A stretch of DNA of 35,275 nt from Thauera aminoaromatica S2 (GTDB lineage: Bacteria > Pseudomonadota > Gammaproteobacteria > Burkholderiales > Rhodocyclaceae): positions 1-35,275 of the forward strand of contig NZ_AMXD01000025.1 in the NCBI RefSeq assembly GCF_000310185.1, given 5' to 3'. Shown here in pieces: positions 1 through 35,275 of this stretch (position 1 is its first letter; the number at the start of each line of letters is the position of its first letter). A program made the translations under genes and the position numbers. Under the pieces are notes generated by a model. That model searched no databases. It was not told where the DNA came from and saw nothing but the letters and a program-made list of their open reading frames with translations.

Positions 1-416
1 AAGAGGCGGGCGAGCGCCGCGTCCGGGGGCTGCACGCCGCGACGGGCGGCGAGGGCGGTGATGCGCTGCCAGGCGATCGTGCGACGGAAACGCTCGAGGA
101 AGTCCTCGCCGTCGGTGAGCTCGACCGCGGCATGCACTGCCGCGCGGTCGCGCGCGAAGTTGGCGGGGTCGAGCGCGCCGTCGAGGCCGCCGGCGCCGGC
201 GCTGAGCACCAGGCCGAACTCGCGCGTGGCATGGACGCGGATCGACAGTTCGATCGCGTCCGCTGGCGCGGTCGTGGTGTGCAGGTCTGCGGCGGCGAGC
301 AGGCGGGCGAGCTCGTCGGCGTCCAGCGTCGCGCGCCCGGTTGCGAGGGCCGTGCGGTAGTGCTGCGCGGCCTCCCCTGCTGCGCGGCTGGCGGCATGGC
401 TTCGGACTTCGGTCAT
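1..416 (-). CDS. Partial acyl-CoA synthetase-like protein (ATP-grasp type), C-terminus beyond the window
   Basis: An open frame starts at ATG 416-414, preceded by a GGAG ribosome site, and runs off the left edge after about 138 codons. It lies 50 bases downstream of padJ on the same strand, so it is probably the last or a late gene of the pad operon. Residues about 54-85 (IELSIRVH, then EFGLVLSAGAGGLDG) resemble the segment of NDP-forming acetyl-CoA synthetase beta/ATP-grasp_5 domains that normally reads like EFGPVLMFGLGG. From this I infer an acyl-CoA synthetase (ADP-forming) or a related ATP-grasp protein acting on an aromatic acid or its CoA ester. The catalytic part is not visible. Family assignment is moderate and substrate unknown. 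Confidence 0.5.
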   Translation of the reverse strand, partial: MTEVRSHAASRAAGEAAQHYRTALATGRATLDADELARLLAAADLHTTTAPADAIELSIRVHATREFGLVLSAGAGGLDGALDPANFARDRAAVHAAVELTDGEDFLERFRRTIAWQRITALAARRGVQPPDAALARL

Positions 417-466
417 CGGGTGTCTCCGTGTCTGTTCTTGTGGGGTGATGCGTTCCCGACGCGCCC

Positions 467-1786
467 TCAGGCGGTGCTGGTTGCGGCGTTGCGGCGGTCG
501 ATCACGCGCTTTGCCTTGCCGACCTGGGTGCGCTCGATGCTGTCGGGGTCGAGGATCTCGATCTCGGCGCTGATGCCGACGAAGCTCTTGATCGCGTGCC
601 GGACCTCCTCGCCGATCTGGCGGCGCAGGCCCTGGCCGATGCCGTCGGCGAGCTCGGGGCGCAACTCGGCGCGGACGGTGAGCTGGTCGAGGTGACCCTC
701 GCGGGTGAGCACGAGCTGGTAGTGGCCGCACAGCTTGTCGTGGCGCAGCAGCACCTCCTCGATCTGGGTCGGGAAGACGTTGACGCCGCGGATGATCAGC
801 ATGTCGTCGCTGCGCCCGGTGATCTTGTCGATGCGGCGCATCGCGCAGCCGCTGCCGGGCAGCAGGCGGGTGAGATCGCGGGTGCGGTAGCGGATCACCG
901 GCATCGCTTCCTTGGTGAGCGAGGTGAACACCAGCTCGCCACGCTCGCCGTCGGGCAGCACCTCGCCGGTGACCGGGTCGATGATTTCGGGATAGAAGTG
1001 GTCTTCCCAGATGTGCGGGCCGTCCTTGTGACCGACGAACTCGCAGGCCACCCCCGGGCCCATCACTTCGGACAGGCCATACACGTCGATCGCGTCGATG
1101 CCCAGCACGCGCTCGATCTCGGCGCGCATCTGGTTGGTCCACGGCTCGGCGCCGAACATGCCCAGCCGCAGCGTGGTCGCCGAGGGGTCGAGCCCCATGC
1201 GCTGCATCGTGTCGGCCAGTGTCAGCATGTAGGACGGCGTGGCCATGATCACCGTGGGGCGGAACTCCTGGATGAGCTGGATCTGCTTCTCGGTGTTGCC
1301 GCCGCCCATCGGGATCACCGTGGCGCCGAGCGCCTCGCCACCGTAGTGGGCGCCGAGGCCGCCGGTGAAGAGGCCGTAGCCGTAGGAGTTGAGGATGATG
1401 TCCTCGCAGCTCGCGCCGGCGACGCGCAGCGAGCGCGCCATGACCGCGGCCCAGCGCTCGATGTCGCCCTTGGTGTAGCCGACCACGGTGGGGCGGCCGG
1501 TGGTGCCGGACGAGGCATGCACGCGCACGATCTTGGCCATCGGCACCGCGAAGAGGCCGTAGGGATAGTTGTCGCGCAGGTCCTGCTTGGCGGTGAAGGG
1601 GAACCTCGCCAGGTCGGCTAGGCCGCGCAGGTCGGATGGCCGCACGCCGGCGGCCTCGAAGGCGTGCCGGTAGTGCGGCACGTTGTCCCAGGCGTGCTGC
1701 AGCGACCAGCGCATGCGCTCGAGCTGCAGCGCCTGCAGCTCGGCGCGGCTCATCTGCTCCGGGGGGGACGGCTTCTCATTGCTCAT
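467..1786 (-). CDS. padJ: Phenylacetate-CoA ligase (AMP-forming)
   Basis: Predicted to activate phenylacetate with ATP and CoA to phenylacetyl-CoA, the entry step of anaerobic phenylacetate degradation in the cytoplasm. The 439-residue protein is the usual length for PaaK-type ligases. It shows the adenylate-forming P-loop SSGTTGRPT at residues 92-100, the YRTRD motif, and a C-terminal hinge/lid segment (GRSDDMLIIRGVNVFP) ending in a small AMP-binding C-terminal domain. The start ATG overlaps the end of padI by 11 bases, so the two are translationally coupled. Its place at the end of padB-I fixes phenylacetate as the likely substrate. Sequence alone cannot separate it from the aerobic PaaK isoenzyme, but the operon does. 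Confidence 0.93.
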   Translation of the reverse strand: MSNEKPSPPEQMSRAELQALQLERMRWSLQHAWDNVPHYRHAFEAAGVRPSDLRGLADLARFPFTAKQDLRDNYPYGLFAVPMAKIVRVHASSGTTGRPTVVGYTKGDIERWAAVMARSLRVAGASCEDIILNSYGYGLFTGGLGAHYGGEALGATVIPMGGGNTEKQIQLIQEFRPTVIMATPSYMLTLADTMQRMGLDPSATTLRLGMFGAEPWTNQMRAEIERVLGIDAIDVYGLSEVMGPGVACEFVGHKDGPHIWEDHFYPEIIDPVTGEVLPDGERGELVFTSLTKEAMPVIRYRTRDLTRLLPGSGCAMRRIDKITGRSDDMLIIRGVNVFPTQIEEVLLRHDKLCGHYQLVLTREGHLDQLTVRAELRPELADGIGQGLRRQIGEEVRHAIKSFVGISAEIEILDPDSIERTQVGKAKRVIDRRNAATSTA

Positions 1787-3131
1787 CGGCCTGCTCCGCG
1801 ATCTTGCGCACGAAGCGCAGGTTCTCGGCCACCTTGTTCTGGATGTGCTCGACCTGCTCCGGGCTGAGGTGGCGGAAGCGCCCCATGGCCTTGAGGTAGT
1901 CGGCCACCGGCAGCGGCTTGTCCACCGGGCGGGTGAAGTGCAGCCCGGCCTCGGGGGTGTATTCCCACAGGGTGACGAAGTTCGACTCCACCGCCTTGCG
2001 CGCGACCTCGATGTTGAGCGCGCTCTGGAAGCGCCAGCCGGTGGTGCAGGGCGAATACACGTGCAGGTAGGCGAAGCCCCGCTCGGAGGCGGCGAGGGCC
2101 TTGTCGAGCTTCTCGTAGAGGTCCTCCATGTACGCGGTCGACGCGGTGGCGACGTATTCGCAGCGGTGGTTCACCATGATCATCGGCAGGTTCTTGGCGT
2201 CTTGCGTCTTGCCGCGGCCATGTGCGCCGATCGGGGTGGTCGAGGTCCATGCGCCGTAGGGCGTGCAGCTCGAGCGCTGCATGCCGGTGTTCATGTAGCC
2301 CTCGTTGTCGACCACCATGAAGAGGATGCGCTCGCCGCGCTCGGCCGCGCCCGAGAGCGACTGGAAGCCGACGTCCGAGGCGCCGCCGTCGCCGGCGATC
2401 GCCATCGCGGTGACCTTGCGGCCGACGCGCTCGTACTGGCGCTTGACCCCGGCGAGCATCGACGCGGTGTTGGTGAGCAGCGGGTGGAAGACCGGGACCT
2501 TGGTGCCGGTGGTGCCGTTGAAGCCCACCGAGCCCATGCCGGGCACGCAGCCCGGCGGGGTGGCGAGCACGGTGTCGGGGCCGACGCGGCGCAGCGCGTG
2601 GCGCATCAGCAGCTCGGTGTTGCAGCCCTGGCAGCCTGCCAGGCCGGGTGCGAACAGGTCTTCCCAGCTGCCGACCTCGTTGTAGATGCGCGCGGTGGTG
2701 ATGTGGCGCAGCGCGCCGGTGGGGCAGGCGGGCACGCAGGCCGGCTTGCCCTCGCAGGTGTCGCACTTGCTGACACGGCCGCTGTGCTCGTCGAGGGCGA
2801 TGCCGGCGTAGGTGCAGCCGATGGTGCACAGCAGGCAGTCGACGCACTTCGAGGCGTCCCAGTCGATCACGCCGGTGGTGCCGTTCTTGCCGAGCGCGCC
2901 CGCCGGGCACACGGTGACGCACTTGGGATCGGCGCACTGGCGGCACAGCGCGAGCTCGAACTCGCCCGGGCGGGGCGGCTCGATGCGGGCGCCGCCGCTG
3001 CGCACGATCTGGATCAGCGAGCGCGTGGTGTCGGTGGAGTCGAACTTGACGCTCGCGCACGCCGTCATGCATTTGCCGCAGCCGTCGCACTTGGCGGGGT
3101 CGAAGGCGATGGTGGAGTAGGCTTGTCCCAT
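1776..3131 (-). CDS. padI: Phenylglyoxylate dehydrogenase (acylating) beta subunit with N-terminal ferredoxin domain
   Basis: Thiamine-diphosphate subunit of the enzyme that turns phenylglyoxylate, CoA and NAD+ into benzoyl-CoA, CO2 and NADH. The first ~160 of 451 residues form a polyferredoxin domain with four cysteine groups: CDGCGKCMTAC, CRQCADPKCVTVCP, CVDCLLCTIGC and CDTC followed by CVPACP. The rest is the TPP-binding domain of pyruvate:ferredoxin oxidoreductase beta subunits: a cysteine-rich CQGCNTELL segment, GDGGASDVGFQ for diphosphate/Mg, and NEGYMNTGMQ. Fusion of the ferredoxin to the beta subunit, alongside a separate delta ferredoxin (PadF), gives the complex an unusually high cluster count. 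It is separated from padH by ten bases and overlaps padJ. Confidence 0.92.
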   Translation of the reverse strand: MGQAYSTIAFDPAKCDGCGKCMTACASVKFDSTDTTRSLIQIVRSGGARIEPPRPGEFELALCRQCADPKCVTVCPAGALGKNGTTGVIDWDASKCVDCLLCTIGCTYAGIALDEHSGRVSKCDTCEGKPACVPACPTGALRHITTARIYNEVGSWEDLFAPGLAGCQGCNTELLMRHALRRVGPDTVLATPPGCVPGMGSVGFNGTTGTKVPVFHPLLTNTASMLAGVKRQYERVGRKVTAMAIAGDGGASDVGFQSLSGAAERGERILFMVVDNEGYMNTGMQRSSCTPYGAWTSTTPIGAHGRGKTQDAKNLPMIMVNHRCEYVATASTAYMEDLYEKLDKALAASERGFAYLHVYSPCTTGWRFQSALNIEVARKAVESNFVTLWEYTPEAGLHFTRPVDKPLPVADYLKAMGRFRHLSPEQVEHIQNKVAENLRFVRKIAEQADEQ

Positions 3132-3141
3132 GATCTTCCCC

Positions 3142-4398
3142 TTAGCGCCAGAGCTGCGACATGAGCTCGCGGCCGGTGGCGAGCGGCTGCGCGAAGAAGC
3201 GTTCGCGCAGCGGTCCGAGATCGGTGCGGCGCAGGATGAGCTGGGCCATCACGCCGGCATCGAAGAATTCATTCACCCCGAAGATGCCGGTCAGGCGCTC
3301 GTCGCGGTCGAACACCGCGCGCAGGTAGCGCCCGCTCGCGGCGTCGAAGCGCACCTGCGCGCGCCCGCCCTCGGGGACCGCGGCGCTGCCCACCGAGATC
3401 GCGTGGCGGCCGAAGAAGTGGTAGGTGTTGAGCGGCAGACCGCCCGCGTAGGGCTTGAGCCCGGGATCTTCCGCCATCGCCATGCCGGCGATGCGGCCCT
3501 GGAGCGTGGCGTCGGGCAGGATCGCGTTCATCACCGGCGTGCCGGTGAAGAAGCCGCGCGCCTGCGCACAGTCGCCGGCGGACCAGACGTCCTCTGCGCT
3601 CGTGCGCATGGTGTCGTCGACCAGGATGCCGCGCTCGGTGGCGATGCCGCTGCCGTCGAGATAACCGAGCTCGGGGCGCACGCCGACCGCGACCAGCAGC
3701 AGGTCGGTGGGGATGGTGTCGCCGTTGTCGAGCTTCAGGGTGGCGCCGTCGGCGCTCGGCTCGAGGCCGACGACGCGGTGGCCGGTGCGGATCTTCGCGC
3801 CGTTGCCGAGGAAGGCCTGCTCGATCATGCCGGCGGCGACCTCGTCGAAGTAGCCGGAGGTGAGCTGCTTGCTCATCTCGACGATGGTGACGCTGGCCCC
3901 GGCCTTGACCAGGTTTTCGGCGGCGTGCATGCCGACCAGGCCGGCACCGAGCACGACCGCGTTCTTCGACGCGGCCATCGCCGCACGCAGCCGGGTGGCG
4001 TCGTCGAGCGTGCGCAGCACGTGGTAGTCGACGCGCTCGATGCCGGGGATGGGCGGCACGATCGGGCTGGCGCCGGTGGCGAGGAGCAGCTTGCGGTAGC
4101 CGATGGTGCTGCCGTCGGCCAGGCGCGCCTGATGCGCCGCGGGGTCGAGGCCGGCGAGCGCGCAGCCGCTGCGGTAATCGACCTTGTTCGCGGTGAAGAA
4201 GTCGTCGTCGCGCAGGAACACGCGTTCGGGCGTCGAGCGCCCCGAGACCACGTAGGGCAGCACGGTGGGCGAGTAGGGGCGGTGCGGATCACGGGTGACG
4301 ACGGTGATGCTGCCGTCGCCGTCGTGCATGCGGATCGCGTTGATGGCCTCGAGCGCGGCGTGGCTGCTGCCGGCGATCAGGTAGTCGGTGGTGTGCAT
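3142..4398 (-). CDS. padH: Phenylglyoxylate dehydrogenase epsilon subunit, FAD/NAD(P) pyridine nucleotide-disulfide type oxidoreductase
   Basis: A 418-residue flavoprotein subunit expected to pass electrons from the iron-sulfur centres of the phenylglyoxylate dehydrogenase complex to NAD+. The N-terminus has a variant FAD-binding turn (YLIAGSSHAALEA, without the canonical GxGxxG). A standard second Rossmann motif, VVLGAGLVGMHAAE, lies near residue 170. TSAEDVWSAGDCAQ is the typical C-terminal FAD-binding segment of this family. No redox-active CxxxxC is present, so it is a NADH:acceptor-type reductase rather than a disulfide reductase. It sits between the alpha and beta subunit genes with gaps of 24 and 10 bases. 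An NAD-reducing flavin subunit explains why this enzyme uses NAD+ although its relatives reduce ferredoxin. Confidence 0.9.
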   Translation of the reverse strand: MHTTDYLIAGSSHAALEAINAIRMHDGDGSITVVTRDPHRPYSPTVLPYVVSGRSTPERVFLRDDDFFTANKVDYRSGCALAGLDPAAHQARLADGSTIGYRKLLLATGASPIVPPIPGIERVDYHVLRTLDDATRLRAAMAASKNAVVLGAGLVGMHAAENLVKAGASVTIVEMSKQLTSGYFDEVAAGMIEQAFLGNGAKIRTGHRVVGLEPSADGATLKLDNGDTIPTDLLLVAVGVRPELGYLDGSGIATERGILVDDTMRTSAEDVWSAGDCAQARGFFTGTPVMNAILPDATLQGRIAGMAMAEDPGLKPYAGGLPLNTYHFFGRHAISVGSAAVPEGGRAQVRFDAASGRYLRAVFDRDERLTGIFGVNEFFDAGVMAQLILRRTDLGPLRERFFAQPLATGRELMSQLWR

Positions 4399-4422
4399 GG
4401 CGGTTTCCTCGGTCCTTGGCGC

Positions 4423-5679
4423 TCAGTCTTTGGCGTTGAGCCACACCGGCTCGTCGGAGGGCGCTCGCTCGAGCAGGGCGCGGGTCTCGTCGATGACGCG
4501 GTGGAAGGTGGTGACGGTGAGGTCGGCGCCGGCCAGGCCGCCGATGAAGCTTTGCGCCGGCACCTGGCGGCCGAGGCGGTAGAGCACGCCGAGGGTTTCC
4601 TGGAACATCGGGCCGCAGTTCCAGCGGAAATTGACCGAGCGGTCGACCACGCCGAGCGCACGCACGCCGCGCAACGCGTGCTGCAGCGCCTCGACCGGGA
4701 AGGGGCTGAAGGTCTTGATCTTGATGAGGCCCACCTTCTCGCCGGCCGCGCGGGCCTCGTCGACCGCGTCCTTGGCGGCGCCGGTCATGCTGCCCAGGGT
4801 CATGATTGCGTACTCGGCGTCGTCGAGCCGGTATTCCTCGACCAGCGGTGCGAAGCGGTGGGCTTCGCCGAAGCGGCGCGCCCAGTCCTCGTGCATCTCG
4901 GTGATCACGTGCAGTGCGTTCTTCATGCCGGCGCACTGGCCGCGGCGGTAGCGCACGAAGGTCTCCGGACCGTTGCCGCCCGAGCCGCCGGTGAGCGGGT
5001 CGACCGCCATCGGACGCAGCGGGTCGAGGGCGACGTGCCAGTTGACGTCCTTGTGTCCCATGAAGTCGTCCACCTCGGCCTGATCGGGCATCTCGATGCG
5101 CGAGGTGCCATAGGAGAGGTAGTTGCCGTCGAGGCAGACGTTCACCGGCAGCATCACGTCGTGATGCTCGGCGAGGCGGAAGGCCATCACCGTGGTGTCG
5201 AGGACTTCCTGGACGGTCTCGCAGTACATCTGGATCCAGCCCGCCTCGCGCACCGTCATCGCGTCCTGGTGGCCACCCCACACCGACTGCGGGGTGATGC
5301 CGTCGCGGGTGACGATGGTCATCACCAGCGGCAGGCGCATGCCCGAGGTGCGGAAGTAGGGCTCGAACATGAAGGCGAGGCCGGGGCCGCAGGTCGCGGT
5401 GTAGGTGCGTGCGCCGGCGAGCGCGCCGCCCTGCAGCACCGACAGCACCGAATGCTCGCCCTCGGCATCGACGATGTCGGCGTCCATCCTGCCGTCGGCG
5501 ATGAGCTTGGCGAGCTTCTCGACCAGCGAGGTTTGCGGCGTGATCGGGTACACCGCGACCATGTCGGGGCGGGCGAGCGCGACGCCGAGCGCGGCGGCCT
5601 CATTGCCCTCGCACAGCATCAGCTGCGGTGCCGGGCGCTTTTCGGTGGTGGGAGCGGTGTCGAGCGTGGTGGTGTTCAT
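4423..5679 (-). CDS. padG: Phenylglyoxylate dehydrogenase alpha subunit
   Basis: The 418-residue alpha subunit of the 2-oxoacid oxidoreductase complex, contributing the pyrimidine-binding side of the TPP site. It begins with a short polar leader, then the family signature around MLCEGNEAAALGVALA and VYPITPQTSLVEK, followed by DAEGEHS and TATCGPGLAFMFEP, all typical of PorA/KorA domain I. A C-terminal transketolase-like domain follows (YAIMTLGSMTGAAKDAVDEA). I chose ATG 5679 because it forms an ATGA overlap with the padF stop. The longer in-frame extension reads back through padF in the wrong frame. Role and partner subunits follow from the padE-I order. Confidence 0.92.
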   Translation of the reverse strand: MNTTTLDTAPTTEKRPAPQLMLCEGNEAAALGVALARPDMVAVYPITPQTSLVEKLAKLIADGRMDADIVDAEGEHSVLSVLQGGALAGARTYTATCGPGLAFMFEPYFRTSGMRLPLVMTIVTRDGITPQSVWGGHQDAMTVREAGWIQMYCETVQEVLDTTVMAFRLAEHHDVMLPVNVCLDGNYLSYGTSRIEMPDQAEVDDFMGHKDVNWHVALDPLRPMAVDPLTGGSGGNGPETFVRYRRGQCAGMKNALHVITEMHEDWARRFGEAHRFAPLVEEYRLDDAEYAIMTLGSMTGAAKDAVDEARAAGEKVGLIKIKTFSPFPVEALQHALRGVRALGVVDRSVNFRWNCGPMFQETLGVLYRLGRQVPAQSFIGGLAGADLTVTTFHRVIDETRALLERAPSDEPVWLNAKD

Positions 5680-5978
5680 TGCGCCTCCGGAATCATGGTG
5701 ATCGCCCGCTGCGGGCATTCGTGCGCGCAAATGCCGCAGCCCTTGCAGGTCTTCATGTCGAAGTCGAACCAGGCGGCGTGCTCCTCGACGCACTGCACCG
5801 GACAGTAGAGCCAGCACACCGCGCACTTGACGCACTTGTCGCGATCGACGACCGGGCGGAAGCTGCGCCAGTCGCCCGGCAACATCGGACTCTGCTCGGT
5901 GGCGACCGGACAGAGGTCGTCGGGAACCCCGGCCTCCTTGAGGTGCCAGGCCGGGTAGTGTTGGTGGCGTTCGCTCAT
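5676..5978 (-). CDS. padF: Phenylglyoxylate dehydrogenase delta subunit, 2[4Fe-4S] ferredoxin
   Basis: A 100-residue ferredoxin subunit. Cys49, 52, 55 and 59 (CVKCAVCWLYCP) and Cys78, 81, 84 and 88 (CKGCGICAHECP) give two [4Fe-4S] clusters. The first ~45 residues are an extension that is common in delta subunits of pyruvate-type oxidoreductases. It should carry electrons from the TPP site towards the clusters of PadI and the flavin of PadH. Start and stop each overlap the neighbouring genes by the tetranucleotide ATGA, so expression is coupled to padE and padG. Confidence 0.92.
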   Translation of the reverse strand: MSERHQHYPAWHLKEAGVPDDLCPVATEQSPMLPGDWRSFRPVVDRDKCVKCAVCWLYCPVQCVEEHAAWFDFDMKTCKGCGICAHECPQRAITMIPEAQ

Positions 5979-6547
5979 GCTGTGATCCTCCGTTCGAGGG
6001 TGTGCACGGTCGTTTCCGCATAGCCGCGCTCGAGGGCGTCGAGGTTCTGCCGCAGGCCGGCGTCGCGGAAATCGGATTGCTCGATCACCTTCTTCAGCGC
6101 CTCGAGCGAGACCTGGCCGGTGCTGCGCGCGAAGGCGCCGAGCATCAGGGTGTTGGTGATCGGGCGGCCGAAGATCTCGGTGGCGATGCGCACCGCGTCG
6201 CACAGGCCGACGGTGCCGACGCTGTCGGGCACGTCGATCTCGGCGAGCGGGCGCGAGGTCGCCTGCACCAGGGTGCCGCCGGGCTTGAGGCCGGCGAAGA
6301 TGTTCACGGTGCGGGCGAGCGCGGGATCGACGCAGACGATGCAGTCGGGTGCGTAGATGTTGGTGAGCTGGCGGATCGGCTGTTCGCTCGCGCGGATGAA
6401 GGACACCACCGGCGCGCCGCGGCGCTCGAAGCCGAAGGCGGGAATGGAGACGGCGTACTTGCCGTCGAACACGAGTGCGGTCGCGAGCAGCTGGGCCGCA
6501 AGCACCGCGCCCTGCCCGCCACGACCATGGATCCTGACCTCGTACAT
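5975..6547 (-). CDS. padE: Phenylglyoxylate dehydrogenase gamma subunit
   Basis: A 190-residue gamma subunit of the pyruvate/ketoacid oxidoreductase family. The N-terminal GRGGQGAVLAAQLLA (from residue 8) is the conserved glycine-rich CoA-region motif. FGFERRGAPVVSFIR and PDCIVCVDP follow at the positions usual for the family. ATG 6547 is preceded by a purine-rich AGGAGC ribosome site. A longer frame exists upstream but enters padD, so it is not used. padE starts 65 bases after padD, the largest gap within the operon, and marks the border between the PadBCD and PadEFGHI enzymes. Confidence 0.92.
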   Translation of the reverse strand: MYEVRIHGRGGQGAVLAAQLLATALVFDGKYAVSIPAFGFERRGAPVVSFIRASEQPIRQLTNIYAPDCIVCVDPALARTVNIFAGLKPGGTLVQATSRPLAEIDVPDSVGTVGLCDAVRIATEIFGRPITNTLMLGAFARSTGQVSLEALKKVIEQSDFRDAGLRQNLDALERGYAETTVHTLERRITA

Positions 6548-6612
6548 GCGCTTTGCTCCTGATTTCGGCGGCGGTCCGGCATGGTCCGCCGCCCCGGGGT
6601 GGAGGGAGGGGT

Positions 6613-7494
6613 TCAGTTCCAGCCCGGCTTGACGCCGGGGTGCGAATAGCCGGGGGTGCGCGCGGGAACGTGCTGCAGCGCGAAACCCTGGGTGTAGGCG
6701 ATGCGGGTGATGAGCGCGAGCTTGAACAGCCAGCCGCTGGCGGCGACCGCGATGCCCGCGAGCGCGAGCAGTGCGGTGCCGAAGCTGCCGCCGGCGAAGA
6801 GCGCGATCAGCAGCACCGCCGCCGGCAGGGTGTGGCCGAGGAGGAGGAAGTGGCGATCGTTCTCGCGCAGCGCGCGCAGCGTCTTCAGGGGGGCGTTGTT
6901 CGGGCGGGCGAGATGGGCGGCGTAGCGCCGCGACAGCCAGAAGCGCAGCACGACCAGCACCAGCAGCGGGAAGGCGAACTCGGCGCCGGGCGAGCGGATG
7001 AGCAGCGGCGAGAGCAGCGCGAGCATGCCCGCGCCTTCGGCGAGCCCGGTGACCACGATCAGCGGCAGCAGCGCCGGCTCGCGCCAGGCCGGGATGCCGC
7101 GCGCGGCCTGCAGGATGCGCGCCTGGCAGTACAGGAAGACCAGGCCGGTCAGGGCGGCGAGCCAGGCGAAGAACAACCAGCCGCTGAGCAGCGCGATGAG
7201 GCCGCACAGGAAGAGCGGGCCGGCGACGATCGCCTCGCGGGTCATCCACGAGGTGCGCGCGTGGAAGAAGACGTTGAGCGCGCGCAGCGGACGACCGATC
7301 TCCATCCACACGCAGAACAGGCCGGCGCCGATGAAGGCGAGCGCGAGGAAGAGCGGCAGGCCGATCGCGGTGCCGTGGCCGCTGGCCGCGATCGCGCTCC
7401 ACAGCAGCAGTCCGGCGCCGGTGCCGCCGCCGATGAAGTTGCCCGCGGCACGTTCGTCCCAGAAGGGCTGCAGTTCGGGTTCGACGCCTCTCAT
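6613..7494 (-). CDS. padD: Phenylacetyl-CoA:acceptor oxidoreductase membrane subunit (NrfD/PsrC-like)
   Basis: A 293-residue, strongly hydrophobic protein with about eight predicted membrane segments, for example around GAGLLLWSAIAASG, LPLFLALAFIGAGLF and LIVVTGLAEGAGMLAL. This is the fold of NrfD/PsrC/DmsC membrane anchors. It probably anchors PadBC to the inner membrane and hands electrons to quinone, in line with the membrane-bound nature reported for phenylacetyl-CoA:acceptor oxidoreductase. The WMEIGRPLRALNVFFHARTS stretch resembles the conserved early segment of DmsC/NrfD proteins. The start ATG 7494 overlaps the padC stop (ATGA). The polar C-terminal tail after about residue 275 is probably cytoplasmic. 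Confidence 0.88.
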   Translation of the reverse strand: MRGVEPELQPFWDERAAGNFIGGGTGAGLLLWSAIAASGHGTAIGLPLFLALAFIGAGLFCVWMEIGRPLRALNVFFHARTSWMTREAIVAGPLFLCGLIALLSGWLFFAWLAALTGLVFLYCQARILQAARGIPAWREPALLPLIVVTGLAEGAGMLALLSPLLIRSPGAEFAFPLLVLVVLRFWLSRRYAAHLARPNNAPLKTLRALRENDRHFLLLGHTLPAAVLLIALFAGGSFGTALLALAGIAVAASGWLFKLALITRIAYTQGFALQHVPARTPGYSHPGVKPGWN

Positions 7495-8141
7495 TGCTTT
7501 TTCTCCCAGAGATAGAAGAAGCCGGGGCCGGTGCCGAGCTCCTCGTGCATGCGGAAATGCTCGTTCTCGCGCAGCAGGCGCGAGGCCTTGCTGTCGGGGT
7601 CGTCGATGTCGCCGAAGGTGAGCGCGCTGGCGATGCAGGCGTTGGCGCAGGCCGGGGTGGCGTCGGGATCGACGCCGGGCACGAGGCCGTGGGCGTGGCC
7701 GTAGTCGATGCGGTCGGAGCAGAAGGTGCACTTGGTGGCCACGCCGATGCGCGCCGGGTCGGTACGCTTCACCTCGTTGGCCATCTTGCCCTCGCCATAG
7801 GCGGGGGTGTCGCGGGTGACCTTGTAGCGTGCGTTGTACGGACAGGCGACCGAACAGTAGGCACAGCCGATGCACAGGTCGTAGTCGATGGTGACCAGAC
7901 CGTCGGCGCGCTTCTTGGTGGCGGTGGTGGGGCACACCGTCTCGCACGGCGGCTCGTCGCAGTGCTGGCATCCCACCGGGACGAAGCTGCGGGTGACGTC
8001 GGGGAATTCGCCCGCCTCGACGTCGAGCACCCAGCGCCATTGCACGCCCGGCGGGGTGGCGTTGGTGTGCTTGCAGGCGGCGGTGCAGGTCTGGCAGCCG
8101 ACGCAGCGGCGCAGGTCGACCACCATGGCGTAGCGGGTCAT
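7491..8141 (-). CDS. padC: Phenylacetyl-CoA:acceptor oxidoreductase iron-sulfur subunit
   Basis: A 216-residue four-cluster ferredoxin of the DmsB/NrfC/PsrB type. Cysteine groups begin at Cys13, 16, 19 and 23 (CVGCQTCTAAC) and continue with CQHCDEPPCETVCP, CIGCAYCSVACP, and the split pair CTFC plus CANAC near the C-terminus. There is room for four [4Fe-4S] clusters forming a wire from the molybdenum subunit PadB to the membrane subunit PadD. There is no signal peptide, which fits a cytoplasm-facing enzyme with a CoA substrate. Start and stop both overlap neighbours through ATGA, so padB, padC and padD are translationally coupled. Confidence 0.92.
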   Translation of the reverse strand: MTRYAMVVDLRRCVGCQTCTAACKHTNATPPGVQWRWVLDVEAGEFPDVTRSFVPVGCQHCDEPPCETVCPTTATKKRADGLVTIDYDLCIGCAYCSVACPYNARYKVTRDTPAYGEGKMANEVKRTDPARIGVATKCTFCSDRIDYGHAHGLVPGVDPDATPACANACIASALTFGDIDDPDSKASRLLRENEHFRMHEELGTGPGFFYLWEKKQ

Positions 8142-10879
8142 TGGGCACCTCCGATGCGCTTGATCGACACCGGCACGATGTCGGCGGCCGAACCGGTGGC
8201 GTCGGTCAGGTCCATCAGCATCGGCACCAGGGCGTTCATGCTGGGGACGTCGAAGTCCTTCGCGTAGGGCGTGATCCAGTGGTCGAACTGACCCACCATC
8301 AGCAGGGTGTCGGGGCGGATGCCCTGGCGCAGCACGACGCGACCGCGGGTCTCGCGCAGCGGCGAGCGCACCTCGACGAGGTCGCCGTCCTCGATGCCGA
8401 GCTTGCGTGCGGCCGTCGGGTTCATGATCACGCCGCGGTGGCCCTTCACGTTGGCGGCCACCTCGCGCACCATCTGCAGGCTGACGTTGCCGCCCCAGGA
8501 GTACTGCATGCTGCGCGCGGTGAGCAGCCAGAACGGGAAGTCCTCGTCGCGCCCGCCCAGGTTGGAGATCACCGCGTGCTTGATGAGGTGGGAGAAGTCG
8601 TGGAACTCGGGCAGCGGGCGGTATTCGGTGAGCTGGCGGTCCCACCAGTCGATGCCGGATTCGTGCAGGCGGCGGCCGAGTTCCTCGCCGATGCGGTAGA
8701 TGCGCTCCTGGTAGGGCATCTCGAAGCGCAGCCCCTGGTCGACCAGGTGGGGATAGAGATACCACTGCAGGCGCGGATACTTGATGGTGCGGAAGCCGTG
8801 CTCCTTCCACCACTCCAGCCCGTGGTCCTCGGCGCCTTCGGTGAGCTCGGCGCTGGCCGCGCGGCAGCTCGCGTCCCAGATCTCCTCGACCCCGTAGGCG
8901 TGGTCGGGCTGCAGCGAGAAATCGTAGTTCGGCCCCTTCAGCGGCACGCCTGCGGCGCCGCGGTTGATCGCCTTGTTGTACGGCTCGAGGATGCCCGCGC
9001 GGCGGGCCAGTTCGGTGCTGATCCAGGTGAAGTCGCGGGTGTCGCCCTGCGTCGGCACGACCGGTTGGCGCAGCGCGAAGCCCTGGTGGTCCCAGAACTG
9101 CTCGACGTACTTGGTGCCACCGATGCGCAGCATCTGCAGGCCTTCGAGGTCGGTGCAGTCGGGCAGCAGGATGTCGGCGAAGTGGTTGGTCTCGTCGCGG
9201 GTGTAGGTGAAGGCGACCACGAAGGGGAACTTCGCCACCGCCTCGGCGACCTGGGGCGTGTCCCAGAACGAGATCACCGGGTTGGTGCGGTAGAAGAACC
9301 AGACGTCGGGCTGGGTGGGCTCGGGGAAGCTCTCGAAGCCGTGACGCTGCTGCATCCAGGCCAGGTGGGTGGGGCCGAGCGCGGCGCTCCACGCCGAGTT
9401 GGCCACCAGCGGCACCAGGGTGCGGTTGGCGTTGCGGATCTGCGGGCGCGAGATCCAGTTTTCCTTGTCGGTCGGGTTGAACGGATAGTCCATGAACCCG
9501 TCGACGCCCGGCTTGGCGCTGCTCTGGCGGTCGTTGGCTGGGCGGTTCAGGCGCACCGCGGTGCCGATGGTGCCGCCGGGCACGTCGAGCGCGCCGACCA
9601 GGCAGGCCATCAGCGTGCGCGCCCAGCAGCAGTCGTAGCCGCCCCAGCCGTTATTCACCGTCTTGCCGAGCGTGACCGCCACCGGGCGATAGGGCAGGGT
9701 GCGGCCCTCGATCTCGATCGTCGCGCCGATCTCGGCATGGTCGAGGTATTCGTTGGCGATGCGGCGGATGGTCGCCGCCGGTACGTCGCAGATGCCCTGC
9801 GCCCACTCCGGGGTGAAGGTGCGCTCGTGGTCGAGCAGCTTGCCGAAGGCACTGCGCACCGGCGCGGCCTCATGGGTGACGAGTTCCTGGTCGGGCAGCA
9901 CCTCGAGGCCGGAGGCGAGGAAGTCGCCGTCGAGCGCGGGATCGATGCCGGGGGTGTCGAAGACGACGGCCTTGCCGGACTTGAGGTCCCACACCAGCGG
10001 CTTGCGGGTGTCGGGATCGCGCAGGTAGAAGCCATTGGGCGCCACCAGGTAGGGCGACGCCGTCATGTGCTTGAGGAAATCGATGTCCAGCCGCGAGCGT
10101 GCGTTCTCGAACAGCATCACGTGGATCATCGCGTGCATGCAGGCGGCGTCGGTCTTGGGCTTGATCGGCAGCCACTCGGCGGAGCAACCGCCGGTGACCG
10201 ACAGGTGCGGCTCGACCTGCACGCGCTTGACGCCCTGCTCGACGCGTGCGGCGGCGTGGCGCCAAACGCCGCATACGCCGCCCGAGGCCTCGATGTTGCT
10301 GCCGAAGGACAGGATGTACTTGCTGCGCGGCGTGTCCGGACAGACGATGAAGGCGCGATGCCAGAGCTCGCCGTAGAGGTGCTCGGAGTGGTAGCACTTG
10401 ACGCCCTGGCCGCTGCCGAAGCTCATGTCCACCGGGCCCCAGGCCGCCAGCAGGGCGGGGAAGGTGCCCATGTAGGCGGTGGGCGTGCCGCCGCCGCCGA
10501 AGCTCGCCGCCACGCGCGGGTAGCCCGAGGCGTCGAGCAGGCCGGTCTCGCGGATGCCGCGCAGCTTGGCGGCGATGGTGTCGAGCGCCTCATCCCAGGA
10601 GATGGGCACGAAACGCGGGTCCTCGTGGCGCCCCTTCTTCGGGTTGGTGCGCTTCATCGGCTGCAGGACGCGGTTCGGGTTGTAGGTCTTCTGCACGAGG
10701 CCGAAGGCCTTCACGCAGACCCGGCCCGCGGCCGGATGCACGTCCTCGGCGTCGAAGTTCGGCTCGACGGCGGTCGCCACGCCGTCCTCGACCTTCACCT
10801 TGAGCAGGTCCGGCCCCGCCACGCACTGGTAACAGTAGGTGGCGACCTTGGTTGTGCCCTGTGGGCTGCTGACGGTCAT
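8138..10879 (-). CDS. padB: Phenylacetyl-CoA:acceptor oxidoreductase catalytic molybdopterin subunit
   Basis: The 913-residue catalytic subunit of the membrane-bound molybdenum-iron-sulfur enzyme that oxidises phenylacetyl-CoA by four electrons to phenylglyoxylate. Seen: an N-terminal cluster region with Cys16, Cys19 and Cys55 and the motif GRVCVKAFGLVQ, typical of DMSO-reductase-family enzymes. A conserved ILSFGSNIEASGG lies in the pterin-binding part, and a C-terminal molydopterin dinucleotide-binding domain begins near FWLLTARSMQYSWGGN. There is no twin-arginine leader, consistent with a cytoplasmic CoA-ester substrate. The third cysteine of the usual CxxCxxxC is absent (Pro23 at that place). 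The start ATG is preceded by GGAGGAG at good spacing. It is the first gene of the operon. Confidence 0.93.
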   Translation of the reverse strand: MTVSSPQGTTKVATYCYQCVAGPDLLKVKVEDGVATAVEPNFDAEDVHPAAGRVCVKAFGLVQKTYNPNRVLQPMKRTNPKKGRHEDPRFVPISWDEALDTIAAKLRGIRETGLLDASGYPRVAASFGGGGTPTAYMGTFPALLAAWGPVDMSFGSGQGVKCYHSEHLYGELWHRAFIVCPDTPRSKYILSFGSNIEASGGVCGVWRHAAARVEQGVKRVQVEPHLSVTGGCSAEWLPIKPKTDAACMHAMIHVMLFENARSRLDIDFLKHMTASPYLVAPNGFYLRDPDTRKPLVWDLKSGKAVVFDTPGIDPALDGDFLASGLEVLPDQELVTHEAAPVRSAFGKLLDHERTFTPEWAQGICDVPAATIRRIANEYLDHAEIGATIEIEGRTLPYRPVAVTLGKTVNNGWGGYDCCWARTLMACLVGALDVPGGTIGTAVRLNRPANDRQSSAKPGVDGFMDYPFNPTDKENWISRPQIRNANRTLVPLVANSAWSAALGPTHLAWMQQRHGFESFPEPTQPDVWFFYRTNPVISFWDTPQVAEAVAKFPFVVAFTYTRDETNHFADILLPDCTDLEGLQMLRIGGTKYVEQFWDHQGFALRQPVVPTQGDTRDFTWISTELARRAGILEPYNKAINRGAAGVPLKGPNYDFSLQPDHAYGVEEIWDASCRAASAELTEGAEDHGLEWWKEHGFRTIKYPRLQWYLYPHLVDQGLRFEMPYQERIYRIGEELGRRLHESGIDWWDRQLTEYRPLPEFHDFSHLIKHAVISNLGGRDEDFPFWLLTARSMQYSWGGNVSLQMVREVAANVKGHRGVIMNPTAARKLGIEDGDLVEVRSPLRETRGRVVLRQGIRPDTLLMVGQFDHWITPYAKDFDVPSMNALVPMLMDLTDATGSAADIVPVSIKRIGGAQ

Positions 10880-10943
10880 CAGGTGTCTCCTCCGGTGGTG
10901 TGCGGGCGAGGCTGAGGCCGCCCGCTCCCCCTTCTTGGCTTAT

Positions 10944-10956
10944 GGGATGAATCCTA
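10944..10956 (-). promoter_or_regulatory. Candidate pad operon promoter (-10 TAGGAT)
   Basis: On the minus strand the hexamer TAGGAT (10956-10951, four of six matches to TATAAT) lies so that a start at about 10944 puts the FNR-type site at 10979-10992 exactly at -41.5. That is the classical class II activator position. The resulting leader is about 65 bases. There is no good -35 hexamer at the right distance, as expected for an activator-dependent promoter. Inferred from spacing only. Confidence 0.5.
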
Positions 10957-10965
10957 GAACTTATG

Positions 10966-10979
10966 ACTGACCGGTCGGT
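10966..10979. promoter_or_regulatory. TetR-type palindrome ACTGACCGGTCGGT in the pad promoter
   Basis: The 14-mer is a near-perfect inverted repeat around ACCGGT, with one mismatched pair. It lies between the FNR-type site and the proposed -10 of the pad promoter, where a repressor would block RNA polymerase. Palindromes with an ACCGACCGGTCGGT core are typical TetR-family operators. From memory they resemble the sites of the phenylacetyl-CoA-responsive regulator PaaR in betaproteobacteria. Identity of the regulator is an inference. Confidence 0.55.
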
Positions 10980-10992
10980 TGATATTTGTCAA
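10979..10992. promoter_or_regulatory. FNR-type site TTGATATTTGTCAA upstream of padB
   Basis: This matches nine of the ten conserved bases of the FNR box TTGAT-N4-ATCAA; the single difference is G for A in the right half. It is placed for class II activation of the minus-strand pad promoter. In Azoarcus sp. CIB the FNR orthologue AcpR activates anaerobic benzoate genes from such sites, so oxygen control of pad is expected here. Confidence 0.65.
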
Positions 10993-10996
10993 ACAG

Positions 10997-11016
10997 TAAC
11001 GTTGACGTGAACGTAA
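10997..11016. promoter_or_regulatory. Pathway operator copy 1 (core ACGTTGACGTGAACGT)
   Basis: The core at 10999-11014 is an inverted repeat (ACGTT and AACGT around ACGT). It is 14/16 identical to the sites at 15378-15393 and 15498-15513. It contains TTGACG, a candidate -35 for the CBS-ACT gene, so a bound regulator would control that gene and sit just upstream of the pad promoter. Confidence 0.6.
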
Positions 11017-11030
11017 TTTTTTTGTGTAGA
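11002..11030 (+). promoter_or_regulatory. Candidate promoter for the CBS-ACT gene
   Basis: TTGACG at 11002-11007 and TGTAGA at 11025-11030 are separated by 17 bases and would start transcription near 11037, giving a leader of about 190 bases. The -35 element is embedded in operator copy 1, and operator copy 2 begins at the start site. Prediction from hexamers only. Confidence 0.4.
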
Positions 11031-11050
11031 GTTAACGTTAGCGTTAACTA
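11031..11050. promoter_or_regulatory. Operator copy 2 (GTTAACGTTAGCGTTAAC)
   Basis: An 18-base palindrome at 11031-11048 with one mismatched pair. Read from 11035 it also aligns to the ACGTT-type operator at 11 of 16 positions (ACGTTAGCGTTAAC). It is centred 33-36 bases from copy 1, about three helical turns, so paired binding is plausible. Confidence 0.5.
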
Positions 11051-11224
11051 TAGGCGCTGCTTGGGGATGTGGGTTTCCGATAAACTGCGTTCCAGCCGCA
11101 GATCCGGCGACCGCATGCGCGCTGGTCCGTGTCCGGCCGGGGCCGCGTCGCGTGCCCGCTATTCCTCTTGTGCTGTCTCGAACCCGCTGTTTACCGCTGT
11201 TTCTTCTTCCAACTGGAGTGACCC

Positions 11225-11878
11225 ATGTTCGTCGAAAACATCATGACCCGGGAGGTGCTGCACGTCGGTCCGGAGGCCTCTTTCTCGCAGGTCTCCGAGA
11301 TCATGCGGCTCAAGAAGGTGCGCCACGTGCCGGTGATCGACCAGGATCGCAAGGTGCTGGGCATCATCTCGCATCGCGACGTGCAGCGCGCCCAGCCGTC
11401 CATGATCACGACGCTCGACGTCGGCGAGGTGAAGTACCTGCTGTCCAAGATCACCGCGGCGGACATCATGCACAAGTCGGTGGTGAGCTGCTCGCCACGC
11501 ACGCAGATCGAGGAGGCCGCGCGCATGATGCGGCCCAAGAAGCTGGGCTGCCTCGTCGTGGTGGACGACGCCGGGCGCCTGGTGGGCATCGTCACCAGCG
11601 TGGACCTGCTCGATTTCTTCCTCGACATCACCGGCTGCTGGGTCGAGGGTGCGACGCGGATCACCGTGAAGTTGCAGGATCGCGCCGGCCAGCTCGCCGC
11701 GCTGCTCGCCTCGGTCAATGCGCAGGGCGGCTACATCGTCTCGGTGGTGTCGCCGCGCACGCCGCAGTCCGAGGGCTTGCGCACCGCGACCATCCGCTTC
11801 GAGGCCAAGGATGCCGGCGCGGTCGTGCAGGGCCTGCGCGAGGCGGGCTACGAGCTGAGCGTCGATCAGACGGCGTGA
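11225..11878 (+). CDS. CBS-CBS-ACT domain protein (AcuB-like)
   Basis: A 217-residue soluble protein. Two CBS domains span roughly residues 1-57 (MFVENIMTREVLHV, then LGIISHRDVQRAQP) and 76-134 (ITAADIMHKSVVSC, then GIVTSVDLLDFF). A C-terminal ACT domain covers about 144-215 (TRITVKLQDRAGQLAALLASV). CBS pairs usually bind adenine nucleotides and ACT domains small ligands such as amino acids, so this looks like a metabolite-sensing regulator without an enzymatic or DNA-binding part. A GGAG ribosome site precedes ATG 11225. It is transcribed divergently from the pad operon and shares its operator region, suggesting co-regulation. The target is unknown. A role in sensing energy charge for the ATP-consuming benzoyl-CoA route is only a guess. 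Confidence 0.85.
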   Translation: MFVENIMTREVLHVGPEASFSQVSEIMRLKKVRHVPVIDQDRKVLGIISHRDVQRAQPSMITTLDVGEVKYLLSKITAADIMHKSVVSCSPRTQIEEAARMMRPKKLGCLVVVDDAGRLVGIVTSVDLLDFFLDITGCWVEGATRITVKLQDRAGQLAALLASVNAQGGYIVSVVSPRTPQSEGLRTATIRFEAKDAGAVVQGLREAGYELSVDQTA

Positions 11879-11883
11879 GATGT

Positions 11884-11929
11884 GAGGCGTCAGGCCTGGG
11901 GGGGTGAAGACCTCTCGGCCTGGCGCCTC
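11884..11929. repeat. Inverted repeat of the TGAGGCG family after the CBS-ACT gene
   Basis: GAGGCGTCAGGCC (11884-11896) can pair with GGCCTGGCGCCTC (11917-11929) across 20 bases, with a single G-U pair. It begins six bases after the CBS-ACT stop codon. No T-run follows, so it is not a standard intrinsic terminator, though it may protect the transcript end. Related sequence occurs at 12082-12120 and 30426-30533. Confidence 0.55.
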
Positions 11930-12045
11930 GTCACATCCGGTCGCAGTGTCGTCGGTCGACGGCGGACGGGCGCGGCTCGAGATCCTTCGCTCGGGATTTC
12001 CCTTCATCCTCTCCGCAGGCATCTTTCGCCCGACCTCCAAAAGCC

Positions 12046-12077
12046 GATGCGCGCGCTGGTCTCCCAGCGCGCGCATC
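12046..12077. terminator. 14-bp perfect hairpin between convergent genes
   Basis: GATGCGCGCGCTGG at 12046-12059 and its exact complement at 12064-12077 are separated by a four-base loop. The element lies between the converging CBS-ACT gene and the ferritin-like gene, where a bidirectional terminator is expected. There is no T-tract on either side, so termination is likely but not certain. Confidence 0.5.
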
Positions 12078-12117
12078 GCTCCTGGCGCCTCATGTCTGGC
12101 GCCTTACCCCTTGCTCC

Positions 12118-12657
12118 TCAACCCTGCAGCAAGGGCGGATCGGGGTCCTCGTTCCAGCCCTTGGGCGGGGGCTGGAAGCGGGCGAGCCAGCCTTCGAGCA
12201 GGGTGACGTGCTCGCGCTCGGTCTCGCACAGTTCGGCGGCGAGCTTGCGGATGTCCTCGCGCTCGGACTGGGCGACCAGGCGGTCGTAGAAGTCCACCCC
12301 GCGGCGCTCGGCCTCGAGCGCCATCGCGATCGCCTGGTAGGGATGCATCATGTAGTGCAGGCCTTCCGCCGACACCGACGGCGCCTCCGGGCTCTCGGGG
12401 GCTTCCCAGGAGTATTCCCACGGTGCGATGTGGGGCAGGGTGTGTCCCTCGCTGATGTCGTTGACGTTGTCGACGTGCAGCTTCTCGATCTCGGCCAGCT
12501 TGCGGAAGAGCACGGCGACGTCGCGGTTGTTGTGGGTCTCCATCTGGTCGGCGAGTGCCTCGTAGCGCTCGACCGCCTCGACTTCCATCGCCAGCGCATG
12601 GGCCAGCAGGTGCTCCACCGAGTGGATGCCGGTTTCCTGCGGATCGGGTTTGCTCAT
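12118..12657 (-). CDS. Ferritin-like (rubrerythrin-family) diiron protein
   Basis: A 179-residue protein predicted to be a mostly helical four-helix bundle. Metal-ligand candidates are all in place: Glu25/27/30 in helix 1 (AMEVEAVERYEAL), an ExxH at Glu58-His61 (EIEKLHV), Glu115/117 in helix 3 (ALEAERRGVDFYD), and a second ExxH at Glu147-His150 (ETEREHV). This is the pattern of ferritin-like/rubrerythrin proteins; the rubredoxin domain of true rubrerythrins is missing. A proline-rich linker (WEAPESPEAPS) separates the helix pairs. Its start overlaps the korB stop by ATGA, so it belongs to the korAB operon. Likely function, inferred: removal of peroxide or oxygen, or iron handling, near the oxygen-sensitive 2-oxoglutarate:ferredoxin oxidoreductase. 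Confidence 0.8.
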   Translation of the reverse strand: MSKPDPQETGIHSVEHLLAHALAMEVEAVERYEALADQMETHNNRDVAVLFRKLAEIEKLHVDNVNDISEGHTLPHIAPWEYSWEAPESPEAPSVSAEGLHYMMHPYQAIAMALEAERRGVDFYDRLVAQSEREDIRKLAAELCETEREHVTLLEGWLARFQPPPKGWNEDPDPPLLQG

Positions 12658-13493
12658 AACACGAACTCCTTCTCGAGATCTGCAACTGAATCGACGCTCG
12701 CCGGCTGCCCGGGCTGGAAGGGCTTGCGGCTGCCGCGGAAGAGCACGCCGACGTTGAAGCCATCGTCGGACATCAGGCGGCGCGCGGCGCGCGCGGGGTC
12801 GTCGGTCGGGTCGACCGCGGCGGGATGCACCATGTCCTTCCAGTCGCGCTGCTCGGGACGGAAGGTGACGCAGGGGCTGAGCAGCTGCACGAAGGAGAAG
12901 CCGGGATGGCGGATCGCCTCGGTGATGAGCTTCGCGGTGCCGTTCTGGTCGCCGGAGAAGCCGCGGGCGATGAAGTTCGCGCCCGCGGCGAGTGCGATCA
13001 CCAGCGGGTGGAAGGGGTTGATGCCGGTGCCCTGCGGGGTGAGCTTGCTCTTCTCCCAGTCGGGCGCGGTGGTCGGCGAGGCCTGGCCCTTGGTCATGCC
13101 GTAGACCTCGTTGTCCATGACGATGTAGGTCATGTCGACGTTGCGCCGGCAGGCGTGCATGAAGTGGTTGCCGCCGATCGAGAAGCCGTCGCCGTCGCCG
13201 CCGGAGGCGATCACGGTGAGCTCGGGGCGGGATACCTTGATGCCGGTGGCGATCGGCAGGGCGCGGCCATGCACGCCGTGGAAGCCGAACACGTTGGTGT
13301 AGGCGGGCAGGCGCGAGGAGCAGCCGATGCCGGAAACGAGGGCGACGCGCTCGGGCGGGATCGACAGCTCGGCGAGCGCCTTGGTGATCGAGCCGAGCAC
13401 CGAGTAATCGCCGCAGCCCGGACACCAGACGGGCTTGACCTCGGACTTGTAGTCGCGCGCGGAGTAGCTCGGGCAGGTGGATGTGGCTTCCAT
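12654..13493 (-). CDS. korB: 2-oxoglutarate:ferredoxin oxidoreductase beta subunit
   Basis: The 279-residue TPP-binding subunit. Near the N-terminus CPGCGDYSVLGSITKAL carries the first cluster cysteines, followed by SGIGCSSRLPAY and a third conserved cysteine region. GGDGDGFSIGGNHFMHACRRN is the TPP diphosphate/Mg motif and NEVYGMTKGQASPT follows at the usual spacing. These are hallmarks of KorB/PorB two-subunit enzymes. The enzyme oxidises 2-oxoglutarate to succinyl-CoA and reduces ferredoxin. In Thauera aromatica this supplies low-potential electrons to benzoyl-CoA reductase. ATG 13493 lies two bases after the korA stop. The longer upstream reading belongs to korA in another frame. Confidence 0.93.
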   Translation of the reverse strand: MEATSTCPSYSARDYKSEVKPVWCPGCGDYSVLGSITKALAELSIPPERVALVSGIGCSSRLPAYTNVFGFHGVHGRALPIATGIKVSRPELTVIASGGDGDGFSIGGNHFMHACRRNVDMTYIVMDNEVYGMTKGQASPTTAPDWEKSKLTPQGTGINPFHPLVIALAAGANFIARGFSGDQNGTAKLITEAIRHPGFSFVQLLSPCVTFRPEQRDWKDMVHPAAVDPTDDPARAARRLMSDDGFNVGVLFRGSRKPFQPGQPASVDSVADLEKEFVL

Positions 13494-13495
13494 GT

Positions 13496-15214
13496 TCAGC
13501 TCCAGTCGGCCAGTTGGCGGAAGATTTCGTTCGGACGGATCGGCAGCGGGCCGGGCCGGTGGAAGGCGCGCACGCTCCCCGGGAGGTCGTAGTGGGCGCG
13601 CAGGTAGCGGTGGAACTGGGCGCCATGGCTCTGCTCGACCACGAGCACGCGCGCCACGCCCGCGAGCGCGGCGGCGAGCTGCTCCGGACGCACCGGCGAG
13701 ATCAGGCGGATCGACACCAGGCGGGCACGCCCGCCGCTGGCGCGGAAGCGCTCGAGCGCCTCGCGCACCGGCCCGGTGGTGGACCCCCAGGTCAGCACGG
13801 CGATGTCGCCGTCGCCCTCGATGTCGGCCCAGTGCGTGCCGTAGTCGTGCAGGGCGAGCTTGCGCAGACGCTTGTCGAGCTGGGCGCTGTGGTCGGCCGC
13901 GCCGCTGGACGGCGTGCCGAACTCGTTGTGCTCGAGGCCGTCGGCGGTGTACTGGTAGCCCTTCATGCCGGGTACGGCCATCGGCGAGACGCCCGACGCG
14001 GTGTTGGTGTAGCGGCGGTAGCGTTCGGCCGCCTCGCCCTCGGGCATCAGGCGGACCGCGCGCAAGCCGGGATCGGCGGGCGGCGAGATCGTCGCCCGGC
14101 TCTGGCCGAGGGACTGGTCGGAGAGCACGATCGCGGCGGTCTGCAGGGTATCGGCGAGATGGACCGCCCACTGCGTGGCGAAGGCGCAGTCGGCGAGCGA
14201 GTTGGGCGCCACCACCAGGTGCGGGGCGTCGCCGTGCAGGCCGTAGAGCGCGATGTTGAGGTCGCTCTGCTCGGATTTCACCGGGATGCCGGTGGAGGGG
14301 CCGCCGCGCATCACGTTGACCACGGTGATCGGGGTCTCCGAGGCGACCGCGAGGCCGAGCGATTCGGTCATCAGCGCCAGGCCGGGGCCGGAGGTGGCGG
14401 TCAGCGAGGGCACGCCGGCGTAGGAAGCGCCGATGATCTGGTTGATCGAGGCGAGCTCGTCCTCGGCCTGCACCAGCACGCCGCCGAGCTTGGCGAGGTT
14501 GGGTGCGAGCCACTCCAGCACCTCGGTGCCCGGGGTGATCGGATAGGCGGCGACGAAGCGGATGCCGCCGCGCACCGCGCCGAGACCGGCGGCCTCGTTG
14601 CCGGTGATGCTCCACAGGCGCTCGCTCTGGCCCTGGGCGGTGGCCAGGCGGGGGCAGGGCGGCAGGTCGGCCGCGAAGGCCATGCCTGCACGCACCGATG
14701 CCTCGCTGGCGGTGCGCGCGGCCTCTCCCTTCTTGGCGAGCGAGTCGCGGACCACACCGAGCACGGCGTCCTCGGGAAGGCCGACGAGGCCGGCGACCGC
14801 GCCCAGGGCGATCATGTTGGGGCGCCCGCCCTCGATCGTCTTGGCCATCTTCTTGAACGGGATGTCTGCCGACCGCGTGCCCTTGGCGCGGATGGCCTCG
14901 GGGAATTCGCCGCCGTCGGGATCGCCGACGACCAGGCTATCGGCGGTCATCGGGATCTCGGCGGAGAAGCGCCCGACGTTCTCCCAGTCGATGGCGACCA
15001 GCAGATCATATTGATCGTCGTGCGACTGCACCGGCGACGTAGACAGACGCATCATCGCGGCGGCCTCGCCGCCGCGGATCTGCGCGCCCGACGAGCGGGT
15101 CATGTAGGCATACCAGCCGGCACGGCCGGCGGCGTCGAGCAGCATGTTGCCTGCGGTCATCACCCCCGCGCCGCCGCTGCCGGCGAATGTTATCGATACC
15201 GATCGGGCTGTCAT
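13496..15214 (-). CDS. korA: 2-oxoglutarate:ferredoxin oxidoreductase, fused gamma-alpha subunit
   Basis: A 572-residue protein with an N-terminal gamma domain (about residues 1-190; FAGSGGAGVMTAGNMLLDAA) fused to an alpha domain (about 200-572). The alpha domain shows FVAAYPITPGTEVLEWLAP, QAEDELASINQIIGASYAG and TATSGPGLALMTESLG. The gamma-alpha fusion is usual for the two-subunit Kor type. With KorB it generates reduced ferredoxin from 2-oxoglutarate. I placed the start at ATG 15214 because GGAG lies seven bases upstream and the family begins with this glycine-rich strand. The open frame continues far upstream only as an antisense shadow of had. The first gene of a three-gene operon, divergent from had. 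Confidence 0.93.
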   Translation of the reverse strand: MTARSVSITFAGSGGAGVMTAGNMLLDAAGRAGWYAYMTRSSGAQIRGGEAAAMMRLSTSPVQSHDDQYDLLVAIDWENVGRFSAEIPMTADSLVVGDPDGGEFPEAIRAKGTRSADIPFKKMAKTIEGGRPNMIALGAVAGLVGLPEDAVLGVVRDSLAKKGEAARTASEASVRAGMAFAADLPPCPRLATAQGQSERLWSITGNEAAGLGAVRGGIRFVAAYPITPGTEVLEWLAPNLAKLGGVLVQAEDELASINQIIGASYAGVPSLTATSGPGLALMTESLGLAVASETPITVVNVMRGGPSTGIPVKSEQSDLNIALYGLHGDAPHLVVAPNSLADCAFATQWAVHLADTLQTAAIVLSDQSLGQSRATISPPADPGLRAVRLMPEGEAAERYRRYTNTASGVSPMAVPGMKGYQYTADGLEHNEFGTPSSGAADHSAQLDKRLRKLALHDYGTHWADIEGDGDIAVLTWGSTTGPVREALERFRASGGRARLVSIRLISPVRPEQLAAALAGVARVLVVEQSHGAQFHRYLRAHYDLPGSVRAFHRPGPLPIRPNEIFRQLADWS

Positions 15215-15365
15215 CCTCGTTCTCCAATGTTCGACCTTCGACCGGCGGGTGCCGGCGCGGTCCTGTTCAGGGCCCATGCGCGCGTCCCCCTCGGGTGAAG
15301 CGGGCACGGCGCCGACCGGAGGCTGGTTGGGTTGCAGCGCCGCCTTCGCAGCGCTCACCTCCGAT

Positions 15366-15378
15366 GTGTCGAAGTTTA
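15366..15378 (-). promoter_or_regulatory. Candidate korA promoter (-10 TAAACT)
   Basis: On the minus strand TAAACT (15378-15373, four of six matches to TATAAT) would give a start near 15366. The FNR-like palindrome centred at 15407.5 then lies at -41.5, the class II activator position, and operator copy 3 fills the space between them. Inferred from spacing. Confidence 0.45.
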
Positions 15379-15393
15379 CGTTGACGCAAACGT
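15378..15393. promoter_or_regulatory. Pathway operator copy 3 (ACGTTGACGCAAACGT)
   Basis: 14/16 identical to operator copy 1 upstream of the pad operon, and extended on both sides by T- and A-rich flanks (TTT on the left, CAA on the right). It overlaps the proposed -10 to -27 region of the korA promoter, a position suited to repression. Confidence 0.6.
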
Positions 15394-15400
15394 CAATCTG

Positions 15401-15414
15401 TTGACTTTGGTCAA
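15401..15414. promoter_or_regulatory. FNR-like palindrome TTGACTTTGGTCAA
   Basis: A perfect 5+5 inverted repeat with a 4-base spacer, the geometry of FNR/CRP-family boxes. It differs from TTGAT-N4-ATCAA by one symmetrical substitution in each half. Its centre (15407.5) is at class II distance from a korA -10 on one side and close to it for a had -10 (TTTAAC, 15435-15440) on the other. Which family member binds is uncertain. Confidence 0.5.
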
Positions 15415-15434
15415 CTGCCCTCCTGCCGGCCTGA

Positions 15435-15440
15435 TTTAAC
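15435..15440 (+). promoter_or_regulatory. Candidate had-bcr operon promoter (-10 TTTAAC)
   Basis: TTTAAC matches four of six bases of TATAAT and lies about 28 bases right of the FNR-like palindrome, compatible with an activator-dependent promoter starting near 15447 and an 85-base leader. The evidence is weak because neighbouring hexamers score similarly. Confidence 0.3.
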
Positions 15441-15497
15441 TTTGCATCCAACGCGGCGGCAGGAAGCAGTCGATCCAGTCGCCAATCAGATCGATCA

Positions 15498-15513
15498 AAG
15501 TTGACGCGAACGT
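15498..15513. promoter_or_regulatory. Pathway operator copy 4 (AAGTTGACGCGAACGT)
   Basis: 14/16 identical to operator copy 1 and continued by AAAC as in a longer palindrome. It lies directly upstream of the had ribosome site (GGAAGGAG, 15518-15525), downstream of the proposed start of transcription. It could act as a roadblock site or mark a second, closer promoter. Confidence 0.55.
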
Positions 15514-15532
15514 AAACGGAAGGAGTGGGTAG

Positions 15533-16600
15533 ATGAGCACCAAACCGTATCGCTGGATGATGGTGGAGCCGGGTCGGCCGATGGTCCGCACCGAGTTCGA
15601 GATCGGCGAGCTGGCCGCCGACCAGGTGGTGGTCGAGGTCGCCGGCTGCGGCGTCTGCCACACCGATCTCGGCTACTACTACGACGGCGTGCGCACCAAC
15701 CAGCCGCTGCCGCTCGCGCTCGGCCACGAGATCAGCGGCCGGGTGGTGGGCGCGGGCAGCGCGGCGGGGCAGTGGGTCGGCCGCGCGGTGGTCGTGCCGG
15801 CGGTGATGCCGTGCGGGACCTGCGAGCTCTGCACGTCGGGACACGGCACCATCTGCCGCGCCCAGGTGATGCCCGGGAACGACATCCAGGGCGGCTTCGC
15901 CTCCCATATCGTGGTGCCGGCGCGCGGCCTGTGCGCGGTCGATGAGAAGCGCCTCGCCGCCGCCGGACTGCAACTCGCCGACGTGTCGGTGGTGGCCGAC
16001 GCGGTCACCACGCCCTACCAGGCGGTCACGCAGGCCGGAGTCGAGCCTGGCGACGTCGCGATCGTGATCGGGGTGGGCGGCGTCGGCGGCTACGCGGTGC
16101 AGATCGCCAACGCCTTCGGTGCGAGCGTGGTGGCGATCGACGTCGATCCGGCCAAGCTCGAATTGATGTCGAAGTACGGTGCGGCGCTGACGCTCAATGC
16201 GCGCGAGGTGACCGGACGCGACCTCAAGAAGGCGATCGAGGCGCACGCCAAGGCCAACGGCCTGCGCACCACGCGCTGGAAGATCTTCGAATGCTCGGGC
16301 AGCGGTGCCGGCCAGACCAACGCCTATAGCCTGATCAATCACGGCGCGACGCTCGCGGTGGTCGGCTTCACGATGGACAAGGTCGAGGTTCGCCTCTCCA
16401 ACCTGATGGCCTTCCATGCCCGCGCGCTCGGCAACTGGGGCTGCCTGCCCGAGTACTACCCGGCCGCGCTCGACCTGGTGCTCGACGGCCGCATCAACCT
16501 CGCCAATTTCGTCGAGCGCCACCCGCTCGCGCAGATCAACGAGGTCTTCGAGGCGGCTCACGCGCACAAGCTCAGCCGCCGCGCGATCCTGACCCCCTGA
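15533..16600 (+). CDS. had: 6-hydroxycyclohex-1-ene-1-carbonyl-CoA dehydrogenase
   Basis: A 355-residue zinc-containing alcohol dehydrogenase that oxidises 6-hydroxycyclohex-1-ene-1-carbonyl-CoA to the 6-oxo compound with NAD+. Catalytic zinc ligands are Cys42 (CGVCHTD) and His65-Glu66 (GHE). Structural zinc cysteines are Cys94, 97, 100 and 108 (PCGTCELC, then TIC). The Rossmann motif GVGGVGG is followed by an aspartate at VVAIDVDP, which indicates NAD preference. GGAAGGAG stands eight bases before ATG 15533. It is the first gene of the ring-reduction operon. The next two genes, oah and dch, act just after and just before it, which makes the specific assignment firm. Confidence 0.93.
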
Positions 16601-16652
16601 TCCCGCACCCCCTACCAATCCGACAAGAGAGCAGACAGAGGAGCCATACGAG

Positions 16653-17786
16653 ATGAAAGAAACGACGCAACGCGTGATCGATCAGACTGCGCCCAAGCAC
16701 TTGGTCGACCATAACCTGGTGCCCGAGACGGTGGTGCCGGGCGTGATCTACGAGAAGCGCCCCGCGCGCAATCTCCAGGGCGAGGTGGTGCCGGGCCTGT
16801 ACAACGCCTGGATCTGGCTGGACAACCCCAAGCAGTACAACTCCTACACCACCGACATGGTGAAGGGCCTGATCCTTGCCTTCCGTGCCGCGTCCTGCGC
16901 CCGCGACGTCGCCACGGTGGTGTTCACCGCGGTCGGCGACAAGGCCTTCTGCACCGGCGGCAACACCAAGGAATACGCCGAGTACTACGCCGGCAACCCG
17001 CAGGAATACCGCCAGTACATGCGTCTTTTCAACGACATGGTGTCGGCGATCCTGGGCTGCGACAAGCCGGTGGTGTGCCGCGTCAATGGCATGCGCATCG
17101 GTGGCGGCCAGGAGATCGGCATGGCGGCGGACTTCACCGTCGCCCAGGACCTGGCCAACTTCGGCCAGGCCGGCCCCAAGCACGGCTCGGCCGCGATCGG
17201 CGGTGCGACCGACTTCCTGCCGGTGATGATCGGCTGCGAGCAGGCGATGGTGTCCGGCACCCTGTGCGAGCCGTTCTCGGCGCACAAGGCCTACCGCCTC
17301 GGCATTTCCTCGCAGATCGTCCCCGCGCTCAAGATCGATGGCAAGTTCGTCGCCAACCCGCTGGTCATCACCGACCGCTACCTCGACGAGTTCGGCCGCA
17401 TCATCCACGGCGAGTTCAAGACCGGCGACGAACTGGCCGCCGGCAAGGAGCTGCTCAAGCGCGGCGAGATCGACCTTTCCCTGCTCGACGAGGCGGTCGA
17501 GAAGCTGTGTGCCAAGCTGATCTCCACCTTCCCCGAGTGCCTGACCAAGAGCTTCGAGGAGCTGCGCAAGCCCAAGCTCGATGCCTGGAACCGCAACAAG
17601 GAGAACAGCCGCGCCTGGCTCGCGCTCAACATGATGAACGAGGCCCGCACCGGCTTCCGCGCCTTCAACGAGGGTACCAAGGAGACCGGCCGCGAGATCG
17701 AGTTCACCGACCTCCGCCAGGCGCTCGCCGTCGGCACGCCCTGGACGCCCGAGCTGATCGAAAGCCTGATGCCGGGGGCGAAGTGA
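16653..17786 (+). CDS. oah: 6-oxocyclohex-1-ene-1-carbonyl-CoA hydrolase (ring-opening)
   Basis: A 377-residue crotonase-superfamily enzyme that adds two waters to 6-oxocyclohex-1-ene-1-carbonyl-CoA and cleaves the C-C bond to give 3-hydroxypimelyl-CoA. The crotonase core is visible: FTAVGDKAFCTGGNTKEYAEYY for the first oxyanion-hole segment and GMRIGGGQEIGMAADFTVAQ for the second, followed by GPKHGSAAIGGATDFLPV. It is longer than ordinary enoyl-CoA hydratases because of an N-terminal ~35-residue extension and a long C-terminal helical part, both usual for Oah. The ribosome site GAGGAG precedes ATG 16653. The stop overlaps the dch start by one base. Confidence 0.93.
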   Translation: MKETTQRVIDQTAPKHLVDHNLVPETVVPGVIYEKRPARNLQGEVVPGLYNAWIWLDNPKQYNSYTTDMVKGLILAFRAASCARDVATVVFTAVGDKAFCTGGNTKEYAEYYAGNPQEYRQYMRLFNDMVSAILGCDKPVVCRVNGMRIGGGQEIGMAADFTVAQDLANFGQAGPKHGSAAIGGATDFLPVMIGCEQAMVSGTLCEPFSAHKAYRLGISSQIVPALKIDGKFVANPLVITDRYLDEFGRIIHGEFKTGDELAAGKELLKRGEIDLSLLDEAVEKLCAKLISTFPECLTKSFEELRKPKLDAWNRNKENSRAWLALNMMNEARTGFRAFNEGTKETGREIEFTDLRQALAVGTPWTPELIESLMPGAK

Positions 17787-18562
17787 TGGGCGAGGCGATC
17801 AACCCGCTCAAGGCCTGGCTGGAGCGCGACGGCGGCCTGCTCCGCCTGCGCCTGGCGCGGCCCAAGGCGAACATCGTCGATGCCGCGATGATCGGCGCGC
17901 TGCAGCAGGCGCTCGGCGCCCACCTCGGTTCGCCCGCGCTGCGCGCGGTGCTGCTCGATGCCGAGGGCCCGCACTTCAGCTTCGGCGCCAGTGTGGACGA
18001 GCACATGCCCGAGCAGTGCGCGCAGATGCTGAAGACCCTGCATGCGCTGGTGCGGCAGATGCTCGACAGCCCGGTGCCGATCCTGGTCGCGATCCGCGGC
18101 CAGTGCCTCGGCGGCGGGCTCGAGGTGGCGGCGGCGGGCAACCTGCTCTTCGTGGCGCCGGATGCGCGCCTGGGGCAGCCGGAGATCCGCCTCGGCGTGT
18201 TCGCGCCTGCGGCCTCCTGCCTGCTGCCGCCGCGCGTCGGGCAATCGCGTGCCGAGGAGCTGCTGTTCTCGGGGCGCAGCATCGACGGCGCCGAGGCGCA
18301 CCGGATCGGGCTGGCCGACGTGCTCGCCGACGACCCCGAGGCGGCCGCGCTGAAGTGGTACGACGAACATCTTGCTGCGCTGAGCGCCAGCTCGCTGCGT
18401 TTCGCGGTTCGGGCCGCACGCTGCGACCGGGTGCCGGCGATCAAGCAAAAACTGGAAACCGTGGAGGCCATGTATCTCGAGGAGCTGATGGCCAGCCACG
18501 ATGCGGTGGAAGGTCTACGGGCCTTTCTTGAGAAGCGTTCTGCAAACTGGGAGAACCGTTGA
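17786..18562 (+). CDS. dch: Cyclohexa-1,5-diene-1-carbonyl-CoA hydratase
   Basis: A 258-residue crotonase-fold hydratase that converts the product of benzoyl-CoA reductase into 6-hydroxycyclohex-1-ene-1-carbonyl-CoA. Crotonase signatures are LDAEGPHFSFGASVDEHMP (first oxyanion-hole strand) and AIRGQCLGGGLEVAAAGNLL (second). Past residue 130, GQPEIRLGVFAPAASCLLP stands where classical enoyl-CoA hydratases carry the catalytic glutamates. The start is ATG 17786 in TGATG, one base overlapping the oah stop. A much longer in-frame reading starting inside oah is rejected. The order oah-dch-bcrC matches the known Thauera arrangement. Confidence 0.92.
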   Translation: MGEAINPLKAWLERDGGLLRLRLARPKANIVDAAMIGALQQALGAHLGSPALRAVLLDAEGPHFSFGASVDEHMPEQCAQMLKTLHALVRQMLDSPVPILVAIRGQCLGGGLEVAAAGNLLFVAPDARLGQPEIRLGVFAPAASCLLPPRVGQSRAEELLFSGRSIDGAEAHRIGLADVLADDPEAAALKWYDEHLAALSASSLRFAVRAARCDRVPAIKQKLETVEAMYLEELMASHDAVEGLRAFLEKRSANWENR

Positions 18563-18564
18563 CC

Positions 18565-19725
18565 ATGAGTACGGCAGACATCATCGCGCGCTGTGAAGCG
18601 CTCTACGAAGACCTCGATTTCACCGCCGCAAGGAAGTGGAAGGAGGCCGACCCCTCGCGCAAGGTAATCGCCTACATGCCGGTGTATGTGCCGCGCGAGA
18701 TCATCCACGCCGCGGGCATGCTCCCGCTCGGCATCATGGGCGGAGGCGACGGCCTGGAGGTGATCCACGGCGACGCCTACTACCAGAGCTACATCTGTCG
18801 CATCCCACGCTCGACCATCGAGCTGGGGCTGTCCAAGCGCATGGATTTCGTCGACGGCATGCTGTTTCCCAGCATCTGCGACGTGATCCGCAACCTGTCC
18901 GGCATGTGGAAGCTGCTGTTCCCGGGCAAGTACGTGCGCTACTTCGACGTGCCGCAGAACTATCGCGACGACGTCGGTGGCAGCTACTACACCAACGAGC
19001 TGAACGAACTGCGTGAAGGCCTCGAGCACCTCTCCGGGCGCAAGATCACCGACGACGCGCTGCGTGCCTCGATCGCGGTCTACAACGAGAACCGCAGGCT
19101 GGTGCAGGCGGTGTACGGCATGCGTTCCCGCGAGCCGTGGAAGGTGCCCTCGTCCGAAGTCTATCTGCTGATGCGCGCCGGCCTCGTGCTGCCGGTGGAA
19201 GAGCACAACCAGATGCTGAGCGAATACCTCGCCGCAGCCGAGAATGTGAAGGCATCCAAGCGCGACAACTGCCGCGTGGTCATCAACGGCTCGTTCTGCG
19301 AGCAGCCGCCGCTCAACCTGATCAAGTCGATCGAGCTCGCCGGCTGCTACATCGTCGATGACGACTACATGATCGTGCATCGCTGGCTGCGCAATCCGGT
19401 CTCGACCGGCGGTGATCCGATGCAGAACCTGTCGCTCGCCTTCCTGCACGAGTCGATCGCCACCGCCGCGAAGTACGACGACAAGGAAGAGGACAAGGGC
19501 AAGTACCTGCTCGAGCAGGTTCGCAGCAACGCCGCGGAGGGTGTCATCTTCGCCGCGCCCAGCTTCTGCGACCCGGCCCTGCTCGAGCGGCCGATGCTGG
19601 CCGACCGCTGCTCCGAGCACAACGTCCCCTACATCTCGTTCAAGTACGCGGAAAACTCGGGCCAGATGCAGCCGATCCGCGAGCAGGCCGGCACCTTCGC
19701 CGACTCCATCAAACTCTGGAGCTAA
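18565..19725 (+). CDS. bcrC: Benzoyl-CoA reductase subunit C (gamma)
   Basis: A 386-residue subunit of the ring-reducing module of ATP-dependent benzoyl-CoA reductase, related to HgdB/FldC-type dehydratase subunits. Conserved cysteine contexts for the [4Fe-4S] cluster are SYICRIPRSTIELGL, FPSICDVIRNLSG and NGSFCEQPPLNLIK, with a further AAPSFCDPALLERPML near the C-terminus. With BcrB it binds benzoyl-CoA and carries out the two-electron Birch-like ring reduction. I prefer ATG 18565, with GGGAG about a dozen bases upstream, over an in-frame TTG two codons earlier that overlaps the dch stop. Ends two bases before bcrB. Confidence 0.94.
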   Translation: MSTADIIARCEALYEDLDFTAARKWKEADPSRKVIAYMPVYVPREIIHAAGMLPLGIMGGGDGLEVIHGDAYYQSYICRIPRSTIELGLSKRMDFVDGMLFPSICDVIRNLSGMWKLLFPGKYVRYFDVPQNYRDDVGGSYYTNELNELREGLEHLSGRKITDDALRASIAVYNENRRLVQAVYGMRSREPWKVPSSEVYLLMRAGLVLPVEEHNQMLSEYLAAAENVKASKRDNCRVVINGSFCEQPPLNLIKSIELAGCYIVDDDYMIVHRWLRNPVSTGGDPMQNLSLAFLHESIATAAKYDDKEEDKGKYLLEQVRSNAAEGVIFAAPSFCDPALLERPMLADRCSEHNVPYISFKYAENSGQMQPIREQAGTFADSIKLWS

Positions 19726-19727
19726 TC

Positions 19728-21026
19728 ATGAGCGCAGCCACCTCCCCCGAAGTCATCAAAGAACCCTCGATGGTGAAGCAGAAGGAGATGATCGCCGGCA
19801 ACTACGATCGTCTCACCGGCACCAAGGAGTCGGGCGAGAAGGTCGTGTCGACCTTCGTCCCGGGCAACCTGAACGAGCTGATCATGTGCTTCGACATGGT
19901 CAACAACCTGCCCGAGACCAACGCCATCCAGAACGGCATGCGCAAGGTTTCCGGCGGCATGATCATGGACGCCGAGAAGGCGGGCCACTCCGAGGACGTG
20001 TGCACCTACGTCAAGGCCGACATCGGCATGATGGGCCGCGGCAACATCGCGCCCAACGGCAAGCCGATGCCCGCGCCGGACATGCTGCTGCTGTCCTACA
20101 CCGGCTGCTTCACCTTCATGAAGTGGTTCGAGCTGCTGCGCCACGAGTACAAGTGTCCGACGGTGATGCTGCAGATCCCGTATCAGGGCGACGGCAAGAT
20201 CACCAAGAACATGCGTGACTTCGTGGTCAAGCAGCTCAAGGAAGAAGTCATCCCGATGTTCGAGAAGGTCTCGGGCGTCAAGTTCGACATCGACCGCCTG
20301 CGCGAATACCTGAAGAACTCGGCCAAGGCCGAGGACAACCTGGTCTGGGTGCTGGAGAGCGCGAAGAACCGTCCCTCGCCGATCGATGCCTACTTCGGCG
20401 GCGTGTACTACATCGGCCCGATGTTCACCGCCTTCCGCGGCACCACCGACGCGGTCGAGTACTACGACCTGGTGCGCAAGGAGATCGAGCAGCGCATCCG
20501 CGAGGGCAAGGGCCCGATCACGCCCGAAGGCGACATGAAGGAAGAGAAGTACCGCCTGGTCGTCGAGGGTCCGCCGAACTGGACCAGCTTCCGCGAGTTC
20601 TGGAAGCTCTTCTACGACGAGGGCGCGGTGGTGGTGGCGAGCTCCTACACCAAGGTGGGCGGCCTCTACGACCAGGGCTTCCGTCACGACCCGAACGATC
20701 CGCTGGGCACGCTGGCCGACTACTGCCTGGGTTGCTACACCAACAACAACCTGCCGCAGCGCGTCGAACTGCTCGAGAAGTACATGAACGACTACCAGGC
20801 CGATGGCCTGCTGATCAACTCGATCAAGAGCTGCAACAGCTTCTCGGCGGGTCAGCTGCTGATGATGCGCGAGATCGAGAAGCGGACCGGCAAGCCGGCG
20901 GCGTTCATCGAGACCGACCTCGTCGATCCGCGCTACTTCTCCCACGCAAACGTCAAGAACCGTCTGGAAAGCTACTTCCAGATGGTCGATCAGAAACGCA
21001 GCGGCGCGTCGCTGGCAGCCGCGTAA
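19728..21026 (+). CDS. bcrB: Benzoyl-CoA reductase subunit B (beta)
   Basis: A 432-residue partner of BcrC in the substrate-binding and ring-reduction module. Cysteine-containing conserved segments are [31 protein letters not shown] and [17 protein letters not shown], the pattern of HgdA/HgdB-like proteins of the FldB/FldC family. ATG 19728 follows the bcrC stop by two bases and its ribosome site GGAG lies inside the end of bcrC. Assignment to benzoyl-CoA reductase rather than a 2-hydroxyacyl-CoA dehydratase rests on the neighbouring pair of different ASKHA ATPases and on had, oah and dch. Confidence 0.94.
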
Positions 21027-21036
21027 GGAGCGAACC

Positions 21037-22353
21037 ATGGAATGTTTCGTCGGAATTGATCTGGGGTCCACCACGACCAAGGCGGTCGTCATGGACGACA
21101 AGGGGCAGGTGCTCGGTCGCGGCATCACCAACTCGCGCTCGAACTATGACACCGCCGCACGCGTCTCCAAGCTCGAGGCGTTCATCGATGCGCGCCTGAG
21201 CCTGATCCGTCGCGAGCTCGAGAAGGTGCCGGCCGTCGCCGGTCGGGTAGACGAGATCCTCGCCGGCCTGACGCGCAACTTCCGCCGCGAGCAGTTCGTC
21301 GAGCAGCTCGGCGACCTCGAGCAGACCTGCATCGCCAACGTCGAAGGCCCGCGCTTCGCCGGCAAGGAAAAAGTGATCGTCGGTGCGCTGACCGAAGTCT
21401 TCCGCCGCCTGCGCGAGGAAGAAGCCGACAAGCTGTTCGCACCCACGGCGCAGCGCAAATCGGACTTCTTCCGCGATCTGGCCGGTTCGCGCTTCATGCA
21501 GATCGGTGAGGAAGTGGCGCGCGATGCCGGGATCCCCTTCGACACCCTGCTGCACATGTACGACAAGTCGATCATCGAGGTCGAGAACCGTCCGCCTTCG
21601 GGTGACATGAACCGCAAGTTCCGCACCGCGATGGAGCGGGTTCGTGGGGAGATGTCCAGCGCCCTCGACACCGCCGCGCTCGGCGCGCCGATCGATGCGG
21701 CGCTCGATGTGGACATGGTCGAGCGCTATGTGGTCGGCACCGGCTACGGCCGCGTCCGCCTGCCCTTCCCGAAGGAGCACATCCGCTCCGAGATCCTCTG
21801 CCACGGCCTGGGCGCCCACCTGATGTATCCGAAGACCCGCACGGTGCTCGACATCGGCGGCCAGGACACCAAGGGCATCCAGATCGACGAGAAGGGCATC
21901 GTGGTGAACTTCCAGATGAACGACCGCTGTGCCGCCGGCACCGGCCGCTATCTGGGCTACGTCGCCGACGAGATGAACATGGGCCTGCACGAACTCGGCC
22001 CGCTCGCGATGAAGGCGACCAAGTCGATCCGCATCAACTCGACCTGCACCGTGTTCGCCGGCGCCGAGCTGCGCGACCGCCTGGCGCTGGGCGACAAGCG
22101 CGAGGACATCCTCGCCGGCCTGCACCGCGCCATCATGCTGCGCGCGATGTCGATCATCTCGCGCTCGGGCGGCATCACCGACGAGTTCACCTTCACCGGC
22201 GGCGTGGCCAAGAACGAGGCCGCAGTCAAGGAGTTGCGCCAGCTCGTCAAGGAAAACTACGGGGAGGTGAAGATCAACATCGACCCCGATTCGATCTATA
22301 CCGGTGCGCTTGGGGCTTCCGAATTCGCCCGTCGCGCCGTCGTGGAGGCTTGA
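21037..22353 (+). CDS. bcrA: Benzoyl-CoA reductase ATPase subunit A (alpha)
   Basis: The 438-residue larger subunit of the ATP-driven electron activation module, in the BadF/BcrA/HgdC ASKHA fold. Nucleotide-binding motifs are [13 protein letters not shown] (residues 6-18), [13 protein letters not shown] and [15 protein letters not shown]. Cluster cysteines lie in [15 protein letters not shown] and [13 protein letters not shown]. BcrA and BcrD share a bridging [4Fe-4S] cluster and hydrolyse ATP as electrons pass from ferredoxin to BcrBC. The ~150-residue stretch between the first two ATPase motifs is an insertion typical of BcrA compared with BcrD. AAGGAG precedes the ATG. Confidence 0.94.
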
Positions 22354-22355
22354 AA

Positions 22356-23204
22356 ATGACCATCACCGCAGGCATCGACATCGGCACCGGCGCCGTCAAG
22401 ACCGTCCTCTTCCGCGTCGAGGGCGACAAGACCGAGTGGCTGGGCAAGCGCAACGACCGCATCCGTCAGCGCGATCCCTTCAAGCTCGCCGAGGAGGCCT
22501 ACCACGCGCTCCTCGAGGAGGCCGGCCTCAAGGCGTCCGACGTGGATTACGTCGCCACCACCGGCGAGGGCGAGAGCCTCCACTTCCACACCGGCCACTT
22601 CTACTCCATGACGACCCATGCGCGTGGCGCGGTCTACCTCAACCCGGAAGCGCGCGCGGTGCTCGACATCGGCGCGTTGCACGGGCGGGCGATCCGCAAC
22701 GACGAGCGCGGCAAGGTCGAGACCTACAAGATGACCAGCCAGTGCGCCTCGGGCTCGGGGCAGTTCCTCGAGAACATCGCGCGCTACCTCGGCATCGCCC
22801 AGGACGAGATCGGCTCGCTGTCGAACCAGGCCGACAACCCCGAGGTGGTGTCGAGCATCTGCGCGGTGCTGGCCGAGACCGACGTCATCAACATGGTGTC
22901 GCGCGGCATCACGGCGCCCAACATCCTGAAGGGCATCCACATCTCGATGGCCGGTCGCCTGGCCAAGCTGCTCAAGTCGATCGGCGCGCGCGAGGGCGTG
23001 GTGCTCTGCACCGGCGGCCTGGCGCTCGACGAGGGCCTGCTCAACACCCTCAACGAGTCGGTCAAGGAGCAGAAGATGAACGTGACTGCGTTCAACCACC
23101 CGGACTCGCCCTTCGCCGGTGCGATCGGCGCGGCCCTGTGGGGTGCCTTCCGCCACGAGAAACTCGCGCGCCTGGGCGGGCAGCAGCTCGCCGCCGCGGC
23201 CTGA
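22356..23204 (+). CDS. bcrD: Benzoyl-CoA reductase ATPase subunit D (delta)
   Basis: The 282-residue smaller ASKHA ATPase subunit, the partner of BcrA. Motifs: GIDIGTGAVKTVLF (residues 6-19), VLDIGALHGRAIRN, TSQCASGSGQFLENIARYLG with one cluster cysteine, SSICAVLAETDVIN with the second, and CTGGLALDEGLL. I start it at ATG 22356, which gives a length in line with the Thauera protein as I remember it. An in-frame TTG two codons upstream overlaps the bcrA stop and is less likely. Together BcrA/BcrD couple two ATP per electron pair to ring reduction. Confidence 0.94.
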   Translation: MTITAGIDIGTGAVKTVLFRVEGDKTEWLGKRNDRIRQRDPFKLAEEAYHALLEEAGLKASDVDYVATTGEGESLHFHTGHFYSMTTHARGAVYLNPEARAVLDIGALHGRAIRNDERGKVETYKMTSQCASGSGQFLENIARYLGIAQDEIGSLSNQADNPEVVSSICAVLAETDVINMVSRGITAPNILKGIHISMAGRLAKLLKSIGAREGVVLCTGGLALDEGLLNTLNESVKEQKMNVTAFNHPDSPFAGAIGAALWGAFRHEKLARLGGQQLAAAA

Positions 23205-23229
23205 AACCAGCCTACAGGAGGAAGCCATC

Positions 23230-23472
23230 ATGGCCCTGCTCATCAATGACGACTGCACCGCGTGCGATGCCTGTGTCGAGGAGTGCCCGAACGAGGCGAT
23301 CACCGCCGGCAACCCGATCTACGTGATCGATCCGGGCAAGTGCTCCGAGTGCGTCGGTGCCTTCGACGAGCCGCAGTGCAAGCTCGTCTGCCCGGCCGAC
23401 TGCATCAAGGATCACCCGGACTACCGCGAATCGCAGGACGAACTGCAGGCCAAGTACGACAGCCTGCACTGA
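23230..23472 (+). CDS. fdx: 2[4Fe-4S] ferredoxin, electron donor to benzoyl-CoA reductase
   Basis: An 80-residue ferredoxin. Cluster I uses Cys9, 12, 15 and a remote cysteine; cluster II uses Cys38, 41, 50 and a remote cysteine. The eight residues between Cys41 and Cys50 (VGAFDEPQ), an extra Cys58, and a C-terminal helix (YRESQDELQAKYDSLH) mark the Allochromatium/Alvin type with very negative potential. It links KorAB to BcrCBAD. A strong ribosome site AGGAGG precedes ATG 23230. It follows bcrD by 25 bases. Confidence 0.93.
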   Translation: MALLINDDCTACDACVEECPNEAITAGNPIYVIDPGKCSECVGAFDEPQCKLVCPADCIKDHPDYRESQDELQAKYDSLH

Positions 23473-23478
23473 TCCACC

Positions 23479-23508
23479 GGCGGAGGGGGCCGATGGCGGC
23501 CCTCCGCC
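23479..23508 (+). repeat. Intercistronic hairpin after fdx
   Basis: GGCGGAGGG (23479-23487) pairs perfectly with CCCTCCGCC (23500-23508), with a possible inner GCC/GGC pairing. It lies seven bases after the fdx stop and before the first GNAT gene. No T-run follows, so it is more likely an RNA stability or processing element than a full terminator. Confidence 0.5.
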
Positions 23509-23530
23509 CCAGTCATCTCAGGGAGACGCA

Positions 23531-23995
23531 ATGACTGCGAATACCGAAATCAAGCTGCGGCCGCTGGCCGCCGGCGACCTGGCGGCGGTCACCCGCCTCG
23601 ACGCGACCAATGGCGGCGAGAGCCGCGCCGGCTTCTTCGAGCGCCGCCTCCAGGCCGAGCAGCAGAGCCCCACGGGATTCTTCTCCTGCGTGGCCGAGCG
23701 TGGCGGCGAGGTCGCCGGTTTCCTGCTGGGCCACCTGCTCGACGGCGAATTCGGCGGCCTGGAACGCGTCGCGGTGCTCGACGCCGTGGCGATCGACCCC
23801 GCGGCCCAGCGCCAGGGCCTCGCCCGCAAGCTGGTCGGCGAGTTCGACCGCAGCGCGCGCGAACGCGGCGCCAGCGAGATGCGCACCCAGGCGCAATGGG
23901 ATCGTCCCGGTCTGGTCGAGTTCTTCTCCGCGGCCGGCTTCCGCCTGTCGCCGCGGCTGGTGCTCGAGCGCCCGACCGAATACGTGAACTTCTGA
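23531..23995 (+). CDS. GNAT family N-acetyltransferase (first of a tandem pair)
   Basis: A 154-residue single-domain protein. The acetyl-CoA binding motif A is VLDAVAIDPAAQRQGLARKL (R-x-x-G-x-A at QRQGLA), preceded by the strand VAGFLLGHLLDGEFGG and followed by a C-terminal AQWDRPGLVEFFSAAGF, a usual GNAT ending. Substrate unknown. It corresponds in position to the small ORF following fdx in the Thauera benzoyl-CoA cluster. It is clearly paralogous to the next gene: shared VAGFL, GEFG, R-T-x-x-x-W-x-R and GFR-(6)-L-x-RP. Protein lysine acetylation of a pathway enzyme is a possibility, not shown by the sequence. GGGAG stands before ATG 23531. Confidence 0.85.
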   Translation: MTANTEIKLRPLAAGDLAAVTRLDATNGGESRAGFFERRLQAEQQSPTGFFSCVAERGGEVAGFLLGHLLDGEFGGLERVAVLDAVAIDPAAQRQGLARKLVGEFDRSARERGASEMRTQAQWDRPGLVEFFSAAGFRLSPRLVLERPTEYVNF

Positions 23996-24030
23996 GTTCA
24001 CGTCCGGAAACGACAACCTGGAGATCAGCG

Positions 24031-24576
24031 ATGACCACGCGTCCGCATCCCACCACCAAGCAACTGCTGGACCAGTTCAACACCGAGCCCGACTACAGCG
24101 ACGCCAGCCAGGATGACGCCGAAGCCTTGTCGCGCGACCGCATCCCGGTGCGCTCGCTGACCGCGGCCGACTTCGACGCCGTCGTGCGCATCGACCGCCG
24201 CACCACAGGCCACGACCGCAGCGCCTACTACCGGCGCAAGTTCGACGAGGCCCTCGGCGAGTCCGGCGTCCGCGTCTCGGTCGTCGCCGAGCAGGACGGC
24301 ATGGTCGCCGGCTTCCTGATGGCGCGGGTCGACTTCGGCGAGTTCGGCCGCGCGGCCACTGCTGCCGTGATCGACACCATCGGCGTCGATGCGGCGGCCA
24401 GCGGCAAGCACGTCGGCCGTGCGCTGGTGTCGCAGCTGCTCGCCAACCTGACCTCGCTGCACGTCGAGTCGGTGCGCACCGAGGTCGAGTGGAACCGCTT
24501 CGACCTGCTGCGCTTCCTCGACCGCTGCGGCTTCCGTCCCGGCCAGCAGCTCTCGCTGTCGCGCCCGCTCGTCTGA
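24031..24576 (+). CDS. GNAT family N-acetyltransferase (second of a tandem pair)
   Basis: A 181-residue GNAT protein with a ~35-residue polar N-terminal extension (MTTRPHPTTKQLLDQFNTEP and onward) absent from its upstream paralogue. Motif A reads VIDTIGVDAAASGKHVGRAL, where the Q/R-x-x-G-x-G/A loop appears as SGKHVGRA, so acetyl-CoA binding should be retained. The C-terminal half repeats the RTEVEWNRFDLLRFLDRCGF pattern of the first GNAT gene. The gap to that gene is 35 bases with GGAG near ATG 24031. Co-transcription with bcr is likely. Whether the two act as homologous subunits of one enzyme is open. Confidence 0.85.
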   Translation: MTTRPHPTTKQLLDQFNTEPDYSDASQDDAEALSRDRIPVRSLTAADFDAVVRIDRRTTGHDRSAYYRRKFDEALGESGVRVSVVAEQDGMVAGFLMARVDFGEFGRAATAAVIDTIGVDAAASGKHVGRALVSQLLANLTSLHVESVRTEVEWNRFDLLRFLDRCGFRPGQQLSLSRPLV

Positions 24577-24593
24577 GCGCTCGGCATCAACCG

Positions 24594-24623
24594 GCCCGGG
24601 GTCCGCGCAAGCGGGCTCCGGGC
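24594..24623 (+). repeat. 13-bp intercistronic hairpin with GCAA tetraloop
   Basis: Bases 24594-24606 pair with 24611-24623 over 13 positions, two of them G-U, closed by a GCAA (GNRA) loop. It stands 18 bases after the second GNAT gene and before the SDR gene. No T-tract follows. It may stabilise or cut the polycistronic message, or act as a weak terminator. Confidence 0.5.
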
Positions 24624-24651
24624 ATATGCACATCCAGAGGGGAAGCGGCTC

Positions 24652-25362
24652 ATGGGTTTTAGCGGAGAACTGGCTGGGAAGGTGGCGATCGTCACCGGCG
24701 GCGCGCGCGGGATCGGACGCACGATCACCGACGCGTTGGTCGCCTCCGGCGCGCGCGTGCATGTCTTCGACATGACCGACAGCAACGAGTCGGCGGGCGT
24801 GCTGCATCGGGTGAATGTGGCCGACGCGCAGTCGGTGGCCGACGCGGTGGCGCAGCTGCCCGAGCCGGCGACGTTGCTGGTCAACAACGCCGGCATCACG
24901 CGCGACCGCAGCCTGCTCAAGATGAGCGACGAGGAATGGCGCTCGGTGCTCGACGTCAACCTGAGCGGCGCATTCCACATGCTGCGCGCCTGCGCGCCGG
25001 GCATGATCGCGGCCGGCCGCGGCCGGGTCGTCAACATCACCTCGATCAACGGCCTGCGCGGCAAGTTCGGCCAGGCCAACTACACCGCGGCGAAGGCGGG
25101 CATGATCGGCCTCACCAAGACCGCGGCGCGCGAACTCGGCCCCAAGGGCATCACCGTCAACGCGGTTGCGCCCGGCATGGTGATGACCGAGATGGCGCGC
25201 GCGCTGCCGGCCGAGGTGCTCGAGCGCGCGCTGCAGGAGTCGGTGATGCGCGAGCTCGCCACCCCGGACGATATCGCCGCAGCCGTCGTCTTCCTGCTCT
25301 CGGACATGGCGCGCATGATCACCGGCGAGGTCATCCGGGTGGACGCCGGGCAGTACGTCTGA
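24652..25362 (+). CDS. Short-chain dehydrogenase/reductase, FabG-like
   Basis: A 236-residue classical SDR. TGGARGIGR (residues 15-23) is the NAD(P) glycine-rich loop, LVNNAGITRD the NNAG motif, and the catalytic Ser (NITSING), Tyr and Lys (YTAAK) are all present. The C-terminus MITGEVIRVDAGQYV is typical of 3-oxoacyl-ACP/CoA reductases. An acidic Asp follows the second strand (HVFDMTD), which favours NAD(H). Placed after the bcr operon genes, it could be a 3-hydroxyacyl-CoA dehydrogenase for 3-hydroxypimelyl-CoA or a related intermediate, but FabG-type specificity cannot be read from sequence. The ribosome site GAGGGGAAG precedes ATG 24652, and a hairpin follows the stop. Confidence 0.85.
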   Translation: MGFSGELAGKVAIVTGGARGIGRTITDALVASGARVHVFDMTDSNESAGVLHRVNVADAQSVADAVAQLPEPATLLVNNAGITRDRSLLKMSDEEWRSVLDVNLSGAFHMLRACAPGMIAAGRGRVVNITSINGLRGKFGQANYTAAKAGMIGLTKTAARELGPKGITVNAVAPGMVMTEMARALPAEVLERALQESVMRELATPDDIAAAVVFLLSDMARMITGEVIRVDAGQYV

Positions 25363-25367
25363 AACAT

Positions 25368-25396
25368 CGCAAAGCGGCCTGGGAAGCCGCTTTGCG
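25368..25396 (+). terminator. Hairpin after the SDR gene, probable operon end
   Basis: CGCAAAGCGGC (25368-25378) and GCCGCTTTGCG (25386-25396) form an 11-bp perfect stem with a seven-base loop, five bases after the SDR stop. The sequence after it is not T-rich, so intrinsic termination would be inefficient, but location and symmetry suit the end of the had-bcr transcript. Confidence 0.55.
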
Positions 25397-25548
25397 CGTA
25401 GCATGCATCACGCCCGCAGGGCCCGGAATCGTCTACCATTGAGGCGCTTTTCGTGGAACTGCAGGTATCGGGTTTCATCGGGTGGCAAGAAGGGCGGCCC
25501 GTCATGGTCAGGCTGGTCGCCTAATCCATAACGACCGGAGGAGATACC

Positions 25549-26697
25549 ATGAAACTGAAGAAGACGCTGTTCGTCGCGCTCGGTCTTGCCTTTGCGGCGG
25601 GCGCCGCCCATGCCCAGCTCAAGGTGGGCATCACCGTCTCGGCCACCGGGCCGGCCGCCTCGCTCGGCATCCCCGAGCGCAACACCGTCGAGCTGATGCC
25701 CAAGGAGATCGCCGGGCAGAAAGTCACCTACGTCGTCCTCGACGACGCCTCGGACACCACCAGCGCGGTCAAGAACATCCGCAAGCTGGTCTCCGAGGAC
25801 AAGGTCGACGTGGTGCTCGGTTCGACCACCTCGCCCAACTCGCTCGGCATGATCGACGTCGCCGCCGAATCGCAGACCCCGATGATCGCGTGGGCGGCCT
25901 CCAGCCGCATCGTCGAGCCGGTGGACGAGAAGCGGCGCTGGGTGTTCAAGACGCCGCAGAACGACTCCCACATGTCGACCGCGATCGTCTCCCACATGAC
26001 GAGCAACAACGTCAAGAACGTGGCCTTCATCGGTTTCGCCGACGCCTATGGCGAGGGCTGGTACGAGCAGTTCAAGTCGGTCGCCGAGGCGCGCGGGATC
26101 AAGATCGTCGCCAACGAGCGCTTCACCCGCACCGACACCTCGGTTACCGGGCAGGTGCTCAAGATGATGGCGGCCAAGCCCGACGCCATGTTCATCGCGG
26201 GCTCGGGCACGCCGGCGGCGCTGCCGCAGAAGACGCTCAAGGAGCGCGGCTGGTCGGGCAAGGTCTACCAGACCCACGGTGTGGCGAACAACGACTTCCT
26301 GCGCGTCTGCGGCGCCGACTGCGAGGGCACGCTGCTGCCCGCCGGTCCGGTGCTGGTCGCCGAGCAGTTGCCCGACAACAACCCGGTCAAGGCGAGCGCG
26401 ATGACCTACATCAAGGCCTACGAGGCGGCGCACGGCAAGGGCAGCGTGTCGACCTTCGGCGCCCACGCCTGGGATTCCGGCGTGATGCTGCAGGCGGCCG
26501 TTCCCGCGGCGCTCAAGAAGGCCCAGCCCGGCACCGCCGAGTTTCGTGCGGCGCTGCGCGACGCGCTCGAGAACATGAAGGAGGTCCCCGGGGCCCACGG
26601 CGTGTTCACGATGGGTCCGAACGACCACCTCGGCCTCGACCAGCGCGCGCGCGTGATGGTGCAGATCCAGAAGGGCGCCTGGAAGCTCGTCCAGTAA
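25549..26697 (+). CDS. Periplasmic substrate-binding protein of a Liv-type ABC transporter
   Basis: A 382-residue type I periplasmic binding protein. Residues 1-22 (MKLKKTLFVALGLAFAAGAAHA) form a clear Sec signal peptide with cleavage after AHA. The mature part begins QLKVGITVSATGPAASLGIP, the usual LivK start, followed by VLDDASDTTSAVKNIRKLV and VLGSTTSPNSLGM. LivK-type relatives near anaerobic aromatic gene clusters are thought to bind aromatic acids. Here benzoate, phenylacetate or a hydroxylated analogue is the natural guess. GGAGGAG precedes ATG 25549. The 152 bases upstream, between the SDR hairpin and this start, presumably contain its promoter, but I could not identify convincing hexamers. 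Confidence 0.88.
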   Translation: MKLKKTLFVALGLAFAAGAAHAQLKVGITVSATGPAASLGIPERNTVELMPKEIAGQKVTYVVLDDASDTTSAVKNIRKLVSEDKVDVVLGSTTSPNSLGMIDVAAESQTPMIAWAASSRIVEPVDEKRRWVFKTPQNDSHMSTAIVSHMTSNNVKNVAFIGFADAYGEGWYEQFKSVAEARGIKIVANERFTRTDTSVTGQVLKMMAAKPDAMFIAGSGTPAALPQKTLKERGWSGKVYQTHGVANNDFLRVCGADCEGTLLPAGPVLVAEQLPDNNPVKASAMTYIKAYEAAHGKGSVSTFGAHAWDSGVMLQAAVPAALKKAQPGTAEFRAALRDALENMKEVPGAHGVFTMGPNDHLGLDQRARVMVQIQKGAWKLVQ

Positions 26698-26811
26698 GCG
26701 GTGCTCCCGCGCGGTCGCCGGGCTTGCGGCCCGGCGGCCGCGCCGTTCCCATCAGTCGGTCCACTCGATCGCGCTTCGGCTTCCGGCCGGGGCGCGCGGA
26801 GGCTCGCGTCC

Positions 26812-27849
26812 ATGGATTTTCAGATTGCACTGATCCTCGGTCAGGACGGCATCACCAACGGCGCCATCTATGCGCTGCTAGCGCTCGCGCTGGTACTGGT
26901 GTTCGCTGTCACCCGGGTGATCTTCATCCCGCAGGGAGAGTTCGTCGCCTACGGCGCGCTCACGCTTGCGATGATCGGTAACGGTGTCTTCCCCGCCACG
27001 GCCTGGCTGCTGCTCGGTGCCGGGGTCGCCGTCGCCGCCCTCGACGGACTCGGGGCGCTGCGTGCCGGGCAGGCGCGCAAGCTGCCGAGCGTCTTCGCGG
27101 TCAATATCGGCTACCCGCTTGCGGTCCTTGCCCTGCTGCGCCTGTTGCCGCTAACCGAACTCGGCCTCGCGGTGCAGATCCTGCTCACCATGCTGGTGGT
27201 GGTGCCGCTCGGACCGATGATGTACCGCATCGTCTTTCAGCCGATCGCCGAGGCCACGGTCCTGGTGCTGCTGATCGTCTCGGTCGCGTCCCACGTCGCG
27301 ATGGTGGGCCTGGGCCTGCTGTTCTTCGGCGCCGAGGGTTACCGCACGCCGCCGCTCTCGGATGCGAGCTTCGAGGTCGGCCCGCTGACGGTGAGCGGGC
27401 AGACGATCTGGGTGATTGCGGCTTCGGTCGTGCTGATCGTCGCGCTCGCGCTGTTCTTCGGCCGCACGATCTACGGCAAGGCCTTGCGCGCCACCGCGAT
27501 CAACCGCAACGGCGCCCGCCTGATGGGGATCCCGCCCGCGCTCGCCGGCAAGCTCACCTTCCTGCTCGCCGCGCTGATCGGCGTGCTGTCGGGCGTGCTG
27601 ATCTCGCCGATCACGACGATCTACTACGACAGCGGCTTCCTGATCGGCCTCAAGGGTTTCGTCGCCGCGATCATCGGCGGGCTGGCGAGCTATCCGCTCG
27701 CAGCCTTCGGCGCGGTGCTGGTCGGCCTGCTCGAATCCTTCAGTTCGTTCTGGGCGAGCGCCTACAAGGAGGTCCTGGTGTTCACGCTGATCATCCCGGT
27801 TTTGGTCTGGCGCTCCCTGACCAGCCACCACGTGGAGGAAGAGGAATGA
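26812..27849 (+). CDS. Branched-chain-amino-acid-type ABC transporter permease (LivH-like)
   Basis: A 345-residue inner-membrane permease with about eight hydrophobic segments. The N-terminus [20 protein letters not shown] is the LivH start, and the EAA-like loop [20 protein letters not shown] is the contact for the ATPase. I start it at ATG 26812, with GGAGG about nine bases upstream. An in-frame GTG at 26701 would add a proline/arginine-rich leader unlike the family. The 114 bases before the start hold nothing I recognise. Its end overlaps the next gene by ATGA. Confidence 0.88.
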
Positions 27850-29660
27850 AACCCGCGCTCTCTCCGCGCCTGGTGATGGCCGCGTTCGTCGCTCTGCTGG
27901 CGGTGGCGCCGCTGGTGCTGTCGGCCTTCTACGTCACGCTGCTCAACTACATCGGCCTGTATGCCATGGTCGCGCTCGGGCTGGTGCTGCTCACCGGTGT
28001 GGGCGGCCTGACCAGCTTCGGCCAGGCCGCCTTCGTCGGCCTCGGCGCCTACACCACCGCGCTGCTCACCACCTCGGCGGAACTGCCCGGCTGGCTGGCC
28101 TGGGCGGGCGGCTCGCCCTGGCTCGCCCTGCTCGTCGGGCTGGTGCTCACCGTCGTGGTGGCCTTCCTGATCGGCAAGCTCACCCTGCGCCTGTCCGGGC
28201 ATTACCTGCCGCTGGCGACCATCGCCTGGGGCCTGAGCCTGTACTTCCTGTTCGGCACCATGGGCTTTCTGGGCGGCCACACCGGCCTCACCGGCATCCC
28301 GCCGATCTCGCTGTTCGGCTACGAGCTGCGCCAGGGCGAGGAGGTGTATTACCTGGTCTGGCTCTTCGTGCTCGCCGGCGTGCTGACCACCAGCAACCTG
28401 CTCGACTCGCGCGAGGGCAGGGCGATTCGCGCACTCAAGGGCGGCATGGTGATGGCCGAGGCGATGGGCGTCGACACCGCGCGCTCGCGCATGGTGATCT
28501 TCATCCTCGCCGCCTTGCTCGCTTGCGCCTCGGGCTGGCTGTACGCGCACATGCAGCGCTTCGTGAATCCGACGCCATTCGGCCTGCACATCGGCATCGA
28601 GTATCTGTTCATGGCGGTCGTCGGCGGTGCGGCCCACGTCTGGGGCGCGCTCGTCGGCGCGGGCGTGATCACCGTGCTCAAGCAGTGGCTGCAGGACCTG
28701 CTGCCCAAGCTCTTCGGCACCAGCGGCAACTTCGAGGTGATCTTCTTCGGTGTGCTGATGGTGCTGGTGCTGCACAAGGCACGCGGCGGGCTGTGGCCGA
28801 TCCTGGTGTCGGGGTTCAAGCGCTTCATCCCGGTCGCGGCACAGCGTCGGGCGGTCGATCGCGATGCGTTGGCGCTACCGCGGCGCGAGCTGCCGGCCGC
28901 CGGCAGCCTGCTGCTCGAGGCCAAGGCGGTCACGCGGCGCTTCGGCGGCCTGCTCGCCAACAACAACATGAGCCTGGAGGTGCGGGCGGGCGAGATCCTC
29001 GCCCTGATCGGTCCCAACGGCGCGGGCAAGAGCACGATGTTCAACCAGGTTTCGGGCGTGGATACGCCGACCTCGGGCGAGGTCCGTTTCCTCGGCGAGT
29101 CGGTGGTCGGCAAGGGCTCACGCGCGATCGCGCGCATGGGCATGAGCCGCACCTTCCAGCACGTGCGCCTGCTGCCCACCATGAGCGTACTCGAGAACGT
29201 CGCCATCGGCGCCCACATGCGCGGCACGAGCGGCGTGCTGTCGGCGGCGTGGCGGATGGACCGCGCCGAGGAGGCGCGCCTGCTCGCCGAGGCTGCGCGC
29301 CAGATCGAGCGCGTGGGCCTGGGCGAGCACATGTTCGACGAGGCCGGCAGCCTCGCGCTCGGCCAGCAGCGCATCCTCGAGATCGCGCGTGCGCTCGCCT
29401 CCGACCCCTGCCTGCTGCTGCTCGACGAGCCTGCCGCCGGTTTGCGCTACAAGGAGAAGGAAGCGCTCGGCGACCTGCTGCGCAAGCTGCGCGGCGAAGG
29501 CATGGGCGTGCTGCTGGTCGAGCACGACATGGACTTCGTGATGGGCCTGGTCGATCGCGTGGTGGTGATGGAGTTCGGCGAGAAGATCGCCGAGGGCCTG
29601 CCGGAGGACGTGCAGCGCGACCCGGCCGTGCTCGCGGCCTATCTCGGAGGAGAAGACTGA
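27846..29660 (+). CDS. Fused ABC transporter permease (LivM-like) and ATPase (LivG-like)
   Basis: A 604-residue fusion. Residues ~1-320 are a LivM permease with some nine membrane segments ([20 protein letters not shown] early; the EAA-type loop [20 protein letters not shown]). A short linker is followed by a LivG ATPase from about residue 350: Walker [11 protein letters not shown]-loop in [10 protein letters not shown], signature LALGQQR, Walker [12 protein letters not shown] and H-loop VEHDMDFV. In most genomes these are two genes. The fusion fixes one ATPase to one permease and leaves the second ATPase, LivF, separate. Start and end overlap the neighbouring genes. Confidence 0.9.
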
Positions 29661-30427
29661 TGGCGACGAAGAACCTTAGCGATCGCCCGGTACTGCGGGT
29701 CGAAGGCCTGTGCGTTTCCTACGGCAAGGTCGAGGCGCTCACCGACGCCAGCATCACGGTCGGGGAGGGCCAGATCGTCACCGTGATCGGCCCCAACGGC
29801 GCCGGCAAGACCACCATGCTGTCGGCGATCATGGGGCTGCTGCCCTCGCGTGGTCGCATCGAGTTCGACAGCGTGGCGATGGTGGCGCCGGAGGTCGAGA
29901 CCATGGTCGCGAGCGGGATGAACCTGGTCCCGGAGAAGCGCGAGCTTTTCGGCGAGATGAGCGTCGAGGACAATCTCGTGCTGGGTGCCTTCCAGCGCTA
30001 CCGCATGGGCTTGCGCGACCACGCGCAGACCATGGAAGAGATCTTCGCGCTCTTCCCGCGCCTGCGCGAACGTCGCACGCAGATGGCCGGCACCCTCTCG
30101 GGCGGCGAACGCCAGATGCTGGCGGTCGGTCGCGCGCTGATGGCCAAGCCCAAGCTGCTGATGCTCGACGAGCCCAGCCTGGGGCTGGCGCCGCTGATCA
30201 CGCGCGAGATCTTCCGCATCGTCACGCAACTGCGCAGCCGCGGGGTGTCCATCCTCCTGGTCGAGCAGAACGCCCGGGCTGCGCTGCAGGTGGCCGACTA
30301 CGCCTACGTGCTCGAGACCGGCGGGATCGCCATGGAGGGCCCCGCCTCCGAGCTCGCCGGCGACCGGCGCGTGATCGATGCCTACCTCGGCGTGGGCGGC
30401 AAGCATCAGGAGATGCTGGCGACGTAA
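29660..30427 (+). CDS. ABC transporter ATPase (LivF-like)
   Basis: A 255-residue second ATPase of the Liv-type importer. Walker A is GPNGAGKTT, the signature LSGGERQ, Walker B LLMLDEPSLGL, and the H-loop region VEQNARAAL carries the Gln-Asn typical of LivF. It lacks membrane segments and should pair with the LivG domain of the preceding fusion. ATG 29660 overlaps the previous stop in TGATG. The longer upstream reading is out of frame with livG and rejected. It is the last gene of the transporter operon, followed by an inverted repeat. Confidence 0.9.
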   Translation: MATKNLSDRPVLRVEGLCVSYGKVEALTDASITVGEGQIVTVIGPNGAGKTTMLSAIMGLLPSRGRIEFDSVAMVAPEVETMVASGMNLVPEKRELFGEMSVEDNLVLGAFQRYRMGLRDHAQTMEEIFALFPRLRERRTQMAGTLSGGERQMLAVGRALMAKPKLLMLDEPSLGLAPLITREIFRIVTQLRSRGVSILLVEQNARAALQVADYAYVLETGGIAMEGPASELAGDRRVIDAYLGVGGKHQEMLAT

Positions 30428-30533
30428 GGAGTGAGGCGTGAGGTGCGAGGCGCGGTGGGTCCGGGGGCGCTCGCGGACTTCCCGGCTGTGGCGGTTCCGC
30501 TCCTTGCGCCTCACGTCTCGCGCCTTACTCCTC
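30426..30533. repeat. Long imperfect inverted repeat of the TGAGGCG family
   Basis: The left arm (30426-30453, containing GTGAGGCGTGAGGTGCGAGG) and right arm (30506-30533, containing GCGCCTCACGTCTCGCGCC) are 28 bases each and complementary with about seven mismatches, several of which are G-U compatible in RNA. They flank a 52-base loop. Related half-elements lie at 11884-11929 and 12082-12120. It starts inside the stop codon region of the LivF-like gene. It is probably a dispersed intergenic palindrome. Confidence 0.6.
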
Positions 30534-30582
30534 GGCGCGCGCTAAACTCGCGGCCTCCATGCTTTTTCGGGCCTGTTCCGCG

Positions 30583-31050
30583 ATGAAGAAACGCTCCTCC
30601 GTTCTCCGTTCCTCGATCGCCTCGGTCCTGTGCGCGGCCGCCTTCTCCGCCGCGGCGCAGGGGGGGGGCGCCAGCCTGCCGGTGGCCGAACTCGGGGCCG
30701 GCATGTACCGCATCGAGGCCGAGGTCGCCCATACCGCAGAGGCACGCCAGACCGGGCTGATGCACCGCGTGGCGATGCCGCTGCATCGCGGCATGGTGTT
30801 CGTGTTTCCGGAGGAGGGGGCGCACTGCATGTGGATGCGCAACACGCATCTGCCGCTCTCGGTCGCCTTCATCGATGCCAGGGGGAAGATCCTCAACATC
30901 GAGCGCATGGCGCCGCGCACCGAGGTCAACCACTGCGCGGCCGCGCCGGCGCGCTTCGCGCTCGAGATGAACGCCGGCTGGTTCGAAGAGCGCGGGATCG
31001 CTGCGGGTGCGCTGCTGCGCGGTATCGACCGCCTGCCCGCGCCGCGCTGA
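30583..31050 (+). CDS. DUF192 family protein with signal peptide
   Basis: A 155-residue exported protein. Residues ~1-27 form a signal peptide (MKKRSSVLRSSIASVLCAAA, then FSAAA). The DUF192 core follows: TAEARQTGLMHRVAMPLHRGM, MVFVFPEEGAHCMWMRNTHL and PLSVAFIDARGKILNIERM. Function of the family is unknown. I chose ATG 30583 over an ATG 24 bases upstream because it gives a standard signal peptide. It lies between the transporter and the flagellar genes and shows no functional link to either. Confidence 0.82.
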   Translation: MKKRSSVLRSSIASVLCAAAFSAAAQGGGASLPVAELGAGMYRIEAEVAHTAEARQTGLMHRVAMPLHRGMVFVFPEEGAHCMWMRNTHLPLSVAFIDARGKILNIERMAPRTEVNHCAAAPARFALEMNAGWFEERGIAAGALLRGIDRLPAPR

Positions 31051-31173
31051 AGGGCGCCCGGGCGGATCGAAAGCCCGCGCCGGGACACGGCCGGGATGAT
31101 CGGCGCGGTCTCGGCGGCGCTCGCACAAAGCGCCGAATTGCGCCGCTTTCCACCACGTTTTCTGCGTCCGGCC

Positions 31174-31197
31174 CTTGCCGGCATCGGCCGATAATCC
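31174..31197 (+). promoter_or_regulatory. Conserved element upstream of flhB
   Basis: CTTGCCGGCATCGGCCGATAATCC, spelled here in parts as CTTG, CCGGCATCG and CGATAATCC, recurs almost unchanged 42 bases before flhF. It contains GCCGATAA, a perfect sigma-28 -10 box, but no TAAA-type -35 at the right distance. The rest of the 207-base gap (31051-31257) shows nothing else. Confidence 0.4.
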
Positions 31198-31257
31198 GCA
31201 CACGTCGCCGCGCGCCCGTATTCCTGCGGTGCGGCGCGACGGCGGACGGAGCCGGCC

Positions 31258-32400
31258 GTGGCCGAAGACAGCGACCTCGAGAAGACAGAAGACCCCTCGT
31301 CACGCAGGCTGGAACAGGCGCGTGAGGAAGGCCAGGTCCCGCAATCGCGGGAGCTGTCGACCTTCCTCGTCACCATGACCGGTGCGGCGACCTTGCTGTT
31401 GCTCGGGGGCTGGATGGCGGGGCGGGTGATGGGGCTGTTCCGCGACGGTTTCGCCTTCGACCGCCGCGCCGCCTTCGACGAGAACGTCATGCTCGACATG
31501 CTCGAGCGCATGCTCGGCGGCGCGCTGCTCACCCTGATGCCGCTCTTCGTCGCGCTGATGGTCGCCGCAGTGGCTGCGCCGATGGTGCTCGGCGGTCTGG
31601 TCTTCGCACCCAAGGTGCTCGGGCTCAAGTTTGACCGCCTCGACCCGCTGCAGGGGCTGGGGCGCATGTTCTCGCTGCACGGGCTGGTCGAGATGTTCAA
31701 GGCCATCCTGAAGTCCGTACTGGTCGGCGGCGTGGCCGCCCTGGTGCTGTGGTACGAGTTCGAGCACCTGTTCAGCCTGATGGTCGAGCCCCTCGAGACC
31801 GGCATGGCGGATTTTTCCGCCACCATCGTCTTCGCCACCCTGCTGATCGTACTCAGCCTCGGCCTGCTCGCCGCGATCGACGTGCCCTTCCAGCTCTGGC
31901 AGTACCACAAGAAGCTGCGCATGACGAAGGAAGAGGTCAAGCGCGAGAGCAAGGAGCAGGAAGGCGACCCGATGATCAAGGGCCGCATCCGCGCGATGCA
32001 GCGCGAGATGGCGCGCCGTCGCATGATGGCCGAGGTGCCCAAGGCCGACGTGGTGGTCACCAACCCGACCCATTTCTCCGTCGCCCTCAAGTACGACGCC
32101 GCGAAGATGGGCGCGCCGGTGGTGGTCGCCAAGGGGCGGGGAGAGCTCGCCCTCAAGATCCGCGAGATCGCGAAGGAGAGCGAAGTCCCGCTGCTCGAGG
32201 CGCCGCCGCTTGCGCGCGCGCTATACAAGCATTGCGAGCTCGAGCAGGCGATCCCGGCCGCGCTGTACACCGCGGTCGCCGAGGTGATGGCCTATGTCTA
32301 TCAGCTCGACGCCTGGATGAAGCAGGGCGGCCTGCCGCCTGCCGCCCCCACTGCCTTGCCGGTGCCCGTCGGGATGGATCCCGGCGTGCCCGCGGAATGA
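31258..32400 (+). CDS. flhB: Flagellar biosynthesis protein FlhB
   Basis: A 380-residue component of the flagellar type III export gate that switches substrate specificity by self-cleavage. The N-terminus (EDSDLEKTEDPSSRRLEQAR) is typical. About four membrane segments lie between residues 30 and 220, and the autocleavage motif Asn269-Pro270-Thr271-His272 is at the same position as in enteric FlhB. The C-terminal cytoplasmic domain follows. It begins with GTG at 31258, since no better ATG exists upstream in frame. The stop is ten bases before flhA, so the two are co-transcribed. Confidence 0.95.
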   Translation: MAEDSDLEKTEDPSSRRLEQAREEGQVPQSRELSTFLVTMTGAATLLLLGGWMAGRVMGLFRDGFAFDRRAAFDENVMLDMLERMLGGALLTLMPLFVALMVAAVAAPMVLGGLVFAPKVLGLKFDRLDPLQGLGRMFSLHGLVEMFKAILKSVLVGGVAALVLWYEFEHLFSLMVEPLETGMADFSATIVFATLLIVLSLGLLAAIDVPFQLWQYHKKLRMTKEEVKRESKEQEGDPMIKGRIRAMQREMARRRMMAEVPKADVVVTNPTHFSVALKYDAAKMGAPVVVAKGRGELALKIREIAKESEVPLLEAPPLARALYKHCELEQAIPAALYTAVAEVMAYVYQLDAWMKQGGLPPAAPTALPVPVGMDPGVPAE

Positions 32401-32410
32401 AGCCTGAACC

Positions 32411-34513
32411 ATGGCCCTGAACGACACCCTCAAGCTGCGCCAGCTGCTCGCGCCTGCCAACCTGCGCCCGCTCGCCGCGCCGCTGCTGATCCTCGTCATC
32501 CTGTCGATGATGGTGCTGCCGCTGCCGGTCTTCCTCCTCGACGTCTTCTTCACCTTCAACATCGCGATCTCGGTGATGGTGATGCTGGTGGCGATGTACT
32601 CGACGCGGCCGCTGGACTTCTCCGTTTTTCCCACCGTGCTGCTGGTCACCACGCTGCTGCGCCTGTCGCTCAACGTCGCCTCCACCCGCATCGTGCTGCT
32701 AGAGGGTCACGCCGGTCCGGATGCCGCCGGCAAGGTGATCGAGGCCTTCGGCAACTTCCTCGTTGGCGGCAACACCGCGGTCGGGCTGGTGGTGTTCATC
32801 ATCCTCACCGTGATCAACTTCGTGGTGATCACCAAGGGCGCGGGCCGCATCGCCGAGGTGTCGGCGCGCTTCACCCTGGACGCGATGCCGGGCAAGCAGA
32901 TGGCGATCGACGCCGACCTCAACGCCGGCCTGGTCGACGAGAAGGAGGCCAAGCGCAGGCGCAAGGAGATCGCGCAGGAATCGGACTTCTACGGCGCCAT
33001 GGACGGTGCGTCCAAGTTCGTGCGCGGCGACGCGGTCGCCGGCATCATCATCCTGGCGATCAACATCATCGGCGGCCTCTTCGTCGGCATCATGCAGCAC
33101 GACATGGCGGTGGGCGACGCCGCCCACACCTATACCCTGCTCACCATCGGCGATGGCCTGGTGGCGCAGATCCCCTCGCTGATCGTCTCGGTCGCGGCCG
33201 GTCTGGTGGTGTCGCGGGTGGGCGACGAGGGCGATGTCGGCGGGCTGGTGATCGGCCAGCTGTTCTCCAATCCGCAGGTCATGGTGCTGACCGCGGCGAT
33301 CATCGGCGTGCTCGGCCTGATTCCGGGCATGCCCAACCTGGTCTTCCTGCTGCTCGCGGCCACGCTCGGCGGCATGGCCTGGATGCGGCGCAAGCGCATC
33401 GCCGAGGAAGCCGCGGCCGCCGCCGCGCCCGAGGCCGCGGCGCAGGTGCCGATGCCCGCCGCCGACAATCTGGAGGCGAGCTGGAACGACGTCTCGCAGG
33501 TGGACGTGCTCGGGCTGGAGGTCGGCTACCGGCTGATCCCGATGGTCGACAAGGGCCAGGACGGCGAGCTGCTCAAGCGCATCCGCGGCCTGCGCAAGAA
33601 GTTTGCCCAGGAGGTCGGTTTCCTGTCCGCGCCCGTGCACATCCGCGACAACCTCGAGCTCAAGCCCAACGGTTACCGGCTCGCCCTCAAGGGCGTCGAG
33701 GTCGGCAGTGGCGATGCCTATCCTGGCCAGTTCCTCGCCATCAACCCGGGGCGCGTGTCCGGCCCGCTTGCCGGACGCGAGACCACCGACCCCGCCTTCG
33801 GGCTGCCCGCGGTGTGGATCGACGCCTCGATGCGCGAGCAGGCGCACGCGCTCGGCTACACCGTGGTGGACGCGAGCACCGTGGTGGCGACCCACCTCAA
33901 CCACGTCATCCTCAACCACGCCGCCGAGCTGCTCGGCCGCCAGGAGACCCAGGCCCTGCTCGACCACCTCGGCAAGGAATCGCCCAAGCTGGTCGAGGAC
34001 CTCGTGCCCAAGCTGCTGCCGCTCGGCACCGTGCAGCGCGTGCTGCAGAACCTGCTCGAGGAAGGCGTCAACATCCGCGACATGCGCAGCATCATCGAGG
34101 TGCTCGCCGAGAACGCGCCGCGCGTGCAGGATCCGGCCCAGCTCACCACCCGGGTGCGCGAGGCGCTCGGCCGCGCCATCCTGCAGGGCCTGTTCCCGGG
34201 CAATGCCGAGGTCCAGGTGATGGCGCTCGAGCCCGGGCTGGAGCGCATCCTGATGCAGGCCATGGCTGCGGGCGGCGAGGGCGGGGCGATCGAACCGGGC
34301 CTGGCCGATACCTTGCTGCGCCAGACCGCGCAGATCGCCCAGCGCCAGGAGGATGTCGGCTTGCCGCCGGTGCTGCTGGTGCCCGCGCAACTGCGCCTGC
34401 TGCTGTCGCGCTTCCTGCGCCGCGCCGTGCCGTCGCTGAAGGTCGTCTCCAACAGCGAGGTGCCGGAGAACCGCACCATCCGTGTCACCGCGATGGTGGG
34501 CGCGCAGGGCTGA
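32411..34513 (+). CDS. flhA: Flagellar biosynthesis protein FlhA
   Basis: A 700-residue export gate protein with about eight N-terminal membrane segments (to ~residue 330) and a large cytoplasmic domain. The FHIPEP-family landmarks are present: STRPLDFSVFPTVLLVTTLL, SRIVLL-like STRIVLLEGHAG, the cytoplasmic loop with DADLNAGLVDEKEAKRRR and SDFYGAMDGASKFVRGDA, and a second block ending LRRAVPSLKVVSNSEVP. It directly follows flhB, the standard gene order, and flhF begins after the repeat array downstream. Confidence 0.95.
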   Translation: MALNDTLKLRQLLAPANLRPLAAPLLILVILSMMVLPLPVFLLDVFFTFNIAISVMVMLVAMYSTRPLDFSVFPTVLLVTTLLRLSLNVASTRIVLLEGHAGPDAAGKVIEAFGNFLVGGNTAVGLVVFIILTVINFVVITKGAGRIAEVSARFTLDAMPGKQMAIDADLNAGLVDEKEAKRRRKEIAQESDFYGAMDGASKFVRGDAVAGIIILAINIIGGLFVGIMQHDMAVGDAAHTYTLLTIGDGLVAQIPSLIVSVAAGLVVSRVGDEGDVGGLVIGQLFSNPQVMVLTAAIIGVLGLIPGMPNLVFLLLAATLGGMAWMRRKRIAEEAAAAAAPEAAAQVPMPAADNLEASWNDVSQVDVLGLEVGYRLIPMVDKGQDGELLKRIRGLRKKFAQEVGFLSAPVHIRDNLELKPNGYRLALKGVEVGSGDAYPGQFLAINPGRVSGPLAGRETTDPAFGLPAVWIDASMREQAHALGYTVVDASTVVATHLNHVILNHAAELLGRQETQALLDHLGKESPKLVEDLVPKLLPLGTVQRVLQNLLEEGVNIRDMRSIIEVLAENAPRVQDPAQLTTRVREALGRAILQGLFPGNAEVQVMALEPGLERILMQAMAAGGEGGAIEPGLADTLLRQTAQIAQRQEDVGLPPVLLVPAQLRLLLSRFLRRAVPSLKVVSNSEVPENRTIRVTAMVGAQG

Positions 34514-34544
34514 GCACCCACGCGCCTGCGGAGTCGCCGTGGGA

Positions 34545-34848
34545 GCGACGCAAGTCGCGATCAGGCGGTTCGTCCGTGTTGGAGCGGATTCCGTGCGCCG
34601 CGATCGCGACTCGCGTCGCTCCTACGAAGAACCACTGCGTGCGGAGTCTCCTCCGCAGGCGCGACGCAAGTCGCGATCAGGCGGTTCGTCCGTGTCGAGG
34701 CGGATTCCGTGCGCCGCGATCGCGACTCGCGTCGCTCCTACGAAGAACCACTGCGTTCGGCGTCTCCTCCGCAGGCGCGACGCGAGTCGCGATCAGGCGG
34801 TTCGTCCGTGTCGGAGCGGATTCCGTGCGCCGCGATCGCGACTCGCGG
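34545..34848. repeat. 116-bp tandem array of palindromic units (REP/BIME-like)
   Basis: Units begin at 34545, 34661 and 34777, an exact 116-base period; the third stops after about 72 bases. Each unit carries a left arm GCGACGCAAGTCGCGATC and a right arm GATCGCGACTCGCGTCGC, complementary at 17 of 18 positions. In unit 1 the pairing extends to 21 bases (34542-34562 with 34602-34622, 39-base loop). Between units lies GAAGAACCACTGCGT and CTCCGCAGGC. Copies differ at only a few positions, so the array is young or homogenised. Confidence 0.8.
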
Positions 34849-34969
34849 CGCGCCTGCGGACAATGCTCGCGCTTCCCGGCACGGCTGCGGGGCCAAGATC
34901 GCTGCCGCCGGTGCGCGCTCCCCGTCTCCCGAATTGACCCCGGAAACCCGCTTTATTCCACCCCAGGCG

Positions 34970-34993
34970 CTTGACCCGGCATCGCGATAATCC
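34970..34993 (+). promoter_or_regulatory. Conserved element upstream of flhF
   Basis: CTTG, then AC, then CCGGCATCG and CGATAATCC: the same blocks in the same order as at 31174-31197 before flhB, with only a two-base shift on each side of CCGGCATCG. It lies 42 bases before ATG 35035. Possible flagellar-class promoter or regulator site. Confidence 0.4.
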
Positions 34994-35034
34994 TCATCAA
35001 GCAGTGGTCGACGACGGCCACCGGGAGATTCGCC

Positions 35035-35275
35035 ATGAACGTCAAACGCTACTTTGCCCCCACCGCCCGCGAGGCGCTCCGCGCGCTCAAGGAAGCCCTC
35101 GGTCCGGATGCGATCGTGCTGTCCAACCGCGCCGTCGAAGGCGGGGTGGAGATCCTCGCGCTGCCGGGCGAGGCGGTCGGCGCGCTGCAGGCGGCCAATC
35201 GGGCGGCGGTGGTGGCGCGTGCGGGTGGGGAGGTCCGGCCGGCAGCGGTCGAGATGCCGGCCGCGGCGGCGCGCA
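35035..35275 (+). CDS. flhF: Flagellar biosynthesis GTPase FlhF, N-terminal part
   Basis: The first 80 codons of a gene that continues past the right edge. MNVKRYFAPTAREALRALKE and LGPDAIVLSNRAVEGGVEIL are the conserved N-terminal segment of FlhF, the SRP-type GTPase that places polar flagella. The alanine-rich stretch that follows is the variable linker before the GTPase domain, which is not in the window. GGGAG precedes ATG 35035. It follows flhA, the usual order. Confidence 0.9.
   Translation, partial: MNVKRYFAPTAREALRALKEALGPDAIVLSNRAVEGGVEILALPGEAVGALQAANRAAVVARAGGEVRPAAVEMPAAAAR

Follow-up and report, generated by a model that had tools for sequence, protein, structure and literature searches.

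According to published work, LiuR belongs to the MerR family and regulates how many Proteobacteria use branched-chain amino acids (PMC5343134), and it has a link to butyrate use in Rhodospirillum rubrum (PMC7238569). For aromatic acyl-CoA pathways, MbdR and PaaR are presented in passages of another paper as TetR-type repressors (PMC4424350). In Azoarcus sp. CIB, a box for AcpR lies at -41.5 of the bzd promoter, and the same source states that Thauera did not show this promoter organisation (PMC6678401). A further study reports no candidate BzdR or BoxR site upstream of the had-oah-dch-bcrCBAD-fdx operon in Thauera sp. MZ1T (PMC6449761).

Thauera serves as a model of how benzoyl-CoA is degraded anaerobically. 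In the open-licence literature searched, no paper was found that joins LiuR or a MerR protein to pad, kor, had-bcr or rnf; LiuR and Thauera occur together there in one monoterpene review, in passages that draw no link between them. The operator type reported here is therefore known, and its wiring is a new variant as far as that literature shows. Judging from sequence comparison, the operators probably belong to a LiuR-like MerR protein encoded on contig C94 of Thauera aminoaromatica S2, most likely a repressor that would work alongside an FNR/AcpR-type activator at a neighbouring box. This offers a candidate regulator, exact operators and a testable regulon for the control of the Thauera pathway.

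Probable operators and genes of the pad and had regions

The stretch of DNA analysed (the window) comprises positions 1-35,275 of contig NZ_AMXD01000025.1 (C25) of T. aminoaromatica S2 (GCF_000310185.1; G000), with genes called by a home-made codon-usage caller whose training set was the window genes. A molybdopterin oxidoreductase gene on the minus strand (8138..10879; profile and gene calls), which we take to be padB, is the first of a pad-like operon whose names are presumed from position. The plus-strand gene at 11225..11878, which diverges from padB, encodes a CBS-domain protein with an ACT-like C-terminus (Pfam CBS above cut-off, ACT-like below cut-off) and is present in six of 29 Thauera genomes, every one with had. 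Rubrerythrin-like, korB-like and korA-like genes follow on the minus strand (12118-15214; Pfam for the rubrerythrin and korA types), the last encoding a 2-oxoacid:ferredoxin oxidoreductase subunit (13496..15214; Pfam POR_N and POR, start codon checked). On the plus strand lie had, for 6-hydroxycyclohex-1-ene-1-carbonyl-CoA dehydrogenase (15533..16600; TIGR03201 above cut-off), and then oah, dch, bcrCBAD and ferredoxin genes (16653..23472; Oah TIGR03200 and BcrC TIGR02263 above cut-off), where the names korB, dch, bcrBAD and fdx are presumed from position. The rubrerythrin-like protein (12118-12657), whose gene shares bases with the end of the korB-like gene, may protect the ferredoxin-reducing enzyme from oxygen. 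Two adjacent proteins directly after the bcr-operon ferredoxin gene (23531-24576) look like acetyltransferases, and the proteins at the right side of the window (31258-34513), which resemble the flagellar export parts FlhB and FlhA, are apparently unrelated.

Four operator copies, predicted earlier at just these positions, were recovered in the two divergent intergenic regions. Copy 1, ACGTTGACGTGAACGT (10999..11014, plus strand), is a near-palindrome with seven of eight symmetric pairs, and a weaker copy 2, found by sequence match, lies in the same pad/CBS region (11035..11050, minus strand). Copies 3, ACGTTGACGCAAACGT (15378..15393, plus strand), and 4, AAGTTGACGCGAACGT (15498..15513, plus strand), occupy the korA/had intergenic region, copy 4 being 20 bp upstream of the had start codon. 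The pairwise agreement first given as 12 to 14 of 16 positions stands at its upper value for copies 1, 3 and 4, every pair of which is identical at 14 of 16, and its lower values do not recur among them; copy 2, in its minus-strand reading, shares 11, 12 and 13 of 16 positions with the main copies. None is a perfect palindrome (symmetric pairs number 5 to 7 of 8), and ACGT-like units recur in them at a six-base period. Allowing up to three mismatches, AMGTTGACGYRAACGT has seven strand matches in the window against 1.05 expected, a number reached by none of 100 shuffles. The sole such match outside both intergenic regions lies inside genes (12751-12766), and with that one addition the claim that the operators are confined to the pad/CBS-ACT and korA/had intergenic regions holds. 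The chosen sites are probably operators of a LiuR-like regulator.

Conservation in orthologous Thauera regions supports the original prediction. The pad/CBS operator is kept in all six genomes that have the CBS gene; in G001 and G003 it is shifted by 6 bp and the second copy is lost, the latter being found in the other four of the six at 51-57 bp from the FNR-like box described below. Both had-promoter sites are kept in all seven Thauera genomes with had, the distal one as an identical 16-mer in six of seven and in weaker form in G021, and the proximal one as ACGTTAACGTCAACGT, a perfect palindrome type, in G001, G003 and G021. Within about 4 kb of had loci in other genera (present in 7 of 398 other genomes searched in the order), nothing better than three mismatches was found, and the same was true of three Thauera had paralogue loci (51%, 53% and 66% identical). 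The wiring therefore looks confined to one Thauera had lineage. The host genome itself carries a second had-like gene, 53% identical and without the operator (L127; G000:C15:11445-12482).

Promoter architecture and proposed mode of action

Both promoters also hold an FNR-like box. The first, TTGATATTTGTCAA (10979..10992), is kept in six of six pad regions, and the second, TTGACTTTGGTCAA (15401..15414), in six of seven had promoters, being absent from G021. The window contains just two TTGAYNNNNRTCAA palindromes (four strand hits against 0.07 expected in 30 simulations), and both, with the form TTGAY-N4-RTCAA, fall in the pad and had promoters. The host genome has Crp/Fnr-type proteins, one of which (on C30) combines an FNR-like cysteine cluster, CxxCx5C, with an ETVSR-like recognition stretch. 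Operator centre and FNR-like box are 21 bp apart at pad, or 27 bp in G001 and G003, and 22 bp apart at had. If the boxes lie at -41.5, the operator centres would be placed near -62 and -63 of the transcription starts so predicted. On that assumption a possible padB -10 element, TAGGAT (10951..10956, minus strand), picked by eye from the alignment, fits its expected place, and TANNAT is present there in six of six aligned genomes; the had -10 candidate, TAACTT, is poor.

By the same -41.5 reckoning, the second had operator would fall near +57. At rnfA, the operator fills the 17-bp spacer between TTGTCG and TANNAT in three of three aligned genomes. An operator 20 bp before a start codon and another within a promoter spacer suit repression, and the predicted +57 and spacer positions make repression distinctly more probable than activation. 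An operator near -62 beside an FNR-like box could fit activation equally well. Many MerR proteins activate, and it is possible, though unlikely, that the same MerR protein at the same operator does so here, binding near -62 in its acyl-CoA-bound form and aiding an FNR-type protein and RNA polymerase. The spacing between operator and box, including the 27 bp of G001 and G003, brings the operator near the usual activator position if the box is at -41.5, but neither the second had operator nor an rnfA operator in a spacer of ordinary length sits easily with this arrangement.

The MerR protein would thus most likely be a repressor. A MerR dimer would bind the pad, kor/had, rnfA and merR sites, and its effect would change once one of the pathway's CoA thioesters builds up. 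At low oxygen the promoters would in turn be switched on by an FNR/AcpR-type activator bound to the TTGAY-N4-RTCAA box, so that pad, kor, had-bcr and rnf would be on only when low oxygen and the acyl-CoA signal coincide. The rnf link suggests that low-potential electron supply is switched on together with the ring reductase.

The candidate regulator and its relatives

The host genome gives five MerR_1 matches, all on contigs other than that of the window, which fits the earlier claim that the regulator is not encoded there. Among these five genes, the one at C94:2197-2652 (minus strand, convergent with rnf genes) alone has a site within three mismatches in its 2.2-3.2 kb locus, with the motif 115 bases from the longer start; no such site was found in the loci of the other four, searched over the same 2.2-3.2 kb. 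The C94 protein is a MerR protein by Pfam (PF13411, PF00376 and PF09278 above cut-off). A metal-type MerR was considered and rejected: none of the seven subtype A proteins, defined below, contains a cysteine, and metal-type MerR models all scored below cut-off.

A relative of this protein was found in 27 of 29 Thauera genomes, as subtype A (76-100% identical) in seven and as subtype B (47-53%) in 20; in G012 and G022 neither subtype was found at the cut-off used. Each subtype forms one group in a MerR tree (support 96 for A and 100 for B), which was a quick search with long branches and with L159 and G028 left out. Subtype A MerR and had occur in exactly the same seven of 29 genomes, and since these seven are related, the counts are not independent. 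On an aspS tree of the 29 genomes, the subtype A/had label changes four times, with at least two changes forced by well-supported branches, and the merR-had pairing is therefore not one clade. The site upstream of merR is kept in six of six subtype A genomes with upstream sequence (in G021 the contig ends there), and in seven of seven loci the gene is convergent with two genes, presumably rnfH and rnfE.

The subtype B locus is constant: merR is flanked by a hydrolase-like gene and a thioesterase gene, and in 20 of 20 Thauera loci the operator separates it from the latter. In G000 the corresponding place on C78 keeps a perfect operator (L020 8493-8508), and no MerR gene was found there with the home-made gene caller. 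This suggests that subtype A has come to use the sites of a resident MerR protein. On balance, and only somewhat beyond even chances, we favour the broader view that some Thauera have redeployed a LiuR-type regulator from the breakdown of amino acids and fatty acids as an acyl-CoA-sensing master switch of anaerobic aromatic metabolism, covering had-bcr, kor, rnf and pad, and taking the role that BzdR has in Azoarcus, with the had-linked subtype replacing the resident MerR and adopting its old sites.

The defining paper on LiuR is said to be that of Kazakov in 2009. The original prediction had noted a loose likeness to MerR-type operators of acyl-CoA regulators such as LiuR, and this proves close, as the motif lies upstream of LiuR-like MerR genes elsewhere and the C94 merR is the sole host MerR gene with a site. 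Relatives outside the genus were collected by scanning species genomes with the subtype A alignment and retaining the best 80 of 317 among the matches listed; four are Thauera loci, of which T. phenylacetica B4P supplies one, and the remaining 76 are 49-63% identical and nearly all from gammaproteobacteria. With a matrix trained on twelve Thauera sites, all from the genome of the window, a score of at least 13.2 was reached upstream of the MerR gene in 79 of the 79 loci with upstream sequence in this set (76 of them non-Thauera), against a downstream control of at most 9.2 in the same loci, and 10 of 1520 simulated upstream regions reached 13.2. A matrix-free search gave the 10-mer TTTACGTAAA in 68 of the 76 non-Thauera upstream regions among these best 80 of 317.

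The gene next to MerR in these 76 loci (best 80 of 317) begins like isovaleryl-CoA dehydrogenase in 70, one of which was compared in full with solved structures, and like a thiolase in five, with none found in one. In the loci viewed in detail, a strong site faces a thiolase gene transcribed divergently, and another site is found just ahead of merR. When a matrix was built from the non-Thauera sites, the four window operators ranked 1-4 (22.9, 20.8, 16.3 and 15.6), and 60 simulated windows reached 13.3 at most; because the Thauera matrix had served to choose the non-Thauera sites, this ranking tests consistency and is not independent. Across the 4.2-kb locus of the host's best isovaleryl-CoA dehydrogenase gene (C98, 74% identical), no site scores above 7.2. 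The regulator is therefore called LiuR-like and not LiuR, and the classical LiuR target falls outside this regulon.

Another regulator might read the sites, such as the TetR protein whose gene adjoins the C94 merR, the MerR link then being indirect, and we consider this very improbable. A TetR gene does adjoin merR in G000, G016, G013, G008 and L145, and the pad promoter has a separate TetR-like palindrome, ACTGACCGGTCGGT (10966..10979), which overlaps the FNR-like box by one base and resembles TetR operators. However, the operator motif accompanies a MerR gene in every one of the 20 subtype B loci and of the 76 non-Thauera loci (best 80 of 317), and no TetR gene was seen beside merR in G001 and G003. 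The corresponding pattern ACCGACCGGTCGGT is matched within two mismatches at pad in six of six genomes, and 10966-10979 is its only zero-mismatch place in the host genome. At one mismatch it gave eight strand matches in the genome against six in the control; of its three further places, those on C39 (L223) and C185 (L225) lie within predicted genes and that on C50 (L224) at a gene boundary, and for these reasons no TetR regulon was built. Moreover, no such box was found within two mismatches in 12 kb around the C94 TetR gene, and a link between palindrome and TetR protein is therefore not claimed.

The wider putative regulon and known systems

The LiuR-like MerR protein remains the preferred candidate, and the distribution of its motif reaches well past the window. 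In the host genome, the exact strand matches of RTTNACGYNAACGT number 14, and its reversed control has none; they lie at pad and had on C25 and at places on C20, C22, C26, C47, C56, C78 and C108. Summed over 29 Thauera genomes, it has 273 matches against 8 in the control, palindromic sites being counted on both strands, with at least one match in 29 of 29. The genome-wide scan proposed with the original prediction thus found a motif that is neither randomly placed nor unconserved in Thauera. At up to two mismatches, the 16-mer ACGTTNACGYNAACGT gave 61 strand matches in the host genome compared with 39 for the control, and loose matches can therefore mostly be put down to chance. That the sites as a whole are a chance likeness among short AT-rich words of a GC-rich genome, as this narrow excess might hint, is hardly credible and was rejected on the window shuffles and the exact counts in the genome and across the 29 genomes, with cross-species conservation and the intergenic position of 39 of 40 sampled sites also against it.

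Motif conservation at pad and had supports the single regulon predicted earlier for phenylacetate oxidation, ferredoxin reduction and ring reduction, and this putative regulon looks wider than was then seen, as rnfA and acyl-CoA- and PHA-related genes also have the predicted site. Host sites stand before rnfA, from which an Nfu-like gene diverges (C26), before an acyl-CoA synthetase gene with a nitroreductase-like gene diverging from it (C22), and before an enoyl-CoA hydratase gene (C56). A further site lies before a thioesterase gene with a divergent pair of hydrolase-like and PHA-synthase-like genes (C78), and others precede genes on C20, C47 and C108. The identity of rnfA was confirmed in the host genome, and all five subtype A genomes compared for it (G000, G001, G003, G008 and G013) keep its site. 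From other species, 40 regions were picked among the matches listed, up to G015 and for some of these sites only, and the best site was intergenic in 39 of them. Judged by protein start residues, the neighbours were SDR dehydrogenase (7), enoyl-CoA hydratase (7), acyl-CoA synthetase (6), cobalamin-adenosyltransferase-like with alaS (5), Mfd-like or hydrolase (4), sensor-like (3), rnfA (2), thioesterase (1) and others (5).

Set against the known systems, the pad palindrome at 10966-10979 could serve a TetR-type repressor such as MbdR or PaaR; it differs from the LiuR-type operator, and no TetR protein is tied to it. Like the BzdR/AcpR pair at the Azoarcus sp. CIB bzd promoter, as excerpts of its description present it (PMC6678401), the arrangement proposed here from sequence would combine an acyl-CoA-linked regulator with an FNR-type activator. 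Unlike that pair, the operator is by inspection not a TGCA-type BzdR site, and the candidate is a MerR and not an XRE protein. The nearest likeness is to LiuR, with which the C94 protein shares a similar length, the lack of cysteine, an operator beside its own gene and a motif that recurs upstream of LiuR-like genes in all 76 non-Thauera loci (best 80 of 317). Its predicted targets are different, being pad, kor/had-bcr, rnf and acyl-CoA/PHA-related genes, and the host's best isovaleryl-CoA dehydrogenase gene has no site. Compared with LiuR, the regulator looks to have changed its pathway and yet retained its operator.
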